From the NCBI GenBank assembly GCA_002402105.1, contig NVVD01000001.1, positions 637,345-701,344 on the forward strand: DNA of 64,000 bases, given 5' to 3'. The notes under the pieces are model-generated. The model saw only the letters and a program-made list of their open reading frames with translations. It was not told where the DNA came from and ran no database searches. This document shows positions 1-64,000 of this stretch, piece by piece (positions within the stretch are counted from its first letter, which is position 1; each line of letters starts with the position of its first letter). This DNA is from Candidatus Cloacimonadota bacterium (GTDB taxonomy: Bacteria; Muiribacteriota; UBA6191). Position numbers and translations under genes: made by a program.

Positions 1-1
1 A

Positions 2-1864
2 ATGTCAGATTTTGATGATATAAATATTGGTACTAATGAAGATGAAATGGAAGATCTTTTAGATGATATTAGTTTAGATGATGACTCCAAAGAGGAGGGT
101 TCATCAAAAGAAAATATTGAATCTCTTTTTGATAGTATAAGTAATTTAGATTTAAGTCAAAAATTTATAGACCTAAAATTTAAATTAAATAATGAAAACA
201 CTTATGAAAATTTTCGGTTAAACTTGAGTAATAAATTCAAAGTTTTAAGTTTTTGTGAACTATTAGAATCTTCTATCAATAAAAAATATGAAAACCTGTC
301 AGAAGAGGAGACAGAAAGTTTAGGTGATGATCTTTTTCCAATTGAAATTAAATTAAATAAAATTTTAGTAAATTACTCTTCATCTTTAAAATCTTTTACT
401 AAGATGAAAAATCCTTTGATAATTTTTATTATTATTGTGATGTTTGCAGTTATTTTATATTTAAGTTCAAAAATGATGGATGCTAGTGAAGAAGCATTAA
501 AAATTAAAGAACAAAATAAGCAAATAACTGAGTTAGAAAAAGAGAAACTAAATCAAAAGAAAGCTATTAAAAACTTAGGGTTTAAAGTAGAAAAACTAAA
601 GCAAGATGTGGCTCAAGCTATAAAAGATGGAAATAAAAAAGAGAAAACCTTTATAAGAAAATATACATTACAAAACTCACCTAAAACTTTTAGTCGTAAA
701 AAAGCAATTGTTATTTACTATAAAGGAGTAAAAACTCAAGATTTAAAGCTTCGCTCATCAAGAGATATGTTAGTAAAAATAAATCCAGCAGGAAACTACG
801 AAGGTGAAAAAAACAATAACTTGCCACATGGAGAAGGAAGTTACTGGTTTGAGAATAAAGATCGCTACATTGGAAATTTTAAACATGGTTTATTTCATGG
901 AAAAGGAACATTTACTTGGGGTAATGGAGACCATTATGAAGGCTCTTTTGTTAATGGAAAAAGAAAAGGTAAAGGCTTTTATTCTTGGGTAAATGGCGAA
1001 GTATATGAGGGCTTTTTTAAAAACTCATTTCGATCAGGATATGGAGTGATGGTTTTTTCAGATGGCTCTCGATATGAAGGTGAATGGGAAAAAGATTTAT
1101 TTGAGGGCAATGGAATGTTAGTTTATTCTGATGGTACTTGGTATGAAGGAGAATTTCATCAAGGTCTAAGAGATGGTAAGGGAGTGGTTTCTTATGTAAA
1201 TGGACGTAGCTATGAAGGTAACTTTTCTCTGGATCATATGGTAGGAAAGGGTATTTTAAAGTTTGTATCAGGAGACCTTTATGAGGGTTTATTTTTAGAT
1301 TCTTTGCCACATGGAAAAGGTAAGTATAACTTTAAAAAAGGAGATGTTTATCAAGGTAACTTTATTTTAGGTGCTATGAGTGGAAAAGGAAAGTTTATTT
1401 ATGCTACTGGTGAGGTATATGAAGGTGAGTTTAAAAGAGATGCTCCTCATGGAGAAGGAAAACTTATTTATCCTCTTTTGGGTGTATATCAGGGACAATT
1501 TAAAAATGGTCTTGAACATGGATTAGGCGAATTTATAGGAAAAAATAATTATAGATATAAGGGGCTTTGGAAAAAAGGCTTTCAACATGGCCTTGGGGTT
1601 TCTTTGTATTCTGATGGCTCTATTTATGATGGTGAATATTATAAAGGAAAAGAAGAAGGACAAGGAAGCTATACTTGGAAAGATCAGAGTGAATATAAAG
1701 GTGCTTGGGAGCAAGGTCAAAAAAATGGTATGGGGAAGTTTATTTTTTCAGATGGACAATTCATTCAGGGTATTTGGAAGAATGATAAACTTGTTGGAAA
1801 AGTTCTTAAAGAGTCTTCACATATACAAAGGCTTAAAGATTTGAATAAAAAGGGTATGTATTAA
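2..1864 (+). CDS. MORN-repeat membrane protein
   Basis: A 620-residue protein with a highly acidic N-terminus (Asp/Glu-rich, about residues 1-45), one transmembrane helix at about 138-156 and a charged coiled coil at about 160-208. From about residue 265 to 601 it has fifteen tandem 23-residue MORN repeats of the pattern xYEGxFxxGxxHGxGxxxxxxGx. MORN repeats form elongated beta-hairpin sheets that bind lipid or protein and often organise membranes. The single helix suggests an inner-membrane anchor with the acidic segment on one side and the MORN rod on the other; which side is cytoplasmic is not clear because no cleavable signal peptide is visible. The ATG lies at base 2, so the ribosome binding site and any upstream start are outside the window. 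The 3' end overlaps the convergent HD-GYP gene by 4 bases. The biological role is unknown. Confidence 0.85.
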   Translation: MSDFDDINIGTNEDEMEDLLDDISLDDDSKEEGSSKENIESLFDSISNLDLSQKFIDLKFKLNNENTYENFRLNLSNKFKVLSFCELLESSINKKYENLSEEETESLGDDLFPIEIKLNKILVNYSSSLKSFTKMKNPLIIFIIIVMFAVILYLSSKMMDASEEALKIKEQNKQITELEKEKLNQKKAIKNLGFKVEKLKQDVAQAIKDGNKKEKTFIRKYTLQNSPKTFSRKKAIVIYYKGVKTQDLKLRSSRDMLVKINPAGNYEGEKNNNLPHGEGSYWFENKDRYIGNFKHGLFHGKGTFTWGNGDHYEGSFVNGKRKGKGFYSWVNGEVYEGFFKNSFRSGYGVMVFSDGSRYEGEWEKDLFEGNGMLVYSDGTWYEGEFHQGLRDGKGVVSYVNGRSYEGNFSLDHMVGKGILKFVSGDLYEGLFLDSLPHGKGKYNFKKGDVYQGNFILGAMSGKGKFIYATGEVYEGEFKRDAPHGEGKLIYPLLGVYQGQFKNGLEHGLGEFIGKNNYRYKGLWKKGFQHGLGVSLYSDGSIYDGEYYKGKEEGQGSYTWKDQSEYKGAWEQGQKNGMGKFIFSDGQFIQGIWKNDKLVGKVLKESSHIQRLKDLNKKGMY

Positions 1865-2961
1865 TTTCTAAGATAATCTACAAAAACGTTAACAACCTTA
1901 GGGTCAAATTGTGATGTTTTTTTATCTAACCTAGTCAGTTTAGGGTTAAAATCTTGATTGGATGCTCTTAATAGCTCATGTAAAGCAGACTCGTGAGGCA
2001 AGGCTTTTTGATACGATCTAACAGAGGTCATAGCATCATAGGCATTGGCGACAGCTAAAATTTTAGAGGGAAGAGAAATTTGAGATGAAACCATTGCTCT
2101 TGGGTAGCCTGTACCGTCAGCTTTTTCCATATGAGCAAAAATAATTTTTGCGATAGCTTCAATATCAAAAAAGACCTGACTACTTAAAATGTGATAGCTT
2201 TCTTCGACTCCCTTACAAACAAGGGCATATTCAGAGCTAGTCAGATTACCAGATTTATTTAAAATATCGTTTGGTACGTGTAAAAGTCCAATGTCATGTA
2301 TTTTTGCAGCATCAATAAGTCTATCTAAGTCAACTTGATTTAAATGCATGAGTTGACCCATAATTCGACAATATTCAGATACATTTTGACAGTGTTCATA
2401 AATAGATTGAGACTTTGTTCTAATGACTTTTTGAAGACTTTTAATATATTGATTTTTAATTAACTGCTCATTAATCGCATATTCATAGCCTGTTAGGTGA
2501 GTAGAAATATGGCTTAATATTTGTTGAATAAAATTTTGGTCAACAGGTATTGCATCATTGAATTTAAAAAGAACAAGGTATTGAATAAGGCCTTCGTTTT
2601 TAATGAGGGGAAAGCTCATATTGTAAATATTTTGAAAGGCACCTCCCATTTTTAAACTTTGCTTTTGCATAAACTGTCTTTTAATTAAAGGAACAGCTTT
2701 TGTTAGGCAAACATCAGGATTGATTGGCTCAAAGTTAAGGTCTGTTAGCGTACTTGGAGAAGTAGAAAAGCCTTGTTTTGCTAAAATGCGTAATTTTTTA
2801 TCTATAAATAATACTTGGGCATCTAAGTTTTCTGCAAAAAGGTCACATAAATATTGAAAAAATAGTTTTATAGAGTTTTCATTTTTTTGTGGGTTAGAAA
2901 AAACATAATGAACAATTTCATCTCTTAGTTTAAGCCCTAATTGTGCAGATTCAATATTCAT
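1861..2961 (-). CDS. Degenerate HD-GYP domain protein with N-terminal GAF-like region
   Basis: The C-terminal half (about residues 180-345) is an HD-GYP domain, the family that hydrolyses cyclic-di-GMP. Visible motifs are H190, the HD pair 222-223, DGTGYP at 282-287 and D309 in NAYDAM. The region at about 30-160 is compatible with a GAF-type sensor domain, by hydrophobic pattern only. Several family residues are changed. HDIGK reads HDIGL (L226). The His normally found in the HP motif is G251. The second His of HHE is M278. Two predicted metal ligands are therefore missing, so phosphodiesterase activity is doubtful and the protein may be a c-di-GMP-responsive or protein-binding relative. Near the C-terminus DFNPK at 337-341 is echoed by QFDPK at 351-355. 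The gene is convergent with the MORN gene. Fold assignment is confident; activity is not. Confidence 0.8.
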   Translation of the reverse strand: MNIESAQLGLKLRDEIVHYVFSNPQKNENSIKLFFQYLCDLFAENLDAQVLFIDKKLRILAKQGFSTSPSTLTDLNFEPINPDVCLTKAVPLIKRQFMQKQSLKMGGAFQNIYNMSFPLIKNEGLIQYLVLFKFNDAIPVDQNFIQQILSHISTHLTGYEYAINEQLIKNQYIKSLQKVIRTKSQSIYEHCQNVSEYCRIMGQLMHLNQVDLDRLIDAAKIHDIGLLHVPNDILNKSGNLTSSEYALVCKGVEESYHILSSQVFFDIEAIAKIIFAHMEKADGTGYPRAMVSSQISLPSKILAVANAYDAMTSVRSYQKALPHESALHELLRASNQDFNPKLTRLDKKTSQFDPKVVNVFVDYLRN

Positions 2962-3033
2962 GTTTTTTAACTTTTAGTAAGAAGTAAATTTAACTGAGTT
3001 TAAGTATATACTATAGTTGAGAGATAGGACAAA

Positions 3034-3738
3034 TTATTTATCTTTATATATCCAAAGGTAATAAAAACAAATAAATAAATTAATAAAAAAAATAAGAGCT
3101 TGTAACCCTCCTCCAATTAAGATGAAAATAGAAAAGTTTTTATTAAATATAGTTAAAAACCATGAATTAATATCAATTAAAATAAAGATAAAAGGAGCAT
3201 TTATTAAAAGACTTTTTTTACCGCTTGCAAGAGGGGTAAAATATATTAATAGACTTAATGGTAGAAAAATAAAAGGTATCATCAACATATGTGGATGTGC
3301 TTTTCGTAGCATTGAAATTAAATAAGGCTTATAGCTAAAAATGGTAGTGCTTTTTAAAGTTTGATAGTCAGTAAAATCAGCAAAAGAGGCTTTTTCATCA
3401 GGAGAGTGGCAGTCGATGCAAGATTCTTCGATGATAACTGCTACTTTTTCTGTATAAAATTGGTCATTACCCTTTTTTTTTATCCATTGGTAAACTAAAT
3501 TATATTCTTCTTCTGTTTCAAGGTATTTACGCATTGATCCTTTGATTTTATATTCTAAAATAGAAATTTTTGGTACATAAAATCTTTTTTCAATTTGTTG
3601 TAGGGGAGTTTTTTTTAAATCTTTGTTTTGTGACTTTAGATTAAGATATAAATAGCCTTGGATTAATCCTATGCAAAGGCAAATTAAAACAAGGCTAATG
3701 AGTATTTTTAAAGAAAATTCAAGTTGATTTAATCTCAT
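3034..3738 (-). CDS. Membrane protein with a single CxxCH haem-binding motif
   Basis: A 234-residue protein with an N-terminal membrane helix (about 11-32), a presumably periplasmic domain of about 115 residues, and three or four further hydrophobic helices up to the C-terminus. The soluble domain holds CIDCH (107-111), the covalent c-type haem attachment motif, and the sequence AHPHM just before the second helix offers possible axial His or Met ligands. A membrane-anchored monohaem cytochrome is therefore likely. I chose the ATG at 3738 because it overlaps the upstream stop as ATGA, a typical translational-coupling arrangement; the frame also opens at 3771 but that would overlap the upstream gene by 37 bases. 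Last gene of a three-gene minus-strand operon. Redox partner unknown, and no cytochrome maturation genes are in the window. Confidence 0.65.
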   Translation of the reverse strand: MRLNQLEFSLKILISLVLICLCIGLIQGYLYLNLKSQNKDLKKTPLQQIEKRFYVPKISILEYKIKGSMRKYLETEEEYNLVYQWIKKKGNDQFYTEKVAVIIEESCIDCHSPDEKASFADFTDYQTLKSTTIFSYKPYLISMLRKAHPHMLMIPFIFLPLSLLIYFTPLASGKKSLLINAPFIFILIDINSWFLTIFNKNFSIFILIGGGLQALIFFINLFICFYYLWIYKDK

Positions 3739-4595
3739 AACAAAAATAAGCCGATTAAAGCAACATCCCAAATGGGGGAAACATAATATGGATCATAATA
3801 ATATGGATCATAATAGTCTTCATAATAAGTTGTGGTTGTTTGGGTTGGCTCTATGCGACTTTCACGAAAGTCTTCTTGTTGTTCTTTATCTAATTTAGAT
3901 TGTTCTATAGAGATTGTACGATTTATTTTAGACCCTTGCTCAATAATATCTTTTATAACTTCTTTACCATCTACAACACCGCCATCTTCTGTTTCAAAGG
4001 CTAGCTCTTCATAGTGTAGAGAGTCATTTAAAATTTCAAGAATTTCATTAAAAGTTTCGTCGTAAGTTGCTTTATATTGCCAAGACTTTTTACCAAGTAC
4101 CTCTGTTTGATTTTTTGGTTCTCTAAATCGTTTCTCAATTAAAAAAGAGATAAATACAATTTCCCATGGGTCTAACTTTTGATATTCACAAACGGTGATG
4201 CGAAGATCATCAAAGTTATCAGAACTAATATAGTCGTTAAACATTTCTTCATCATAATCAAGTAGTTTATCAAAGGCAAAAATACCTTCTTCTAAATCAA
4301 TAGCACAATAAATATCATAAATACGAAGATAGTTTTCATAGCGTTTTAAAAAATCTTTATATATTTTTTGACCTTTTTCAGAGGGCGTATATAGGGCAGA
4401 TTCAACGTCAATATCAATAATACCATTTGTATTTAAAAAGCTAATGCAGTCTTCGAGGTGAGCATCATCACCTTCTAGTAAAGCAGGATAAAGCTTGTTT
4501 TTGTTAATCATTTTATCTAAAATAACTAATGAAATAAGAGAGTTTTTATGTTGTTTGTCAATCATTGAAAAACGATTAGAATAGTTTTTACTCAT
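3735..4595 (-). CDS. Hypothetical protein with tyrosine-rich C-terminal tail
   Basis: A 286-residue protein I do not recognise. It has no signal peptide. The first 100 residues look alpha-helical and could be a winged-helix-like domain (the YTPSEKGQKIYKDF stretch resembles the last helix and wing of such folds), but this is weak. The middle is acidic and helical. The last 40 residues are striking: several YYDPYYY-like groups, followed by a short hydrophobic end (ALIGLFLL) that could insert in a membrane. It is the middle gene of a minus-strand operon, 8 bases after the DinB-like gene and overlapping the CxxCH gene by ATGA, so the three products probably work together. Confidence 0.6.
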   Translation of the reverse strand: MSKNYSNRFSMIDKQHKNSLISLVILDKMINKNKLYPALLEGDDAHLEDCISFLNTNGIIDIDVESALYTPSEKGQKIYKDFLKRYENYLRIYDIYCAIDLEEGIFAFDKLLDYDEEMFNDYISSDNFDDLRITVCEYQKLDPWEIVFISFLIEKRFREPKNQTEVLGKKSWQYKATYDETFNEILEILNDSLHYEELAFETEDGGVVDGKEVIKDIIEQGSKINRTISIEQSKLDKEQQEDFRESRIEPTQTTTTYYEDYYDPYYYDPYYVSPIWDVALIGLFLL

Positions 4596-4603
4596 GGTTC
4601 ATC

Positions 4604-5170
4604 CTAGTTTGTATACATTGGTAAATAATAAAGCTTTTCGTGATTTTGTGTTCTGAATAAGACAGTTTTAGATGAAATTTGCACATCAGGTAAACTTTGT
4701 TTTTTAGCTTTTAGTAAAGATCTAATTTCGTGAGCTTGGGCGTAATGTAGATTGATAATGGTATACAGGAGTTCACTTTTTTTAATAAACTTTAAATCGT
4801 CCATGAAAGTATTATGGATTTCTTCTAAAAATTGTATAAGGTTTTCTTTGCTCGGAATCTCTTTGTTTTCTACAAAATCACTTAAATCACAAAAAATCTG
4901 ATCATAAACATCCATTCTATAAGAAAAAGCTATCTCTAGTTTTTTGCCAGCTTCTTTTTCAAAATAGCCGAGATAACCAATATGGCGTACAATTGTTTGA
5001 TCGGAGTCACTTTGAGAGCAAATAAATAGGTCTTTTTCATCTATTTCGTAGACATGATCTAAGAAATATTTTCGAGCGTGTTCCATTTCTTCTACTAAAA
5101 CTGAGTAGCTATACATTACTTGCTCTAGCTCTAAGTCAGATAAATAAGAGTGATTTTTGTTTTTACCCAT
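4604..5170 (-). CDS. DinB/YfiT-like four-helix protein (tentative)
   Basis: A 188-residue, mostly helical cytoplasmic protein. The arrangement of a conserved-looking helix containing TIVRHIGYLGYFE in the first half and NLHYAQAHEIRSLL in the second half resembles the DinB/YfiT four-helix bundle, which binds a metal through three His residues and often acts as a thiol- or bacillithiol-dependent transferase. Only two of the His positions are obvious, so the assignment is tentative. First gene of the minus-strand operon that runs on to the unknown protein and the CxxCH membrane protein. An AAAGG ribosome binding site lies just upstream of the ATG. A regulator or stress-sensing role is possible but not shown. 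Confidence 0.5.
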   Translation of the reverse strand: MGKNKNHSYLSDLELEQVMYSYSVLVEEMEHARKYFLDHVYEIDEKDLFICSQSDSDQTIVRHIGYLGYFEKEAGKKLEIAFSYRMDVYDQIFCDLSDFVENKEIPSKENLIQFLEEIHNTFMDDLKFIKKSELLYTIINLHYAQAHEIRSLLKAKKQSLPDVQISSKTVLFRTQNHEKLYYLPMYTN

Positions 5171-5216
5171 TGTTAACCTTTATTATAAAAAAAAATTTAT
5201 ATTTATTTTATCTTTG

Positions 5217-5232
5217 TGAGATAAGAATCTCA
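5217..5232. promoter_or_regulatory. Inverted repeat in a divergent promoter region
   Basis: TGAGAT and ATCTCA separated by four bases form a perfect 6-base inverted repeat in the 248-base region between the divergently transcribed DinB-like gene (minus) and the large membrane protein (plus). The position suits an operator, but the half-sites are short and chance occurrence in AT-rich DNA cannot be excluded. Confidence 0.25.
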
Positions 5233-5418
5233 TACAATTTTTACTAGAGTTGAGAATAAAGATGGTATTATATACTACTTAAATAGATTTATCTAACAGG
5301 ATAGCTTAGTTCTTTCATTAAAAGAACAAATATTTCATGTACTTTAACAGTAGATAATAGTTTTTCAAAAAATAGGTTTAGGTTTGCATTAATAAAATTT
5401 AAATCACTGGAGTAATAA

Positions 5419-8400
5419 ATGAAAATATATATTTTTGAATCTTTGAAAATGATAAATCGTTTGAGGTATCGTCTAAACAACGAAGAAAATCTATCTAATA
5501 ATTTATCACAAAGTGATTTAAATAAATTAGAGGATGTTCTTTTATCAAAGTTGACGGGTCTTGATGATAAAGGAGAGCAGTTTCATAATTTTTTTAGAAA
5601 CTGTTTAAAAGAAAGCTCTTTAGATCAATCATGTGTTAAAGATATTCAGCTTTTATTAGATGTGCCATTAGCTTTAGAAGTAAAACCACAAATGAAACCT
5701 GCTTTTGAAGAAGTTAAAACCCCTATAGTTGTAAAAGAAAAAATAGATGAACCTTCTCTTGCTCTGATTGAGCCAGAAAAAAAGAAACAAACCCCTAACG
5801 TTTTTGATAAGTTTTGGGCTCATTTTAAGGATGAATTAAGTGTAAACTGGTTTTTGTTTTTAGGAGCTTTTTTAGTATTTGGAGCTGGCATTGTATATTC
5901 AGCCATGAATTGGTCACAATTATCTGTTGTGTCTCAATTTATTTATAGTTTTGTTCAATTATTTTTCTTTGTATTAATGGAGTTTTTACTTCGTCGGTTT
6001 ATGGGCCTAGAAAAATCTCCAAAAGTATTTTCGTATTTATTTTTTTTAGGAGCCCCTTTAGTTTTATTTCTTCAAAGTAAACTAGGCTTACCTTATTTTT
6101 TAATTACTTTTATATGTATAGGTATAAATTTTAAAATACTTTCAAAACATTATTTTTTATCTAATAAGCAATTTAGTTTTTTGATTCTTTTATTGGCTTT
6201 AATTTATCCGATTGTATATGCATTTAGTTTTCTTTCTTCATATGTATTATCAATAGTTATCCCTCTTTTTTCAATTGTATACCTTTTATTAAAACCATGT
6301 GATGAAGATAATGAAAAAATAGGTTTATCAAAATATTTTAGGCTCTTGGCTAGTTTTTATTTTTTAGTGATTCATTTTATTTTATTAAACCCTGTGATAT
6401 TGGCTTGGATATTATTTGTATTTTCTACAGACTTTTTAAGTCGTCCTACTTTACAAATTAGAAGAGCTGGTTTTTTCTATTCGTTTTTTTCTTTATTTAT
6501 TGTGAGTGCATTAGTAGCCAAAGAGCCAGTATTTTTATTATGCGGAAGTATTTTATTTTTAATTAACTTGGCAAAAATGCAGCTTGAATCTCCTCATTGG
6601 TTTAGAGGATGGATTATCATAGTTTTAAGCCAAATCTTAGTTTTTTTTACTCCACTTTCGTTATTTGGTTTAGACTATCTCACAAGTAAAAAAATATTTA
6701 TATTTATAATATTTGATATCATATTTGGTGGAGTAATTTTAGCTAAAGAGTTTCAATTAAACTATAGAAAAGAAGTCTTTTTTATAATGTCTTTGGTTTT
6801 ATATGCTTTAGCATTTTTATACCAATTACCCTTGATTTTTATACCAATTATTTCTTTATTGGCTATTTTTACCATTGATAATAAAGAAGAATTTTCATTT
6901 TTAGAAAGCTTTTTAATTTATGTGTATTTTTCTAGTTTATTTTGGCAATATTTAGATATTATTGTTTTTTGTGAGCTAAATACAATTTTGGGGCTTTTAT
7001 TTTTTATTTTAATGAGTAAATTTAATAAAAATAAATTAAAAAAAGAGCCTTTATTAATCGTATCAATCATTTATTTACTTTTATCAGAGTACTTACTGAT
7101 AGACTCATTTATAACAGGTATTTACCAAGATTATACGATCTCACTTTTAGTATTAAATTCTTTTTTCTTTTGGTTCTTATTAAGGTTGAAAGATTTTCAA
7201 ATATTTTTGCCGATGTACATTATAGAAAAAGAAGCTTTCTTTTTAATCATTTGTGATTATTATTTTAAGGGAGAGAAAGAGCTTTTTTATTTTTCATTGT
7301 CTCAGTTGTTTATTTTTATGATAATTCATCCAAAAGTTTTACGACTTTTGAAATCAAAAATAATTGACTTTGATGAGTATCTATCTCTATTAAAAAAATA
7401 CTTACTTTTTGTTTGTTTGTTTTTTGTACTTGTTGCTTGGCCTAATCCTTATCATTTATTGTCTATTTTATTGCTGGCTGTCATTTACCAATTGCCGTTC
7501 TTTTCATTATTGATTTTATCTATTATTTTTATTAGATATTTATCTATAGCTGGAATATGTTCGTTTGGCTTTTCATTTTTGTTTTATTGCTATTTTTTAA
7601 TTATTTTACAAAAAATAAAACTGCCTAAAAACTTTGAATATTTAAATGGATGGTTTAATAGGTTTATATACTTTTATTTTGTAGTTGCTATTTTACTTTC
7701 TTCTCATTATTTATTGTATATCTGGTATCATTTAAAGCCACTTTATTTGATGAAAATTTCACCAGTTATAAGTTTTTACTTTTTTTGGATTTTGATTTTA
7801 GGCTTATTTTATCACTTGGCTAAAAAGTCATATAACCCATTACAACTATTGTATTTATTGTTTGCAATGCTACTATTTTTGAGTCCTGAACTATTATTGT
7901 TGACTAAGGTATATGGCTTTTTAATATCTGTTTTTTTGATAGTTTTTACTTTAGATTTACTTGGTGAAAACAGAATCAATAAAAATCAGCATAGTATTTT
8001 TATAACATTACTTTCTTTTTATGTTATGTGCTTGCTTACCTTACCAATAGATGGTTCATCATTTGTACTGAATGACTGTTATGAACTTCTATTTTGCTTA
8101 ATTAGTGTTTATTATTATTTAAAAAGAAAGCAAAAATGTTATTTAGATTCATTTTATATTTTGTTATTAGCTTTTTGTTTGTTGCATCCATTTTTTGGAG
8201 CTTATGTTTTTATTTTATTTACTTTTGTATGGATAGCTCAATTATTAAAATTTCAAAATGCTAAACGCCATCTTTTATGGGGTACTTTTTTACAAGTAAT
8301 ATTGATATATACTATGTTACTTGGAGGTATTCCTCCAATTTTAGCAGGATATAACTTTGTAGTTTTTACAATTCATCTTTTATTGTTGGCTTATACTTTT

Positions 8401-9216
8401 AAAATCGAACTTTTAGTAGATGTATCATTTGTATTTTTTGGGTTGATTTATCTGTACTTAAAAGATCAAGGAGTTTTATCAGGGAGCATATATAGCTCTT
8501 ATCTATTATTAATATTAGGAGTTGTATTAGAGTTAAGTACTAGGGTAGAATCTTTAGCTTTTTTTAAGAACTCATTTATTAGAATCTCTAGGGTTATTCC
8601 TGTATTAACTATGTTTAAAGAGTTTTACTCTTCTCACAACCCTTATGTATTTATATTAAGTGGAGCAATTTATGAATGGTTTCAAGATACATCAAAACTG
8701 TCATATACCCGTTTGCTTGGTCTACTTGGTTTTAATTTAGCCTGCTTTGCTTTTATTGAACAATATCAATTAGGATGGGAGATATTTTCCTCATTTTTAG
8801 GTTTTTCTGTACTTTGGTATGCAAAAACAGTTCAAAAATATTGTTCAAAAGAGTCTATGCTTTTATTAAAACTTACGGGTAGTTTTTTATTTTACTCTGG
8901 CTTTTTATATCAATTTGTTATGGTCGGTACATTAAATCATTTACTTTTTTTATGGCTAGCTTGTCTTTTTGGAGGAGTAATAGCTCTTATATTTGAAGGG
9001 CGAACTCAATTGGCCATGTCTTTTTTAATTTTTGTATTTTCTGTTTTATTTTTTGTTATCAGGCAACTATTTATGGAAGTTCATATGGGACTACCAGTAA
9101 TGATGGGGCTTGGATTAGTATTGATGGTGATAGGGGTTGTTTTAGAAAAAAACAGAAATTTTTTAATGACAATGATAGAAAATTGTAATAAACGCTTTGA
9201 AAAATGGTCAGATTAA
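5419..9216 (+). CDS. Giant polytopic membrane protein, DUF2157/DUF2339-like
   Basis: A 1265-residue protein. The first 130 residues are soluble and charged. From about residue 140 almost the entire chain is hydrophobic, with roughly thirty predicted transmembrane helices broken by short basic loops. The first helix pair, around NWFLFLGAFLVFGAGIVY followed by a second helix after NWSQLSV, resembles the start of DUF2157/DUF2339 membrane proteins, whose function is unknown but which share this soluble-N-terminus plus many-helix design. The ATG at 5419 has a GGAG ribosome binding site six bases upstream; a second Met at codon 11 is less well placed. The gene stands alone, followed by a promoter for the next gene. 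Transporter, polysaccharide or lipid flippase roles are possible, but no signature motif is visible. Confidence 0.7.
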   Translation: MKIYIFESLKMINRLRYRLNNEENLSNNLSQSDLNKLEDVLLSKLTGLDDKGEQFHNFFRNCLKESSLDQSCVKDIQLLLDVPLALEVKPQMKPAFEEVKTPIVVKEKIDEPSLALIEPEKKKQTPNVFDKFWAHFKDELSVNWFLFLGAFLVFGAGIVYSAMNWSQLSVVSQFIYSFVQLFFFVLMEFLLRRFMGLEKSPKVFSYLFFLGAPLVLFLQSKLGLPYFLITFICIGINFKILSKHYFLSNKQFSFLILLLALIYPIVYAFSFLSSYVLSIVIPLFSIVYLLLKPCDEDNEKIGLSKYFRLLASFYFLVIHFILLNPVILAWILFVFSTDFLSRPTLQIRRAGFFYSFFSLFIVSALVAKEPVFLLCGSILFLINLAKMQLESPHWFRGWIIIVLSQILVFFTPLSLFGLDYLTSKKIFIFIIFDIIFGGVILAKEFQLNYRKEVFFIMSLVLYALAFLYQLPLIFIPIISLLAIFTIDNKEEFSFLESFLIYVYFSSLFWQYLDIIVFCELNTILGLLFFILMSKFNKNKLKKEPLLIVSIIYLLLSEYLLIDSFITGIYQDYTISLLVLNSFFFWFLLRLKDFQIFLPMYIIEKEAFFLIICDYYFKGEKELFYFSLSQLFIFMIIHPKVLRLLKSKIIDFDEYLSLLKKYLLFVCLFFVLVAWPNPYHLLSILLLAVIYQLPFFSLLILSIIFIRYLSIAGICSFGFSFLFYCYFLIILQKIKLPKNFEYLNGWFNRFIYFYFVVAILLSSHYLLYIWYHLKPLYLMKISPVISFYFFWILILGLFYHLAKKSYNPLQLLYLLFAMLLFLSPELLLLTKVYGFLISVFLIVFTLDLLGENRINKNQHSIFITLLSFYVMCLLTLPIDGSSFVLNDCYELLFCLISVYYYLKRKQKCYLDSFYILLLAFCLLHPFFGAYVFILFTFVWIAQLLKFQNAKRHLLWGTFLQVILIYTMLLGGIPPILAGYNFVVFTIHLLLLAYTFKIELLVDVSFVFFGLIYLYLKDQGVLSGSIYSSYLLLILGVVLELSTRVESLAFFKNSFIRISRVIPVLTMFKEFYSSHNPYVFILSGAIYEWFQDTSKLSYTRLLGLLGFNLACFAFIEQYQLGWEIFSSFLGFSVLWYAKTVQKYCSKESMLLLKLTGSFLFYSGFLYQFVMVGTLNHLLFLWLACLFGGVIALIFEGRTQLAMSFLIFVFSVLFFVIRQLFMEVHMGLPVMMGLGLVLMVIGVVLEKNRNFLMTMIENCNKRFEKWSD

Positions 9217-9229
9217 TAAATGTAGAGGA

Positions 9230-9257
9230 TTGACAAAAAGCATTTTTATTTTAGACT
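9230..9257 (+). promoter_or_regulatory. Putative sigma-70-type promoter
   Basis: A perfect -35 box TTGACA (9230-9235) is followed after 16 bases by TAGACT (9252-9257), a four-of-six match to the -10 consensus. It sits about 45 bases before the ATG of the exported phosphatase-fold protein. Confidence 0.45.
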
Positions 9258-9299
9258 ATTACTCTAGATGTGTTTATCTAACGAAAGAAGACTATATTT

Positions 9300-10445
9300 A
9301 TGAACTTGATGAAACTTTTAATAGCTTTAGTATTAGTACCTTCTGTTTTGGCAGTTTCAAGTACTAAATTTAATCAATTATACAATAAAAGAGTAAGTAG
9401 TGATTTTTTAAAAATTATGACTTATAACACTTATTTTTTATATGATACAAAAATAGACCCAAGTTTAAGTTATGAAAAGGTTTATACAAAAGAGGCTTTT
9501 CATAAAAAGTTAGCAGCTTTGGCTGAGGTAATAAACTCAGTAGAGCCAGATGTTTTAGCTTTACAAGAGGTTGAAAATAAAGCTGTTTTAGTTGAGTTAA
9601 GTCATTTTTTAAAAAAGAAATATAAGATTTTACATTATAATAGTAACGATACCTTTACAGGGCAAGATGTAGCGTTGTTATATAACAAAGATGTGCTTCG
9701 TCAAAGTTCTAAACTGTATAATAATCTTGATTATAAAGTACCTTTAATTGGTAAAGATGGGTATGTATTATATCCAGCTAAACCTTTATCAAAAGGTATT
9801 TTAGAAGTAGAGCTAGAAATCTTAAAATCAAATCAAAAAATTGTTTTTTTAGTGACACATTTGAAAAGTCAAAGTGGTGGCTTTTTATCTGATATAAAAA
9901 GATTTGCTCAAGCAAACACTCTTAGACATAAGATAGAAGAAGTATACAAGACTAAAAATAAACGTATTATTTTACTTGGTGACTTAAATGATGTAAACCC
10001 AACAGCAACCTTAGAGATATTAACTGGTGAGGCTCAATGTGTTTATGATTATGATCCTTCAAAGCTAGTATTTTTTCATGATATTTTGGTAGATTATCCA
10101 GTAGAAAAAAACTTTACCTATATTTTTAAAAAGTATAAAAAATCAGGAAACAAATCAGTATACTTAGGTACTTTCAAATCAAGATTAGATTTTATTATAG
10201 CCTCTCCTTGGGCTAACTTTGAAATTAAAAAGAAATATATTGAGTCAGCATACGACCCAAGTTCAAGATTTCCTTCAGATCACTTGCCTGTTGTTGCAGA
10301 GTTTTTAATCAAAAAAGATTCAGTATTCCAAGAAAAAAATGATAAAAAATCAAAAAAGATTGAGATTATTGAACCTGAAAATGAAGAAACTTCAAATATT
10401 AAGCGTATAGAAGTAGAAAAAGATGCTTGGGAGCTTAACTTATAG
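9300..10445 (+). CDS. Secreted endonuclease/exonuclease/phosphatase family protein
   Basis: A 381-residue exported enzyme of the EEP superfamily (DNase I / exonuclease III / sphingomyelinase fold). Residues 1-19 form a signal peptide. The fold signatures are in order: KIMTYNTYF with the catalytic Asn, DVLALQEVEN with the metal-binding Glu (E90), VTHLKS, GDLND, SRLDFI and SDHLPV with the catalytic Asp-His pair. All core catalytic residues are therefore present. The family cleaves phosphodiester bonds in nucleic acids, phospholipids or inositol phosphates; substrate cannot be told from sequence. A Lys/Glu-rich tail of about 45 residues follows the domain. Export suggests extracellular DNA, or phosphate scavenging. 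A TTGACA-type promoter lies directly upstream. Confidence 0.85.
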   Translation: MNLMKLLIALVLVPSVLAVSSTKFNQLYNKRVSSDFLKIMTYNTYFLYDTKIDPSLSYEKVYTKEAFHKKLAALAEVINSVEPDVLALQEVENKAVLVELSHFLKKKYKILHYNSNDTFTGQDVALLYNKDVLRQSSKLYNNLDYKVPLIGKDGYVLYPAKPLSKGILEVELEILKSNQKIVFLVTHLKSQSGGFLSDIKRFAQANTLRHKIEEVYKTKNKRIILLGDLNDVNPTATLEILTGEAQCVYDYDPSKLVFFHDILVDYPVEKNFTYIFKKYKKSGNKSVYLGTFKSRLDFIIASPWANFEIKKKYIESAYDPSSRFPSDHLPVVAEFLIKKDSVFQEKNDKKSKKIEIIEPENEETSNIKRIEVEKDAWELNL

Positions 10446-10480
10446 AGTTTTAATTTTAAAAACCTCTGTTATTATTAACT

Positions 10481-10508
10481 TTGTTCTTGTAAGCTAAAGC
10501 TGTATTAA
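10481..10508 (+). promoter_or_regulatory. Possible promoter for the glycine-zipper gene
   Basis: TTGTTC (10481-10486) and TATTAA (10503-10508) with a 16-base spacer lie 25-50 bases before the ATG at 10534, which has an AGGAG ribosome binding site. Both boxes are partial matches only. Confidence 0.3.
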
Positions 10509-10533
10509 ACTTAATTAAGTACAGGAGATTAAA

Positions 10534-11121
10534 ATGTCTAAATACCTTATCGTTTTCACTATTTTATTAAATACATTTTTTGCCGAAAATATTAATATTG
10601 AAATGGAAGTTTCAGTGACTAACACAGAAGGTGTCTATGAAACAATTATTGACCAAATTCCTTATGAACATTGTTGGAATGAAAAAATAGCTATTACACG
10701 TAAAAACAAAACAAATTTTTTAGGGGCCTTACTTGGTGGAGGAATCGGAAGAAATATTGGAAAAGGACGTGGAAAAGATGCAGCAACTGTAGCAGGAACA
10801 TTAATTGGCTCAGGTGCAAAAAGTAGAGATGAAATTTTTGGTGGTATCTTAGGTGGTTTACTTGGCAGGAAAGTAGGCAAAGGTAAGGGTAAAGACGTAG
10901 CAACTATTGCGGGTACTTTACTTGGTTCTAAATTAGCTAAAAAAGAAAGAGATACTGGTCAATATAGATATGAAAAACATTGCGAGACAAGATATAATCA
11001 AAAAAAACGTAAAGTTTTAGTTGGTTATAATTTACACGCTACTTTGATGGGCAAAAAGATTATAAAATTTTCTAATGTAAAACAATCTACGATTAGAGTG
11101 AGCCTCATGGCAAATTTTTAA
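10534..11121 (+). CDS. Glycine-zipper envelope protein (17 kDa antigen-like)
   Basis: A 195-residue protein with a signal peptide (about 1-17) and two glycine-zipper segments, residues about 62-95 and 102-135, that are near copies of each other (FLGALLGGGIGRNIGKGRGK against IFGGILGGLLGRKVGKGKGK). Glycine-zipper 2TM proteins of the Rickettsia 17 kDa antigen / OsmB type insert hairpins in the outer membrane and are often envelope-stress proteins. Two cysteines (C47 and C150) flank the zipper region in YEHC and EKHC contexts and could form a disulfide. The basic loops between zipper helices (RNIGKGRGK, RKVGKGKGK) are duplicated with the helices, showing an internal tandem duplication of about 38 residues. 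Monocistronic-looking. Confidence 0.8.
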   Translation: MSKYLIVFTILLNTFFAENINIEMEVSVTNTEGVYETIIDQIPYEHCWNEKIAITRKNKTNFLGALLGGGIGRNIGKGRGKDAATVAGTLIGSGAKSRDEIFGGILGGLLGRKVGKGKGKDVATIAGTLLGSKLAKKERDTGQYRYEKHCETRYNQKKRKVLVGYNLHATLMGKKIIKFSNVKQSTIRVSLMANF

Positions 11122-11145
11122 TTATCTAAGCTATTTTTAAACAGC

Positions 11146-12216
11146 ATGTCTACGCTCAAAATAAATCTGCAAGTACTTAAATATAATCTTGAAAAACTTG
11201 TTAATATTTCTAAATTAAATTCAATTGAGTTTGTACCAATTATTAAAGCATTTTCTAATGTGGATAAAATTTTATCTATTTTAGATATTCATGCAATAAA
11301 AAAGGTTGGCTTATCTAGGCTCAAACCTTTAGGGCAATTAAAAAAATTTAAACAAAAACCAGATTTAATTTGTATAGCTTTATTAGACAAAAAAAATTAT
11401 CAAGAAGCATTTTTAAAATTCGATGAAATTTACTTATCTTCTGAATTAAGCCTTATTCATTATATTAATTTAGCCAAGAGCTATCCTAAAAAAAAACAAA
11501 AACTGGTATTTATTTTAGACTCTGGAGATCATAGAGAGGGTTTGTCTAGTGATAGTTTGTTGCAATTAATTCAATCTTATCATACTAAACTACCAAAAAA
11601 CTTATCAATAGAAGGGATTGCAACAACTTTTGGTTGTAATTTGGGTTTATTGCCTAACGAAACTTCTTTTATAAATCTTAAACTTTTAGTTGATAAACTA
11701 GAGTCTATTTTACTTAAAAAACTTTCTACTGTTAGTGTAGGCGGCTCTATTATATTAAAATCAATTTTAGATGAAAAATTGCCTAAATGTATTACTCAAA
11801 TTAGAGTTGGTGAAGCTTTTTTACTAGGGACAATTCCAAGTTATGGTATAGACCATCCAGACTTAAATCAAAAAGCATTTAGCTTTCAGACTAATTTAGT
11901 AGAGTTGAGCGAGAAACCTAATTTTACAGGACAGAGTATAGGGTACGACGCTCTAGGGAACTCAGTACAAATAAATGATAAAAAGACAATTCTTCAAGGC
12001 ATTTTAAACTTTGGTTTGTTAGATGTTGATATAATGGGTTTATCTCCTCAAAGCTCTAAAATTAAGTTTTGTAGACAAAATTCAGATTATACAATGATAG
12101 AGATGAATGATAATTCATATCAACTATTTGATAGCTTTAGTTTTACTCTTAACTATAGAGCTTTAGCTCAGGCTTTATGCTCTAGTTTTGTTGAGAAACA
12201 ATTTTACTTTGAATAA
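11146..12216 (+). CDS. PLP-dependent amino-acid racemase, Orr/YhfX-like
   Basis: A 356-residue fold-type III PLP enzyme of the alanine-racemase N-terminal (TIM-barrel) family. The PLP lysine is K34 in VPIIKAFSN. Other barrel signatures are FILDSGDHREGL, the glycine-rich VSVGGS, and IRVGEAFLLG near the end of the barrel. This spacing matches ornithine racemase (Orr) and YhfX rather than classical Alr, which has a C-terminal beta domain carrying the catalytic Tyr and a different PLP motif (VxKANAYGHG). The substrate is probably an amino acid such as ornithine or lysine, but is not proven; a D-amino acid for peptidoglycan would be a reasonable use. No clear ribosome binding site precedes the ATG, 24 bases after the glycine-zipper gene. 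The last 13 bases overlap the convergent gene. Confidence 0.65.
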   Translation: MSTLKINLQVLKYNLEKLVNISKLNSIEFVPIIKAFSNVDKILSILDIHAIKKVGLSRLKPLGQLKKFKQKPDLICIALLDKKNYQEAFLKFDEIYLSSELSLIHYINLAKSYPKKKQKLVFILDSGDHREGLSSDSLLQLIQSYHTKLPKNLSIEGIATTFGCNLGLLPNETSFINLKLLVDKLESILLKKLSTVSVGGSIILKSILDEKLPKCITQIRVGEAFLLGTIPSYGIDHPDLNQKAFSFQTNLVELSEKPNFTGQSIGYDALGNSVQINDKKTILQGILNFGLLDVDIMGLSPQSSKIKFCRQNSDYTMIEMNDNSYQLFDSFSFTLNYRALAQALCSSFVEKQFYFE

Positions 12217-14165
12217 AGTTCTTCAAATAGATTATTTCTAGTTTCTTCTTTGTAGTTATTTTCTTTTTGGTTTATTCTAAGGTCAAAAGATCTATTATTT
12301 AAGATGGACTGAACATATTCAAGTTCTTTATATAAATCACTTTTGGGGTGATTACCAAAGCTAAAATTTAAAGCCTTTGTATCTTTAGCACTCCATTGAA
12401 ATGTAACAAAAACTTCATTTTCAAGGTTTTCTTGGTCTAATAAAGAGATTAAAAAACCATTTCCGATGATTGCAAAAGCAATGTTTTTTCTAAGTTTTAA
12501 AAACTCTAGTATGCTATTTTTAAAAGATTTTGAACTATTCTGATTTTGAAAGATTTGATGTAACTTTTTGGTCATCTTTTTTAATCTGTAGCTGTTTTCT
12601 TCTTCCCAAGTTTCTTCAAAATAATCATCATCTCCATTATTGATAGGCTCTGGTAATGGTATTGTTTTTAGATATTCATTCAGCTTTGTTTTGAGTTCAG
12701 GTAGCGAATATTTTGACCAAGTGTTTAAAGCATTCTTATGAAAAAATATTTGATAAAAAAATCGAGTGTTATATCTTTTCTTTTGCTTTTTCCAGTCACC
12801 AAAGTCAATTTTTGATTGAATTTTTGGAGAAATTGCTCTTATTAAATCTCGTTTGGCTTGCTTTTGCTCCCAGCCCCAAACTCTTTTTTCTCTGATATCC
12901 ATAGATGTGCCGTAATCACTTAAAGTAGTGACTTCACCATTATTATTAAGAGGTAATAATGCAGAGACTGAGAAACTACGAGAAAACTTACTAAAGCCCC
13001 ATAAAAACTTTCTTTGGGTTAATTTGGCATAACTTGGGTAAAAGTAGCGTCTTTGAACCTCATTTTTATCAAAATGAGTGATATAGTTTTCAGTATAGCT
13101 AGTTTTTCTATCAAATCTGATTAGATTAAAACCAAGTTTTAAGTTACTAGCTTTTCTATCATATTTATTTAAACCTTTAAAAATACGATCGATTCGTTTG
13201 TCTTTTTTATTTTTATCTGCTTTAAATAGGTCTTCGGCTATTGTTAAATCAGCAATTAATGAACCTTGTAAATCTTTATTACCAAGAAAAGGGTTTAATA
13301 TTTTTAGTTTTTTAAATTTCAAAGCAGAAGCCATAACACTATCATAAGCGACTCTTGCCTGCTCATTTTTTAAATCAAAAATATAGTCAAACATAAACAA
13401 GTCGCCTTGCTCTTTACTGATACCCATTTTTAATAAGTTTAAATCAATTAGTTTTTTAATTTGCTTGTCTACGAGACTCATTCCAAAAATTTTAAAATCA
13501 GCTTTTAAGTCGACCCCACCAGAGATAGTTTTTTTTCGGTGAGCGATTAATCTCATTCTCATTTTGTCGTTTGCCATTCTAAAAAGGTGTATTTGAAACT
13601 CTCCACTTAATAGATATTGTGTATAAACCCCACCTGAAAAGACTCCACTATTAGAGCCAACAGAGGCATTGATAGCAATGTTTAGTTTAGCTGGTATAGC
13701 AACAAAGTCTCCGACATTTAAGTTTTTTAAAGCCCACTTTGCTTTAAACGGAATTTTTTTGGGAGTATAGGGCTTAGCTAAAAGTGCTTCTTTTTGGCTT
13801 TTAAACTGTCTAACAAAGAGTATTTCAGAGCCACTGTCTATATTTAAAGAAATTGGTAAATCTAAGTCTTTGACAAAGTTACCAGGCCGTAAAGAAAAGT
13901 TAAGATTCCATTTATCAATACGAGTATAGTAGTTATCTTGATAAGAGGGTTCGACTTCGTATTTGTATTTAGAAGAGATGCCTAAAGCTTCGAATGCTTT
14001 TAAATCAAGTAATTTAACATCAAAACCAATATCTAAAGAAGCGACTTCTTCTTTGATTTTTTGTTTAATTTTAGCAGGTTCTAAGTAGTCTTGTATACCA
14101 GCATAAAAGTTTTGTGATAGACACAAAATACATACGAGATTAAAAAAATTTAGTTGAAGTTTCAT
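12204..14165 (-). CDS. Large exported protein of unknown function
   Basis: A 653-residue protein with a signal peptide (about 1-22, ending FYAG). I do not recognise the family. Residues about 60-230 are rich in alternating hydrophobic and polar strands (WNLNFSLRPG, KLNIAINASVGS, LSGEFQIHLFRM), which suggests a beta-rich envelope domain, perhaps lipid-binding or outer-membrane associated. Later parts are helical and charged, with an acidic stretch around DDDYFEETWEEE (about 510-520), then a C-terminal domain containing NIAFAIIGNGFLISLL. Codon use and composition match the neighbourhood. It is convergent with the racemase gene (13-base overlap) and lies downstream of the small HTH gene on the same strand. 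Confidence 0.65.
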   Translation of the reverse strand: MKLQLNFFNLVCILCLSQNFYAGIQDYLEPAKIKQKIKEEVASLDIGFDVKLLDLKAFEALGISSKYKYEVEPSYQDNYYTRIDKWNLNFSLRPGNFVKDLDLPISLNIDSGSEILFVRQFKSQKEALLAKPYTPKKIPFKAKWALKNLNVGDFVAIPAKLNIAINASVGSNSGVFSGGVYTQYLLSGEFQIHLFRMANDKMRMRLIAHRKKTISGGVDLKADFKIFGMSLVDKQIKKLIDLNLLKMGISKEQGDLFMFDYIFDLKNEQARVAYDSVMASALKFKKLKILNPFLGNKDLQGSLIADLTIAEDLFKADKNKKDKRIDRIFKGLNKYDRKASNLKLGFNLIRFDRKTSYTENYITHFDKNEVQRRYFYPSYAKLTQRKFLWGFSKFSRSFSVSALLPLNNNGEVTTLSDYGTSMDIREKRVWGWEQKQAKRDLIRAISPKIQSKIDFGDWKKQKKRYNTRFFYQIFFHKNALNTWSKYSLPELKTKLNEYLKTIPLPEPINNGDDDYFEETWEEENSYRLKKMTKKLHQIFQNQNSSKSFKNSILEFLKLRKNIAFAIIGNGFLISLLDQENLENEVFVTFQWSAKDTKALNFSFGNHPKSDLYKELEYVQSILNNRSFDLRINQKENNYKEETRNNLFEELYSK

Positions 14166-14253
14166 ATAAGACCTTTAATAAAAGAATTAGATACTTACAA
14201 ATATACGATTTTTATGATCAAAAGTTACAGATTAAAATAGAAAGTTTATTTAT

Positions 14254-14544
14254 TTAATTTTTAGCTTTTAACCAAGTGAGAATATCAGCTCTTTTATAAA
14301 GAATTTTTCTAGCAGTTTTTTGGTAGGGTACATTTAAGGTTTGATTTTCTCTCATTTTTTTAAATGTTTTATCACTAATGCCTAAAAGACGACAAGCTTC
14401 TTTTTGAGTAATAACTTGGTCTTCAGGGTTTATGGCTTCTTCAATTTTTTCTACAGAAACTCGAAGAGATTCGATAGTTTTTATAATATTATTAAGTTTG
14501 TCTTCTAGAGTGTTAGTTTGTGATTTTATATGTAGTTCGCTCAT
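14254..14544 (-). CDS. Small excisionase-type helix-turn-helix protein
   Basis: A 96-residue protein. The N-terminal half (about 10-42) is a predicted coiled coil (heptad-like EDKLNNIIKTIESLRVSVEKIEEAI). The C-terminal half is a MerR-like HTH_17/excisionase domain: ITQKEACRLLGISDKTF, then KMRENQ and an RKILYKRADILTWL wing-helix end. Such proteins bind DNA as small regulators or as recombination directionality factors. No integrase, terminase or att-like repeat is visible nearby, so a regulatory role is more likely than excision. A GAGGA ribosome binding site lies about 7 bases before the ATG. It sits between a large exported protein gene and an intergenic repeat element. Confidence 0.7.
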   Translation of the reverse strand: MSELHIKSQTNTLEDKLNNIIKTIESLRVSVEKIEEAINPEDQVITQKEACRLLGISDKTFKKMRENQTLNVPYQKTARKILYKRADILTWLKAKN

Positions 14545-14644
14545 GTTTCATCCTCATGTATTGAGAGTGAATTCATGGTATTGAACGATTAGGTCTTCTT
14601 TTTGCTACCTTATTATATGTTTAAAAAGGAATAAATTCAAGAAA

Positions 14645-14816
14645 GTTATTAATAGTTCAGCAATTCTAATTATAAAGAAATTAAAACTATTGGAGATTGG
14701 AATTTATTCCAATAAGGAAGCATCAGTCACAAATAAAGCTTTTTATGGGGCTAAAGTCCCATCTCCGAGTTAAATGAAAAGTTTTATTTTCATAATTAGA
14801 ATTGTTGTTAATAGTT
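14645..14816. repeat. MITE-like paired-hairpin repeat, most complete copy
   Basis: A nested structure fills most of the 325-base gap 14545-14869. Outer direct repeats are 14645-14657 and 14804-14816 (12 of 13 bases). Just inside are perfect 12-base inverted ends: CAATTCTAATTA at 14661-14672 and its complement at 14793-14804. Inside those are two arms, 14692-14715 and 14743-14766, that are inverted copies of each other (19 of 24 bases); each arm is itself a hairpin (TTGGAA...TTCCAA and ATGGG...CCCAT). No reading frame. Related arms occur at 18816-18896, 21055-21078 and 59713-59743. The layout resembles a miniature inverted-repeat element, although the outer direct repeat is longer than usual for a target duplication. 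Confidence 0.65.
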
Positions 14817-14869
14817 TGGTGGTCATTTCAAGTGAAGTCGAGAGTTCTAATCTAATTAAAATAATTAGT

Positions 14870-17470
14870 TTAGTATAAATCTTGTTGAATCAAAGCATTT
14901 TGCTCTTGATAAAATAATTGTTTTAGAATGGGTTGAAAGGCTTTTTTATTTTTAAAGTTTCTAAGCTGTTTTTTTATTTCTTGAGGAGTATTTAATGTAC
15001 TTTGATTTAGTCTGTAAATAAGTTTGTGATAGGCACTTTTATTTAATTGAAAAAGAGCCTGCACTCGTTTAATTTGTTGGCTTAAACTTGGTTTAATTTG
15101 ATTTAGTATCTGTTTTATAAGTTGGGTTCTACTTTCTTCTTGGCTGATTTGATTGAGGCTGAATCCAAAAAATAGACTAGCTCCAAATTCGTTTTCATTA
15201 AAAATAGCAGCAATTTCTTTATTTTGATAAAAGAGAAAAATACTGGCTTTATCGTTGAACTTGCTTAGACTATCTGGGTAGTACCACTCAGTATTGTTTG
15301 TTAACGAGCTTAATTTAATTTTTTGCTGTTTAAAAGATAGACTACTATCTCCAAAGTCTTGCTTAAACTTAACTCCACAAATATTGTTTAAAAAGCTTGT
15401 ATTTTGTAGGTGATAAGCAAAGTTTTCTCCAGAAAAAACGATACGTCCACCTGATGAAATATACTCTTTGATTAAATCTTGCTCTTTATCAGAAAGAGTA
15501 TCAAAGCTTTCTGCTTCAGTCATCCAAAATACAATATCATGGGATAAAAGTTGATCTTTTGAAATAGTATGATTATATACTTGATAAGATAAACTTAATG
15601 CTTTTAATGACTTTTCAAGAAGACTTACTTTGTCATTTTCTTTAGAGTCTTTAATGATTGATATGGGAGGGGCTTGAGAGACTTGATAATCAAAATGCTT
15701 TTTTAAGCGGTCTACATTTAAAAGAAAGCTTTTTCTTTTAAGGCCTTGAACTTCTATAGTTCCTTTATATAGACCTTCATATAAATTCATTTCAATGTTT
15801 CCATTTTCAATGTTATAAAGTTTGTTTTTATTATTTTGTATGTTTAAAATACCATTAACAGGGATATTTTTTGTATCTATAACTTTTATAGAAAACTGGT
15901 GTTTTTGGGACTCTTGTAAGCCTATCATTAAAGATTGTTTTCTTTGTTTTACGACTATAATAGATTGTTTGTGGGGGCGAAAACCTTTTGCGGTAAAGCT
16001 TAACTGATAGTTTCCTTCTTTTAAAAAAAAGTGAAAGGCTCCTGTTGTTTTAGAATTAAAAGTGATGTCACCAGGTTGTACTAAAATTTGAGTTGCCCAT
16101 TCAGGGCCGTCAATAAGTCCTTTGACTAAACCTCCATTTTTAGCTAAATCTATGGCTTGGTAGGCATCTACAATATATGACTTTTTTCCATCTGAAAGCC
16201 GTTGTGTTGTTTGTAGTAATATTTTTTTAATTTCTTTAGGGGGAAGTTTTGGATTTGCCTCTTGGATAATTGCAATAATGGCAGCAACATAATTGCTACT
16301 ACAGGTGGTACTTGTAATCTCTCCATATTGTTGATTTGGAAATATAGAAAGAATATTTTCACCAGGAGCAAATAACTCGGGTTTGTTGTAAATGACTCCT
16401 TCCCATTCTACTTGTGCTTTGGTGGAAAAACTAGAAGGTATCCCTTCTCTTGAAATAGAGCCAATAGACATAGCATGAGGTAATCCAGAAGAGAGAGAAA
16501 TTTTTTGACTTTCACCAGAGTTTCCAGCAGGGAAAACAGGAATAACTCCAAGCTTTTTCATTGTTGAAAGGGCCTCCCAAAAAGGTAACATCAAATTTTT
16601 ATCTGGGTTTAAACTAGCCCAAGAGTTAGAGATGACTTTCGGGAAATCATTTGTATTTGGGTTTAAGTCGGGGTCTAATAACCATTGAAGTGCAAATAAA
16701 ACAACACTAATTGTGCTTGTATTATTGTTATGAAAGACTTTAGCATGATAAATATGGGCATTTGGTACAATAGCTGTTTTGGCTTTAGGGTTTTTTGCTC
16801 CGATTAAAAGGCCTAGACTATAAGTAGCATGGTCTATAAATGTTTCTTGGCTATTATCATTTTGGGTAAAGTCCTTAGATGTAATTTGCTTTAAATTAAA
16901 AGAGTTTTTGTCAAAAGCTGTGTCTATTAAACCTATTTTCAGGTGGCTTTCTTTAAAGTCAATAAGTTGAGAGTTTCTTAATTTAGGAACTCTTAGTAGT
17001 TTTAATCCTTCGGATATTTTTTGAATTTCTTTGCTTTTTAGATTTTTTTTTGAAACTAAAGCGGGGAGGTAAATAGGACTATCTAGTTGAATATATCTAA
17101 TGTCATTACGCTTATAGATACTTTCTATAAAGTCGACAGGGCAGGTGATTCGGATGCTATTTGAAACCCATAATGATTTAATTTTATACTCTTCTATATG
17201 AAGTAAATAATCAATTTCAAATTGTGACTGTGCTGCTTTTACTTGTTGTATATGTCTAATTAAAATATCACTTTTACTTTCAGTAATTCGATGCTTTTTT
17301 CCTTTAGATTGTTTTTTATAGACATTTCTAAAATGAATTAAAAATGTTTTGATTTCATTAGACTGATTATCAATGAGTTGTTCAACAGAATCACTAATTT
17401 GTTTATGGCTATATATATTATTAGAGAAAATGATGAAAAAAATGAAAAATTGAATCATATTAACCTTCAT
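14870..17470 (-). CDS. Exported subtilase-like (S8) protein with Thr at the catalytic Ser position
   Basis: An 866-residue protein with a signal peptide (about 1-21). A peptidase S8 domain spans about residues 175-435. The Asp motif is IGLIDT (D183), the His motif is DHATYSLG (H214, HGTH degenerated to HATY), and the oxyanion Asn motif is FPAGNSG (N317). The Ser motif, normally GTSMAAPHVAG, reads STTCSSNYVAA, which puts T389 (ACC codon, 16304-16306) at the nucleophile position. It may be a pseudo-protease, or use Thr. After the domain come a carboxypeptidase-regulatory-like beta-sandwich (about 460-520), a second beta domain, a class I glutamine-amidotransferase-like flavodoxin fold (around DIVFWMTEAESF and SSGGRIVFSGENF, about 630-750), and a helical C-terminus. 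Alone on its strand. Confidence 0.8.
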   Translation of the reverse strand: MKVNMIQFFIFFIIFSNNIYSHKQISDSVEQLIDNQSNEIKTFLIHFRNVYKKQSKGKKHRITESKSDILIRHIQQVKAAQSQFEIDYLLHIEEYKIKSLWVSNSIRITCPVDFIESIYKRNDIRYIQLDSPIYLPALVSKKNLKSKEIQKISEGLKLLRVPKLRNSQLIDFKESHLKIGLIDTAFDKNSFNLKQITSKDFTQNDNSQETFIDHATYSLGLLIGAKNPKAKTAIVPNAHIYHAKVFHNNNTSTISVVLFALQWLLDPDLNPNTNDFPKVISNSWASLNPDKNLMLPFWEALSTMKKLGVIPVFPAGNSGESQKISLSSGLPHAMSIGSISREGIPSSFSTKAQVEWEGVIYNKPELFAPGENILSIFPNQQYGEITSTTCSSNYVAAIIAIIQEANPKLPPKEIKKILLQTTQRLSDGKKSYIVDAYQAIDLAKNGGLVKGLIDGPEWATQILVQPGDITFNSKTTGAFHFFLKEGNYQLSFTAKGFRPHKQSIIVVKQRKQSLMIGLQESQKHQFSIKVIDTKNIPVNGILNIQNNKNKLYNIENGNIEMNLYEGLYKGTIEVQGLKRKSFLLNVDRLKKHFDYQVSQAPPISIIKDSKENDKVSLLEKSLKALSLSYQVYNHTISKDQLLSHDIVFWMTEAESFDTLSDKEQDLIKEYISSGGRIVFSGENFAYHLQNTSFLNNICGVKFKQDFGDSSLSFKQQKIKLSSLTNNTEWYYPDSLSKFNDKASIFLFYQNKEIAAIFNENEFGASLFFGFSLNQISQEESRTQLIKQILNQIKPSLSQQIKRVQALFQLNKSAYHKLIYRLNQSTLNTPQEIKKQLRNFKNKKAFQPILKQLFYQEQNALIQQDLY

Positions 17471-17562
17471 AGAGTTGTGTTCTTTAGACTTTATTTTAAA
17501 ATCTTATTTTTTACTTTTATGAAAACAATGTTACACTTTCAATACAAATATTAAAATGCAAA

Positions 17563-17574
17563 ATCATATATGAT
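17563..17574. promoter_or_regulatory. Perfect 12-base palindrome in a divergent promoter region
   Basis: ATCATATATGAT is a perfect palindrome 39 bases before the ATG of the arsenate-reductase family gene and about 90 bases before the divergent subtilase gene. The position fits a dimeric repressor operator, for instance for an Ars-type regulator, but no regulator gene is adjacent and the AT-rich background makes such palindromes common. Confidence 0.25.
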
Positions 17575-17613
17575 CGTATTATTTATATAAATCATGATTA
17601 AAAGTGGAGTAAA

Positions 17614-17973
17614 ATGTTAGCTATATATCATAACCCAAGATGCTCAAAGAGTCGTGCCTCTTTAAAAATATTAGAAGACTCTGGTCTTTCTTTTGAAGTT
17701 AAATCTTATTTAACAGATGGTTTAAGTGAAAGCGAAGTAGAATCAATAATAGCTAAATTAGGTGTTAATTTAATTTCTATTTTTAGAACAAAAGAAGTAG
17801 AGTTTAAAGAGAATGGTTTATCAAAAAGCTCTTCAAAAGAAGATTTGCTTACGATATTACTTAAAGTCCCAAAGTTATTAGAAAGACCAATTATTATAAG
17901 TGAAACAGAAGCAGTGATTGGAAGGCCAGTAGAAAATACGATTGATTTTGTTAAAAAAACTCAGTTAAAATGA
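17614..17973 (+). CDS. arsC: Arsenate reductase (ArsC/Spx family)
   Basis: A 119-residue thioredoxin-fold protein of the ArsC/YffB/Spx family. The catalytic Cys is C10 in IYHNPRCSKSR. The three arginines that bind arsenate in E. coli ArsC (R60, R94, R107) have counterparts at R58 (IFRTKE), R91 (ERPII) and R104 (GRPVE). That pattern favours a glutaredoxin-linked arsenate reductase over an Spx-type regulator, which would usually have CxxC. Length is normal for the shorter ArsC members. A GTGGAG ribosome binding site lies just upstream. The stop overlaps the next start as ATGA, so the following small exported protein is translationally coupled. No arsB, acr3 or arsR is in the window, so the physiological substrate could differ. 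Confidence 0.85.
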   Translation: MLAIYHNPRCSKSRASLKILEDSGLSFEVKSYLTDGLSESEVESIIAKLGVNLISIFRTKEVEFKENGLSKSSSKEDLLTILLKVPKLLERPIIISETEAVIGRPVENTIDFVKKTQLK

Positions 17974-18431
17974 GAGAGATTATATTTTTTTTAAGTATTG
18001 CTATAGTTAGCTTAAGCGCTCAAAACAACTTTATAAATAGTGAATTGATGATGAACTTATTGGCTAGAATTGAGTCATTAGAAAGTCGAGTACGTTTTTT
18101 AGAAGAACAATTGATGAAACGATTGCCTGTTAGTTCTGTAGACCAAAAACAAAATAAAGAAATAGGTCTGCCAGAAAATAAAATAATACCTAAAGCAACT
18201 TTAAAAGTACTTGATGATGATGTTTATACTAGTTTTTTTATCTCTAAAGTAAAAAAGTCTTCTTGGAGATTAAAAAAAGTATCCTGTATAAAAAACCTAG
18301 AAAATAAAAAAGTAGATTGTGAAGCCCAATTTAGAGCAAGTGGAAAAGTAGGAAGATCAGCTAGAAAAGTTGTTAAAGGCCTAATTTTATTAAACAAAGA
18401 CAATAGTCCTTTAAGGGTTTTCACTTTTTAA
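17970..18431 (+). CDS. Small exported coiled-coil protein
   Basis: A 153-residue protein with a signal peptide (about 1-17), a leucine-heptad coiled coil at about 26-50 (MMNLLARIESLESRVRFLEE), a short polar linker, and a C-terminal beta-rich domain of about 75 residues with two cysteines (SCIKNL, VDCEA) that could form a disulfide. The design resembles a small periplasmic trimeric or dimeric adaptor, but I do not recognise the family. The start overlaps the arsC stop as ATGA. Function unknown. Confidence 0.65.
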   Translation: MREIIFFLSIAIVSLSAQNNFINSELMMNLLARIESLESRVRFLEEQLMKRLPVSSVDQKQNKEIGLPENKIIPKATLKVLDDDVYTSFFISKVKKSSWRLKKVSCIKNLENKKVDCEAQFRASGKVGRSARKVVKGLILLNKDNSPLRVFTF

Positions 18432-18445
18432 TTATTTATATGATT

Positions 18446-18637
18446 TTATTGGCCAGAGTTGATCTGAGCGTCTAAAAATAATGCTTCGAGCATTGCATCA
18501 ATCATACTTTCGTCCTCTAAAAGATTTAATAACTCTTCATCGGTCATTATATCCTCAATATACTCAGAAGATTTATGCTCAACATTATGTAGAGCTTTTT
18601 TTAGTTGCCAATCAGATATTTGTATAATTTTTCCCAT
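18446..18637 (-). CDS. Small acidic hypothetical protein
   Basis: A 63-residue frame, convergent with the preceding gene (14 bases between stops). It would encode a helical, acidic product (MTDEELLNLLEDESMIDAMLEAL) with no signal peptide. The amino-acid composition is protein-like and it fills the space between the upstream gene and a non-coding region, but there is no strong ribosome binding site and no recognised family. Confidence 0.4.
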   Translation of the reverse strand: MGKIIQISDWQLKKALHNVEHKSSEYIEDIMTDEELLNLLEDESMIDAMLEALFLDAQINSGQ

Positions 18638-18815
18638 AACACTAAAAGATTCGGCTTATATATAAGAGGCTCGAAGTGTAGTATTTATAGGGTATATCAA
18701 AAAGCTTTAAATTACTGTGCTTTTTGAATGAAACCTTAGAAACAGCTGTAACTTTGAGGGTTAAACTAAGCAAATTATCAAGTTAACTGATTTATCGATT
18801 GAACTTTATAAAAAC

Positions 18816-18896
18816 TGGGGGTTGGAATTTATCTCAATAAAGTAGGTTTGGTAGAAAAATATAGGGATGCTATGGGAATAAATTCTCATCCCCATT
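18816..18896. repeat. Paired-hairpin repeat, second copy
   Basis: Left arm 18816-18840 (TGGGGGTTGGAATTTATCTC...) and right arm ending at 18896 (TGGGAATAAATTCTCATCCC...) are inverted copies of each other, 16 matches in 22 aligned bases. The left arm clearly matches the left arm of the copy at 14692 and the one at 21055 (shared core GGTTGGA/GATTGGAATTTAT). The outer inverted ends seen at 14661 are not evident here. Confidence 0.6.
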
Positions 18897-19212
18897 TAAT
18901 TTTTGTAAAAAGCACTTAATTTGAGGAATAAGAGAAAGTCTTGTTTTGACATGAAATATTAGAGGGGGTGCCTCAAATAGGGACGGAGTTTAAGATAAAC
19001 AATAAGTCTTTTTTTTAATAAAATTTCTAATATCACAAAAATGCTAGAGTCTTGTAAAATATTGTATGCATCGTGAAAGAAGATGATTTATTTATATAAA
19101 AATAGTTAAAAAAGCGACGAATTAAATCGAAAGGAATGATATAAACTGTTTATAAGAAAAAAAGTATTTAAAAACTTGATTTTCACTAGGCGAAGATATA
19201 TAATTTTCGGCT

Positions 19213-19241
19213 TTGAGAAATCAACAATTAAAAACTATAAT
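19213..19241 (+). promoter_or_regulatory. Strong sigma-70-type promoter of the SLH porin
   Basis: TTGAGA (19213-19218), a 17-base spacer and a perfect TATAAT (19236-19241). A transcript would start near 19248, giving a leader of about 43 bases that ends with an AAGGGA ribosome binding site (19278-19283) before the ATG at 19291. This is the best promoter in the window and suits a highly expressed gene. Confidence 0.75.
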
Positions 19242-19290
19242 AATAATAAGATAGAAACAATTAACAAACAACTTAGCAAGGGAACTCAAA

Positions 19291-20916
19291 ATGAGAAGAC
19301 TTTTAGGAACATTGGCAGTTAGTGCCACAATTTTATCTGCATCACATGCAGCAAATCCATTCGCAGACGTATCATCAAACCACTGGGCTTACGGAGCAAT
19401 CAACACTGTTGTAAACTCTGGAGTTATGAAGGGTTATAACAACGGAATGTTTAAGGGTGGAGAAAAAGTATCTAGATACCAAATGGCAGTAATCATCTCT
19501 AGATTACATGACAAGTTTGCAGCTAACGGTACAAATGTATCTCCAGACGTAATGCAAGCAATGGATCGTCTTGGTGAAGAATTCATGGACGAATTAGATT
19601 TAATCGGAGCTAGATTAACTGAATTAGAAAATGCTTTTCATGAGCACGTTTCTACAGGTGAAGGTTCTTCAATGTCTACAGACGGATTTAAATTCTCTGG
19701 AGATGTTAGAGTAAGATCAGAAGTTAGAGATCAAGATTTAGTAGCTGCTGTTGGAAACAAAGACAGTGATACACGTCATTTAGTAAGAACAACTTTAAAC
19801 ATTGACAAGTCTGTTGATAAGGCTGACTTCCATGTTCAATTACAGCATTATACAACTATGGGTAACAGAGGTGGAACAGCTACTGGTATTAATAATGCTG
19901 GAAGCTTAGATCTTCATGAAGCATATGTAAACCTACACATTGGAGATTCTTCTTCATTGACAATAGGTCGAATGGAAGTCGGAATTGGTAACGAATCTTT
20001 AGTAGGTAAGTTACATTGGTCAAATACTCCAAGATCATTTGATGGTTTTGTTTTTTCATCAAGTACAGATCAATTTGATTATAAATTATGGACTTTAAAT
20101 GTAAATGAAACATCAACAGGTGCTATAAACGTTGCTCCTGCAGCTACTGGTTTAGATACTCAATTACATGGTGCTGATGCATGGTGGAAAGATGTATTTG
20201 ATGGTAAATTACACGTTCAGTACTATACTCAGGTTGACGCAAGAGCAGCTGGAGATCGTTTAGATACTTACGGTTTTGACTGGACAAGAACAACTGATAG
20301 TTGGGACTTTTATGTTCAGTATGCTAAGCAAGGTGGAAACGATGCGCTTACATCAACTGTAGCAGTTCCTGCTGATCACGATGGTGATATGCTTAATTTA
20401 AAAGCAATGTATGACTTTGATAATGGTCATAAAGCTGGTCTTGAGTATACAAGCTATTCTGGAAATGATGCTGGAGCTGGAGCTTCTGTTGATAACGGAG
20501 CATGGCAAGGTTTATACCCAACAAGTCATAAATTCATTGGTGCAGCTGATTTATTTAGAATGACAAATGTTGAAGACATTACAATACATTGGACTAAAAA
20601 AGCTAATGATAAAAACACTTTTGGTGTTGCTTATCACATCTTAAGTTTAGAAAATGCTCAAACTGGTCCAACTTTATGGAACTTAGCATCAAACGGTGTG
20701 GCATTAGCAAATGCAGCTGGAAACTTTGAAGATGATTTAGGAACTGAAATTGATTTAACATGGTCACACAACTATTCTAAGAATGTTGACTTTCATGTTG
20801 GATACTCAATCTTCAGTGCTGGAGATTACTTTACAGCAAATCAAGTTGCTGGAACACCTGGTGCAACTGCTCCAGATGCAAACTTTGCTTGGTTAACAAC
20901 TTCAGTAAAGTTCTAA
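19291..20916 (+). CDS. SLH-domain outer-membrane porin
   Basis: A 541-residue protein with a signal peptide (1-20, cleavage after SHA), one S-layer homology domain (about 23-70: NPFADVSSNHWAYGAI, GYNNGMFKGG, VSRYQMAVIISRL), a short coiled-coil linker (about 88-118, LTELENAFHEH) and a beta-barrel of about 400 residues with alternating strands ending in Phe (TTSVKF), the usual C-terminal signal for BAM-mediated insertion. In SLH porins the SLH domain binds pyruvylated or otherwise modified wall polymer and tethers the outer membrane to peptidoglycan. Codons in the first third are enriched in AAC and GAC, unlike the AAT/GAT bias of neighbours, as expected for a very highly expressed gene. It has its own promoter and an intrinsic terminator, so it is monocistronic. 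Probably the major outer-membrane protein. Confidence 0.9.
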   Translation: MRRLLGTLAVSATILSASHAANPFADVSSNHWAYGAINTVVNSGVMKGYNNGMFKGGEKVSRYQMAVIISRLHDKFAANGTNVSPDVMQAMDRLGEEFMDELDLIGARLTELENAFHEHVSTGEGSSMSTDGFKFSGDVRVRSEVRDQDLVAAVGNKDSDTRHLVRTTLNIDKSVDKADFHVQLQHYTTMGNRGGTATGINNAGSLDLHEAYVNLHIGDSSSLTIGRMEVGIGNESLVGKLHWSNTPRSFDGFVFSSSTDQFDYKLWTLNVNETSTGAINVAPAATGLDTQLHGADAWWKDVFDGKLHVQYYTQVDARAAGDRLDTYGFDWTRTTDSWDFYVQYAKQGGNDALTSTVAVPADHDGDMLNLKAMYDFDNGHKAGLEYTSYSGNDAGAGASVDNGAWQGLYPTSHKFIGAADLFRMTNVEDITIHWTKKANDKNTFGVAYHILSLENAQTGPTLWNLASNGVALANAAGNFEDDLGTEIDLTWSHNYSKNVDFHVGYSIFSAGDYFTANQVAGTPGATAPDANFAWLTTSVKF

Positions 20917-20947
20917 TTTAAAGATTAAAATTTAAATAGATAAAAAG

Positions 20948-20982
20948 ATCACCCTCTTGTTTTCAAGAGGGTGATTTTTTTT
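20948..20982 (+). terminator. Intrinsic terminator of the porin gene
   Basis: A perfect 12-base stem, ATCACCCTCTTG (20948-20959) and CAAGAGGGTGAT (20964-20975), with a four-base loop, followed by a run of T to 20982. It begins 31 bases after the porin stop codon. Confidence 0.95.
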
Positions 20983-21054
20983 ATCTAAAAAAATTAGTAA
21001 AACTTAATAAAAGCAAAGTAGTTTATATAGTAACAGCCCTCATTATAAAAAATA

Positions 21055-21078
21055 GGGGGTTGGACTTTAGTCCAATAA
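21055..21078. repeat. Paired-hairpin repeat, left arm only
   Basis: GGGGGTTGGACTTTAGTCCA followed by ATAA: the left-arm type of the repeats at 14692 and 18816. It contains a perfect hairpin, TTGGAC and GTCCAA around a TTTA loop. No right arm is seen downstream. It lies about 60 bases before the truncated nuclease pseudogene. Confidence 0.6.
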
Positions 21079-21134
21079 AAAGTGGAGAGCTTTTTATAAG
21101 CAGAATAGTTTCTTTGCCTTATTTTAAAATATAA

Positions 21135-21884
21135 TTGAGTTCTTCATTTTTAAACTCAGTACTTGGGTTAAAGGGAGAAAAGTTAATAAACGATGTAAAT
21201 TTATTAAATCCCTATAATATACCAAAAATAGAGGGCTTAAAACAAACAACCTTAGATGTTCGAGCTACAGATACAACAGGCAAAGAGTTTATTGTTGAAA
21301 TGTAGGTAAAGGATGAAAACAACTTTACAAAAAGGTCCCTTTATTATACTTCTCAGGTTTACAGCGATCAATTATTAACAGGTGGAAGTTATAGCGATTT
21401 AAAGCCTATAGTTTTTATAGGAATAATAAACTTTAATTTATTTGAAGGTCAAAATTATCTAACAAAGCATCTTATTTTAAATACTGAGACTCATGAGCAC
21501 TGTATTAAAGATTTTGAGTTTAATTTTATTGAATTAAAAAAGTTTAATAAAAAAGAAGATGAATTAACGGGAATCATAGAAGAATGGATATATTTTATAA
21601 AAAATGCAGATGATTTAGAGATGGTCCCCAAAAATGCTTCCAAAGATATTAAAACAGCTTATGATATTGCTAATACTCATCAGTGGACAAAAGAAGAACT
21701 TAACGTTTATAGGTATTGGTTGAGAGAAGAGTCCAGCTATAATAGTGCTTTACAGGATGCTAGTGATAAATCCTTGCAAGAAGGAAAAAAAGAAGGCAGA
21801 ACAGAAGCCTTACAAGAAGCTTTAAAAAGTTTAATTGATTCAGGAATGGGTGAGGAAGAAGCAAAGAAGCTGTTAAAAATATAA
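21135..21884 (+). pseudogene. Rpn family PD-(D/E)XK nuclease / transposase-like, truncated with a nonsense codon
   Basis: A continuous frame from about 21135 to 21884 encodes most of a PD-(D/E)XK nuclease of the Rpn / DUF transposase_31 type. Readable family segments are SFLNSVLGLKGE, LNPYNIPKIEGLKQTTLDV (with the catalytic-core Asp), GKEFIVEM, RSLYYTSQVYSDQL, LKPIVFIGIINFNLF, FNFIELKKF and EEWIYFIKNA. A TAG stop at 21303-21305 falls where the family has the Q of the EMQ motif, one base from CAG. The N-terminal 20-30 residues (usually DFAFKKIFG-like) are missing: a TAA stop at 21132 in the same frame and no fitting sequence upstream. An 87-residue frame restarting at 21621 carries the helical, Gln/Glu-rich C-terminus and could still be translated. 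Considered dead, or at best read through. Confidence 0.8.
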
Positions 21885-22001
21885 AGATAAGGTAATTTAA
21901 ACACCCTGTATTTGTTTATAGGGATATTCAAACTCTTAAAATGTAAATAAATCTTTTGAAATGATTTTAAAAAAATAAGTGCTCATAGCTGAAGAGTTTT
22001 G

Positions 22002-22010
22002 TGTTATAAT
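22002..22010 (+). promoter_or_regulatory. Extended -10 promoter before the 2888-residue protein
   Basis: TGTTATAAT is a perfect extended -10 element (TGn followed by TATAAT). No good -35 box is seen 17 bases upstream, which is normal for extended -10 promoters. It would give a leader of about 120 bases. Confidence 0.4.
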
Positions 22011-22139
22011 TTGAAAAATTAGAATGGGCCAGTTTTATGTTAAAATGGCTTTTTATGCTCAAATATAATTACTTTTTGTGTATAGATTTAACCTTATAAT
22101 ATAGGGTTTTGATCAAAAATATTTGATCGTGGGGTGTTT

Positions 22140-25100
22140 ATGAAATTTCTATTAAATGTAATGACCTTTTTTGTCTTACAAACATTTATTACTTGTGGTT
22201 TAAGTGTGGCTTCAATAAATTTGGACTCTCTTAAGTTGTCAAAAAATGGCTTTGTTGGGGTTTGGTCGATTAAAAATGATATGTGGTCATTTTGGTCAAA
22301 AGATAAAAGGTTTTCAGATAAGGTCTCTTATTTAGACTCACTACAAACAATTAAAGCTGGCTTTGGCTACCATGTAGTGGGGCAGTACCAAAAAGAGATT
22401 AGACAAATAATATCAGACAATCAAAAAGAAGTTTCAGTATTGATTGAAAAGAGTGGTTGGGCATATGTTAATCTATCCAATAAATCTACCTTCACTTTTA
22501 AAGAAAATAGATTGAATGGCATTAAAGAAATCTCATATTTTGACAAAAAATTAAAAGCTTGGGTTTCATGGAAGCTTACTTCGTTAGAGGGGACTTTTGA
22601 AATTCCAAAGAAGCAGTCTTTTTGGGTTTATACAAATAAAGATAGTGTAAGCATCGGTTCAGATAATAAGGAGCTTATAAATATAAAAGGTAATGTAAAG
22701 TTAAAAACCACAAATGTGAGACCTGAACTTAGTTTTAATTTAGGTTCAGAACATATAGAAAAAAGAACAAAAAACTTATTTGTTTTGCATAAAGAATCTA
22801 ATAAAGAAGGCTTTTATTTAGATGTAAACTCTTTTCATTCAAAAGGTGTTCACTTAGATTATTTGAAAATAGAACAAATAGAAGCAAAAAATAAAAACTT
22901 AATTTTTTCAAAACGAAACTATTCAAAATCTTTTACTAATGAGAGAGTGTTTGTCAATCCAAAATTTGGAGATAGGTTAGAGTTTATCATCACAACTAAG
23001 GTTTTACATTCAGATGTAAAACAAAGTAGATTTTTTGTTGAAGTCAAAGATCAAAGATTAACTTCACTTAAAAGATTGTTTAATAACTTAAAACGTACAA
23101 CACGCTTACGAAGTACAAATCTATTGAGTGCCAATGAGATTGACATGATTGAATTAAGTGTTTCTGGTGAAGGTATTGAACCAACAAGAGTTGAGACCTA
23201 TCCTGCAAATACAACAGATGCAAATATTACTATTATTGCAGGACCTCAAAGGACTTTTTTAGTTAGATTCATAGATATATTGGGTGATGTAATAAAAGAA
23301 GCTTCAACAACAGTTGATGTGTCAAATACAATTAATTCACCACTTAGTTTGCAAGTAAAAGATCTAGGTTTCACAGCGCTTAACTTAAGTCATCAAGCGG
23401 GACAATATGGTGATGCATTTGATTTACAAATGTCGATATCATCTGGAAAACTGTTTTACACTTTAGATGGTTCAAACCCAAAATTAAATACTTCAATAGT
23501 TTTTGAGGCAAGTACTACCAGTATTCATATAGATGCTAGTATTGTATTAAAAGTTTTTATCAAAGAAGATGGCGGAAGAAGAAGTGGAGTATTTACTCAT
23601 AATTATGAATTAGGTGGAACTCCAACTGTAGACTTAGAGGTTTTATCAAAATCATATCAAAATCAGTTTCTTGCTCCAGCTGTTTTAAAGTTTACGTCCA
23701 ACTTTGCAAATACAAAAGTTTTTTATAGTTTAGATGGAAGCACAGTAAGTACAGTATCAGATTTTGGAACTGTACCATTTTCAGTAGTAGTCACTAATTC
23801 AAACCTTATATCTTATTTTGGGCTTAGTTCTCTTGGCGAGCAAAGCCAACAAAAAACGACAGAGGTATTTTTATTAAACTCTAGCTTTTCTTTGGCTCCG
23901 AATGTAGAAAGTTTAATTAGTGGAGATTTATTTAATAATAAGTATTTTTTTCCTGTTGATATATTGTTTGAATCAAACTTACCAGAGACTAAAGTTTTTT
24001 ATAGTACAGATTCAAGCGCAGTTACTACTTTGTCTAGTTTTGAAATTGCACCCTTTCATTTGACTATAAATGAAAATACAAATATTAAATATTTTGCAAA
24101 ATCAGTTGTTGATATACAAAGTGATTTATCACAACTTGAAATTTTAGGACATGAGGCAAATGCTATAAGTGCAGATATTGCAATTGCATTTTCAAGCCCT
24201 GAAATTTCAGGACATTATACTTTTCCGATGACGGCAACTTTTACAGGTTTTTTAAATGTAAAAGTTTTTTATACAATAGATGGTAGTACTCCAACTACAA
24301 GTTCAAGTAGTGCTATTGTTCCTTTTGATTTAATGCTTACTCAGGCTAGTAATATTAAATGGTTTGGTTCAGTTAGTGAGTCTATTATTTCAACAACTCA
24401 AAGTATTGATTTATTAGAGCTTAGTGATGGCTTTTATGAAACACGAGATACTTATATATCAGCAAATGGAGTTAGAGTATTTTCTGGAAATCTTTTAGGT
24501 GGAGAAACTTTGAACTTGTTAATTGATGGAGTAGATAGTTCTAGTTTAGTTCAGTTATCAGCAGATGGTTTATCTTATCATTACGAAATCACCCCAGATT
24601 CAAATAGTAATGAAATTGTATTTAAGATTTTAAATCAAAATAATGATGAGTTGGCTTTGTTTAATAATGTTATTAATAACCCAATTTTAAATCATGTATT
24701 TGGCGGGCCATCTTACGGTTTACCATCTCAATATTTTTCAATGAATTTGGTCGGGGGATATGGTTCAGCGGCTTATAACTATGAAACAGAAGAAAAGGTT
24801 TTTTATAATTCAATGAGTGGCTCTTTGATTAAAGTAAATAAATCAAGTACTGTTTCTTTAGTTAGAAACTTTGGAGATTTAGCTATTTTTAATGAACTAG
24901 GTGATATAGGACCTTCTATAGATTATACAAATAACGATCAATTAGAGAGTTTTGAAAAATTTAGTAAAAGATCTGGTGTGGTTTCAGCTAGAGGTTTAGA
25001 GTATGTATTTACAACTCTTAACTGGTTAAATGACCCCGTAAGTCTTGTACATGAGGGTCAAAATTATCAAAGTTATTTGGCTACAAAAATTTATAAATAT

Positions 25101-28100
25101 AATGGACAAAACTTAAGTTCTATTGCTGGTTTAGAGCCTCAAAGTAGTGTAAGCTTTTTAAATATTGTAGATTTAATAGGTACCTCTCAATCTTTTGTAG
25201 CAACTCATACATACCTTGGTGATGAGGTTGCTAAAGTTGTTCAGTTACAAGATAGAGTGTTGTTTGTAGCAGGTACTTCTATTTTTGAAATTTCAATAAA
25301 TGGACAATTGTCTTGGTTAATGGGAGCTTCGTTTGAATCTTTTTTATCGGGCTCTTTAATAGCTATGCAATCAATTAATTGGCAATTAAGGGCTTTTGAA
25401 AAAACAGGTGTAAATAGCATAATGATTTCGGCTTTAGTAAGCGATGTTAGTATCCCATTGACTAGTGGTTTAGCTCAGTATATTCCAATGAAAATTTATC
25501 AGCTGACGCAATCATTAGACTCTAGTTTTATAACTAGTGAAAAATATACAATCGGTGATAATTTAATAAGTCTTGATTATCTTAAAGATAATATCCCAGC
25601 AGCTCAAATGCCAGCTTCAATATTAGTTAATGGTGAATATCATGATGTGATAGAGTCGTTTTCATTTTCACAAAACAAAGTTTATTTTATAGTGAGAGAT
25701 TCAAGATCAATTGATGCTTCACTACTTGATTTTCCAAATCATCTTTATTCAATGGACGTAGAGACTGGTCTTTTAAAACAGGAGTTAAACCCTACTTTTG
25801 GTTTTGTACAAGAGTTAAGTAGCCCACTCAATGAGCTAAAAAAAGCACCCAATGAAATGTTGACTATGGGTGATGAGATATTGTTTGTTTATCTAAACGA
25901 ACTTGATAGAAACGCTTCAAGTAATAATAGTTCTCCATCGACAGGGGGTACTACAGGTATAATAAATTCAATAGGTTCGGCATCTTCAAATAATAATGTT
26001 GGACTAGAGTTGGGTTTATTAAATCCATCAACAAACAATGTCTCACTTTTAATGGATGATGAAAGTGAATTGGTATTAAACTTTAAAACAGAAATTCTAC
26101 TAACAAATGGTTCTTTGTATACTTTAAGAGAAGAGTTTGATCATTCAGTAGCTACATTTTCAACTCAAATCATTAAAAAGGATTACTTTAAGTCAATAGA
26201 TGAGAACGAAGAAAACTCTATTTTTGAAATACCATTTGGTATTACAATAAATAAACTAATTTATCACTCTTTTGCAAAAAAGTTATTAGGTTTAACTTCA
26301 TCTTTAGAGGGGTCGATGTTAACGAGCTTTACTTTTGACTCTAAAAAAAGCAATTCTTTATCGACTTCTGCATCAGTTTTCATACAAAATTTTCCAAATG
26401 CTTTATCAACAATGACTCCATTAATATCAGGAGCAAGCGAAATATCTGACATGAACACTCTTGCTTTTGCTTCTGGTAATAATTTAACTTTGAACCAAAT
26501 TTCTTTACCAAGAGCGGAATATCTAGAAATTATTGCTGACGATACATCTTCTAATATACTGATTAAAATAAAGGTGTTGAATGATTTACAATTGTATAGA
26601 GTGGACATAAATACTTTAGAGGTTCAATCTATAGTGGACTTTAGTATTGGACTTCCGAGTAATGATGGCCAAGTTGTATTAGATTTTGATGCAATTGAGC
26701 TAGCCCAATTTGTAGGTGATGTAGTATTTTTAATACATAAAGGTAGCGTATATAAATTAAATATTAGTTCACAAAACTTAGATGTGTTACATATTAGTGA
26801 AAGTACAGATATTGTTAATGCTCAATCCATTCCTGATAAATCATCACCATTGTTTGTACAAGATCTAACCTTTTCAAAGGATGTAAGTCATGACTTGTAT
26901 ACTATATTTAATTATCCAGAGAATGGACAAATTAATATTTCTGGTATATCAAAAGGTATTCCTAGACTAAATAATGTAATATTTTCTTTTGTGAGATCAG
27001 AGTTTCAAAATGTTGCAGTAGAGGCTGAGTTTGACTTTGATCAAAAAACAATCCAGCAATTAGTCCAAGAGAGCTGGAGCACATTAGATGAGCAAAAAAA
27101 GATTTTAATAAAAGATATACCAAACTTTATAGCCATGTCTTTGTCAGACGTAAAGTTCAAAAGTTCTTTTCAGGGTATTTATTTACAAAGTTCAGGTTTC
27201 TTTAACACTCAATTATTGGCATTAGACCCAAGGCCTATTATTAGTAGTGATTTACTAATTTCAAATGTTCACTCTTTAAGTGGTTCTACAAATTTAGTGG
27301 CACATGATGTTATTGAGTTTAACTATCAAACAAATAACAATGAAAATATTGATTTTCATGCAACAATTGGTAGTGAGGTAGTGGAGTTTAACAACGGTAT
27401 TGCTTCTTTAGAGCTAGGGTCATTCGTCGGAAACTTCAATACAAATATACTAGCAGGAGCCGTAGGTATAGATCTACTAGGAAGAAAAACAAAAGTATTT
27501 CAAGGCTTAAACATAGCCCTTTCTTATGAACAAAGCATTTTAGACTTTGTACCACAAACATCAACAATTACTATTGAATCTAGTTTAGTTGAGCCATTAG
27601 TTTTTCAAAGCTCTTATGACTTTTCATTAAAGTCTACACCTTTTTCTACTTTGGCTATTGTAATATTAAGAGCAAATGGGGCAATTGTTGAAGTTAAGCA
27701 GTTTCCTTTACATAGCCGTGATGATTTTACTGAAACTTTTATACATTTAGATGTACCTGATGGTGTAGATCAGATAGTAATTGAGATTGCAAATCCGAAT
27801 GGTAACTCAGGTAGTCCTTTGGTTTATGACTTAAAAGTTATGAGGCTTACAACAATTTCTGGAGCTTTTGGTACTGGTTATGGTGCAGATCATTCAAACA
27901 TAGAACCAATTAGGCTTTTAAAAAGAAACTCAGCAGGAGGAGTGCCTTTTTTATTAAGTGAAAAAAGTAACTCTGACTTTGATTTAAAGTCACATGATCT
28001 ATTTAAAATTACTGAGAATAATACTATAGAAGGCTCATCTTATTTTGCTGCATTTGTTGATGAGTTTGGAGACGATGCTTTTGAAAAAATACTGGGATAT

Positions 28101-30806
28101 TCTGATGTAACAGACTCTATATTTGGTCAAGTTGCTATTGAATCTATTTTTAATTCAGAAACATCATCATTTGAAACCTTGATAGAAGAAGAAACAAGTA
28201 ACTTTGGTACTTTTGAAGAAACAACTTTGATGTCAGGTGTAATTAGATATGATGGACAATATGAGCTTATAACTTTTGTTAATGATAGTTTTTACTTGTT
28301 AGGTAAAACTTTAGATAGTGATCATGTTTTATTAAAAACTACTGATTTTATCAATGTTGACTCTTACTTTTTATTAGATGAAGTAAGTGATTTTGTAAAA
28401 GAAAATGAATCTAGTTTTTTAACTTATGATGAAGAAACTAATAGTTTATTGATGGGTATTAGATCATTTCAAAAAGCTTACCTATATCAATTTGACATAA
28501 ATAGCCCAGCAGAGCCTACAATTTTATTTACTCAAGATGTAACATTAAACAGTGAGCTAATCACTTTTGATGATGATAGACCAGAGTATCTAAACTCTAG
28601 TGGTCTTTATGGTTTTTTTGCAGCATATTATTTTGGTGGTAAATTATATGTTGGTTTAAATACTAGTGATACACAAAGTGGAGGTGTTGTTGTAGAGATG
28701 CAATCTACACCATTTGCAAATCAAGATGAAGACTCAAGTTCAATCATTCATAAAGCTTATTTTAAGCCACATATCGGAAGACCAAGCCATCAGTTTTTTG
28801 AAAAATATTCTTTAAAGCTAAAAGCAGATATAAATACAAATGCTACAAAATCTATTTTAAATCAAAATGGTCGTTTGTTTAAGCTAGATTTTGCAAACAA
28901 TTTAGTAGAGATTATTGACAATATTCAAAGCCCAATTTTAGTAAAGCAAGAGCAAACATCTGATGTAGCTCAAGGTTTAGTAAAAGCTTATGATCCATTT
29001 GATTTTCACCAAGAAATTAGACAGATGGTGGCAAATTATTCAAAATTAGATCAAGGTTTAATACTTGGTTTAGAGGATGGTAGTGTCGCTTATTATAACT
29101 TAAATCAAATGAAAATTTACCCTTGTAAAGTGATTGAAAAGTATAGAGAAATTAAGCAAAGTACAGATGGTCTTTCTACTTTAGTTTCAAATGATTTAGG
29201 ACAAATTTATAAATTAAATATGCAATTAGGTACAGACTACTGTGGAGCTTCTTTAAAGGTGACTTTACCTAAAACTAGCTTTAACTCAGGGCATTTTAGT
29301 TTTGCTGAGATTGATTTTCAAAATATTTATTTATCTTATGATAATCAAATTACTCTTTATGATAGAGCTTCAAAGCAATCAACAGAGATAGTTAGCTTTA
29401 CGGACTCTTTAACTAGGTTTAATTTAAGTTTACAAGATGGTTTACTCTATTATTTAAAAAGTATTGGTGTAGAGTTTGAAACAAAACAGTTTTTTAGTTT
29501 AGACCCTACCTCAGGTCAAGAGACATTTATACAAGGTGATGTAAAACAGGTATATCGTAAAGATGGTTTGTTTTTCTTGCTAACATCGAATGCTTTATTT
29601 AGTTACGACCCAAACACCACTAATAAAAAACAAGAGTTAAGCCTTTCTTTTGATGGTAAAGGGGCATATGCTAAAGACTCACCATTAAGTGATATTAAAG
29701 CTTATGAGTTGGTAGGCTTTGCTTCTGGTTTAAATAATAATATAGGTTATTTGATACAAAACTTTAGAGGAAACTCCCAAATAAAAAGAGTTGAATTAAG
29801 TAGTTTTCCTAAACCTTCTATTGTAGGATCATCAGAAAACCATGGTGGTTTAAGCATATTAACTAATGGAGATAAAATCACTTTTCAAGTGCAAATGGAT
29901 GGTTCAGACCCAGTAGTTCTTAATGCTAGATATAATGGACAAAAATTAGATTTTTTACAAAAAACATCAGGTTTTTATGAGGCTGATTATTATGTATCAT
30001 CAAGGTCAATACCACAAACTTTAGCTACGTCTTTAGTCGGTTTGAGAGCTATTAACCAATATGGAGAAATTTCAGATATAACCAACATTTTTATAAATGG
30101 AAACTTAGAAATCTCTCCAATAAGTGAAACGATTAGAGATTTAAAACTCTTAAGTGTTAAATTCTCTAGGATAGATACTGGAGTGTTTAATATTATTATG
30201 AGTGTTGAAAATACCAGCTCATCTACTATTGATAATGTAGAGTATGAGTTTTTATCTAAACAGATTTCGTTTAAAACTTCAGCAGCAATAGCTTTACAGC
30301 CAAAAGAGCTAAAAACTGTTGAGTATGTGTTAGATAGAGCTATAGTGTTTCCTACTTTAGGTGGTTTTTTTCCGATCAGAAGTCATTTAAGAGTTGGAGT
30401 TTTACCTCAAGTTGGTAGGACAAATAGTTTTTATGATGAAAGAGGCGCTGATAATTATGCTTATGTTAGTGAAAATCAAGCACCTAAGTTGATACCAAGG
30501 TTTTTTAGTTTTGATTTTAATAACGAAACAGATTTAACTCTATCTCAAACTAATGGGGTACAGACTCTCTTTTTATTTAAAGAAGATGATTCTAATACTT
30601 CTGACTTAATAATAAATCAAATTAATAGTAATACAGAGCTTATTGTTACAATTACAGTTACAAATGTACTACATGAAGGTCGTGATACAATTAGAATAGA
30701 TTTCTTTCCGGTAGGTTTAGCTAATGACTTAGTTTTTGAAATTGAGGTAGAAGACTTAGAAGGTTTATCAAATACTTATAAGTTTAATATAAATATAGAG
30801 CAATAA
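22140..30806 (+). CDS. 2888-residue exported multidomain surface protein
   Basis: I chose the ATG at 22140, preceded by GTGGGG as ribosome binding site; a GTG two codons earlier is possible. A signal peptide covers about residues 1-25. Two N-terminal repeats of a Trp-rich module follow (GVWSIKNDMWSFW...GYHVVG and SYFDKKLKAWVSW...SFWVYTN), resembling the GWN-type domain of other surface proteins. Four chitobiase C-terminal-like beta-sandwich repeats of about 90 residues follow at about residues 440, 529, 620 and 709, each with a YxxDGSxP-type motif (FYTLDGSNP, FYSLDGST, FYSTDSSA, FYTIDGSTP). The next 2000 residues are rich in short strands with repeated LYxxDxxTG-like turns, suggesting one or more beta-propellers. 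There is no C-terminal sorting domain or membrane anchor that I recognise. Probably cell-surface or secreted, adhesive or glycan-binding. A terminator follows. Confidence 0.75.
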   Translation: MKFLLNVMTFFVLQTFITCGLSVASINLDSLKLSKNGFVGVWSIKNDMWSFWSKDKRFSDKVSYLDSLQTIKAGFGYHVVGQYQKEIRQIISDNQKEVSVLIEKSGWAYVNLSNKSTFTFKENRLNGIKEISYFDKKLKAWVSWKLTSLEGTFEIPKKQSFWVYTNKDSVSIGSDNKELINIKGNVKLKTTNVRPELSFNLGSEHIEKRTKNLFVLHKESNKEGFYLDVNSFHSKGVHLDYLKIEQIEAKNKNLIFSKRNYSKSFTNERVFVNPKFGDRLEFIITTKVLHSDVKQSRFFVEVKDQRLTSLKRLFNNLKRTTRLRSTNLLSANEIDMIELSVSGEGIEPTRVETYPANTTDANITIIAGPQRTFLVRFIDILGDVIKEASTTVDVSNTINSPLSLQVKDLGFTALNLSHQAGQYGDAFDLQMSISSGKLFYTLDGSNPKLNTSIVFEASTTSIHIDASIVLKVFIKEDGGRRSGVFTHNYELGGTPTVDLEVLSKSYQNQFLAPAVLKFTSNFANTKVFYSLDGSTVSTVSDFGTVPFSVVVTNSNLISYFGLSSLGEQSQQKTTEVFLLNSSFSLAPNVESLISGDLFNNKYFFPVDILFESNLPETKVFYSTDSSAVTTLSSFEIAPFHLTINENTNIKYFAKSVVDIQSDLSQLEILGHEANAISADIAIAFSSPEISGHYTFPMTATFTGFLNVKVFYTIDGSTPTTSSSSAIVPFDLMLTQASNIKWFGSVSESIISTTQSIDLLELSDGFYETRDTYISANGVRVFSGNLLGGETLNLLIDGVDSSSLVQLSADGLSYHYEITPDSNSNEIVFKILNQNNDELALFNNVINNPILNHVFGGPSYGLPSQYFSMNLVGGYGSAAYNYETEEKVFYNSMSGSLIKVNKSSTVSLVRNFGDLAIFNELGDIGPSIDYTNNDQLESFEKFSKRSGVVSARGLEYVFTTLNWLNDPVSLVHEGQNYQSYLATKIYKYNGQNLSSIAGLEPQSSVSFLNIVDLIGTSQSFVATHTYLGDEVAKVVQLQDRVLFVAGTSIFEISINGQLSWLMGASFESFLSGSLIAMQSINWQLRAFEKTGVNSIMISALVSDVSIPLTSGLAQYIPMKIYQLTQSLDSSFITSEKYTIGDNLISLDYLKDNIPAAQMPASILVNGEYHDVIESFSFSQNKVYFIVRDSRSIDASLLDFPNHLYSMDVETGLLKQELNPTFGFVQELSSPLNELKKAPNEMLTMGDEILFVYLNELDRNASSNNSSPSTGGTTGIINSIGSASSNNNVGLELGLLNPSTNNVSLLMDDESELVLNFKTEILLTNGSLYTLREEFDHSVATFSTQIIKKDYFKSIDENEENSIFEIPFGITINKLIYHSFAKKLLGLTSSLEGSMLTSFTFDSKKSNSLSTSASVFIQNFPNALSTMTPLISGASEISDMNTLAFASGNNLTLNQISLPRAEYLEIIADDTSSNILIKIKVLNDLQLYRVDINTLEVQSIVDFSIGLPSNDGQVVLDFDAIELAQFVGDVVFLIHKGSVYKLNISSQNLDVLHISESTDIVNAQSIPDKSSPLFVQDLTFSKDVSHDLYTIFNYPENGQINISGISKGIPRLNNVIFSFVRSEFQNVAVEAEFDFDQKTIQQLVQESWSTLDEQKKILIKDIPNFIAMSLSDVKFKSSFQGIYLQSSGFFNTQLLALDPRPIISSDLLISNVHSLSGSTNLVAHDVIEFNYQTNNNENIDFHATIGSEVVEFNNGIASLELGSFVGNFNTNILAGAVGIDLLGRKTKVFQGLNIALSYEQSILDFVPQTSTITIESSLVEPLVFQSSYDFSLKSTPFSTLAIVILRANGAIVEVKQFPLHSRDDFTETFIHLDVPDGVDQIVIEIANPNGNSGSPLVYDLKVMRLTTISGAFGTGYGADHSNIEPIRLLKRNSAGGVPFLLSEKSNSDFDLKSHDLFKITENNTIEGSSYFAAFVDEFGDDAFEKILGYSDVTDSIFGQVAIESIFNSETSSFETLIEEETSNFGTFEETTLMSGVIRYDGQYELITFVNDSFYLLGKTLDSDHVLLKTTDFINVDSYFLLDEVSDFVKENESSFLTYDEETNSLLMGIRSFQKAYLYQFDINSPAEPTILFTQDVTLNSELITFDDDRPEYLNSSGLYGFFAAYYFGGKLYVGLNTSDTQSGGVVVEMQSTPFANQDEDSSSIIHKAYFKPHIGRPSHQFFEKYSLKLKADINTNATKSILNQNGRLFKLDFANNLVEIIDNIQSPILVKQEQTSDVAQGLVKAYDPFDFHQEIRQMVANYSKLDQGLILGLEDGSVAYYNLNQMKIYPCKVIEKYREIKQSTDGLSTLVSNDLGQIYKLNMQLGTDYCGASLKVTLPKTSFNSGHFSFAEIDFQNIYLSYDNQITLYDRASKQSTEIVSFTDSLTRFNLSLQDGLLYYLKSIGVEFETKQFFSLDPTSGQETFIQGDVKQVYRKDGLFFLLTSNALFSYDPNTTNKKQELSLSFDGKGAYAKDSPLSDIKAYELVGFASGLNNNIGYLIQNFRGNSQIKRVELSSFPKPSIVGSSENHGGLSILTNGDKITFQVQMDGSDPVVLNARYNGQKLDFLQKTSGFYEADYYVSSRSIPQTLATSLVGLRAINQYGEISDITNIFINGNLEISPISETIRDLKLLSVKFSRIDTGVFNIIMSVENTSSSTIDNVEYEFLSKQISFKTSAAIALQPKELKTVEYVLDRAIVFPTLGGFFPIRSHLRVGVLPQVGRTNSFYDERGADNYAYVSENQAPKLIPRFFSFDFNNETDLTLSQTNGVQTLFLFKEDDSNTSDLIINQINSNTELIVTITVTNVLHEGRDTIRIDFFPVGLANDLVFEIEVEDLEGLSNTYKFNINIEQ

Positions 30807-30830
30807 TTTATTTAGATACTTGCCAAAATA

Positions 30831-30876
30831 AAAATTGTAGTTAAGCTATTAATACCTAATTTAACTACAATTTTTT
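30831..30876 (+). terminator. Intrinsic terminator after the giant surface protein
   Basis: A perfect 14-base stem, AAAATTGTAGTTAA (30831-30844) and TTAACTACAATTTT (30861-30874), with a 16-base loop, running into six T residues. It separates the giant protein from the carboxypeptidase gene 16 bases later. Confidence 0.8.
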
Positions 30877-30891
30877 GCATTCGGAGAATAA

Positions 30892-32286
30892 ATGAAAAAA
30901 CTAGCTATATCTGCTCTTATCTTGTTAAATACAGCATCTGTAATGGCAGCACCCATTATGAGAGTGCCAAATACAGCATCCTCAAGATCTGTAATTAATC
31001 AATTAAGTTTAGACTATACTAGCCGAACCCCTGAATACATTGAATTTGTCTATGATGAAAGAGCAAAACAAAGTCTTATTGATTTAGGCAATGGCAATGC
31101 CTCTTTTTTTAAAAAAACTGATATTACAAACAAAGATGCTGATGCGCAATTTGATGAGCTAAGAAAGTTAAATGACTTAGGTATTTATCATACTTATCAA
31201 GAGATTGTAAATGAGTTAACTCAATACTCAAAAAATTATGCAAATATTGCTAATTTAATTGAAGTTGGTACAACTTTTGAGGGTCGCACTATTTACGGTA
31301 TTGAAATCGGTAATAAATCAACTAAAGATAAGGTTCCATTTTTAATTATGGGTACGCATCATGCAAGGGAGTGGATTGCCTCTGAGGTGCCTATGGCATC
31401 AATTAAAGACCTTTTAGAGTCTTATACTAGTGATGACCAAGCAAAATCTATTGTGGATACTTCTACTATTGTCTATGTACCGATGTTAAATGTTGATGGT
31501 GGCATATACTCTCGTACTTCAAAAGCAATGTGGAGAAAAAACAGAAACGCTAATAATAAGGGTGGAGTTGGAGTAGATAATAACCGTAATTATGAGTATA
31601 AATGGGGAGTGAGTGGTGCTTCGTCATCACCATGGTCTGATACTTATAAAGGTGAGACTCCAATGTCTGAAAACGAGAATCAAGCGATTGATAAACTTTA
31701 TCAAAAATATAAATTTAAAAGTGCAGTTTCTTTTCATTCATATTCAGAGCTAGTTTTGTGGCCTTGGGGCTACACATCTGCTATTCAGTGTAAAGATAAT
31801 GAAATTTTTGAAAAAATTGGTACTGGTATGAGCAAAATTATGGGATATCGCCCTATGCAGTCTGCTGATTTATACCCAGCAGCTGGAGATTCAGACGATT
31901 ATTTATATGCTAAATATGGAGTACTTGCTTATACGATTGAGTTAGGTACAAGATTTGTACCGAGTGAATCAAGAGTACCAATAATCAATGCTAAAGGCTC
32001 TAAGGCTTTAAGATACTTTTTTGAAAATGCCAGAAACCCATTTAAAGATGTTGTAGATACAAAAGAGTATAAAGTACTAAAATCTTTAGAGTACACAGTT
32101 TATGCCTTAGAAAGATCAGAACTTGATGAGTCAACTTTACAAGATGCTTACGAAAAACTAGCTAAGTTTTCTAAAAAAGAAAGAGAACATGGTATGAGTA
32201 CTTTAAAGATGAAATTCAGAGTAAAAAAACATATTGAAAGTGATTTAAAAGCTTATAGTAGGTATAAAAAGCAAAATCAAGAATAA
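30892..32286 (+). CDS. Secreted zinc carboxypeptidase (peptidase M14)
   Basis: A 464-residue M14 metallocarboxypeptidase with a signal peptide (1-20, SVMAA). A propeptide-like N-terminal part of about 90 residues is followed by the catalytic domain (about 98-385). Zinc ligands are H157 and E160 (HHAREWI) and H282 (SFHSYSELVLWPWGY). The catalytic general base is E350 (YTIELGTRF), and the substrate-binding Arg/Asn region is MWRKNRN...NNRNY. All key residues are present, so it should be active, removing C-terminal residues from proteins or peptides outside the cytoplasm. A basic helical tail of about 70 residues follows. GGAG precedes the ATG. An intrinsic terminator from the previous gene lies between, so it must have its own promoter, which I could not identify. 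Confidence 0.9.
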   Translation: MKKLAISALILLNTASVMAAPIMRVPNTASSRSVINQLSLDYTSRTPEYIEFVYDERAKQSLIDLGNGNASFFKKTDITNKDADAQFDELRKLNDLGIYHTYQEIVNELTQYSKNYANIANLIEVGTTFEGRTIYGIEIGNKSTKDKVPFLIMGTHHAREWIASEVPMASIKDLLESYTSDDQAKSIVDTSTIVYVPMLNVDGGIYSRTSKAMWRKNRNANNKGGVGVDNNRNYEYKWGVSGASSSPWSDTYKGETPMSENENQAIDKLYQKYKFKSAVSFHSYSELVLWPWGYTSAIQCKDNEIFEKIGTGMSKIMGYRPMQSADLYPAAGDSDDYLYAKYGVLAYTIELGTRFVPSESRVPIINAKGSKALRYFFENARNPFKDVVDTKEYKVLKSLEYTVYALERSELDESTLQDAYEKLAKFSKKEREHGMSTLKMKFRVKKHIESDLKAYSRYKKQNQE

Positions 32287-32314
32287 AATACTAGATCTAA
32301 AATCTACAGGGTTT

Positions 32315-33454
32315 TTAGCTCTTTGAATTATTGTTTACTAAAAGAATTTTAGCTGATTGTAATAAGTCCTTTATATCATTTTCCATATTTAAAGATTTTA
32401 AAATTTCTTGAGTAAAAATAGTGTTATCAAGGTCTTCAAATACAATGGGCAAACTCAAACAATTATACCTGCTACTAGAGTTCATCATTTGTAAATGAAG
32501 ATGTGGCGTTAAAGAGCCAGCACCAGAGTTGCCACACTGTGCAATTTTATTTCCTTTTTTTATTGTTTGTCCTGTTTCAACAATGATTGAATTACAGTTT
32601 AGATGACAATAGAGAATGAACTCTTGGTTTCCATGGTCAATTAGTACGAAATTTCCTCCTCCTAATTGTAAAGAAGGTAATTTACTTCTCCACTGAGAGA
32701 TATGTTTCATAGTTAAGTCTGGATGAAATGGTTTGGGGTTATCTGGTAAACCATCAGCTATCTGGACGACTTTACCATCTGCACATGAAAAAATGTCTTT
32801 TTGAAAGCAATAATGGTCTTCATTTTTTGAATTAGTTTTTGACCTTTCTTTTTGTTCTTTATTTAAAGTAATAAAATCTATTCCAAATTCTGCACCGTCT
32901 AAAAACCTGTGCCCCCATAAATCCCAAGGGTCTCCTAAAATGGCTAGAGCTCCTTTCATTGGTGATGAAAAAGAGTTTTTTTGCTTATAATCTAAGAGTG
33001 AAAAAGTTTCACTATAGATAGAGCTTTTTGTATAAATGCGTATTTCGATATTTTTGGGTTTGCTCGGATGATGACATTCTAAGTAAATCTTTGAAATAAA
33101 TAGAGATTCGGATGGTAGTAGCTCACGTTTTGGTACAATTTTTTTTTGAAAAAAGGGGTCCTCTTCAGCTTGTATTAAAAGTGGAGGAGTTTTTATTGCC
33201 TTTGCACCTTGAGAAACTAATTCATCCAAAATATTACTATTAAAAAAAGACTTTTGAATTTCTTCTTTGTTTGTTTTAAAAATAATCTCGACTTTTAAAA
33301 TCTCAGACGACTTTTTTTCATTATTAGTTAGAATTAAATTATGAATCATTATCGAACTTCGTATTAAAGGGGTTCCCATTACGGAGTGATAATCTTGAAA
33401 TAAGCAAATAACTTCTTTACCTTGTTTTAAGTGAAGAGAAATATTTTTTTTCAT
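32315..33454 (-). CDS. M23 (LytM-fold) peptidase-like protein, altered first zinc ligand
   Basis: A 379-residue protein. The C-terminal half is an M23 domain: GIDF (D193), a DGKVV strand, NFVLIDHG, YCHL (H284), a GQTIKKGNKIAQCGNSG turn and TPHLHL (H318, H320). The usual first zinc ligand is the His four residues before the Asp; here it is Glu (E189). Glu can bind zinc, so activity is possible but unproven. No signal peptide or membrane helix is visible, which is unusual for an enzyme family that cleaves peptidoglycan. A large insertion (about 195-225) separates the two ligand motifs. The N-terminal 165 residues form an unknown, beta-rich domain. The start codon is 4 bases after the upstream gene's stop, so the two are an operon. 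The plus-strand neighbour is M14. Confidence 0.75.
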   Translation of the reverse strand: MKKNISLHLKQGKEVICLFQDYHSVMGTPLIRSSIMIHNLILTNNEKKSSEILKVEIIFKTNKEEIQKSFFNSNILDELVSQGAKAIKTPPLLIQAEEDPFFQKKIVPKRELLPSESLFISKIYLECHHPSKPKNIEIRIYTKSSIYSETFSLLDYKQKNSFSSPMKGALAILGDPWDLWGHRFLDGAEFGIDFITLNKEQKERSKTNSKNEDHYCFQKDIFSCADGKVVQIADGLPDNPKPFHPDLTMKHISQWRSKLPSLQLGGGNFVLIDHGNQEFILYCHLNCNSIIVETGQTIKKGNKIAQCGNSGAGSLTPHLHLQMMNSSSRYNCLSLPIVFEDLDNTIFTQEILKSLNMENDIKDLLQSAKILLVNNNSKS

Positions 33455-33458
33455 TATT

Positions 33459-33992
33459 CTAGCTTTCTTTTCTAAGGATAGTTAATTCATAGCCAAGACG
33501 GCTTCGTGAGTTAAGATGAATATGGTAAGACTGATCCTGAAATTTTAAGATAATAGTTTTACTACTGGATTCAAAATCAAGAATATTGTTTAAAGCAGAG
33601 GCTTCTTTTGAACTGATGCAGCCTAGGTTAACTAAGCAAGCTTGTATGAGTTCTAAAATTTTTTCTATTTGTAGAGTGTTATGGTAATCATTAAATAGTT
33701 TAGAAACAATAGCTATAACAAAAGATTGATCACGAAATAAAGGTGGGAGTTTAATCATTTTACCAGGGTTTAGTTTTCTATAAATCTGGTTTAAGTTAAT
33801 TGGCTCTAGATGATCTTGAATATAATGAAGAGCCTTGCAAAAATTACAGTTTAATATGAGCTCTTGATTACTTGCTTGATTTGTACCTAAAAATTTATAT
33901 TGCGGCTTAGGAAGTATAGGTTCAACTCTTTTAATAACATCATCAATAAAGTTAATTTTTTGATGCAAACTAAATGTTTCAAAAGATTCCAT
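33459..33992 (-). CDS. Hypothetical protein upstream of the M23-like gene
   Basis: A 177-residue cytoplasmic-looking protein of unknown family. The open frame extends back to an ATG at 34100, which would add a hydrophobic leader (FVWFCSISYALTN...IIFLTLWSYL). I prefer the ATG at 33992 because it has a GGAG ribosome binding site (34000-34003) with seven-base spacing, while 34100 has none. The choice decides whether the protein is exported or anchored. The chain has a CNFC pair and several leucine-rich helices, then a short beta-strand C-terminus. Four bases before the M23-like gene, so co-transcribed and perhaps its partner or regulator. Divergent from pepP. Confidence 0.5.
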   Translation of the reverse strand: MESFETFSLHQKINFIDDVIKRVEPILPKPQYKFLGTNQASNQELILNCNFCKALHYIQDHLEPINLNQIYRKLNPGKMIKLPPLFRDQSFVIAIVSKLFNDYHNTLQIEKILELIQACLVNLGCISSKEASALNNILDFESSSKTIILKFQDQSYHIHLNSRSRLGYELTILRKES

Positions 33993-34126
33993 TAAATAGC
34001 TCCATAGGGTTAAGAATATAATTGTGAAACTTACATTTGTTAAAGCATATGATATACTACAAAACCATACAAACCAAATAGCTTTGGTATAATTTCGCAT
34101 ATTTTAAAATATAAATAGAGGGTCAG

Positions 34127-35431
34127 ATGAATAAATTTAAAATAAGACAAAAACAATTAATGAAGTCTTTAGGAGACGGGGCTTTTGTTTTAGTAGGAGC
34201 AACTTTACAAGTTAGAAACTCGGATGTAGATTTTCCATTTCGTCAAAATTCAGATATGAGATATTTGTGTGGTTTTGAAGAGCCAGATTCTATTTTAATT
34301 TTAAGTAAAAAAGGTGATATCATTGAGTCTGCTTTAATTGTTCTGCCTAGTGATAAAGTATCTGAAATTTGGCATGGTAAACGGTTTGGTGTTGATGGTG
34401 CAATTAAGCACTTTGATGTTAATCGTGCTTATTCAAATGTTGATTTAAATTCAGCCCTTGAAAAAGAGCTAACTGGCCATAGTGTTTTACATTATGAATG
34501 GAACGAATCAGAAAGCTTTGATGGCATTATTTTAAAAACTCTAAAAACATTTAAAAATGCATACCGTAAAAATCCGATGTATCCAAAGACTATATCATCT
34601 TATGGTAGGGTTTTATGGCAAATGAGACAACGCAAAAGTCAAGAAGAACAAAACACATTAAAAGTATCTGCAAATATTACAAAAGATGCTCATATTAAGT
34701 CAATGATGGCATTAAAACCAGGCATGAATGAATCAGAAATTTATGCGTTGCTTGAGTATGAATACTTAAAAAATGGTGGTACATCAGGGTACGGTAATAT
34801 CGTAGCTGGTGGTTCAAATGCAACATGCTTACATTATACTAGTAATAATGCTGTTTTAAATGAGGGTGATCTATTATTAATTGACTCTGGTTGTGAAAAA
34901 GATGGTTATACAGCAGATGTTACCAGGTGTTTTCCTGTTGGCGGAAAATTCACTAAAAAAGCAGCCAAGATATATTCAGTTGTTTTAGAAGCAAATAAAA
35001 AAGCGATTGAAAAATGTGTAGTAGGTAACTCATTAAAAGTTGTACATCAAGAGTCTTTAAATGTATTGGTTCAGGGCTTAATTGATTTAAAAATATTAGA
35101 CGGCACTTTAGATGAAAATTTAAAAAGTGAAGAATATAAAAAGTTTTATATGCATAATACTTCTCATTGGTTGGGTATGGATGTTCATGATGTAGGGCTT
35201 TATGATGTAGATGGAGTACCTGTATTATTTGAAGAAGGAATGTGTCTAACAGTAGAACCTGGTTTATATTTTAATTCAGACTTTTCTGGTAGAAATACTG
35301 ACTTTGATGGCATTGGAGTACGAATAGAAGATAATATTATTATTTCTAAAAATGGTCCAATTAATTTAACAGATCATATTTTAAAAGAGATCGGTGAAAT
35401 TGAAAATATGATGGCAGGTTCGTCTCAATGA
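34127..35431 (+). CDS. pepP: Xaa-Pro aminopeptidase (aminopeptidase P)
   Basis: A 434-residue M24 metallopeptidase with an N-terminal aminopeptidase P domain (about 1-135; FPFRQNSDMRYLCGF) and a pita-bread catalytic domain. The five dimetal ligands are all present: D253 (LIDSGCEKDG), D264 (ADVTR), H347 (HNTSHWLGMDVHD), E377 (TVEPGLYF) and E401 (GVRIEDN). It removes N-terminal residues preceding proline in the cytoplasm. Length is normal. GAGGG precedes the ATG. The stop overlaps the start of the FapA-domain gene as ATGA, so this gene heads an operon with the FapA protein, the cyclophilin and the YwqK-type lipoprotein. Confidence 0.95.
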   Translation: MNKFKIRQKQLMKSLGDGAFVLVGATLQVRNSDVDFPFRQNSDMRYLCGFEEPDSILILSKKGDIIESALIVLPSDKVSEIWHGKRFGVDGAIKHFDVNRAYSNVDLNSALEKELTGHSVLHYEWNESESFDGIILKTLKTFKNAYRKNPMYPKTISSYGRVLWQMRQRKSQEEQNTLKVSANITKDAHIKSMMALKPGMNESEIYALLEYEYLKNGGTSGYGNIVAGGSNATCLHYTSNNAVLNEGDLLLIDSGCEKDGYTADVTRCFPVGGKFTKKAAKIYSVVLEANKKAIEKCVVGNSLKVVHQESLNVLVQGLIDLKILDGTLDENLKSEEYKKFYMHNTSHWLGMDVHDVGLYDVDGVPVLFEEGMCLTVEPGLYFNSDFSGRNTDFDGIGVRIEDNIIISKNGPINLTDHILKEIGEIENMMAGSSQ

Positions 35432-37095
35432 GCGACGAGGATGATAAATTTTTAGAGTTACAAAATCTTCTTGCTGATGCTGGTTTGATAGATCATGGAG
35501 ATAAAATAGGCGTAGAATCATCTGTTTTTGAAGAACTAGATAAATCAGCTGAAAAAGTTGTCAAAAAACCAAGAAAAAAGAAACTAGCAACAGTTGAAGA
35601 AAAAGTAAAAAATAAACTACAAAATAACTTACAAAATAAACAAGAAGAACCAGAAGAAAATTTAGTAGAACTTGATGATGCACAAGAAAAGGCAGAAATT
35701 GAGCTATCCTTTTCAGAAGATTTGATGGAAGCCTATATTTCAATTGTGCCCGTTGAAGGAAACCGATTAGACCGTCGCTTTTTTGAAAGGTTTTTTTTGT
35801 TTCGTGGATTAAGATACGGAATTGATTGGGAGGCGATTGATTCGATTATTGAAACCTCTTTGCAATTAGTAGAAACAGTCAATGAAGTAATTGCAAAAGG
35901 TAAGCCTGTAAAATTTGGAAGACCAGCACAAATACTTAAATACTTTGAAGAAGCTAAAACATTTAAATTTTTAGAAGCAACCGAAGAAGAAAAAAAAGAC
36001 CACTACCGAAAACATCGTATTAATATGGTATCTAAAGATTTGCTTTTAGCTGAAAAACTAAATGCGATTCCTGGAATCAATGGTAAAAATACTAAAGGTG
36101 AAGTTATACCTTCTGTTAGTTCAAGAGAAGTAAGGTTTCAAGCAGGTAAGGGCTGTATTGTAAATGGTGATCAAATCTACTCTGAGATAGACGGAAGACC
36201 ATCAATTGATAATACAGGGCGTATTGAGGTTGTCCCTTTATATACTGTTTATGGTGATGTGGACTTAAGTGTTGGTAATTTAGAATTCAACGGAACAATA
36301 GAAATTATGGGGAATGTACAGGCTGGTTTTACAATAAAAGCTGGAGGAAGTATATTTGTTAAAGGTTCTGTTGAATCATCAGACTTAATTGCAGATGAAG
36401 ATATAACTATAAAGGGTAGTTTAACATCATCTAACCAAAAAGGTGTAATTAGAGCGAAACAAAACTGTGTTTTATCTCATTGTAATTATGCAAACATAGA
36501 AGTTGGAGGAGACCTTTATGTAGATAAAGAGCTTGTTAACTCAACTGTTTTTGTTGCAGGTAACTTGACCTTTAATTCATCTAAAGGTGCAATTATCGGA
36601 GGTAAAACCTCAGTAGGAAAAGACGTAAGTTTATATAACTTGGGTTCTGGTCTAGGAGTAACAACCCTGCTAAATGTTGGTCAAGGAGAAATCATTAGGC
36701 GTAAGCTAGTTCATGTAATTAAAAGAGTAGATGAGTTATACAAGCAATTAAACTTGGTAAAACAAGCGATGAAGAAATTTCAATCAGAAGAGGTTGATAA
36801 AGAGTTTCCAAATATGAAAAGAAATCAATTAGAAAAGGCATTAACAAATAATAATGGTAGGCTTACAAAAGCATTATTACACGAACGAGAAGAAAAACTA
36901 GAACTTGAGAAAAAATTAAATACTTTTTCAGCTCATTTAGTAAAAATACGAAATAAAATTCATCCAGGAGTAAGACTATCTATAGGTAGTGCTCAATTTA
37001 ATATAGATAAAAGAAAAACCCAAATTGAATATTATGAAGATATGAAATCAAAAAGAATATTCAGTAGACCAATTGATGAGTCTACAAAATCTTAA
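35428..37095 (+). CDS. FapA/DUF342 polymer-forming family protein
   Basis: A 555-residue cytoplasmic protein with an acidic and Lys-rich N-terminus (about 1-95), an intermediate alpha/beta region, and a FapA (flagellar assembly protein A, DUF342) domain at about 215-425. This is a right-handed beta-helix with repeated short Gly-turn strands (DLSVGNLEFNGTIEIMGNV, IKAGGSIFVKGSV, ITIKGSL, VGGDLYVD). A helical, coiled-coil region of about 120 residues closes it. In Gram-negative bacteria FapA-type proteins bind FlhF/FlhG-like partners or act as polar scaffolds, but no flagellar gene is here. Translationally coupled to pepP (ATGA) and followed after 12 bases by the cyclophilin. Confidence 0.85.
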   Translation: MSDEDDKFLELQNLLADAGLIDHGDKIGVESSVFEELDKSAEKVVKKPRKKKLATVEEKVKNKLQNNLQNKQEEPEENLVELDDAQEKAEIELSFSEDLMEAYISIVPVEGNRLDRRFFERFFLFRGLRYGIDWEAIDSIIETSLQLVETVNEVIAKGKPVKFGRPAQILKYFEEAKTFKFLEATEEEKKDHYRKHRINMVSKDLLLAEKLNAIPGINGKNTKGEVIPSVSSREVRFQAGKGCIVNGDQIYSEIDGRPSIDNTGRIEVVPLYTVYGDVDLSVGNLEFNGTIEIMGNVQAGFTIKAGGSIFVKGSVESSDLIADEDITIKGSLTSSNQKGVIRAKQNCVLSHCNYANIEVGGDLYVDKELVNSTVFVAGNLTFNSSKGAIIGGKTSVGKDVSLYNLGSGLGVTTLLNVGQGEIIRRKLVHVIKRVDELYKQLNLVKQAMKKFQSEEVDKEFPNMKRNQLEKALTNNNGRLTKALLHEREEKLELEKKLNTFSAHLVKIRNKIHPGVRLSIGSAQFNIDKRKTQIEYYEDMKSKRIFSRPIDESTKS

Positions 37096-37107
37096 AAAGG
37101 AAATAGA

Positions 37108-38397
37108 ATGAATGGTCAAATGAGGTTTATAAGAAATATATTTATTGTAGGAGCTATAAGTTTTGGCATCCAAAACTACTTTCAAAGTAAGGTAAAAATG
37201 AGGGTTCTTTCTAAGAATGTAACGATGAAAGTTCCTACTCCTCCAATGTCTTCACCAAAGTTTAAGAAAAAAGCTACGGCTCAAGAAAAACTAGCAGAAG
37301 TGACTAACTTAGAAAAACAACTGGCTGTTGAAAAACAAAAGTTACAAATGTTAGGACAGATGTATCAACAGTACAGAATGATGCAAAAATGGGGTGACCT
37401 TCAAAGTGTAATCTCTAAGTATCAAAGTGCACAACGTCAAATTATGAGTGGTGAAGCTATTTTAGAGGCTAAGGTTAAAGATCTTAAAAAATACATCCCA
37501 GAACTAGAGAAAGACAATTCAAAAAAAGGAATGATTTCACTATCAACATTGCTTGGAGTAATGAAAGATGTTGATAAGCAATTTCAATTAATGGGTAAGA
37601 TAAAAGCTAAATTTGGTTTAAGTAATGATGAAATGAGTGACTATTCAAGAGCCGCAAGTAATACAAACTCCTATGAAGAGGTTATTAATATCAACACAGA
37701 GTTAGAAAAGAAACTCAAGGGAGATAGTTTAGCTCCTTCTTTATTTGAAAAAGCTCAAGCTCAATATTATTTACACAGATTTAAAGAAAGTTTAGATACG
37801 ATTCATAAAGGAATGAGGTTTAAAAGCTTTCAAAAACAGTTTTCTTCTTTAAGGGCTCAAGTAACATCTTGTAGAGGCCAATTTAAAAAAGAACAGAAAT
37901 ACCGTAAACAGGATAAAAACCTGCCTATTGTTGAACTTGAAACCTCAAAAGGTAAGATAGAAATATCTTTATTTGAAGATGATGCACCAAATGCAGTAGC
38001 AAATTTTATATTACTAGTAGAGAGTGGATATTATGATAAACAAAAATTTCATAGAGTAATCTCTCAGTTTATGGTTCAAGGAGGAGATCCAAACTCTAAA
38101 GATAATGACCCAAGTAATGACGGGACAGGTGGACCAGGATATAAAATGAAAACTCAATTATCTAAGAGGTTACATTTTAGAGGGTCTATGTCTTATGCTA
38201 ATTCAGGTATAGATACTGATGGTTCACAATTTTTTATGACACATAAACCGACTACAAATTTAAATGGAAAACACGCTGTTTTTGGGTATATAACAAAGGG
38301 TATGAAAGTTGTTGATAGTATTCGTAAAAATGATCATTTAATTAAAGCACGGGTAATAAAAAAACGAAAAACAAAATATAAGGTAAATAAAATATAG
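37108..38397 (+). CDS. Exported peptidyl-prolyl cis-trans isomerase (cyclophilin) with helical N-terminal arm
   Basis: A 429-residue protein. A signal-anchor or signal peptide lies at about residues 8-22. A charged coiled-coil region (about 48-130) and further helices follow to about 265. The cyclophilin domain occupies about 271-429, recognisable from VELETSKGKIEISLFEDDAPNAV, KFHRVISQFMVQGGDP, GSMSYANSG, DGSQFFMTHKPT and HAVFGYITKGMKVVD. The catalytic Arg of FHRVI and the Phe and Met of FMVQGGDP are present. It should accelerate proline isomerisation in the periplasm, probably helping outer-membrane or surface protein folding. The long helical arm could tether it or give chaperone activity. 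Part of the pepP-FapA operon; the lipoprotein start follows 2 bases after its stop. Confidence 0.9.
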   Translation: MNGQMRFIRNIFIVGAISFGIQNYFQSKVKMRVLSKNVTMKVPTPPMSSPKFKKKATAQEKLAEVTNLEKQLAVEKQKLQMLGQMYQQYRMMQKWGDLQSVISKYQSAQRQIMSGEAILEAKVKDLKKYIPELEKDNSKKGMISLSTLLGVMKDVDKQFQLMGKIKAKFGLSNDEMSDYSRAASNTNSYEEVININTELEKKLKGDSLAPSLFEKAQAQYYLHRFKESLDTIHKGMRFKSFQKQFSSLRAQVTSCRGQFKKEQKYRKQDKNLPIVELETSKGKIEISLFEDDAPNAVANFILLVESGYYDKQKFHRVISQFMVQGGDPNSKDNDPSNDGTGGPGYKMKTQLSKRLHFRGSMSYANSGIDTDGSQFFMTHKPTTNLNGKHAVFGYITKGMKVVDSIRKNDHLIKARVIKKRKTKYKVNKI

Positions 38398-38399
38398 GC

Positions 38400-40064
38400 A
38401 TGAAATACTCTGTATTTTTTTTAATTTTCTTTCTTATAGGTTGTAAAGAGCCTATTCAACAAAAGTTGCGGGTTTTATTTCCAAAAGGTAGAACCCGTTT
38501 AATAGCAGATTTAAAAAGCGATGATATGTTTCATGGAGTTTTTAAAGAATATTATAAAGACAGTAAAATAAAAGTTCAGGCTAAGTTTTTTAATGGAAAA
38601 CTAGACGAAGAGTTTTCAATTTATTTCAGAAATGGTGATTTAAAGTTAAAAAAATATTTTAGTAAGGGTATTTTATCTGGTTCATTTGAAGAGCATTATG
38701 CAAATGGTAGTTTAAAAATTAGTGGAGAATACCAAGGCGGAAAAAAACATAGTAAACATCGTAAATATTTTGAGAATAAAACTTTAGAAAGCATTATAGA
38801 ATATGATGAAGGAAGATTAAATAATATTAGTGTTTTCAACTATAAAAACGGTCTTGTAAAAGTGTTAAAAAAATATGATCAAGGTAAGTTAGAGTTTGTT
38901 AAAGAGTTTAATTTAGATGGTATTTTAACTGTATTAAAAAAAAGAATAGATAACTCATTGTTTGATTATAAAATAAGTAGTATTCGTAATAACTATACTA
39001 AAACTACAGATAAATCTTGGATGTATGCTGTAATAACAAACGGAAAACTTGCGGGTAAAAAAGTAGGCTATGAAAAAAAATGGCATCCAAATTATCAATT
39101 AAGTGAAGAAAAAAAATGGGTACAAGGAAATCTAATTTATACAAAAAAGTATAGTCCAGAGTCGGTTCTGATTTATAATAAATATTATAAAAAGGATTTA
39201 ATGATATTAGAGACTTGGTATCCAAATGGTTTTAAGAAGGCCATTAAATCTTTTTTGGCTACAAAAAAACACGGTAAGTTTTTGAAATATTATGATACTG
39301 GAGACCTTCATATAAAAGACTATTACAATAAAGGAAAAAGAGAAGGTCTATACGAAGAATATGATGAAAAAGCCCAAATTAGAGTTCAGTTAAATTATGT
39401 TAAGGGCATTAAATCAGGTCGTGCAATTTTATATTATGTTAACGGAAATAAAAAAGAAGATAGAAAATATAAAAATGGTAAATTAAATGGGCCACAAACT
39501 CTTTATTATCCTAATGCAAAAATAGAACAAATTTTATCGTATAAAATGGGAGTAAAAGAAGGAGTCTGGATTTCTTATTATGAAAATACCTCAAAGAAAA
39601 AGGCTCAAGTAAGTTATAAAAATGATAAGAAAAATGGCCTTGTAAAAGAGTTTTACCCCAGTGGACAACTAAAAATCTCAGTTGCATATATTAATGACTT
39701 AAAAAATGAAAAAGAAAAAACCTTTGATAAAGAGGGTAATTTTATAGAAGTAAGCGAATATAATGAGGGAGAGCTGAATGGTATTCAGATTTTTTATTCA
39801 AAAAATAAAAACATTTTAGAGTCTCGAAGTTATAGAAAAGGAGTTCGCCACGGTTTATCTCAAAACTTTTATCCTAACGGAAAAATAATGAGCAAACAAA
39901 TTTATAGAGAAAACTTTTTATGGGGAAGTAAAGAAGACTATTATTCTAACGGAAGAAAGAAAAAGGTTTGTGAATTTGTTAAAAATAAAGAAGGAGCATG
40001 TCGCTTTTTTAAAAGAAGTGGCGAAGAAACCTTCGACCCAGAAGAACAGGCAAAACTACAATAA
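38400..40064 (+). CDS. YwqK-type (MORN_2) repeat lipoprotein
   Basis: A 554-residue lipoprotein: signal peptide with lipobox FLIGC, so Cys15 is probably lipidated. The mature protein is made almost entirely of MORN_2 / YwqK-like repeats of roughly 20-24 residues, of the form YxNGxxKxxxxYxxGKxxGxxxxY (for example FYPSGQLKISVAYIN and YYPNAKIEQILSYKMG). More than a dozen can be traced from residue 40 to 540; one repeat has a Trp-rich version (TWYPNGFKKAIKSF). The YwqK name comes from supposed antitoxin homologues, but as a lipoprotein an envelope scaffolding role is more likely. Last gene of the pepP operon. It is the second MORN-type protein in the window, of a different repeat family from the one at 2-1864. 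Confidence 0.85.
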   Translation: MKYSVFFLIFFLIGCKEPIQQKLRVLFPKGRTRLIADLKSDDMFHGVFKEYYKDSKIKVQAKFFNGKLDEEFSIYFRNGDLKLKKYFSKGILSGSFEEHYANGSLKISGEYQGGKKHSKHRKYFENKTLESIIEYDEGRLNNISVFNYKNGLVKVLKKYDQGKLEFVKEFNLDGILTVLKKRIDNSLFDYKISSIRNNYTKTTDKSWMYAVITNGKLAGKKVGYEKKWHPNYQLSEEKKWVQGNLIYTKKYSPESVLIYNKYYKKDLMILETWYPNGFKKAIKSFLATKKHGKFLKYYDTGDLHIKDYYNKGKREGLYEEYDEKAQIRVQLNYVKGIKSGRAILYYVNGNKKEDRKYKNGKLNGPQTLYYPNAKIEQILSYKMGVKEGVWISYYENTSKKKAQVSYKNDKKNGLVKEFYPSGQLKISVAYINDLKNEKEKTFDKEGNFIEVSEYNEGELNGIQIFYSKNKNILESRSYRKGVRHGLSQNFYPNGKIMSKQIYRENFLWGSKEDYYSNGRKKKVCEFVKNKEGACRFFKRSGEETFDPEEQAKLQ

Positions 40065-40186
40065 AATGAATATTCTTAAAAATAAGTGCAACATATAAAA
40101 CAAACCAACGTAATTACTAGTACTAAAATGTAGTTTTTGTTATCTTTTCAAGATGAATAAAATTTAAAAAATAAAAGGTTAAGTCG

Positions 40187-41176
40187 ATGAAGTTTTTTCT
40201 ATTTATAATATTAGTTATAAGTACTTATGCTGTTAATAATAAAACAAGTGAATGGCACAGCGTTTATTCACAATTAAAGCAATCAGACCTTTCAAAAGTA
40301 GACCCATATGTAGAAGAGTATAAGGGCATTGATCCATTAGTTAGATATCCTATTAAAAAACGTAGTGCAGGATCTGTGTACTTAATGGATAACTTACGAG
40401 TTAGCCGAATGATTGAAGAGGGTATTTCAAAAAAAAATAAAATTAAATACGGCAGAGAAATAAAATGGACATCAGCAATGATTGATGTTTCAAAACTTAA
40501 AAGAGTAAGTGTTGTTTTAACTAAAAGTCAAATAAACCTTGGTATTATTAAACCAAAAACTGGTCATGCTCAAATGTTATTTGAGTTTGAGCATGGTGGA
40601 GTAGTTACTAATGAAGGTTTCATAGATACTTTAGTTATTTCATATGAGGGAAAAAGAAGAGATGACCAACCTTTTAATCCCGCTGTTGGTTTATTTAGGG
40701 TTTATCCATCTATTTTTGTAATGGGTACCTTTGAAGACTTATTAGTTAAAGTAAATAGTTTTTTTAATGGCATGGAAATCTATGATTTAGAATTAAGTGA
40801 AAAACAAAAAAGGGATTTGTTAGAAAACTATTTAACAGCTGCTTTTGATACAGAAACTCTAAAAAAAGAAAGATATCATACAACCAGAAACTCTTGTGTG
40901 ACAAACATGTTTAAATTATTAAATACTGTTTTACCAAAAGAAAGAAAAGTAAAAGAGTGGTATCAAGCATTTGGTTTATACCCAGCAAGGACTCTTGGCT
41001 CAATCTTACCAGAAAGAATGGAAGGAACCTTACGTAAGTTAGATATGGTCAGTATGACAACAGATATCTTTGGAAAAGAAAAAATTAGAGAATATTATTT
41101 TGGACTTGTGGAGGTTCAAAAAAGATATTCAAAATCTACTAGGATTTTCAATTTGATGTACGAGAATAAAAAATAA
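40187..41176 (+). CDS. Exported DUF4105-like protein
   Basis: A 329-residue protein with a signal peptide (about 1-15). The central and C-terminal parts resemble DUF4105: a strand region with GHAQMLFEF, a FRVYPSIFVMGTFEDLL motif, and RYHTTRNSCVTNMFKLLN, in which the Asn-Ser-Cys matches the family's NNCTT-like motif (papain-like NlpC-related fold with Cys nucleophile). A matching His (the one in GHAQ) would complete a dyad. It may therefore be a periplasmic amidase, protease or acyltransferase, unproven. It is separated by 122 bases from the operon before it and ends at a strong intrinsic terminator. Confidence 0.6.
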   Translation: MKFFLFIILVISTYAVNNKTSEWHSVYSQLKQSDLSKVDPYVEEYKGIDPLVRYPIKKRSAGSVYLMDNLRVSRMIEEGISKKNKIKYGREIKWTSAMIDVSKLKRVSVVLTKSQINLGIIKPKTGHAQMLFEFEHGGVVTNEGFIDTLVISYEGKRRDDQPFNPAVGLFRVYPSIFVMGTFEDLLVKVNSFFNGMEIYDLELSEKQKRDLLENYLTAAFDTETLKKERYHTTRNSCVTNMFKLLNTVLPKERKVKEWYQAFGLYPARTLGSILPERMEGTLRKLDMVSMTTDIFGKEKIREYYFGLVEVQKRYSKSTRIFNLMYENKK

Positions 41177-41202
41177 ATTATTTTTAACATCTAAGTAAGT
41201 AG

Positions 41203-41229
41203 GGACTCCACAGGGAGTCCTTTTTTTTT
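41203..41229 (+). terminator. Intrinsic terminator
   Basis: GGACTCC (41203-41209) and GGAGTCC (41214-41220) form a perfect 7-base stem with an ACAG loop, followed by nine T. It ends the DUF4105-like transcript. Confidence 0.95.
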
Positions 41230-41260
41230 GGAATTTTATTTTATAGAAGTAAGGAATTTA

Positions 41261-43015
41261 ATGGATTCATTAAAAAAATTTATAAATCAGTTTAGCTTAT
41301 TAAAGCGTTTATTACCTTATATAGAAAAGCATAAACAAAAATACTTTACAGCTCTTTGTTTATCATTTGTTTTAACAATAGCTAGTGTTTCAAAACCTTT
41401 AATTTTGAAAGTTATTATTGATGAAGCTGTAGAGGCAAAATCTGAAGAGACTTTATATTTGTATTCAGCATTATTTGTTGGGGTACTATTGCTTGGAGTC
41501 TTTGGAGGATATAAACAATTAGTACTTATGTCTGAGTTTGGTATTGAAATGATTAACTCTTTGAAAAAGGATTTATTTGAACATATTCTACATTTGGGTT
41601 TAAGGTTTTTTAATAAACATCAAGTTGGATGGATAATGTCTAGGGTAGAGAGCGACACCGAAGAGCTTAAAAACTTTTGCTCTCACCTAACTATTAAACT
41701 TTTAATGGATATTATGAGTTTTTTTGGGGTCTTTTGTATCTTGCTTTATTATGATAAAACAATTGCCTCAATGATAGCTTGTGTTTGTTTTTGTTTATTT
41801 ATATTAGTTTTATTTTTTATTAATTATATGAAAGCAATTTTTGATAAAAGTCGCTCTGCTTATGCAAAACTAAGTGGCTTTATTGCTGAATATGTTTGTG
41901 CAATTGAAATTATTCAACTATATGATCAAAAAGAAAGTTTAAAAGAAAAGCTTTCAAAAGTAACTAAAGATAGGTTTGATGTTGAAGTAAAACTATCTCT
42001 TTATGATGCTTCATTTTGGGGTTTTTTTAGATTTTTTACTGAAACAGTTTTGATTATGATTATTTTGTGGGTGGGTATCCCTCAACTAATGGATAAAACT
42101 ATGTCTATTGGTAAGCTAATCATGTTTTTAGAGTTTTCAGTTCAGATGACTAGACCATTATTTGCTGTGAGTGAAAACTTTAATAATGTACAAAAGTCTT
42201 TAGTGTCTTTACAACGTATTTTTAACTTGCTAGATGAAAAACCTGATGTAGCAACAGGTGAAAAAGTAGTTAATAGCTTTCAATCATCTATTGAGTTTAA
42301 AAGTGTAGATTTTTATTATAATGAAGATAAAAAAGTTTTAAAAAATATTAATTTTATAATTAATAAAGGTGAAAAAATAGCTTTAGTAGGGCCATCTGGC
42401 GGAGGAAAATCAACCATTGCTAGTTTACTCTGTCGTTTTTATGACCCAACTATTGGAGAAATATTGGTTGATGGTAAAGATTTAAAAGAGATTCATGTGA
42501 GTGCTTGGAGAAAAAAGTTAGGCTTAGTTTTACAAGATGTCTTTTTATTTGGTGGAACAATTTTAGATAACTTACGAGTACTTGATGATAATTTACATAT
42601 TGATAGGGTTAAAGATGCGGCAAATAGTTTAGGAGCGGCTAATTTTATTGAAAAGCTATCAAATGGTTATGATACAGAAATTAAAGAAAAAGGAAAAAAT
42701 CTATCTTTAGGTGAAAGGCAATTATTAAGTTTTTCAAGAGCTATGACTTTTAACCCAGATATTTTGGTTTTAGATGAAGCGACAGCATCTATTGACCCTC
42801 ATACTGAGTATTTAATACAACAAGGCTTAGATAAGCTTTTAGATGGTAGAACAGCTCTAATTATTGCTCATAGGTTATCAACAATTAAAAATGTAGATAA
42901 AATTTTATTTGTAGAAAATGGTGAAATTATTGAGCAAGGAAGTCATAAAGATTTAATTGCTAAAAAAGGTAGATATTTTGATATGTTGAATTTACAAGTT
43001 CAACAACCAGCGTAG
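41261..43015 (+). CDS. ABC exporter subunit A (consensus Walker B, degenerate signature)
   Basis: A 584-residue half-transporter of the type IV ABC exporter class: six transmembrane helices (about 20-310), then a nucleotide-binding domain (about 340-584). Walker A is GPSGGGKST (about 377), the Q-loop sits in LVLQDVFLFGG, the signature is LSLGE (about 480) instead of LSGGQ, and Walker B is LVLDEATASID with the catalytic Glu. The H-loop is IAHRLS. Taken with the next gene, the active ATP site would combine this Walker A/B with the other subunit's ISGGQ. I chose the ATG at 41261 (AAGG six bases upstream); a frame start at 41228 is a TTG inside the terminator T-run. Six bases before the partner gene. 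Substrate unknown: drug, lipid or peptide. Confidence 0.92.
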   Translation: MDSLKKFINQFSLLKRLLPYIEKHKQKYFTALCLSFVLTIASVSKPLILKVIIDEAVEAKSEETLYLYSALFVGVLLLGVFGGYKQLVLMSEFGIEMINSLKKDLFEHILHLGLRFFNKHQVGWIMSRVESDTEELKNFCSHLTIKLLMDIMSFFGVFCILLYYDKTIASMIACVCFCLFILVLFFINYMKAIFDKSRSAYAKLSGFIAEYVCAIEIIQLYDQKESLKEKLSKVTKDRFDVEVKLSLYDASFWGFFRFFTETVLIMIILWVGIPQLMDKTMSIGKLIMFLEFSVQMTRPLFAVSENFNNVQKSLVSLQRIFNLLDEKPDVATGEKVVNSFQSSIEFKSVDFYYNEDKKVLKNINFIINKGEKIALVGPSGGGKSTIASLLCRFYDPTIGEILVDGKDLKEIHVSAWRKKLGLVLQDVFLFGGTILDNLRVLDDNLHIDRVKDAANSLGAANFIEKLSNGYDTEIKEKGKNLSLGERQLLSFSRAMTFNPDILVLDEATASIDPHTEYLIQQGLDKLLDGRTALIIAHRLSTIKNVDKILFVENGEIIEQGSHKDLIAKKGRYFDMLNLQVQQPA

Positions 43016-43021
43016 GTTTAT

Positions 43022-44773
43022 ATGAAAACACATGTTTTATTTTCAAAAGTCCATTGGACATGGATTGTTAATTTATGGAAAAAGCGTTTGCCATATGCTT
43101 TGTTATTGGTTTTTTTAACAATTTTATCGACTATGGCATCATTAACTTTTCCATTGTTTTTTAAATATTTGATTAATGAATTACAGTCAAATGTAAATAC
43201 ACTTCAATTAGATGAATTTCGCTTAAAGATGATTGGTTTATTAGTAGCTCTTGGTTTACTACAATTATCAACAGCAGTTTATCCTTATTTTAGAGCAAAA
43301 ATGAACTTATTGATTGATTGGGAGGTCAGAGAAAAATATTTTCATTTGTTACTAAATCAAAATCAAGAGTTTTTAAAAAACTTTAAAACAGGAGATTTGA
43401 TTACAAGATTAACGGATGACATCGCTAGGTTTCCAAAAATATCTTGGTTTTGTTGTTCGGGGATTTTTAGAGCATTTAACTCTTTATCTATTGTCATATT
43501 TTGTGTTGGGGCTATGGCTTATTTGAACTTAAAACTAGCTCTTTATACTTTGATTCCTTTACCTTTTGCATTATGGATGTATATGAGTATAGCTTCAAAG
43601 TTAGATGAAGGTTATGGAAAATCTCAAAAAGCCATTAGTGATACAAATAATCATTTAGAATCTAGTCTATCAGGGATTAAAATTTTAATGGCTTTTAATG
43701 GAGAAGATAGAGAAGTAAAACGTTTTGGTGATATTTTAAGCAGTAGATATGATGCAGAGTTATATATTACTAAGCTATCAGGAAAAATTGGTATTTTCTA
43801 TGAGTTTGTTGGTCACTTTGGACAAGTTTTAGTAGTATTAGTCGGTGGTTTAATGGTAGTTAGGGGAGAGCTTACTTTAGGGGATTATTATGCCTTTTTT
43901 GCATATTTAGGTATTATTGTTTATCCGATGTTAGATATACCTCATTTATTTGTAACATCAAGACAGGCTTTTGTTTGTATTGATAGACTAGAAGAGCTTA
44001 ATCAAAAAGAAGACTTTGTTATAAAAGGTGTGCACGATAAAACGCATATACTAGATAACTTTTTACATCTTGAACTAAGAAATATCTCTTTTGCTTATGA
44101 AAAAGAAAACATTTTAGATAATATTACTTTTTCTGTTAAAAAAGGTCAGATTGTAGCCATTGTAGGTAAAATTGGCTCAGGTAAATCAACTCTTTTACAA
44201 TTGATTGCTGGGGTTCATAAAGCAAACTTTGGAGACATAAGATTTAATGGTATTTCTTTAAAAGATATTGATATTAAATCACTACGAAAAAACTTAGCTT
44301 TTGTAGCTCAAGAGCCAACTATATTTTCAGAAACTGTTGAAGAAAACATCAGGTTTTTTAGAGAATATTCATCGGATCAAATTAGAGAGTCAGCTAGTTT
44401 ATCTCAAGTAAAAGATGAGATGGAAAAACTTCCCAAAGGTTTTTTAGAAAGCTTAGGTCAAAATGGTGTAAATATTTCAGGAGGCCAAAAGCAAAGGTTA
44501 ACGATTGCAAGAGCTTTGCTTGGTAAACCTGGGTTACTATTAATGGATGATGTAACAGCAGCACTTGACGCTGAAAATGAAAAACTTTTTTGGGATGACT
44601 TAAAGTCTCATTTAGATGACGCTGCTATATTGGTTGTTACTCACAGAATGGCAACAGCTAGACAAGCACAAAAAGTAATATTTTTAGTAGATGGTAAAAT
44701 AAAAGCACAGGGTACTTTTGATGAGTTAAAACAAAACTGTAAAGAATTTAAAGAGATGATTAATGAGGCTTGA
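43022..44773 (+). CDS. ABC exporter subunit B (degenerate Walker B, canonical signature)
   Basis: A 583-residue half-transporter, partner of the preceding gene. It has six transmembrane helices (about 22-310) and a nucleotide-binding domain (about 340-583). Walker A is GKIGSGKST (about 382), signature ISGGQ, and Walker B reads LLLMDDVTAALD, where the catalytic Glu is replaced by Asp (about residue 509). The H-loop is VTHRMA. This is the arrangement of heterodimeric exporters such as TM287/288 and BmrCD, with one consensus and one degenerate ATP site. ATG six bases after the partner stop. The gene is convergent with the giant membrane protein cluster downstream. Confidence 0.92.
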   Translation: MKTHVLFSKVHWTWIVNLWKKRLPYALLLVFLTILSTMASLTFPLFFKYLINELQSNVNTLQLDEFRLKMIGLLVALGLLQLSTAVYPYFRAKMNLLIDWEVREKYFHLLLNQNQEFLKNFKTGDLITRLTDDIARFPKISWFCCSGIFRAFNSLSIVIFCVGAMAYLNLKLALYTLIPLPFALWMYMSIASKLDEGYGKSQKAISDTNNHLESSLSGIKILMAFNGEDREVKRFGDILSSRYDAELYITKLSGKIGIFYEFVGHFGQVLVVLVGGLMVVRGELTLGDYYAFFAYLGIIVYPMLDIPHLFVTSRQAFVCIDRLEELNQKEDFVIKGVHDKTHILDNFLHLELRNISFAYEKENILDNITFSVKKGQIVAIVGKIGSGKSTLLQLIAGVHKANFGDIRFNGISLKDIDIKSLRKNLAFVAQEPTIFSETVEENIRFFREYSSDQIRESASLSQVKDEMEKLPKGFLESLGQNGVNISGGQKQRLTIARALLGKPGLLLMDDVTAALDAENEKLFWDDLKSHLDDAAILVVTHRMATARQAQKVIFLVDGKIKAQGTFDELKQNCKEFKEMINEA

Positions 44774-44777
44774 TACT

Positions 44778-44829
44778 CACTTGAAAAAGTAAAACTTAAG
44801 AGTCAGTAAATTTGTTAGACTCTCAAGTG
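44778..44829. terminator. Possible bidirectional terminator-like inverted repeat
   Basis: CACTTGA (44778-44784) and TCAAGTG (44823-44829) form an outer stem, and AGAGTC (from about 44800) and GACTCT (about 44818-44823) an inner one. It sits between two convergent transcription units, where a shared terminator is expected, but no T-run follows on either strand, so this is tentative. Confidence 0.3.
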
Positions 44830-44859
44830 AAGTTAGTAGAGGTTTAATCGAATAATCAA

Positions 44860-47800
44860 TTAATCAAGCTCGGATTTATTATTGATATATCCCAAATATG
44901 TAATCAATAATAAGATATAAAAATATTGTAAACCGCCAGAAAAGCTAGGGATTAAAAATAAAGCAACAAATGATAGTGTTATTTTTAACTTAGGAGAGCT
45001 TAAACTTAACTGAAAAAAGACAGCTATTATAAATATAAAAAATAGTGGGGTGTACTCTATCTCATTTTTAATGATTTCTTTTTTTTCTTTAATCTCTTCA
45101 AATTCGATAGCTATTTCAGATTCAACTCCGTTTCTTGCTCCAACATAAAAGTACTTACCTCTAGGAAATTTAAATTGAAAAGAATTGCTACTTGTTACCA
45201 TTTGTGTAAATCCATTTAAATTGTACTTTTGTTGGATTCTGATAGGGTTTTCATCAGAAAATTTATACATATTTTTATGTGTAGTCAAGGCAAAATATAG
45301 GTTTTTTATATCTGTTTTTAATTTAGGTAAAGTAATTTGATATTTATCGTCTTTAAAATTTAATTTAGCCTTTAAAAGAAGAGTAATCTTAAATTGTCGT
45401 TGTCTTTTATATTTTTTGAGTGGCAATAAAAGGTTTAGAGAGTCTTTTTTGACGATATTAAGGTGTTTGCCATCTATTAAGGCTTCTTCTAAGATTGTGC
45501 CTTTTGGTAGCTTTAATTCAAGAAATTGGCTTTCTTTGTTGGTGAGAGTTAAAACCAACTTTTGATAAATTTCTTTTTTTGAGATTAAAAAGTTTTCTAT
45601 TTTATAAGATAAACATTTGGTTTTAGAGAAAGAGACAAATGATTTTGACTTTATTTCAACAGAAAACTGAGTATTTTGGCTTAGGTGTTGAGGGATGTTT
45701 TCAAACTCTAAAACCTTTCTTTGAAAGCTATTTGAAGCTGTTTCTCGTAGGGCTTCGTTTAGAGTGAAGTTTATTTCCTGTCCTTCTTTGAGTTCTTTTT
45801 CTAGTTTAAAGATGTTCTCTTTAAATTGTTTTGGATGAAAAGGGAGATGGAAACTGTTTTTAGATTTCTTTTGAAAATATCTATAGGTAATTAAGACTGG
45901 CTTTGAGTTATCTTTTAATTCAATGTTTAAATAATTATTTTCTAGTTTTAAAGAGAAGTCTTGCCCTTGCTTTAGTGACTTATAGTTTCTCTTAATATTA
46001 AATTGAGATAAAGTAGTATTTTTTTCTAGGCGTAATTTAAACTTTTTTTTATGGGAGATGCTAACTCTATTATTAACAATAATATAGGGGTCAGAAAATA
46101 AAATCTTTTGATAAAAGTTGATTTTAGATTTTCTAACTTGTTGTACTTTGTTAATGGTGTTTATTTTGTTTTGATGATAAAAAGTTGGAGATTCAACTTC
46201 TTTTTTAATGAAGGGGTGGCGACTAAAATGTAGTGATATTGTTGCATTTTTAGATGAAGTATAATAACTATTATTTATAAAAACTGTGTCTTTTATTTTT
46301 AGGTAATAGTCTTTTTTACTAGACATGATAGAGCTTTGTAAAGAGGTAGAAATAGGTACTTCACTATAAAAATCATCTCCATAGTTTTGTGACTTCATAG
46401 GTAGTTCAATAAATAATAAAATGGTTTCTCCATCAAAGTTTTCTACATTAAGTTTAGAGTATCCATATTTACTTGATTTGTTTAATGAAACAGCTTCATA
46501 GTTTTCATCAAAACATTTACTAATAAGGGTTTTATTGTTGATTTTGAGTAAAGTAAAGTTTTTAGCATGAGAGCTCGCTAGATTGAATGTATAAATTACA
46601 AAAATCTTTTGTTCTTTAAAGTTTGGTTTAATAATTAGACTTTGAGATAATATATTTGTGGTATCTATGTCATTATTTTGTTTTTTTGTTAGTTGATTGA
46701 TTAATTGATCTTGCACTAAAATTTGATTTTTATAGCTAAAGTCATTGTTTTTAAAATCAAAAATTTGAAAAACTTTTTTATAGTCAGGGTTGTTTTGATA
46801 CCGTTGTTTACTTGCTTCACTACTATTAAATAGTAGTAATGCAACAAAAAAGACTATAGAGTTTTTGCAAACTCTTGAGATAGAGTTAATGAGTATGATA
46901 GCTATGACAATAAAGAGGGGCTCTGGTCTCATAAACATAAATTGCCCTGCTGGTGATAAAATCATTAAAATAGATAAAAAAGCTAATAATATTAGTTTTT
47001 CTTTTTTTTCAAGATAGATAAAGATAGCTAAATATAAAAAAGAAAATAGGCTACTTGTTAATAAAAAAGAATTTGATTTTGCTTTATTGATTGTTAGTTG
47101 AATATAAATTAAACCATCAATTGGTGTTTTCTTTTGAAATTTAATAATATTAGACAATTTAGGAAACTGTATTTCCACTGGTTTTACTCCGCTTTTTCTA
47201 ATTTTTTTATATTTTGATTTAATTTCACGTTTTAGTGGTTTTCGTTTGTATTTTTTAATAGAAGAGCGAACTTTTGAAGACCAGCTAGATTCTTTATAAT
47301 CTCTTCTATTTTTTTGTCTTCTTTGGTCTTTTTTGAGAGCACTAGACCTTTTATTTGAACGTCCAAGAAGTCTAGAGGGTGGTCTTGGAGCAATTTTACC
47401 CTCAGCGATAGATTTATTTGCCATAGCGATACCATCAAAATCATCAGAAAAGCTATCAGCTTCTTCTTGAAGCTCCATGATTGGTATATTATTTTGTTTA
47501 TAGCCACTAAAGTTACTTTTTGGTTTTTGAAAATTAACTCTAGCCATCATTTCTGGACGTAAATTACCTCCCATAAAACTCATAGATGAGAGTATAGCGA
47601 GAAAGAAAAATCCTCCGATAAATAAAATAAAAAGCATCACTTTTTTAAAAGTAGATAAAGGAGCATTTGATGAAAACTTTTTATAAATCCATAAAAGAAA
47701 CTGAATAGTAAGACCTAATAAAATCAGGGGAACAAAAATAATAATTACAATTTGAAACGTAGATAAAGAAGATTGAAAAAATTGAGATAATACATAGTTT

Positions 47801-49392
47801 GCATAGTTTTTGATAGGAGTTGTGTATTCTATTTTTTGAAAGTTTAGATTAGAGCTTTTAGGCCTAACATCTAAACCTTTTGGATAATAAAAGTCCCAGT
47901 TTGTTTCAAGACTTTTTTCTTTGGTCGGTAAATACAATGATAATTGTTTGCTTGAACTTAAAGACTCTAGAGTTTTAATGGCTATGGTTAGGTTTTTATC
48001 TTTAGGTAAGTTAATAGCAATTTGAGCTTGGTCATTACGAAAGGGTTTAACTGGTTTATTGTTAATATATGACCCTAGAAATTGTACTTGAGGAGGGATA
48101 TTAAATACAAAGCTAGAAGCTCCTAAATTAAGTACTTTGAAGCTATATGAGTTAGCTAGACGAAATTCTTCGGTGATGATAGATGATACATGTGTATTTA
48201 AAACCTTTAACTGAGAGGATTTTTGCTGTGGATATATCTTTGTTTTTAGTTGAATAGCACCCAATTGTTTATAAAATTCAAAACTTTTTAAAATAGGTAG
48301 ATTATGACTATCTAAACTTTGGTCATTTAAATAGGGTAGAGCTATTAATTGTTCATTTTTGATAGAGCTAATTTCGACATTTTCACTTGAGATAAAATAT
48401 AAAACTCCTTTAAAAAGAGTTGCATTGGTTAAGCTAGGTAAATGAAAGCCATCGACAAGTGATTTTTTAGGGATACTTTGAATAAAGTTTAGGCTGATTT
48501 GACCCATAAAACCATCGGGAAAGATAATTTCTTTATCGTTAAATAAGAATGGGATACTAGGTTTAAAAGTTAAGCGTTTTAATTGAAAGTCTTTTGAAAA
48601 AGAGTGTGAGAGCGAGTAGATTTTTTGATGTAAAACATTAATGTTTAGTTTTCCTTGAATTAATAATTCATTTTTTTTGATGTCTATTTGATAAAGAGGC
48701 TTAGATAAAATAGATGCTTTTAGGGCGGTCATTTGGCTATTAACTATAGATTTTAAAGGGTTTTTTTTGTTTTTTGTAACTAAAACTACTTTAGGTTTTA
48801 GAGGAGTCTTAAAAAATTGTATATAGTTTAACCCACCAACAGCAAAAGAGTCATTGTTAGTTAAAGTAAGAGTATGATTTTTATTGGATGGGTTTTTAAT
48901 ACTAAAACCAAGGCCATTTATGATTTTAATTTTAGTTAATGGAATGGGAGGGAGTTCTAATAAACTAGAAGGTTTTACTAGAAATTGCACTTCTCCTTTC
49001 ATTTGTTTTGTAATAGCTAAGTTTAGATGGTTTGAACCTTCTTGATATTGATTTATAGATTGTTTGTTTATTAAAACCCATGACTTAGGAATTAATGGTA
49101 AAAAAGTATCTTTTTGAGTAGATTTAAAATGAATTTTCCATTTAAAAGTAGCTGTAAAATATTTCTCTTTTTTAAGGCTCAATTGATATTGAGAAGACTC
49201 CATTTGGTTTTTATTTGATTTTGAGTTGTAATCATCAAGTAATTGTTTAAAGTTTTTTTGAAGGATGAGTTGGTGACCAACATAACTATTTTGATTTTTA
49301 TCAAGAGGGATAATAGATTGAATTGTTTTTAAAGAATTAGCAAAACTAAGTGAGACTTGAAAGATAAGAGATAAAAGAATTATAATTTTCAT
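44860..49392 (-). CDS. Giant exported membrane protein, paralogue B of pair
   Basis: A 1510-residue protein with a signal peptide (1-18). Layout: extracytoplasmic domain 1 (about 19-540), ending in a beta-sandwich-like module with FNIPPQVQFLGSYINNKPV at about 431; a transmembrane pair (about 545-615); an extremely basic segment (about 680-730, Arg/Lys-rich); three or four more helices (about 770-855), the last of which ends like a signal peptide (LLLFNSSEA); extracytoplasmic domain 2 (about 860-1430), containing LKLPKGTILEEALIDGKHL at about 1291; and C-terminal helices (about 1445-1505). I know no named family. The twin LP-G-x-L-x-A-x-I-D/N-G modules recall those in large exported proteins of other phyla. 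It starts 1 base after the stop of the 1431-residue paralogue, so the two are co-translated. Confidence 0.65.
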   Translation of the reverse strand: MKIIILLSLIFQVSLSFANSLKTIQSIIPLDKNQNSYVGHQLILQKNFKQLLDDYNSKSNKNQMESSQYQLSLKKEKYFTATFKWKIHFKSTQKDTFLPLIPKSWVLINKQSINQYQEGSNHLNLAITKQMKGEVQFLVKPSSLLELPPIPLTKIKIINGLGFSIKNPSNKNHTLTLTNNDSFAVGGLNYIQFFKTPLKPKVVLVTKNKKNPLKSIVNSQMTALKASILSKPLYQIDIKKNELLIQGKLNINVLHQKIYSLSHSFSKDFQLKRLTFKPSIPFLFNDKEIIFPDGFMGQISLNFIQSIPKKSLVDGFHLPSLTNATLFKGVLYFISSENVEISSIKNEQLIALPYLNDQSLDSHNLPILKSFEFYKQLGAIQLKTKIYPQQKSSQLKVLNTHVSSIITEEFRLANSYSFKVLNLGASSFVFNIPPQVQFLGSYINNKPVKPFRNDQAQIAINLPKDKNLTIAIKTLESLSSSKQLSLYLPTKEKSLETNWDFYYPKGLDVRPKSSNLNFQKIEYTTPIKNYANYVLSQFFQSSLSTFQIVIIIFVPLILLGLTIQFLLWIYKKFSSNAPLSTFKKVMLFILFIGGFFFLAILSSMSFMGGNLRPEMMARVNFQKPKSNFSGYKQNNIPIMELQEEADSFSDDFDGIAMANKSIAEGKIAPRPPSRLLGRSNKRSSALKKDQRRQKNRRDYKESSWSSKVRSSIKKYKRKPLKREIKSKYKKIRKSGVKPVEIQFPKLSNIIKFQKKTPIDGLIYIQLTINKAKSNSFLLTSSLFSFLYLAIFIYLEKKEKLILLAFLSILMILSPAGQFMFMRPEPLFIVIAIILINSISRVCKNSIVFFVALLLFNSSEASKQRYQNNPDYKKVFQIFDFKNNDFSYKNQILVQDQLINQLTKKQNNDIDTTNILSQSLIIKPNFKEQKIFVIYTFNLASSHAKNFTLLKINNKTLISKCFDENYEAVSLNKSSKYGYSKLNVENFDGETILLFIELPMKSQNYGDDFYSEVPISTSLQSSIMSSKKDYYLKIKDTVFINNSYYTSSKNATISLHFSRHPFIKKEVESPTFYHQNKINTINKVQQVRKSKINFYQKILFSDPYIIVNNRVSISHKKKFKLRLEKNTTLSQFNIKRNYKSLKQGQDFSLKLENNYLNIELKDNSKPVLITYRYFQKKSKNSFHLPFHPKQFKENIFKLEKELKEGQEINFTLNEALRETASNSFQRKVLEFENIPQHLSQNTQFSVEIKSKSFVSFSKTKCLSYKIENFLISKKEIYQKLVLTLTNKESQFLELKLPKGTILEEALIDGKHLNIVKKDSLNLLLPLKKYKRQRQFKITLLLKAKLNFKDDKYQITLPKLKTDIKNLYFALTTHKNMYKFSDENPIRIQQKYNLNGFTQMVTSSNSFQFKFPRGKYFYVGARNGVESEIAIEFEEIKEKKEIIKNEIEYTPLFFIFIIAVFFQLSLSSPKLKITLSFVALFLIPSFSGGLQYFYILLLITYLGYINNKSELD

Positions 49393-49393
49393 T

Positions 49394-52300
49394 TTAGTTC
49401 TCCTTTTTTTGGGTAGTTTTAAAGTTTCTAGTGAAATAAAATGAAAGTATCCAAATGATCGAAAATAAAACAGCCATTTTAATTGAATAAATACTATTGA
49501 AAGAAAGAGAGTATTCTAAAAATAGGAGTAGTAAAATATGAAATAATAGTACTTTAAACTTTAGCATTTTAGGTGGTGATTGAAATAGCAGTAATATATA
49601 TAAAAGAGTAGAGAAAAATAAGAAATAATGAATCTCTTTGCTATCTTTTATTTTAGATAAATGAAAACCTTGAGATTGAGATTGTTCATTCGCTTTTTGA
49701 AAATATCTATGTAATCTAATCGGTTTATTTGTTTTAAAAATAGAAAAATCAACAGGGGCTTGAATTGGATTTTTAATGGCACTCACTTGAGGCCTTTTTA
49801 AAAATTCGGGTTCTTTTTTAAAGTTACCTTTTACAAAAACTCCTTGTTCTAAGTTAAACTTTAAAGGTTCAAACAAAGAGAGTTCGTAAAATATTTGGGC
49901 ACTTGCTAAAGAAAAATTAGGTATATTAATTTGTCCATTCATATTTTCTAAAACTTTTTGTTTACTCGTAATTTCTAGTAAAAAAGCTTCGATTTCTTTT
50001 TTATTGTTCAGCTCCATTCTCATTGGTATTACAATTTCTCCATTATGTTTACCTGCTAAAACAATATCTCCGTTGATTCTAGCGGTTAAAAGCTGTTCGT
50101 TTTCAGGTAACTTAATATTAAAAAACTGTTGCCCGTTATTTCTGATAGTGAAAGCATACCGACTAAATAACCATCCATCTTTTTGTAAAAAAGAGTATAC
50201 TCTTAGGCTGTCTACAAATGCGCTAATAGAGTGAACAATCTGACGAGGAATAGCCTGTATTTTAAAATGTTGATTTTTGGGGTTTGTATTTTTGTGTAAA
50301 AGTTGATGAAAAACAGGGTTTGACTCACTTTGAATTTGAGTAGCATTTTTTAAGCTAGCGATTAGCTCATTGCTAGGAAGAATAGAAAAAGATAGGTTTT
50401 CGTTAGCACTAAAGTGAAAAATATTTTCAAATTGGTCAGCTTTTGGATTATAAAAACTATTTAATATGGTTGACTTATTTTTGAGTGAGGTTTCCATTTC
50501 AAGTTGAACATATAAATCATCTTTTTGGGCTTGAGCGTATTTAATCATTAAGATGCTTTTTTTATCATCTACATACCAGTCACTTACTTTTGGAGTGCCA
50601 CTAAGGTTTAGTATTTTAATATTTTTTGGAAGGTGAATTAAAAACTCACTTTGATAAGCTCCTTTTTTAATGATGTGTACTTTTGATTTGATTTGAATAA
50701 AGTTTTCTTCAATTAAACTTGTATGATTAACAAGAAACTGTAGTTTTTCAGGCTCTAAAACTTGGGTTTTAATGGCCTTTGGATTAGCAACTATATTTGC
50801 TCTCTTTTTTTCTTTGATAAATTGAAAGTTAATTTGTTTTGATGCAGCTAAGTTGAAACGATGTTTTTTAGTTTTGGCCCATTTATAAACAGGTGACTTA
50901 GTAGTAAATGAATAATCTTTTACTTTAGGAAAATTTAATTGTTGAATAGCAATACTAGGAGCTTTTAGATTAAAATAGACATTTTTAGGAAAATCATTAG
51001 TGATTAAATATTGTACCTGAATGATAGGGTAATAGTTTTTAGGAGTTAAAATTACAATATTATTTTGGTTTATTTTTTGAATACTTAGGGTTTCATTATT
51101 ATTACTTGTGATGCTTTCTACAATAAAGTGATTTGAATATCTAGGGATAGTAATAGTTTCACTTTTGTTTGAACTAGCTTTTAAATAGAAATTTATATGG
51201 AGCTTTAAACTTTTTTTAATAATTTTAAAGTGGAGTTCACTTTTATAAAATATTGAAGATGTATTGTTTGTACTTTTTGTAAAAGGTTTTGGGTATTGGG
51301 ACTGTTTAATAAAAGTTAGTATTTTACTTTTTGTTTTGTATTTATATAAGTCAATGGTTTGAGTATAGCTAGAGTTTGAAAGAAAGCTTAATAAAATAAA
51401 AGAGCTAATTATCTTTTTAGATTTGACAAGATTTTTTAGTAAAGGAAATAAAAATATAAATAAAGGTGCAAAAAATAAATTATGAGAGATTGATAAAACT
51501 TGGTGGGTTTGTAGTAGAGCTGTTAATAAAATAGCAAAGCATAAAAAGAGAGAGGCAGCTAGATAAGATTTTTGTAATAAAGATAAAAAGATAAGACTTA
51601 AAACTAAAATAAAAGCAAGGGTAAAAATAGGATGTTTAAAGAAAGAAGACTTTTTAAAATCAAGTTCGATGTAGAAATTAGACTCTAAACCATGAGGTGA
51701 ATATAGATGAGAAAAGTTGTTTTCACTTGGCAGTGAGTAGATGCTTTTTTTATGAATTGTTGGTACAAAATGGCCATGAAGTATAGGCTGTATGATTTGA
51801 TTTGATGGAGGATGATTTTGTTGTAAAGAGCTTGAGAAATAAGCACAAAAAACAGTAAAAACAAGAAGAAAAAAACTCAGTAATTTTAGCTTACGTTTTG
51901 TTTTATGGCATGGATGAAAAAAAGTATTGTAGCTTAAGTTAGATTCAAAGAAGTAGATAAAAGCAGCAAATAAAATTAATAATGGAATCAAATAATGGAT
52001 GTAGCTATCACTTAATTCAAAAAATAAATTAAGATCACTTTGATTTTTTCGATGTGCCATCGGAAAATTTGTTTTAAGTGATGGTTTTTTTATACTATCA
52101 TTAATAATATTATAATGAATATTTGTGGTTTCTTGTGAGAGTGGAATTTCAATTTTAAAATGGTCTTTGTTTGTGTTTTTACTTAAAAACTGTACTTCAA
52201 TATTATGTAGTTTTAGGCTAGCTAATGACTTACTTTGTTGATTTAAATTTAAAAAGTTACCAACTTCACTTTTATAGATAGTTGAACTTGGTACATCAAC

Positions 52301-53689
52301 TGAGTACTGCCCTTTTTTATTAATAAAGGTATGAATCTCTCTACCATTTAGACGAGCAGACTTTAAGTTAATCCCTTTTGGTAATGGTAATATAAAGTTA
52401 CCAGCTTCTTGTTTTTGAAGTTTAAATTTCCATTTATGGCTAGCTGATAAATCGGGGTTAATTTTTGTGGTTCCTAAAAAAGAAGAAATGAGTGTTTCTT
52501 TTAAGGGGTAACGGTCAAAAGTTTCAGTTTTAATTTGAAATTGTAATTTAGCCTTATAAAACCTAAAGGCATATAAAATAGGGACTTTAAGATTTTGAGT
52601 CATTATTTTAGGAAGCTCTGAAGCATCTATTTTATTGATGGACTCTGGATGCTCAAATTGTACTTCATGTATTTTAACTACATCTTTTGTAAAAAAAGAT
52701 AAAAAACCACGTTCTTCTTCAAGTTGATTGAAATGAATGCCTTCGCTTTCAAGTTGGCTTTTTTGTCCTTGATTTCTTGTTAGAGGGTATGTTCCTTTGA
52801 TGATTACTCTAATTTTATCTCGTTGAGAGGAGTGAAATTTGATTCTATTTTTTTCAAGAGTAAAACTAGTGTATGGTTCAACCTGAATTTTATTGAGTTT
52901 AAATTGTTTTGGAATATGAATTTTTAATTCATTGATTGGGTTTCGAGAAATTTTAACCTGAGAGTTAAAAGTATAGTGCAAATATTTTCTACTGATATTG
53001 TAGGAGTGGTTTGATTGTGCAATTACTAAGGCTTTTCTGGATTTTTTTAAAATTGGCTTTATTGGATCTTTTACTTTTGTATTACGAGTATTAATAGGTA
53101 GGTTTGCATTAATTTTTATTTTTTGGATATTAGAAAAAGGACTAAATTTGTTTTTAGCTGTAAAGCTTCTTAGTAAAGATTTGTTAAAAAGTTGTACTTG
53201 CATACTTAGAAAATCTTTATCTTTAGTAAACTTTGCTTCGCCTGTTAAAGTAGACATCCAAGGTATTGTGATTTGCCAATGGTTTGTTTTTTCAAAAATA
53301 GGTAAAAAGGCTTTAATTTTGACTTTGTTATTGGGTTTTTCATTAATAAAAAAGCCTAGATAATTTTGATATAAAGCAACGTTACTATTAATGATAAGCC
53401 AATTTTTGGATAATACTTTTAAGTTTTCTTTGTTGAAGTTTACATCTAAAATTAGGTTAAGTTCAAGCCCTTGTTTTTTTAAATGAAAGTGAGCATCTTG
53501 ATATAAAATTTTAGAATTTTGTTTTTTGGAAGAATCTTTAAAAATTTTATCCAAGTTATTTTCATCAACTAAAATATATTGAGAAGAGTTTCTTTTAAGC
53601 TCGGTTTCAGACAAAAGTCTAGTTTTGAAATCTACAGCAAAGTTGGTTTGAAAAAAAAGTGATAATAATAACCAATAAAACGCTTTCAT
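49394..53689 (-). CDS. Giant exported membrane protein, paralogue A of pair
   Basis: A 1431-residue protein with a signal peptide (1-18, TNFA). It has the same layout as the next gene on this strand: a first extracytoplasmic domain (about 19-540) with ILPLPKGINLKSARLNGREI at about 435; transmembrane helices at about 560-620; a short loop; a further helix cluster (about 680-780) ending in a signal-peptide-like stretch (ILLSFLSNSSYT); a second extracytoplasmic domain (about 785-1320) with IKLPENEQLLTARINGDIVL at about 1190; and C-terminal helices (about 1350-1425). The matching module positions imply descent from a duplicated ancestor. No catalytic motif or known family is visible. An ATG-proximal ribosome binding site is weak. 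First gene of a two-gene operon. Confidence 0.65.
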   Translation of the reverse strand: MKAFYWLLLSLFFQTNFAVDFKTRLLSETELKRNSSQYILVDENNLDKIFKDSSKKQNSKILYQDAHFHLKKQGLELNLILDVNFNKENLKVLSKNWLIINSNVALYQNYLGFFINEKPNNKVKIKAFLPIFEKTNHWQITIPWMSTLTGEAKFTKDKDFLSMQVQLFNKSLLRSFTAKNKFSPFSNIQKIKINANLPINTRNTKVKDPIKPILKKSRKALVIAQSNHSYNISRKYLHYTFNSQVKISRNPINELKIHIPKQFKLNKIQVEPYTSFTLEKNRIKFHSSQRDKIRVIIKGTYPLTRNQGQKSQLESEGIHFNQLEEERGFLSFFTKDVVKIHEVQFEHPESINKIDASELPKIMTQNLKVPILYAFRFYKAKLQFQIKTETFDRYPLKETLISSFLGTTKINPDLSASHKWKFKLQKQEAGNFILPLPKGINLKSARLNGREIHTFINKKGQYSVDVPSSTIYKSEVGNFLNLNQQSKSLASLKLHNIEVQFLSKNTNKDHFKIEIPLSQETTNIHYNIINDSIKKPSLKTNFPMAHRKNQSDLNLFFELSDSYIHYLIPLLILFAAFIYFFESNLSYNTFFHPCHKTKRKLKLLSFFLLVFTVFCAYFSSSLQQNHPPSNQIIQPILHGHFVPTIHKKSIYSLPSENNFSHLYSPHGLESNFYIELDFKKSSFFKHPIFTLAFILVLSLIFLSLLQKSYLAASLFLCFAILLTALLQTHQVLSISHNLFFAPLFIFLFPLLKNLVKSKKIISSFILLSFLSNSSYTQTIDLYKYKTKSKILTFIKQSQYPKPFTKSTNNTSSIFYKSELHFKIIKKSLKLHINFYLKASSNKSETITIPRYSNHFIVESITSNNNETLSIQKINQNNIVILTPKNYYPIIQVQYLITNDFPKNVYFNLKAPSIAIQQLNFPKVKDYSFTTKSPVYKWAKTKKHRFNLAASKQINFQFIKEKKRANIVANPKAIKTQVLEPEKLQFLVNHTSLIEENFIQIKSKVHIIKKGAYQSEFLIHLPKNIKILNLSGTPKVSDWYVDDKKSILMIKYAQAQKDDLYVQLEMETSLKNKSTILNSFYNPKADQFENIFHFSANENLSFSILPSNELIASLKNATQIQSESNPVFHQLLHKNTNPKNQHFKIQAIPRQIVHSISAFVDSLRVYSFLQKDGWLFSRYAFTIRNNGQQFFNIKLPENEQLLTARINGDIVLAGKHNGEIVIPMRMELNNKKEIEAFLLEITSKQKVLENMNGQINIPNFSLASAQIFYELSLFEPLKFNLEQGVFVKGNFKKEPEFLKRPQVSAIKNPIQAPVDFSIFKTNKPIRLHRYFQKANEQSQSQGFHLSKIKDSKEIHYFLFFSTLLYILLLFQSPPKMLKFKVLLFHILLLLFLEYSLSFNSIYSIKMAVLFSIIWILSFYFTRNFKTTQKKEN

Positions 53690-53966
53690 AAAATCCCCTG
53701 AAATACTTATATTTTTGTGTCAAAAATCTAAAGCTACATATAGAAGTCGTAGAGTTTAAGTGGTTAAATAAAATGGACTTTACTGATATATTGAGATTTA
53801 GACTGTTATTAAGTTTTGATTATACTCTCTATATTTAAAATATACTAAGGGTTTTCATGCTCAAATGAGATATGTATCAATTAATAGTTTGTATCAAGCT
53901 TGCTCTTTACTTGTATTTCATCAAAGATTCTATAAAATGTAAAAAAGGCAAGAATGGAGCTTAGAA

Positions 53967-54332
53967 ATGGCAAGAATGGGAAAAATAATTACCTTAAATA
54001 TAGGTAAAATTGATCGAAAAGCATTAATGAAGTATTTAGATGACTCTATTAAGGGTATGGACAAAGAAAAAGATCAACTCAAACCAAAAGAATACGAACT
54101 TGCTAGAAAATCTTTAAGACATGTTCAAAAAAAGCTAAGAAAATCGACTCCCAATCAGGACTTTAATATTGGTAGTTTAGAGTATGAGTTTCTAAAAAAG
54201 GGGCTTGAGCAAATGGTTAAAATGAATACAAATCGTTTTGATAATATGTTTTTTTTAAAAAGATGGTTTTATAAGTTGCTTGTTAAAAACTATGAGCATA
54301 TGGCTGAGGTTATTAAAAGGCGACATAGCTAA
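53967..54332 (+). CDS. Small basic helical hypothetical protein
   Basis: A 121-residue, strongly basic, helical protein with no signal peptide or membrane helix. The start has a weak AGAATGGAG-type ribosome binding site upstream. No family recognised. It is divergent from the giant protein operon and 89 bases upstream of the TerB-like gene on the same strand; a TATAAA at 53931-53936 may be its -10 box. Charge and size would suit a nucleic-acid or membrane-surface binder, but that is a guess. Confidence 0.5.
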   Translation: MARMGKIITLNIGKIDRKALMKYLDDSIKGMDKEKDQLKPKEYELARKSLRHVQKKLRKSTPNQDFNIGSLEYEFLKKGLEQMVKMNTNRFDNMFFLKRWFYKLLVKNYEHMAEVIKRRHS

Positions 54333-54421
54333 ATTTAAAAACTTCTCAAAAATATTAAGAAGTTTAAAATAATTTGTTAGAATACTCATAGTTAAAATTA
54401 TTAAATTGTGAGATTGCTAAA

Positions 54422-55957
54422 ATGAATAAAGATAATTTATCTCCAGAACTAAAAGAGTTTATTCTTGGGGTGCTTCTTAAAGAAATAGGAAAAGACGGCA
54501 AAATTGATCCATTTGAAAAAACCTGTTTTTCAAAATTTGTTTCTTATTTTAAAGTATCTAAAGATAGGGTTGTTTTTTTAAAGAAAGAATTTAAAAAGAC
54601 GGTTGAGATTGATGGTTCCCTAGGGGCTTTAGACTTTAAAAAGTTTTTTGTGGGTATTATTCCTAAATTATTAGAAAAGCATTCAGAAAAAGAAACTATA
54701 GATTTAATATTAGATTTAAGTAGTTTATTTGATTGTAAAAATATATTAAGTGATAATAAATTAATAAAAATTATTGATGGTTTACAATTTCAAAAAAATA
54801 GTACTGTTACTAAACCTTTATCAAAAGTAAACAAAGATAATTTTGACCCCGAGTCATACGAGCTTTTAATATCCATTTGTGAAAAAGATTGGCAACAATC
54901 ATTTGAAGACTTTGAGATTACTTTAAAAGAAGAAAAAGTAAGTGATGCTTTTAGCTTACAGTTAGCAAATGAAGAAACCCTTGTAACTAGTTCAGTTTTA
55001 AAAGATGTTGGATGGGGTGGATTTGGTTTTTTTGTTGGTATCTTGGCAGCTTTAATTTTTGGTGAATATTATTTGATTTTAACTTTTTGTGGTGCTTTAC
55101 TTTTATTGGGCACGCATTTTATTAAACCTGTTGATAAAAATCGTCCTCTTTTAGAAAGCTCTTTTTCTCCCCTTAGTTTGCTCAAGGGAGTGGGTTTTTT
55201 AGTAGGGATACAGCTTTTATTTGAGGGTTTTGTTGAATTAGGAATGTCTAGTTCAATAGAAGAGGCATTAGCTACATTAAGTGTAATGTCAGCAGGATTT
55301 ACAGGATATATTTTTATAGAAGGTGCTAGACGACTTAGAGCAAATACTCATGAAAGATTATATTGGGAAAAGAAAAAAGAGTTTTATGTTGATTATAATA
55401 AGAAAATTTTAGACTATGTTTTAACTCCTTTTGATGTGATTCGTTTTTGGGAATCAAAAGTTATTAGCTATCTTAAAGAGCAAAAATATGTTGTATCTCT
55501 TCAAATTACAAAAGCTTCTTTAGATAAAGCAGAGTGTCTAAAAACCTCTGGTGAGTTGAAAAAAATGTCGAACTCATCGGGCGAAGTCATTCAACAATTA
55601 AATCAACGTCAAAAAGATCTATCAAAAATGATTAATGATGCAAAAGAAGTAAATATTGTTATACAAAAATTAGAAGACTCTTATTCTGAAAAAATTATTG
55701 CTTTACGTGTAGTGTTAGAAAAACAAAAAACAGAAGAAGAAGCACCTTATCGCCAAGCAATATTACAAAAAAAAGCACAAAGCCTTTTACAAAGTAGTGA
55801 TGTAACCATAGAACAATGGGAAACTAGTAAAAATGAATATCAACTAGAGATAACAGGAATGATGAAAAATTTTCAAGAACAACTTTTACATACAAAAGAC
55901 TTTATAGAAGCAGAAATATCTTTAAATCAAAAATTACCCGATATGATTGAGGAGTAG
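54422..55957 (+). CDS. Membrane protein with TerB-like N-terminus and coiled-coil tail
   Basis: A 511-residue protein. Residues about 5-100 contain EIGKDGKIDPFEKTCFSKF and resemble the TerB / DUF533 helical domain (Dx(D/N)GxI acidic loop followed by E), an acidic-helix family linked to membrane stress and tellurite systems; this match is tentative. Two transmembrane hairpins follow (about 200-240 and 255-305). The remaining 200 residues are charged and helical with long coiled-coil segments (about 380-470), rich in Glu, Lys and Gln. The protein probably sits in the inner membrane with both ends cytoplasmic. It runs in the same direction as the small basic protein. Function unknown. Confidence 0.55.
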   Translation: MNKDNLSPELKEFILGVLLKEIGKDGKIDPFEKTCFSKFVSYFKVSKDRVVFLKKEFKKTVEIDGSLGALDFKKFFVGIIPKLLEKHSEKETIDLILDLSSLFDCKNILSDNKLIKIIDGLQFQKNSTVTKPLSKVNKDNFDPESYELLISICEKDWQQSFEDFEITLKEEKVSDAFSLQLANEETLVTSSVLKDVGWGGFGFFVGILAALIFGEYYLILTFCGALLLLGTHFIKPVDKNRPLLESSFSPLSLLKGVGFLVGIQLLFEGFVELGMSSSIEEALATLSVMSAGFTGYIFIEGARRLRANTHERLYWEKKKEFYVDYNKKILDYVLTPFDVIRFWESKVISYLKEQKYVVSLQITKASLDKAECLKTSGELKKMSNSSGEVIQQLNQRQKDLSKMINDAKEVNIVIQKLEDSYSEKIIALRVVLEKQKTEEEAPYRQAILQKKAQSLLQSSDVTIEQWETSKNEYQLEITGMMKNFQEQLLHTKDFIEAEISLNQKLPDMIEE

Positions 55958-55959
55958 TT

Positions 55960-56704
55960 TTAGTATAAAAACCCAAAAATCCAAAGAGGGATTTTATTTT
56001 TATAACCAACTTCGATGTCATCAAAAGCTATAAAACTATTTTCTATATCCTTGATTTGTGAAAAACTTTTCTTGTATCCTCCAATTTCAAATAAAAATTT
56101 ATTATTAACTAAAAAGTCTCCTTTTTTTGGGTAGGTGACATTGTGATATAGGCTAAGAGCATTCAAAAAGAAAGTTTCTCTAAGGGTTCCAACTTCGCAG
56201 TCTAAAATTTGTAGAAGATTTTAGGCTTATATTTAGATTAAGTTCTAAAAACTCTCTAAAGCTCATACCATGCATTTTAAGTATATGAGCCCTTCTACTT
56301 AAATCATGGCTTCCCTGACTTATTTGTAATGCAGAGCTCCCAGAGGCAACAATCTGTAAATCTGGCAAAGAGTCATAAATTGTTTTTAATTCTTGTGACC
56401 AGTTTGAGTATTTATGAATTTCATCAAAACATAAAAGCTGACCACCTTGAGCTTCAAATTGCTTAGCAATTTCAAACATAGATAAATCACCTACAAAAAA
56501 ACTATCCATACTCAGGTAAAGAGATTTTAAACTTTTATTTATCTTCATATATTGGGCGATAGTTGTTGTTTTTCCAATTCCTCTTTGTCCTACAATAATA
56601 GTCAAACGATATTTTATTTTTTTTTCTTTAATAAAATATCTTTGATATGGAAGGGTGTTTTTTTGTAAGAACCTTTTAGATTCTAAGGTGATTTTGGATA
56701 ACAT
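55960..56704 (-). pseudogene. AAA_14 / DUF4143 ATPase with an internal deletion
   Basis: Two fragments of one ATPase family. The N-terminal fragment (56180-56704, 174 residues) has Walker A GQRGIGKTT, Walker B LLCFDEIHKYS and the sensor-1-like VASGSSAL, then ends in unrelated residues and a stop. The C-terminal fragment, in another frame from about 56190 to 55960, has GTLRETFFLNAL, DFLV, FEIGG and a final IPLWIFGFLY, the typical end of DUF4143 ATPases. The family is about 380-420 residues, so roughly 150 residues from the middle (between the AAA core and the C-terminal nuclease-like domain) are gone and the frame is broken at the junction near 56190-56210. Such ATPases often spread by transfer; this copy is dead, although the ATPase half could still be made. 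Confidence 0.8.
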
Positions 56705-57117
56705 TTAAACCTCTTTATTGGTATTTAAAAACTAGCATAGAACATATAAATAGGTAATATATTCCCAATTAAATATTATATTTTGGTATTGTAATACCTC
56801 TTTTAATCATTAGAATTGTTTTTATGAAACAATTACTTATTTTGTTTTATTTGAAAATGGATTACTTCTTTTTTAAAAAATAAAAAATCAAGCTCATAAG
56901 AACCTTTTTTTAGTGGGTTTGAGAGTTTGTGCTAAAAGTAATCTGAATACATTTTATTTAAGGAATAAATTTATTAGCGAATAATATTAAATTTTTGTTG
57001 AAATATTTATGGTCAATTGGTAGATTGACGTTTGATATCTATTAATAGATGTAATTTTGTTGAATTGTAAATAGATTTAAATTTTGAAGTAATTGTTTTA
57101 TTTGAATAGGAGTGTAT
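56705..57117. other. 413-base region without a gene
   Basis: No convincing gene on either strand. It holds a short hairpin GGTATT-GT-AATACC (56785-56798), an inverted repeat GTCAAT/ATTGAC (57012-57029) and a perfect 14-base palindrome ATCTATTAATAGAT (57037-57050) 68 bases before the Kelch-protein ATG. The last two could be operator sites for that gene. The rest is AT-rich and featureless. Confidence 0.35.
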
Positions 57118-59601
57118 ATGAAGTCCCCCCAGTTTTTGTATTTTTTTGTATTTTTTTGTTTGTCGTTGGTAGTAAATTATTCGGCTTCTTGGTCGGTTGA
57201 TGAAGTTAATCCTTATGAAATAGCTAGACAAGAAAATGTAGCAGTTGTAAATGGAAAAATTTATTTATTTGGAGGGTATGGTATAAACTCTAGTGTAGTT
57301 GGAAATATGTATATTTTTGACCCTAATGCTAGTGGAACAAAATGGCAAATAGGAGATTCAAATACTTCTAAATCAAGGCAGAATGCTGGTAGTACTAGTT
57401 GTGAAAATGGTAATATTTATATAAGTGGAGGGCAATCAAATACAGCAGCATTATCAGACACTCTGATTTATGACCCAGATGTTTCAAGTGGTTCAAGGTG
57501 GATAACATCAGTAAGTATCCCAAATTTACCATATCTATTAGCAGGTCCTCGTTCAGTTTGTATAAATAATGTTTTGTATGTAACTGGTGGGATTGCATGG
57601 GGCGGAACTTCATCTTATAATACTTTACATTATATAGATGTTACAAATCCAGTAACTTGGACAACTGTAACAATGGGAGTTACTAGATGGAATCATACAG
57701 CAACTTTAGTTGGAACAGATATTTATCTAACTGGAGGAGTTTCGGGTGACTCTGGTTCTCCTATTCAATCGATTGTTGATGTTTTTGATACTTTGACAAA
57801 TACTATAAGTACTAAAGTAGTGGCAAATTTAAATATTCCAAAATACGGACACTCCTCTGTTTATAACCCTGCTGATGGGCGTATTTATAATTGGGGAGGG
57901 TTTCATTATGATAATCAAGTGGATGTTTTAGATATTATATCAGGTACATGGATATCTGGGGCTGTACCAGATTTATCTTTAACTTATATGTCTTTAAGTG
58001 CCTCTTTAATTAATGATAAAATTTATTTTAAAGGTGGTTGGACAGGTTCTGTTGTAAATAGAATGGATGTCTTAACATTAGATACTTTTGATGGTGGTAG
58101 TGGTGGTGGAAATGGTAACACTTCTGGTACACCAGATTATATAGTAAAGTTTGACTCTAATGGTGGACTTGAAGAGTCTGGAATGTTTCAAAAAAATGGA
58201 TATATTGGAAATGGAATTATTGATCCTTTAGAGTCTTTTGATACAGATGGTGCAATAAAAATTGCTGATACTACATCAAATAATGAAGGAACAATTAAAT
58301 TTACAGGCACAGATTTAGAAGGTTACGTAAACGGAGAGTGGAAATCTTTAACAGCAAGTGGAGTAAATAACCCAGTTACAGCTCCAACTATTTGGTCTGA
58401 AAATGCGAGTAATGAGGCTTATAGAGAAAACTATAATGTTGGAATAGGTACAAGTGATCCATCTTATCGTTTAGAAGTTAATAGTGATACGACAAATAAT
58501 GTTGCTAAATTTACAAGCAATACAAATACCTCTTATGTACGAGTTGAAAATTCAGCAGGAAGCATCCAAATAGGTGCTCAAGATGGAGATTTTGTACAAA
58601 ATGTAGGTGGAATAGAAAGAATACGTATTAAATCAGATGGAAAAGTTGGAATAGGAACCCTAACGCCTACTGAGCAATTAAGTGTTGAAGGTGCAATAAA
58701 TCTTAAAAATACTTCTACAAACAACGCAGGTACAATTAGATATTCAAATAACGATTTTGAAGGCTATGATGGCAGCACTTGGAAATCTTTAACACAAACC
58801 TCCCCAGTCACCAACACAAATGTATGGAGCTTGAATGGTTCAGATACTTTTTATGATGGTGGTAATGTTGGTATTGGTACAAATAGTCCATTTTCAAAGA
58901 TTTCGTATGGTAGCAATGGGACTTTAGATAATGAAAGCAATAGATTAGCTTTGTTTGAGGACTCTTTGGGGAAAGAATTTTATGGTTTGGGGTTAGTATC
59001 ACAAGGAAATACTAGTGGTCTTGGTTTCTGGGGTGGAACAGGAGCGGTAACTCCATATGATGGAAATTCAGGAACTCGTGCTCAAATGGTTTTGGATAAA
59101 AATGGTGTAATAACTTTTGAAGGTCGAGCAAACTTTAAAAGTAAGTTAGGTTTAAGTTTTGAGAGTCCATTTTCAAAGATTTCATATGGTAGTAATGGTT
59201 CTGTAAATAATGAAAGTAATAGATTAGCTTTATTTGAAGACTCTTTGGGAAAAGAATTTTTTGGTTTTGGTTTAGCACAAATAGGAGTTAATCCAGGAGT
59301 TGGAATTTGGGGTGGAACTGGAGGTTCAATACCTTTCAATGGGACAAGTGGAAAAATGCCAGATTTATTTATATCTAAACTTAGTGGAAACGTAGGCATT
59401 GGTACAACAACCACCCCAACAGAAAGACTAGAGGTCGTCGGCAATATTAAAGCCAGTGGTTTTGTACAACTAGGACTAACTACAGGCACTCCAACTGTAG
59501 CATGTACTAGTGCTACTCATCATGGTCGAATGCTTGTTGACCCAACAGCAACACCAGCTCTTTTATGGATTTGTGGTAGTGCGGGATGGATTTCTAAATA
59601 A
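57118..59601 (+). CDS. Exported Kelch-repeat and tail-fibre-like surface protein
   Basis: An 827-residue protein. I use the ATG at 57118, with AGGAG five bases upstream; a GTG two codons earlier is possible. A signal peptide (about 1-24) is followed by Kelch repeats (about 30-325: VVNGKIYLFGGYG, ENGNIYISGGQ, INNVLYVTGGIAWG, VGTDIYLTGGVSG, GRIYNWGGFHYD, INDKIYFKGGW), forming a beta-propeller. A Ser/Gly linker (GGSGGGNGN, about 327-335) leads to a fibre-like half with repeated NVGIGT-x-x-P-x-x-x-L-x-V motifs, found in phage tail fibres and surface adhesins. Residues coded at 58888 onward recur 279 bases (93 codons) later. The C-terminus has a cysteine pair in TVACTSATHHGRM...LLWICGSAGW. Probably a cell-surface binding protein. 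Residual left-arm-like sequence of the hairpin repeat may follow the stop. Confidence 0.75.
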   Translation: MKSPQFLYFFVFFCLSLVVNYSASWSVDEVNPYEIARQENVAVVNGKIYLFGGYGINSSVVGNMYIFDPNASGTKWQIGDSNTSKSRQNAGSTSCENGNIYISGGQSNTAALSDTLIYDPDVSSGSRWITSVSIPNLPYLLAGPRSVCINNVLYVTGGIAWGGTSSYNTLHYIDVTNPVTWTTVTMGVTRWNHTATLVGTDIYLTGGVSGDSGSPIQSIVDVFDTLTNTISTKVVANLNIPKYGHSSVYNPADGRIYNWGGFHYDNQVDVLDIISGTWISGAVPDLSLTYMSLSASLINDKIYFKGGWTGSVVNRMDVLTLDTFDGGSGGGNGNTSGTPDYIVKFDSNGGLEESGMFQKNGYIGNGIIDPLESFDTDGAIKIADTTSNNEGTIKFTGTDLEGYVNGEWKSLTASGVNNPVTAPTIWSENASNEAYRENYNVGIGTSDPSYRLEVNSDTTNNVAKFTSNTNTSYVRVENSAGSIQIGAQDGDFVQNVGGIERIRIKSDGKVGIGTLTPTEQLSVEGAINLKNTSTNNAGTIRYSNNDFEGYDGSTWKSLTQTSPVTNTNVWSLNGSDTFYDGGNVGIGTNSPFSKISYGSNGTLDNESNRLALFEDSLGKEFYGLGLVSQGNTSGLGFWGGTGAVTPYDGNSGTRAQMVLDKNGVITFEGRANFKSKLGLSFESPFSKISYGSNGSVNNESNRLALFEDSLGKEFFGFGLAQIGVNPGVGIWGGTGGSIPFNGTSGKMPDLFISKLSGNVGIGTTTTPTERLEVVGNIKASGFVQLGLTTGTPTVACTSATHHGRMLVDPTATPALLWICGSAGWISK
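58888..59269 (+). repeat. Internal 93-codon tandem repeat in the Kelch/fibre gene
   Basis: The stretch starting CCATTTTCAAAGATTTC at 58888 recurs at 59167, an offset of 279 bases (93 codons). Roughly 100 bases (the PFSKISYGSNG...NESNRLALFEDSLGKEF segment) are nearly identical, with mainly silent differences; the following segment with WGGTG is more diverged. Confidence 0.8.
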
Positions 59602-59712
59602 GTTAAAAACTTAAATTTAAAAAAGAATAAATCAAGTAATCGGTTTGGTGTAGTATTATAACTATATTAAATTGATGAGGGTTTATTCTTTTTTTTATTG
59701 CCTTACTTATAA

Positions 59713-59743
59713 ATGGGGCTAAAGACCCATCTCCGATTTAAAT
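59713..59743. repeat. Paired-hairpin repeat, right arm only
   Basis: ATGGGGCTAAAGACCCATCT followed by CCGATTTAAAT matches the right arm of the copy at 14743-14774 (ATGGGGCTAAAGTCCCATCT then CCGAGTTAAAT), including the flanking bases. ATGGG and CCCAT form the hairpin. A much degraded left arm may lie near 59678-59705. It is 30 bases before the fabG-type gene and may affect its leader. Confidence 0.6.
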
Positions 59744-59772
59744 AAATATTTAATAATCAAAAGGGGCAACAA

Positions 59773-60516
59773 ATGGCTAGATTAAAAAATAAAATTGCAA
59801 TTATAACTGGCTCTGCTAGAGGTATTGGTTTTGCTACAGCTAAAAGGTTTTTAGAAGAAGGAGCAAATGTAGCTCTTTGGGATATTCAAGAAGACTTATT
59901 AAAAAAAGCAAAAGCAGCATTAAATCTAGATGATAGTAGAGTAAAAACTTATGTAGTAGATGTTTGTAATCAATCATCTGTTGAAAATGCTTATCAAGCA
60001 GTTGAAAATGACTTTGGCTCTGTTGATATTATGGTAAATAATGCAGGTATTACAAAAGATGCCATGTTACATAAAATGAATGAAGAGCAATTTGATCAAG
60101 TTATAAATGTTAATTTAAAGGGTGTTTATCTTTGTGGGCAAGCTGCTGCAAAAAGAATGCGTGAAAACGGTAGTGGTGTTATTTTAAATACAAGCTCAGT
60201 AGTTGGTATTTATGGCAATATTGGTCAAACAAATTATGCCGCCTCTAAGTGGGGAGTCATTGGTATGACTAAAACTTGGGCAAAAGAACTTGGTGCAAAG
60301 GGTATTAGGGTAAATGCTGTCGCACCTGGTTATACAATGACAGAAATGATGGAAACGGTACCAAAAAATGTATTAGATACTTTAAAAGCTATGACCCCAT
60401 TAAAAAACTTAGGTCAACCAGAAGATATTGCAAACGCCTTTTTATTTTTAGCATCAAATGAAGCAAAGTTTATCACGGGCCATGTTTTATCAGTAGATGG
60501 TGGATTGACTATATAA
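59773..60516 (+). CDS. fabG: 3-oxoacyl-ACP reductase (FabG-type SDR)
   Basis: A 247-residue classical short-chain dehydrogenase/reductase. The NAD(P)-binding motif is TGSARGIG (about 11-18), NNAG is at about 90, the catalytic Ser is in NTSSVVG and the Tyr-Lys pair in YAASKWGV, then APGYTMTEM and the C-terminal VDGGLTI. All residues typical of FabG are present, so it should reduce 3-oxoacyl-ACP to 3-hydroxyacyl-ACP. GGGGC a few bases before the ATG is an acceptable ribosome binding site. It precedes a ketosynthase-fold gene, a second SDR and an ACP-fusion gene, so it may serve a specialised acyl pathway rather than bulk fatty acid synthesis. A separate promoter follows, so it may not be in the same transcript. 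Confidence 0.9.
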   Translation: MARLKNKIAIITGSARGIGFATAKRFLEEGANVALWDIQEDLLKKAKAALNLDDSRVKTYVVDVCNQSSVENAYQAVENDFGSVDIMVNNAGITKDAMLHKMNEEQFDQVINVNLKGVYLCGQAAAKRMRENGSGVILNTSSVVGIYGNIGQTNYAASKWGVIGMTKTWAKELGAKGIRVNAVAPGYTMTEMMETVPKNVLDTLKAMTPLKNLGQPEDIANAFLFLASNEAKFITGHVLSVDGGLTI

Positions 60517-60619
60517 TTATATATGAAAATGTGGACCAAGTTGTTAAGAACCTATAGCAAGCAATTTAAGATATAAATAGATTAAATATAATCAAAAAGC
60601 TTATTTACCTTCTGTTTTC

Positions 60620-60649
60620 TTGTTAATTCTATAGGTGATATTATATAAT
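60620..60649 (+). promoter_or_regulatory. Sigma-70-type promoter of the ketosynthase-fold gene
   Basis: TTGTTA (60620-60625), an 18-base spacer and a perfect TATAAT (60644-60649), 25 bases before the ATG at 60675. It implies a short leader and an independent transcript for the KS-fold, SDR and ACP-fusion genes. Confidence 0.7.
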
Positions 60650-60674
60650 CTTTTTCTAAAAGAAAAGGGTTTTT

Positions 60675-61925
60675 ATGAGTGATGTATATATTGGTGATAC
60701 TTATTCAATTTCATCTATTGGTTTTGGGATGGACGAAATATTTGAAAATCTTCAATCAGGTAATAGCCCTTTAAAACATCCAGACTCTATTTTGGAGAGA
60801 TCAAAAAGAAATGATGTCCCAGGTAAAATATCAGAAGATAAATTAGATTTATTTCAATTTAAAAATAAAGTTATTTCTAATGGGCCGATTGAAGCTAGGT
60901 ATAATTATTATGCTACATCTAAATTACTTGAAAATAGTGATTTAAAAAAAGCCTTAGAGGGTAGAAAGACTGGATTGTTTATCGGTACAATGAACAATCT
61001 ATATGGAGCAATTGGCTTAAGAAATGGATATCGAGTTTGTGCAGATAAAAACTTAGAGTATGACCCAGATCATTTTATAAAAATGATTGGTACAGGGTTT
61101 TCTTATGTTCATCCGATGATCCCTGTTTATAAAATACCAAATAATGTGATAGCAAACATTGCTCTTGATTTTAATTTAAGCGGACCAAATGCCAATTATT
61201 TTGGTGAAGACTCATCAGCTGTTGCAATACAAGATGCTCACTTTCAAATATCAAATGATTTACTTGATAAATCACTTGTGAGTTCATCTAACTTTTTGTT
61301 TTTAAACTTTTTGGATTTTTTATTAATAGAAGCTGTAGCTTCATTCATTCCAAACCCACTTTTTAATCCAGAAAGCGAAGCTCATTTTTTTGTATCTGAG
61401 TGGGCTTTTTCAGGGGTTTTTGGTAAAAAAGATTTTTTTCAAAAAAATAATTTAAGCATACAGGCTAAATTGCTTGCAACTCATCAAGGCTCTTACATAG
61501 ATAAATATTATAAAAGAAGGGTTCCTGTTGATTATTGTAAACAAATAATAGATAAGACCTTATCAAATTGCTCTTTAAAGATTTCAGATTTAGACTTAAT
61601 TATTGTTGATAACCTAGATCAAGAAAAAGCTCCAATTTCGATATTTAAAGATTTAATGAAAAAAGAAAATGTACAAATACCTATTTTAACTCCCAACTTG
61701 ATTACGGGTCATAGTATTTGTACAAATGCTTCTTCGCAACTTGATATTGCTTTAAAAATTTTAAAAGAGCAAAAAGTGTTTTCATCTTATTTAGATAAAA
61801 ACCATTGCAAGGGTTTATTTACCTCAGAAAATAAACAAATGAAAATAAAACGGATTGGTATTTTTAATCAATCATTAAATAATACGGCACAAATGCAGAT
61901 TATAGAAAAATTTGAAGATAAATAA
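60675..61925 (+). CDS. Ketosynthase-fold protein without the active-site Cys (CLF-like)
   Basis: A 416-residue thiolase-fold protein resembling FabB/FabF. The fold signature SGPNANYFGEDSSAVAI aligns with the family's GPSxxxxTACxSGxxxI, which puts D179 (GAC at 61209-61211) where the nucleophile Cys should be. The first catalytic His region, usually NAHGT, reads VDNLDQ, so that His is also missing; the second His survives in ITGHSICTNAS, though the Lys before it is gone. It therefore cannot do the usual Claisen condensation. The nearest known parallel is the chain-length factor (KS-beta) of type II polyketide systems, which pairs with an active KS-alpha; no such partner is in the window. It has its own promoter and is followed by a second FabG-type reductase (8 bases) and an ACP fusion. 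Confidence 0.75.
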   Translation: MSDVYIGDTYSISSIGFGMDEIFENLQSGNSPLKHPDSILERSKRNDVPGKISEDKLDLFQFKNKVISNGPIEARYNYYATSKLLENSDLKKALEGRKTGLFIGTMNNLYGAIGLRNGYRVCADKNLEYDPDHFIKMIGTGFSYVHPMIPVYKIPNNVIANIALDFNLSGPNANYFGEDSSAVAIQDAHFQISNDLLDKSLVSSSNFLFLNFLDFLLIEAVASFIPNPLFNPESEAHFFVSEWAFSGVFGKKDFFQKNNLSIQAKLLATHQGSYIDKYYKRRVPVDYCKQIIDKTLSNCSLKISDLDLIIVDNLDQEKAPISIFKDLMKKENVQIPILTPNLITGHSICTNASSQLDIALKILKEQKVFSSYLDKNHCKGLFTSENKQMKIKRIGIFNQSLNNTAQMQIIEKFEDK

Positions 61926-61933
61926 GGATAAAA

Positions 61934-62665
61934 ATGAATGTATTGATTATTGGTGGCTCTCGTGGAATCGGTCAGGCAATTGCTGAAAAATATTTAAAAG
62001 AAGGTCATCAAGTTGGTATTAGCTTTAATTCAACTGATCCAGAGTATTTAAAAGAGTACCCTAAAGAGCAATATTTTAGTGGTCAACTTGATGTTCAAGA
62101 TGATCAAAATATTCCTGTGTTTTTTAAAAAATATAAAGAGTTTTCAAAAAATAAGATAGATGTTTTTATTTATAATACTGGTATCACTATTGATGGTTTG
62201 ACGATTCATGCTGATATCAAAGATTTTGATAAAGTCATGGCAGTAAATATTAGAGGTGCTTATTGCTTTTTAAAAGAAGTCGGTTATTTAATGTATTATA
62301 AAAAGAAAGGAAAAATGTTTTTTCTTTCTTCTGTATCAGCTAAAAAAGGTGGACGTGGTCAATTATCATATGCGGCATCAAAAGCAGCACTTGAAGCACT
62401 TGTTAGAGTCGGAGCACAAGAGTTTTCAAGAGCAGGTATTATGGTCAATGCTATAGCACCAGGTATCGTTGAAACAGATATGACAGAGGGTGTTTTGAGT
62501 TACTTAAAAGGCTCAAAAAAGAGTGATGGAATCTTTGACCGAATAGCAATGAGAAGATTAGCTCAACCAAGTGAAATAGCAAACTTTATTCATGCTTTGT
62601 CATCAGAAGAAATAACATATATTACAGGGCAAACATTCAATATAGATGGTGGTTACATGCTATAA
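61934..62665 (+). CDS. Second FabG-type short-chain reductase
   Basis: A 243-residue SDR. The nucleotide-binding motif is IIGGSRGIG (about 4-12), a NTG (usually NAG) is at about 80, the catalytic Ser is in SSVSAKKGG, the Tyr-Lys pair in YAASKAA, and it ends INAIAPGIVETDM-like and NIDGGYML. NAG is changed to NTG in YNTG, a tolerated variant. It has the full catalytic set, so it is probably an active NADPH-dependent 3-oxoacyl reductase. It is 8 bases after the ketosynthase-fold gene and 35 bases before the ACP-fusion gene, strongly suggesting one operon and one pathway. Gene context, not sequence, distinguishes it from the first FabG. Confidence 0.88.
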   Translation: MNVLIIGGSRGIGQAIAEKYLKEGHQVGISFNSTDPEYLKEYPKEQYFSGQLDVQDDQNIPVFFKKYKEFSKNKIDVFIYNTGITIDGLTIHADIKDFDKVMAVNIRGAYCFLKEVGYLMYYKKKGKMFFLSSVSAKKGGRGQLSYAASKAALEALVRVGAQEFSRAGIMVNAIAPGIVETDMTEGVLSYLKGSKKSDGIFDRIAMRRLAQPSEIANFIHALSSEEITYITGQTFNIDGGYML

Positions 62666-62700
62666 AAATATTTGGAAACAAATATTTAAAAAGGAACAAT

Positions 62701-64000
62701 ATGTCAGTAGATAAATTTTTAGAAGTTTCATTTAGCGATGAAGAAGTTTTCAATATTTTGAAAGAAGCCATTGTTGATATTGCAGACTATGAAGATGAAA
62801 TTACAATGGACTCCTACTTGATTGATGATTTGGGTTTAGATTCTTTAGGATTTTTAGATTTATTTTTTACAATTCAAACTACGATTCAAAGAGAAGTATC
62901 TAATCAAGAAATGAGAAACCTTATTTTAGAAGAGTTTGGTTATCAAAATGATCCAGAAATTTTAAAATTATCTGATGGTGAAAAAGATCGATTAGTTTAT
63001 TCAAAACTCCAAGTAAAAAACTTTTATAATTTGATAAAAAAACAATTGGCCAAGCCAGCTGTATTTAAGATGGACTTTTCTAGTAAAATTGATAAAGTTT
63101 TTGATCAAGATAAATTACAAAGTTATTTAAAAGAAAACTTTCAAGATATCAAAAATGAGCAATTAGAGAGTCATTTAAAAAAATATAACATCGTAGATGA
63201 TAGATTATCAGACCTAGTTTCAGAGTCTATTAATAATATAACTCTACATGATATTTTTGATTTGCTTGAAGATAAAAGTTTATTACAAGATATTTTAAAA
63301 GATACTACTTTATCGCAACTTTACGTAGAAGACGAAGAAAAACTTTCTATTAGATTGGATGAGTTAACAGATGAGCTTGGTGAAAACTTAGATGGTGTTA
63401 TTACTAAATTATTTGAAAATGAAGAGTTTTTAGCTGTAGTTTACGATAAAGTTATCAACGAGCAAATAGAGAGAATTTTTGATGAAGAGATGAAAAATTT
63501 AGAAAACTCTCCTGTTGATAACGATACCCTACAACTAATTAAAAATACATTTAATAATGATTTAAAAGACCAAAAAGTCAAAGAAATCATGGATAAAGCT
63601 AATATTGGTAGTGAGTTAATTGAAGATTTATTAACCGAAAATTTTGATGAGATAGCCAAAGAAGAAACAGAGCGTATTTTACAAGATAGTGAGTTGAGGC
63701 AAAAGTTAGTACAAGAGTATATCCGTGAAAATTATGATCCATCAGAAGTTGCTGGTTTAAGTGACCCTAAAAAGATGAGAGAGATTCAAACAGCGATTAC
63801 TCAAAAATATATCAGCGAAAATTTAGATTCTATTATTACAAGATACATGGATAAATACATGGATGAAATGTTAGATGCAGTTGAAGAGGGAGACCTTGAA
63901 ATGCAAGGAGACTTACAAGATGATTTTATGAAATCATTTGCAGGTAGATCCAAAATTTCGGCTAACATGTCTACAGAACAAAGTGAAATAGTAGGTTTTA
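62701..64000 (+). CDS. Acyl-carrier-protein domain fused to a long acidic helical region (runs off the window)
   Basis: A frame open from the ATG at 62701 to the last base, at least 433 residues, with AAGGAAC upstream. Residues 1-80 form an acyl carrier domain: the motif LIDDLGLDSLGFLDL places the phosphopantetheine Ser at S48, in a normal helix-II context. Everything after is charged, helical and acidic, with recurring Y/L-x-x-ENF/ENY/ENL-like motifs (near 63124, 63634, 63721 and 63811). No other enzyme domain is recognisable in the visible part, so this is neither a plain ACP nor an obvious PKS module. It follows the second SDR, closing a KS-fold / SDR / ACP unit. The C-terminus lies outside the window and could hold the catalytic domain. 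Confidence 0.75.
   Translation, partial: MSVDKFLEVSFSDEEVFNILKEAIVDIADYEDEITMDSYLIDDLGLDSLGFLDLFFTIQTTIQREVSNQEMRNLILEEFGYQNDPEILKLSDGEKDRLVYSKLQVKNFYNLIKKQLAKPAVFKMDFSSKIDKVFDQDKLQSYLKENFQDIKNEQLESHLKKYNIVDDRLSDLVSESINNITLHDIFDLLEDKSLLQDILKDTTLSQLYVEDEEKLSIRLDELTDELGENLDGVITKLFENEEFLAVVYDKVINEQIERIFDEEMKNLENSPVDNDTLQLIKNTFNNDLKDQKVKEIMDKANIGSELIEDLLTENFDEIAKEETERILQDSELRQKLVQEYIRENYDPSEVAGLSDPKKMREIQTAITQKYISENLDSIITRYMDKYMDEMLDAVEEGDLEMQGDLQDDFMKSFAGRSKISANMSTEQSEIVGF

Follow-up and report, generated by a model that had tools for sequence, protein, structure and literature searches.

Among described systems, type IV pilins and pseudopilins (GspG, PilA, ComGC; DUF1559 / H-X9-DG) come close to the gene pair analysed here through its relatives, many of which have a pilin-like α1 helix and a short globular domain in a linker or in the next gene. 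The two proteins of the pair themselves, however, have neither a pilin domain nor a prepilin site, their exodomains are not pilin-like and each chain has several transmembrane helices (TMs). Genes of the same family also lie in ECF sigma / zf-HC2 anti-sigma operons of the Planctomycetes type in two other phyla, but neither the 64,000-nucleotide stretch of DNA analysed here (the window) nor the loci read from its phylum show this arrangement, and the third type of gene in these operons corresponds to no described family in the libraries searched. Likeness to Tad and type II secretion systems is seen in genome G013, where a T2SSE fragment and two T2SSF genes lie directly upstream of a family pair; such upstream genes occur in one genome only, and the window pair stands outside an operon of this kind. 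Lastly, the luminal domains of ribophorin I / OST1 and the N-terminal beta domain of M1 aminopeptidases resemble, in low-confidence models, the fold of one exodomain of the pair.

Anatomy of the gene pair

The sequence-only reading had described products of 1431 and 1510 residues separated by 1 base and built on a common modular plan, with TMs at about 550-620. The open reading frames are exactly as it stated, with 1 base between the stop codon of the gene for P0002 (the upstream gene product, 1431 aa) and the ATG of the gene for P0001 (the downstream gene product, 1510 aa), and an AGGAG ribosome site for the latter within the 3' end of the former. Both chains consist of a signal peptide, exodomain A, TMs, a linker, further TMs with a signal-like segment, exodomain B and C-terminal TMs (Table 1). 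In the hydropathy scan, the first TMs fall at 563 and 601 in P0002 and at 548 and 585 in P0001, followed by clusters at 687-755 and 776-842, respectively, and by the C-terminal TMs. The neighbours of the pair are two ABC transporter genes at one end and a 121-aa open reading frame at the other.

Table 1. Features of the two giant genes, with positions in the window
Feature	Residues	Position	Strand	Basis or remark
P0002 gene, 1431-aa giant membrane protein		49394..53689	-	matches first half of sister-genus fused protein
P0002 signal peptide	1-18	53636..53689	-	sequence; alignment to orthologues whose N-terminal hydrophobic segments were scored; boundary presumed
P0002 exodomain A, expected to be all-beta	19-560	52010..53635	-	family HMM core at residues 225-501
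P0002 TM1-TM2	563-619	51833..52003	-	hydropathy
P0002 linker	620-687	51629..51832	-	alignment; site of embedded pilin-like domain in relatives; no pilin match here
P0002 TM3-TM5 and signal-like segment	687-775	51365..51631	-	hydropathy, sequence
P0002 exodomain B	776-1350	49640..51364	-	HMM 323.9 bits at residues 988-1292, this row being included in the profile
P0002 C-terminal TMs	1353-1417	49439..49633	-	hydropathy
P0001 gene, 1510-aa giant membrane protein		44860..49392	-	matches second half of sister-genus fused protein
P0001 signal peptide	1-19	49336..49392	-	hydropathy; boundary presumed
P0001 exodomain A	20-545	47758..49335	-	family HMM residues 304-507; BLASTP to P0002 exodomain A
P0001 TM1-TM2	548-603	47584..47751	-	hydropathy
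P0001 linker with Arg/Lys-rich segment, ending in conserved KPVEIQFP module		47068..47583	-	basic core about 47188-47385; putatively extracytoplasmic, by homology
P0001 TM3-TM5 and signal-like segment	776-862	46807..47067	-	hydropathy, sequence
P0001 exodomain B	863-1445	45058..46806	-	family HMM residues 1137-1391 and 1235-1370
P0001 C-terminal TMs	1448-1497	44902..45051	-	hydropathy

Two AlphaFold2 models, computed from shallow alignments with only the window sequences and one related locus as input, reached a mean pLDDT of 39.7 and 52.9. The low-confidence models of P0002 exodomain B superimpose on M1 N-terminal domains over about 90-106 columns at 2.4-3.3 angstrom; OST1 ranks first. TM-scores reach at most 0.26, for models of pLDDT 53 and 40. 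M1 aminopeptidases are marked by an HExxH zinc site and a GAMEN motif, but both are absent from P0001 and P0002, and the lack of the catalytic motif rules out M1 peptidase activity. Neither these enzymes nor ribophorin I / OST1 were matched by sequence.

Duplication, fusion and spread of the family

The earlier proposal of both gene duplication and internal duplication was borne out by BLASTP, profile comparison, the family HMM and the exodomain tree. P0001 and P0002 align in BLASTP at 2e-8 over residues 210-463, and family-level profiles of exodomains A and B match each other with a probability of 100 and an E-value of 2e-52. All four exodomains of the pair match the family profiles (A3, A4 and A7) and do so with a single profile, those of P0001, which lie outside the profile, with 22.6 and 25.3 bits, so that the two proteins share domains. 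The pair also contains the exodomain core with its RNN..QFL..LP.G..h.s..v.G module and the full plan of the family (signal peptide, exodomain, TM cluster, linker with an LPV-type module, TM cluster, exodomain, TM cluster). This plan recurs in all family members, which all show similarity in an all-against-all comparison. An LP-x-G-type module had been claimed for every exodomain: three copies are clear (P0002 residues 436 and 1194, P0001 residue 1295), a count reached in 0 of 2000 residue shuffles, but the fourth, at about residue 432 of P0001, is degenerate (IPPQVQFLGSYINN). Judged on sequence, the duplication signal is far above chance.

In the sister genus the two genes correspond to a single fused open reading frame of 2791-2801 aa, its first half similar to P0002 and its second half to P0001, and another family of the class has a doubled protein of 3152-3165 aa in which the two genes are joined end to end. 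In the exodomain tree, whose deep branches are long and weak, P0002 groups with the first half of the fused open reading frame, and exodomain B of P0001 groups with the second. An extension of this correspondence to other phyla, with upstream and downstream genes standing for exodomains A and B throughout, was not supported, since pairs such as those of genomes G155 and G303 group by genome in the tree, implying that duplication or homogenisation occurred more than once. Overlapping or adjacent giant gene pairs are also found in the phylum of genome G174 and in G166, G199, G007 and G013. Together with the fusions in the sister genus and the other family, these recurrent pairs support, short of proof, the earlier notion of a two-subunit envelope apparatus, in which P0001 and P0002 would associate physically. 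Both orthologues are intact in a second genome of the genus (64% and 55% identical), with dN/dS values of about 0.12 and 0.21 that are rough, dS being near saturation.

No Pfam or NCBIfam family matched the window proteins at E-values up to 1, and the same libraries gave nothing usable for the exodomains of the relatives. Searches of PDB sequences with the exodomain profiles returned one match at an E-value of 1.2 and then none, in keeping with the sequence-only reading, which could not match the proteins to a known apparatus and had called for a profile search that has now returned no characterised family. Neither of the outcomes that this reading had named as refuting it, a characterised family or a lack of shared domains, came about. 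A literature search on pilins in Riflebacteria, on DUF1559 or YfbK in ECF systems and on H-X9-DG yielded no description of the exodomain family, and no relatives were found in plasmid records by tblastn or in viral contigs by profile pattern. The family is present in 32 of 40 genomes of the window's phylum, where matches fall in the region of P0002 exodomain B, the best-conserved copy, and in several other phyla, and its members are often encoded as fusions or as giant genes that overlap in pairs. The label of an undescribed system hence stands insofar as no known family was matched, but the spread of the family is wider than this organism. Placement of the pair in a large, unnamed, multi-phylum envelope family is well supported by these sequence comparisons.

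Linker contents and gene neighbourhoods of the relatives

In most other families of the window's phylum, the linker harbours a type IV pilin-like domain. Embedded domains of this kind were found in members of families f2, f5, f6, f7 and f8 and in G199, and the linker pilin profile matches GspG (7e-12), PilA (5e-10) and ComGC (2e-12) in the PDB. Pilin_PilA exceeds its curated cut-off in one member from another phylum; most members outside the window's phylum showed no fused pilin. The sister-genus linker retains a faint pilin-like trace (LIPNVRRARERS), with E-values of 0.06 and 0.2 only, and the linkers of P0001 and P0002 gave no significant pilin match, nor was a prepilin site found in either protein, or the type IV pilin layout of a class III signal peptide and hydrophobic α1 with a pilin domain after it.

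These embedded domains could be taken for built-in minor pilins, the giants then being the platform on which a type IV filament-like machine (pilus, Tad or type II secretion) is assembled, or its periplasmic anchor. The Tad-like genes that immediately precede the pair in G013 and the T2SSE ATPase genes near members L050, L054 and L106 fit such a role, but the Tad linkage is confined to one genome and the ATPase linkage to two genera, at most one of the embedded pilins examined, that of L046 (GFRLVE), retains the prepilin cleavage motif, and the window copies have no pilin; we regard this reading as unlikely. The co-occurrence of T2SSF was uninformative as a test, T2SSF genes being present in 57 of 57 genomes searched.

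A second set of neighbours points to signalling. The phylum of G315 displays a conserved order of ECF sigma factor, membrane anti-sigma factor, family gene and pilin-like gene, in which the anti-sigma factor has a pilin-like DUF1559 extracytoplasmic part and zf-HC2 exceeds its cut-off in two of the four scanned; in the phylum of G174, an ECF sigma gene is followed by a YfbK/VWA protein (with zf-HC2 in one) and then by the family gene or genes. Furthermore, an M50B intramembrane protease is the next gene in four type-II members of the window's phylum. On this evidence the family and its pilin-like domains might sense envelope state as the input of an ECF sigma / anti-sigma switch in which proteolysis frees the sigma factor, the window pair being an orphan with another output. 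Against this, ECF and anti-sigma genes are lacking both around the window pair and at the other loci that were read from the phylum. M50B has no match in the window genome, which also rules it out as an obligatory partner, and an ECF operon may do no more than regulate a structural gene; we consider this reading somewhat unlikely. In the neighbourhoods, whose survey for a conserved partner had been suggested earlier, pilin-like, ECF/anti-sigma and Tad-like genes stand beside relatives, but no ECF sigma, anti-sigma or pilus gene was found beside the pair among window open reading frames at 40000-60000.

The Arg/Lys-rich segment of P0001, singled out earlier as an oddity, is real: it holds 27 K/R in 60 residues, is kept in the second genome of the genus (23 in 60) and is absent from the sister genus. 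It fills a variable linker in a lineage-specific manner, at the place where most relatives within the phylum carry the pilin-like domain. The strongly basic linker of P0001 and its congener, the exodomains, expected to be all-beta, and the absence of a catalytic motif would also suit adhesion or envelope-integrity proteins whose beta-sandwich arms bind polymers, the pilin link being a side branch. This is highly improbable, as it leaves the recurrent pilin and sigma linkage unexplained, and both the number of TMs in each chain and the conserved arrangement as fusions or pairs point away from a simple adhesin and towards a defined membrane complex.

A putative two-part envelope scaffold

Since the pair comprises duplicated copies of one plan whose relatives stand beside pilin-like or envelope-signalling genes, it is probably a two-part scaffold outside the inner membrane. 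We propose that P0001 and P0002 each supply half of a single conserved envelope complex, which would most likely act as an extracytoplasmic scaffold or receptor that binds pilin-like subunits, a proposal whose chances we judge to be about even. Each chain would be anchored in the inner membrane by its N-terminal, central and C-terminal helices and would expose two large exodomains of tandem beta-sandwich domains, the pair presenting four. In relatives, the pilin-like domain resides in the same chain, at the linker, or is encoded by the next gene. In the window's lineage, the chain would have lost its pilin and the second subunit would have acquired a strongly basic linker; a pilin partner would then act in trans, or the basic linker may contact an anionic envelope polymer. 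A pilin domain, a prepilin site and an adjoining pilus, sigma or anti-sigma gene are all absent in the window pair itself, which speaks against a scaffold with a pilin.

We infer the function of the pair from this context. It is probably a heteromeric, extracytoplasmic beta-sandwich scaffold anchored in the inner membrane, and its relatives would cooperate with pilin-like partners to assemble filaments or to signal envelope state. A possible, if tentative, extension is that the beta-sandwich exodomains of the paired or fused giants hold pilin-like domains, that the giants relay the state of envelope or filament to ECF sigma factors, and that the window's lineage has a pilin-less, stripped version with a basic linker. 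What is new here is the undescribed family and its arrangement; the mechanism is not claimed as new. If the proposal is correct, few unannotated envelope protein families would be larger than this one, which would have escaped notice for want of a curated model. On the one hand, its recurrent association with pilin-like domains and with ECF sigma / anti-sigma genes would connect extracytoplasmic scaffolds with pilin-like proteins and with envelope signalling in little-studied phyla, in a concrete way that can be tested; on the other hand, thousands of genes for "hypothetical giant proteins" would gain one shared architecture.

Anatomy, homology and duplication

The sequence-only reading had described two adjacent giant membrane proteins with one plan, and the open reading frames, the one-base gap between them and the hydropathy layout all agree with this. 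The start of the downstream gene (P0001) is preceded by AGGAG, located within the 3' end of the upstream gene (P0002), and since the motif lies there, co-translation of the two is likely. In the hydropathy scan, both proteins present an N-terminal hydrophobic segment, a first exodomain (A, ~530 residues), two transmembrane helices (TMs) and a linker, followed by three TMs with a signal-like segment, a second exodomain (B, ~580 residues) and C-terminal TMs. The LP-x-G type module occurs in three copies and one degenerate copy across the pair, and three copies were reached in 0 of 2000 residue shuffles. Identity to the orthologues of the congener, the second genome of the genus, is 64% for P0002 and 55% for P0001 (dN/dS ~0.12 and ~0.21); at third codon positions it is 49%.

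Open reading frames of the giant gene pair and other ORFs observed in the window
Feature	Coordinates	Strand	Description
P0002	49394-53689	-	1431 aa; ORF call; upstream gene
P0001	44860-49392	-	1510 aa; ORF call; downstream of P0002
ORF	22134-30806	+	2890-aa secreted protein, repeats of type KVFYTIDGSTPTT
ORF	5419-9216	+	1265-aa protein, ~29 predicted TMs
ORF	56180-56704	-	174-aa P-loop ATPase-like ORF, apparently truncated
ORF	2-1864	+	Many MORN-like or YwqK-like repeats
ORF	38400-40064	+	Many MORN-like or YwqK-like repeats

The duplications proposed earlier, both of the gene and within it, hold up. P0001 matches P0002 by BLASTP across exodomain A (E 2e-8) and the end of exodomain B (E 0.002), and profile-profile comparison of A with B, built on single-unit relatives of the window's phylum, aligns 297 columns (probability 100, E 2e-52). 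Both exodomains of each protein are matched by both family HMMs; the 323.9 bits of P0002 exodomain B arise partly by construction, its own row sitting in the profile, and the scores of the P0001 exodomains (15.7-25.3 bits) are independent of the profile but weak.

The exodomains matched no characterised family by sequence, in line with the earlier failure to match the pair to a known system: searches of Pfam and NCBIfam with P0001 and P0002 were empty up to E 1, the exodomains of relatives had no usable match there, and PDB sequences gave none for exodomains. Two structure models, from shallow alignments, are all-beta (mean pLDDT 39.7 and 52.9, one domain ~75). In Foldseek, the closest structures to these low-pLDDT models are OST1/ribophorin I and, from M1 aminopeptidases, the N-terminal beta domain (TM-scores ≤0.26), a likeness to be taken as a lead and not an assignment; the M1 catalytic motif is absent from the window proteins.

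Fusion and family spread

In a sister genus, one ORF of 2791 or 2801 aa covers both counterparts, its first part matching P0002 (3e-84 to 1e-92) and its second P0001 (~1e-36 to 1e-42). The exodomain tree likewise groups exodomain B of P0002 and of P0001 with those of the first and second parts of the fused protein, respectively (both groupings starred), and a doubled protein of 3152-3165 aa occurs in a further family of the class. A chemoreceptor and a rhomboid protease gene adjoin the fused gene in the sister genus, and a chemoreceptor gene (NIT domain) adjoins the congener's pair.

The exodomain B profile was positive in 54 of 382 genomes (32/40 in the window's phylum, 22/342 elsewhere), and a cross-phylum exodomain profile of 37 rows found the family in 23 of 68, 5 of 7 and 32 of 79 genomes in the phyla of genomes G315, G353 and G174. 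Most of the window's phylum carries single genes of ~1660-2090 aa with two exodomains each; other layouts are tandem ~750-aa genes with one exodomain apiece and fused 1430-1776-aa forms. In G174's phylum, 17 of the 22 loci read have two or three neighbouring giant genes (typically 1100-1340 + 1240-2850 aa, many overlapping by 4 bases) and four others one gene of 2140-2275 aa. Neighbouring pairs also occur in genomes G166, G199, G007 and G013, and the adjacent-pair arrangement is therefore a recurring one. By the exodomain tree, whose deep branches are weak, pairing arose or was homogenised more than once.

Pilin-like and sigma-factor contexts of relatives

In relatives from five families of the window's phylum (f2, f5, f6, f7 and f8), the linker contains a segment such as ELMIVIGIIGVLAAMAIPNFRKAREQARDKACYANQRVLLGAVEMYNMDN...CHIHG, whose profile matches GspG (7e-12) and PilA (5e-10) among PDB sequences; one member matches ComGC of NCBIfam at 2e-12, under that model's curated cut-off. 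The segment is also present in G199, from another phylum, and a locus from yet another phylum (L094) has an above-cut-off Pilin_PilA match flanked by exodomain and TMs. Because a single locus (L046) keeps a prepilin-cleavage-like site, the embedded domain probably goes unprocessed. The linker of these relatives resembles type IV pilins and pseudopilins. No pilin match was obtained in P0001 or P0002; the sister genus has LIPNVRRARERS at the expected position (E 0.06 and 0.2, suggestive only), and the domain was presumably lost in the window's lineage. The Arg/Lys-rich segment noted earlier in P0001 lies in its linker (42 K/R and 15 D/E in 172 residues; 41 vs 23 in the congener, 21 vs 17 in the sister genus). 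Since it aligns with the pilin site of relatives, right ahead of a conserved KPVEIQFP module, it should be extracytoplasmic, which runs counter to the positive-inside tendency.

Gene neighbourhoods of relatives show recurrent sigma and pilin contexts, none of which lies beside the window pair. In G315's phylum the recurrent order is ECF sigma, anti-sigma, family gene and pilin-like protein, the last next after the family gene at 11 loci; Pfam confirmed sigma regions 2 and 4, DUF1559 in scanned downstream proteins as well as the extracytoplasmic portions of three scanned anti-sigma factors, and zf-HC2 above cut-off in two anti-sigma factors. Such anti-sigma factors with a pilin-like extracytoplasmic part (DUF1559, DGHVEF ending) and a second pilin-like gene adjoining were seen at L097, L111-L113 and L115-L123, and no description of them was found in the literature searched. 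Three loci of G174's phylum have ECF sigma, a YfbK/VWA protein (zf-HC2 in one) and then family gene(s), and two more a VWA-type homologue upstream. These neighbours would suit a sensor of an ECF switch, but with no ECF sigma or anti-sigma gene adjoining the window pair we consider this role rather unlikely, at perhaps one chance in four; it is partly compatible with a scaffold or receptor.

Immediately upstream of its pair, G013 carries two T2SSF genes and, truncated by the contig end, part of a T2SSE gene (E 6e-4). Three f7 members have T2SSE ATPase genes in their vicinity. A filament platform, the other main specific rival and also partly compatible with a scaffold or receptor, would accord with the G013 genes and the pilin-like linkers of relatives; it is somewhat less probable still, as the window proteins lack a pilin match. 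A Peptidase_M50B-like intramembrane metalloprotease gene directly follows four members of one paralogue type (type II) in the window's phylum (L045, L046, L047 and L049) and had no match in the window genome. Directly beside the window pair there is no T2SSE, T2SSF, pilin-like, YfbK/VWA or M50B gene.

The most likely reading, to which we give about even chances, is that P0001 and P0002 constitute an extracytoplasmic scaffold or receptor. They would be anchored in the inner membrane with their exodomains outside and form a heteromer, and the complex, its own pilin domain presumably lost, may bind pilin-like partners.

Follow-up and report, generated by a model that had tools for sequence, protein, structure and literature searches.

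What does a protein with a ketosynthase fold do when the catalytic cysteine of the fold is missing, and what would a gene set built around it make? This question is raised by the end of the window, by which we mean the whole 64,000-nucleotide stretch analysed (contig C40, positions 637345-701344, of the source genome G000, which comprises 4.63 Mb in 56 contigs at 95.8% completeness and 8.6% contamination). The original prediction read there, in order, a FabG, a ketosynthase-fold protein, an SDR and an ACP fusion, and both the order and the coordinates are correct. It also held that an active ketosynthase (KS) should lie beyond the window. We therefore describe the locus together with region L003, which reaches past the window edge (window number = L003 number + 57655).

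Gene content of the locus

The gene directly after the FabZ-like dehydratase past the window edge encodes the expected active KS, in which Cys188, His326 and His360 are each invariant in all six aligned sequences. Reading past position 64000 had been proposed as a search for a KS, a dehydratase, an acyltransferase or a thioesterase; the KS, the dehydratase and an MBOAT are there, whereas the neighbours examined included neither a thioesterase nor a dedicated malonyl transferase. Nor did the L003 ORFs include an enoyl reductase, aryl starter genes, a second ACP or a starter-activating ligase. The FabZ-like protein (FabZ match at 1.7e-20), the SDR, the KS and the MBOAT all score under the curated equivalog cut-offs.

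Table 1. Features of the locus in window numbering; positions above 64000 lie past the window edge.
Feature	Position	Strand	Evidence or remark
FabG-type 3-oxoacyl-ACP reductase, 247 aa	59773..60516	+	NCBIfam NF004198, 308.9 bits vs cut-off 296
Sigma-70-like match TTGTTA-18-TATAAT, 5' of Cys-less KS gene	60620..60649 (L003 2965-2994)	+	
Cys-less ketosynthase-fold protein, 416 aa, chain-length-factor-like	60675..61925	+	
E178 codon (residue at catalytic-Cys position)	61206..61208	+	FabF 1ox0 alignment
FabG-like SDR (ketoreductase), 243 aa	61934..62665	+	TIGR01830, 187.4 bits, under its cut-off
ACP (S48) with long acidic helical tail, 874 aa	62701..64000 in window, end 65325	+	
FabZ-like dehydratase, 146 aa	65322-65762		
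Intact KS, 432 aa	65759-67057		Directly after FabZ-like gene
Ferritin-like diiron protein, 620 aa	67064-68926		
Four small membrane proteins, 185-197 aa	68935-71238		Hydrophobic segments in hydropathy scan
DltB-like MBOAT, 379 aa	71309-72448		

From the Cys-less KS gene to the last small membrane protein, neighbouring genes overlap or are separated by gaps of a few tens of bases. The SDR has an ortholog in the sister genome G001 (84% identical). FabG, too, has an 88% identical neighbour of the cluster in G001, but there a divergent MBOAT gene separates it from the rest, so its membership of the operon is uncertain. The promoter predicted upstream of the Cys-less gene is present as a sequence match, of a kind that the region contains no more often than chance would give (63 matches; chance mean 69.3, sd 7.6).

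Every part of the cluster is FAS-like, which would also suit a primary fatty-acid locus, or a Cys-less gene that is a duplicate undergoing decay. PF00109 is found at 10 places in the G000 genome, including large multidomain synthases on contig C18. Genes in a plsX-fabH-fabD-fabG-fabF-rnc-like order, which we named by length, order and start sequences, lie on C36, a separate contig from the cluster, and a second normal FabF lies at C40:500158; the fabH/fabD/fabG/fabF order of a primary type II FAS locus is absent from the cluster. The classical-order locus on C36 rules out the cluster as the primary one. Decay sits poorly with the substitution rates, since dN is well below dS in eight of nine gene pairs (for the ninth no dS value could be calculated, and several dS values are saturated); for the Cys-less gene itself, G000 against G001 gives dN 0.22 and dS 1.6, indicating purifying selection, and the genes are conserved across two genera. 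We find either version of this explanation scarcely credible. Two observations had been named in advance as speaking against a specialised module, a downstream primary locus with a normal FabF and a re-alignment placing a Cys in the active site; neither occurred: the classical fatty-acid locus lies on a different contig, and re-alignment brings no Cys into the site.

A ketosynthase-fold protein with glutamate at the cysteine position

The KS fold of the Cys-less protein is recognized by Pfam PF00109 (ketoacyl-synt; 23.4 bits, cut-off 20.8). As a single sequence the protein matches no solved structure, but a profile built with nine relatives matches solved FabF structures as well as 6smo_C, the third-best solved relative. 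The latter entry carries the name 'Ketoacyl_synth_N domain-containing protein', and we identify it as AntE because its sequence contains AntE peptides given in PMC6638757 (excerpt). The profile scores FabF slightly above 6smo_C, and membership among the chain-length factors (CLFs) is thus not proved by sequence.

The catalytic Cys of FabF 1ox0 aligns on E178 in the profile alignment. The original prediction had recognized the loss of the Cys, which holds, but had put D179 at the site; this residue is ruled out as the replacement, being off by one. Position 178 is Glu in eight of nine aligned rows, the exception being a Ser in a KS-like protein from another family of the phylum (L020), while position 179 may be D, N, S or A, which marks E178 as the constrained residue. 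The assignment rests on the FabF profile alignment and an ungapped EDSSA/CVSSA match, the site falling in or beside a gap both in the MAFFT alignment of the KS with its partner and in hhalign. When AntE is aligned, a one-residue gap sets D179 rather than E178 on the Asp of AntE, leaving the equivalence ambiguous by one residue; the ungapped SSA block favours Glu178 as the probable counterpart.

The histidines have fared differently. The HGTGT site reads DNL, so that its His is lost, whereas the second catalytic His (H346) is kept in five of nine rows, replaced by Tyr in two (the C25-type copies described below) and absent from two shortened copies. The predicted single catalytic His therefore applies to the window protein and its orthologs, and not to the C25-type copies or to the short ones, which lack the region.

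These residues bear on whether the Cys-less protein might be a decarboxylase-type subunit, like KSQ/Gln domains, that derives the starter from malonyl-ACP, Glu178 serving as Gln does in those domains. Retention of Glu178 beside a variable neighbour would fit such a role, as would a figure legend that calls the Gln of the actinorhodin CLF intrinsic to starter decarboxylation (PMC6638757, excerpt). However, with the HGTGT His lost and the second His either Tyr or absent in four copies, the family as a whole has not retained a catalytic role, and we regard decarboxylation as distinctly unlikely.

A Gln at the Cys site is also the feature of canonical, actinorhodin-type CLFs, and no aligned row has it. 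This excludes the canonical subclass only, because in the working CLF AntE this position, Cys in FabF and Gln in ActI ORFII, is Asp (supplementary-figure legend, PMC6638757, excerpt). The Cys-less protein thus stands outside the canonical class and fits a looser, AntE-like kind. A KS ORF adjoins seven of eight partner genes by BLAST, and beside the eighth, at a contig end, a KS-like stretch was read by eye.

We consider it probable that the cluster encodes a specialised type II fatty-acid or polyketide synthase, of polyene or very-long-chain type, and that the Cys-less protein is a non-canonical, CLF-like partner of the downstream KS. Dedicated ketoreductase, dehydratase and ACP genes accompany the KS and this partner, and the L003 ORFs hold no enoyl reductase, a composition that matches polyene-type, highly reducing synthases. 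The earlier analogy with type II PKS and aryl-polyene logic is apt for the pairing of a KS with an inactive partner, although the neighbours examined include no aryl starter gene.

The carrier fusion, the diiron protein and their distribution

The ACP fused to a long acidic tail is as originally predicted. For the ACP domain, PRK06508 is the best NCBIfam model (2.3e-6), and an ACP profile matches solved ACPs (2.4e-5), the best solved relative being a 'specialized acyl carrier protein'; with the 433-residue part inside the window, Pfam stays under its cut-off. S48, the Ser of the DSL motif and the phosphopantetheine site, is invariant in four of four sequences, and DSL also occurs in all three that were inspected of four other copies. 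The tail of about 765 residues is 19.9% acidic and 11.6% basic and, beyond the ACP part, has no family match in NCBIfam. Self-alignment of the tail, shifted by about 130 residues, covers residues 131-523 and scores 70.4; 20 shuffled versions, permuted in blocks of seven columns, reached 27.5 at best. A predicted model of the G001 ortholog makes the tail all helix, at a low confidence (mean pLDDT 45.6) that is too poor for fold comparison. Among 39 genomes of the phylum, four have the long fusion over most of its length and another four match the ACP part only.

PRK06508, which we take to be AcpXL, raises the possibility of a cluster of the rhizobial AcpXL-like, very-long-chain fatty acid type. 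PRK06501 can be aligned with the entire KS, and the sole NCBIfam match of the C25 paralog is PRK06519 (weak, E 0.013). The gene sets also run parallel, each with a special ACP, FabZ, two KS genes, a dehydrogenase and an acyltransferase (PMC11901934, excerpt). However, no gene passes the cut-off of PRK06508, PRK06501 or PRK06519, the last being exceeded in none of 35 genomes, and the acyltransferase is of another type. The second KS here lacks the Cys and one His and therefore cannot condense by the usual mechanism. Moreover, the AcpXL cluster, as described in the excerpted source, has nothing that corresponds to the carrier tail, the diiron protein or the MBOAT. An AcpXL-type cluster is accordingly possible, though somewhat unlikely in our estimation.

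In the 620-residue protein, E402, E433xxH436, E485 and E515xxH518 are invariant in all six homologues, and this E, ExxH, E, ExxH spacing is that of ferritin-like diiron enzymes. Rubrerythrin is the sole named diiron family matched, by five of six family members and under the Pfam cut-off (best E 1.3e-4), and no relevant solved structure was matched. A predicted model has helices as expected for the ligands, again at a confidence too low for fold comparison (mean pLDDT 41.9). The family occurs in four of 381 genomes searched around G000 and three of 380 around G037 (overlapping sets), always within the same family as G000.

The MBOAT, whose gene belongs to the cluster in both G000 and G001, has the DltB model as its sole NCBIfam match (E 7.8e-13, under cut-off). 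In the Dlt system, the MBOAT DltB takes D-Ala from the carrier DltC. The cluster likewise pairs its MBOAT with a carrier protein; unlike DltC, this carrier would bear an acyl chain.

Relatives of the Cys-less partner had been proposed as a check, and a search of 56 genomes found full-length close relatives in four genomes of one family, with two more genomes of the phylum matching weakly. Where relatives carry names, they are MAGs labelled as Candidatus Cloacimonadota or UBP17. All four family genomes have the core of partner, ACP fusion, FabZ-like protein and KS. The diiron gene comes after the KS in three of them, and in G003 it lies behind a KS end on another contig. The cluster of G001 is complete; it has two small membrane proteins rather than four, and its MBOAT gene lies upstream in divergent orientation. 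That of G002 runs partner-ACP-FabZ-KS-diiron without an SDR gene in the main cluster, and G003 has the same order up to the contig end. Elsewhere in G002 and G003, an SDR (63-64% identical) stands beside another diiron gene, followed in G002 by small membrane proteins and an MBOAT. Our guess is that G002 contigs C22 (partner, ACP, KS start) and C99 (KS end, SDR, diiron, membrane proteins, MBOAT) may be adjacent; a comparison of the two found no overlapping bases.

Two further gene sets are related. A paralogous set on G000:C25 and G001:C11, comprising a 389-residue ACP fusion, a KS and a partner, adjoins a CrtI/CrtD-like oxidoreductase and a cysteine-desulfurase-like aminotransferase; the Cys-less protein of the window and its C25-type paralog are only 26-28% identical. 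A third set, in G002 and G003, contains an MBOAT, a shortened partner, an ACP of 186-187 residues and a KS. One scan of viral contigs found no relative of the KS. Against plasmids, the partner matched a Legionella KS only, and weakly, the diiron protein matched nothing, and the KS matched 1183 records, all below 60% identity and useless for classification. The NF005084 profile was similarly uninformative, matching every genome of the phylum and none over the cut-off. No description of such a cluster was found in the literature by title or abstract opening.

Comparison with known systems and a proposed mechanism

The AntD-AntE-AntF system makes an octaketide, an anthraquinone, with no dehydratase logic. 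It differs from the cluster in this product, in its ordinary ACP and in having Asp rather than Glu at the Cys site. The likeness lies in a KS with a full-length partner in which an acidic residue replaces the Cys and the hallmark residues are missing (Photorhabdus, PDB 6smo/6smp). AntE co-purifies with its KS, and AntD-AntE-AntF has been expressed in E. coli for octaketide production (PMC6638757, excerpt). More generally, KS-CLF heterodimers form a channel that sets chain length (PMC12664062, excerpt). In aryl polyene synthesis, ApeO-ApeC works with a ketoreductase and a dehydratase (the system comprising ApeO-ApeC, ApeQ and ApeH-ApeP), and ApeC is a shortened CLF (PMC8358021, excerpt), as is the partner in one copy type here. 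Unlike that synthase, which has two ACPs, the cluster has one large ACP fusion and an additional diiron protein and MBOAT, and no aryl starter genes were seen.

Cispentacin biosynthesis offers another KS with a motif-less partner, AmcG, for which a role in cyclisation has been proposed (PMC10698177, excerpt). If the Cys-less protein were such a cyclisation factor, the product would be a carbocycle. The AmcB-AmcH set shares an ACP and a FabZ-like protein with the cluster, and the KS matches the AmcF model (1.1e-50), the ACP AmcB and the FabZ-like protein AmcE, all under cut-off. Generic FabF models score higher for the KS, however, up to an E of 0.1 the partner matches none of the cispentacin models, and the L003 ORFs lack a starter-activating ligase, which together make cyclisation very improbable in our view.

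Returning to a specialised synthase with a CLF-like partner, the mechanism that we infer would begin with a heterodimer, in which the Cys-less protein (KS-beta) pairs with the intact KS four genes downstream and shapes the cavity for chain growth, with Glu178 at the position of the KS nucleophile. Housekeeping FabD presumably loads malonyl units on the N-terminal ACP domain of the 874-residue carrier. Condensation by the KS and its partner would be followed by reduction by the SDR and dehydration by the FabZ-like protein. Because no enoyl reductase is encoded alongside, the chain would be a polyene, or would be finished by a borrowed reductase. The ferritin-like diiron protein probably desaturates or oxygenates the ACP-bound chain, and the DltB-like MBOAT, together with the small membrane proteins, may move it off the carrier to an acceptor in the membrane or envelope, a transfer modelled on DltC-DltB and on membership of the same cluster. 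The repetitive helical tail could act as a scaffold that holds the enzymes and the membrane exit together.

A bolder form of this mechanism, which we offer tentatively and think rather unlikely as a whole, is a family-restricted synthase on a self-scaffolding carrier. An ACP with about 390 residues of tandem helical repeats, each of about 130, would dock the KS/Glu-CLF pair, the ketoreductase, the dehydratase and a diiron acyl-ACP oxidase of a new class, and the chain would be handed straight to the DltB-like MBOAT. The type II system would then be a tethered, membrane-coupled assembly line.

Two-part KS logic has precedents among producers of pigments and antibiotics; the set of partners in this uncultivated lineage appears to be new. 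The novelty lies in the conserved Glu, in the repeats of the ACP tail, and in having a diiron protein and an MBOAT as partners. Because the Glu at a dead active site is conserved in full-length and shortened partners alike, the role of this residue in inactive KS subunits becomes testable. The size and repeats of the ACP fusion suggest that the carrier itself can tether a type II synthase.

Genes flanking the cluster

Directly upstream of the type II FAS/PKS-like cluster lies the gene for a Kelch-repeat protein, and two short minus-strand ORFs in the same part of the window look like a broken ATPase gene. Beyond the window end, the CDGG-DDD repeat protein has, judged by eye from its sequence, the appearance of a secreted protein.

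Features in and around the cluster and on two other contigs of the genome (L003 covers the window end and beyond)
Feature	Location	Strand	Basis
AAA-ATPase-like short ORF (174 aa), then 68-aa ORF, same strand	window 55960-56704	minus	by eye
829-aa protein, Kelch repeats then GIGT-type tail-fibre-like repeats	window 57112-59601		
155-aa protein of Cys/Asp-rich CDGG-DDD repeats	L003:16061-16528		by eye
Paralogous set: ketosynthase (KS), Cys-less partner, 389-aa ACP fusion	contig C25, L005:3084-9503		
Two tandem ORFs, ~290 aa each	contig C18, L083:100-1875		
Large multidomain synthases, 1446 aa, 666 aa and ≥2224 aa long	contig C18, L083:5520-18999		

Related synthases in the genome and phylum

The paralogous set on C25 adjoins genes for a CrtI/CrtD-like FAD oxidoreductase and a class V aminotransferase. 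Further KS/KS-like pairs occur in two genomes from another family of the phylum (L020 in G037; L021, which includes a FabZ-like gene, in G026); these pairs belong to a different type II cluster.

On C18, the tandem ORFs differ at two positions within their first 60 residues and are probably a recent duplication. The multidomain synthases on this contig contain several KS domains, and their locus is perhaps PUFA-synthase-like or a type I PKS.
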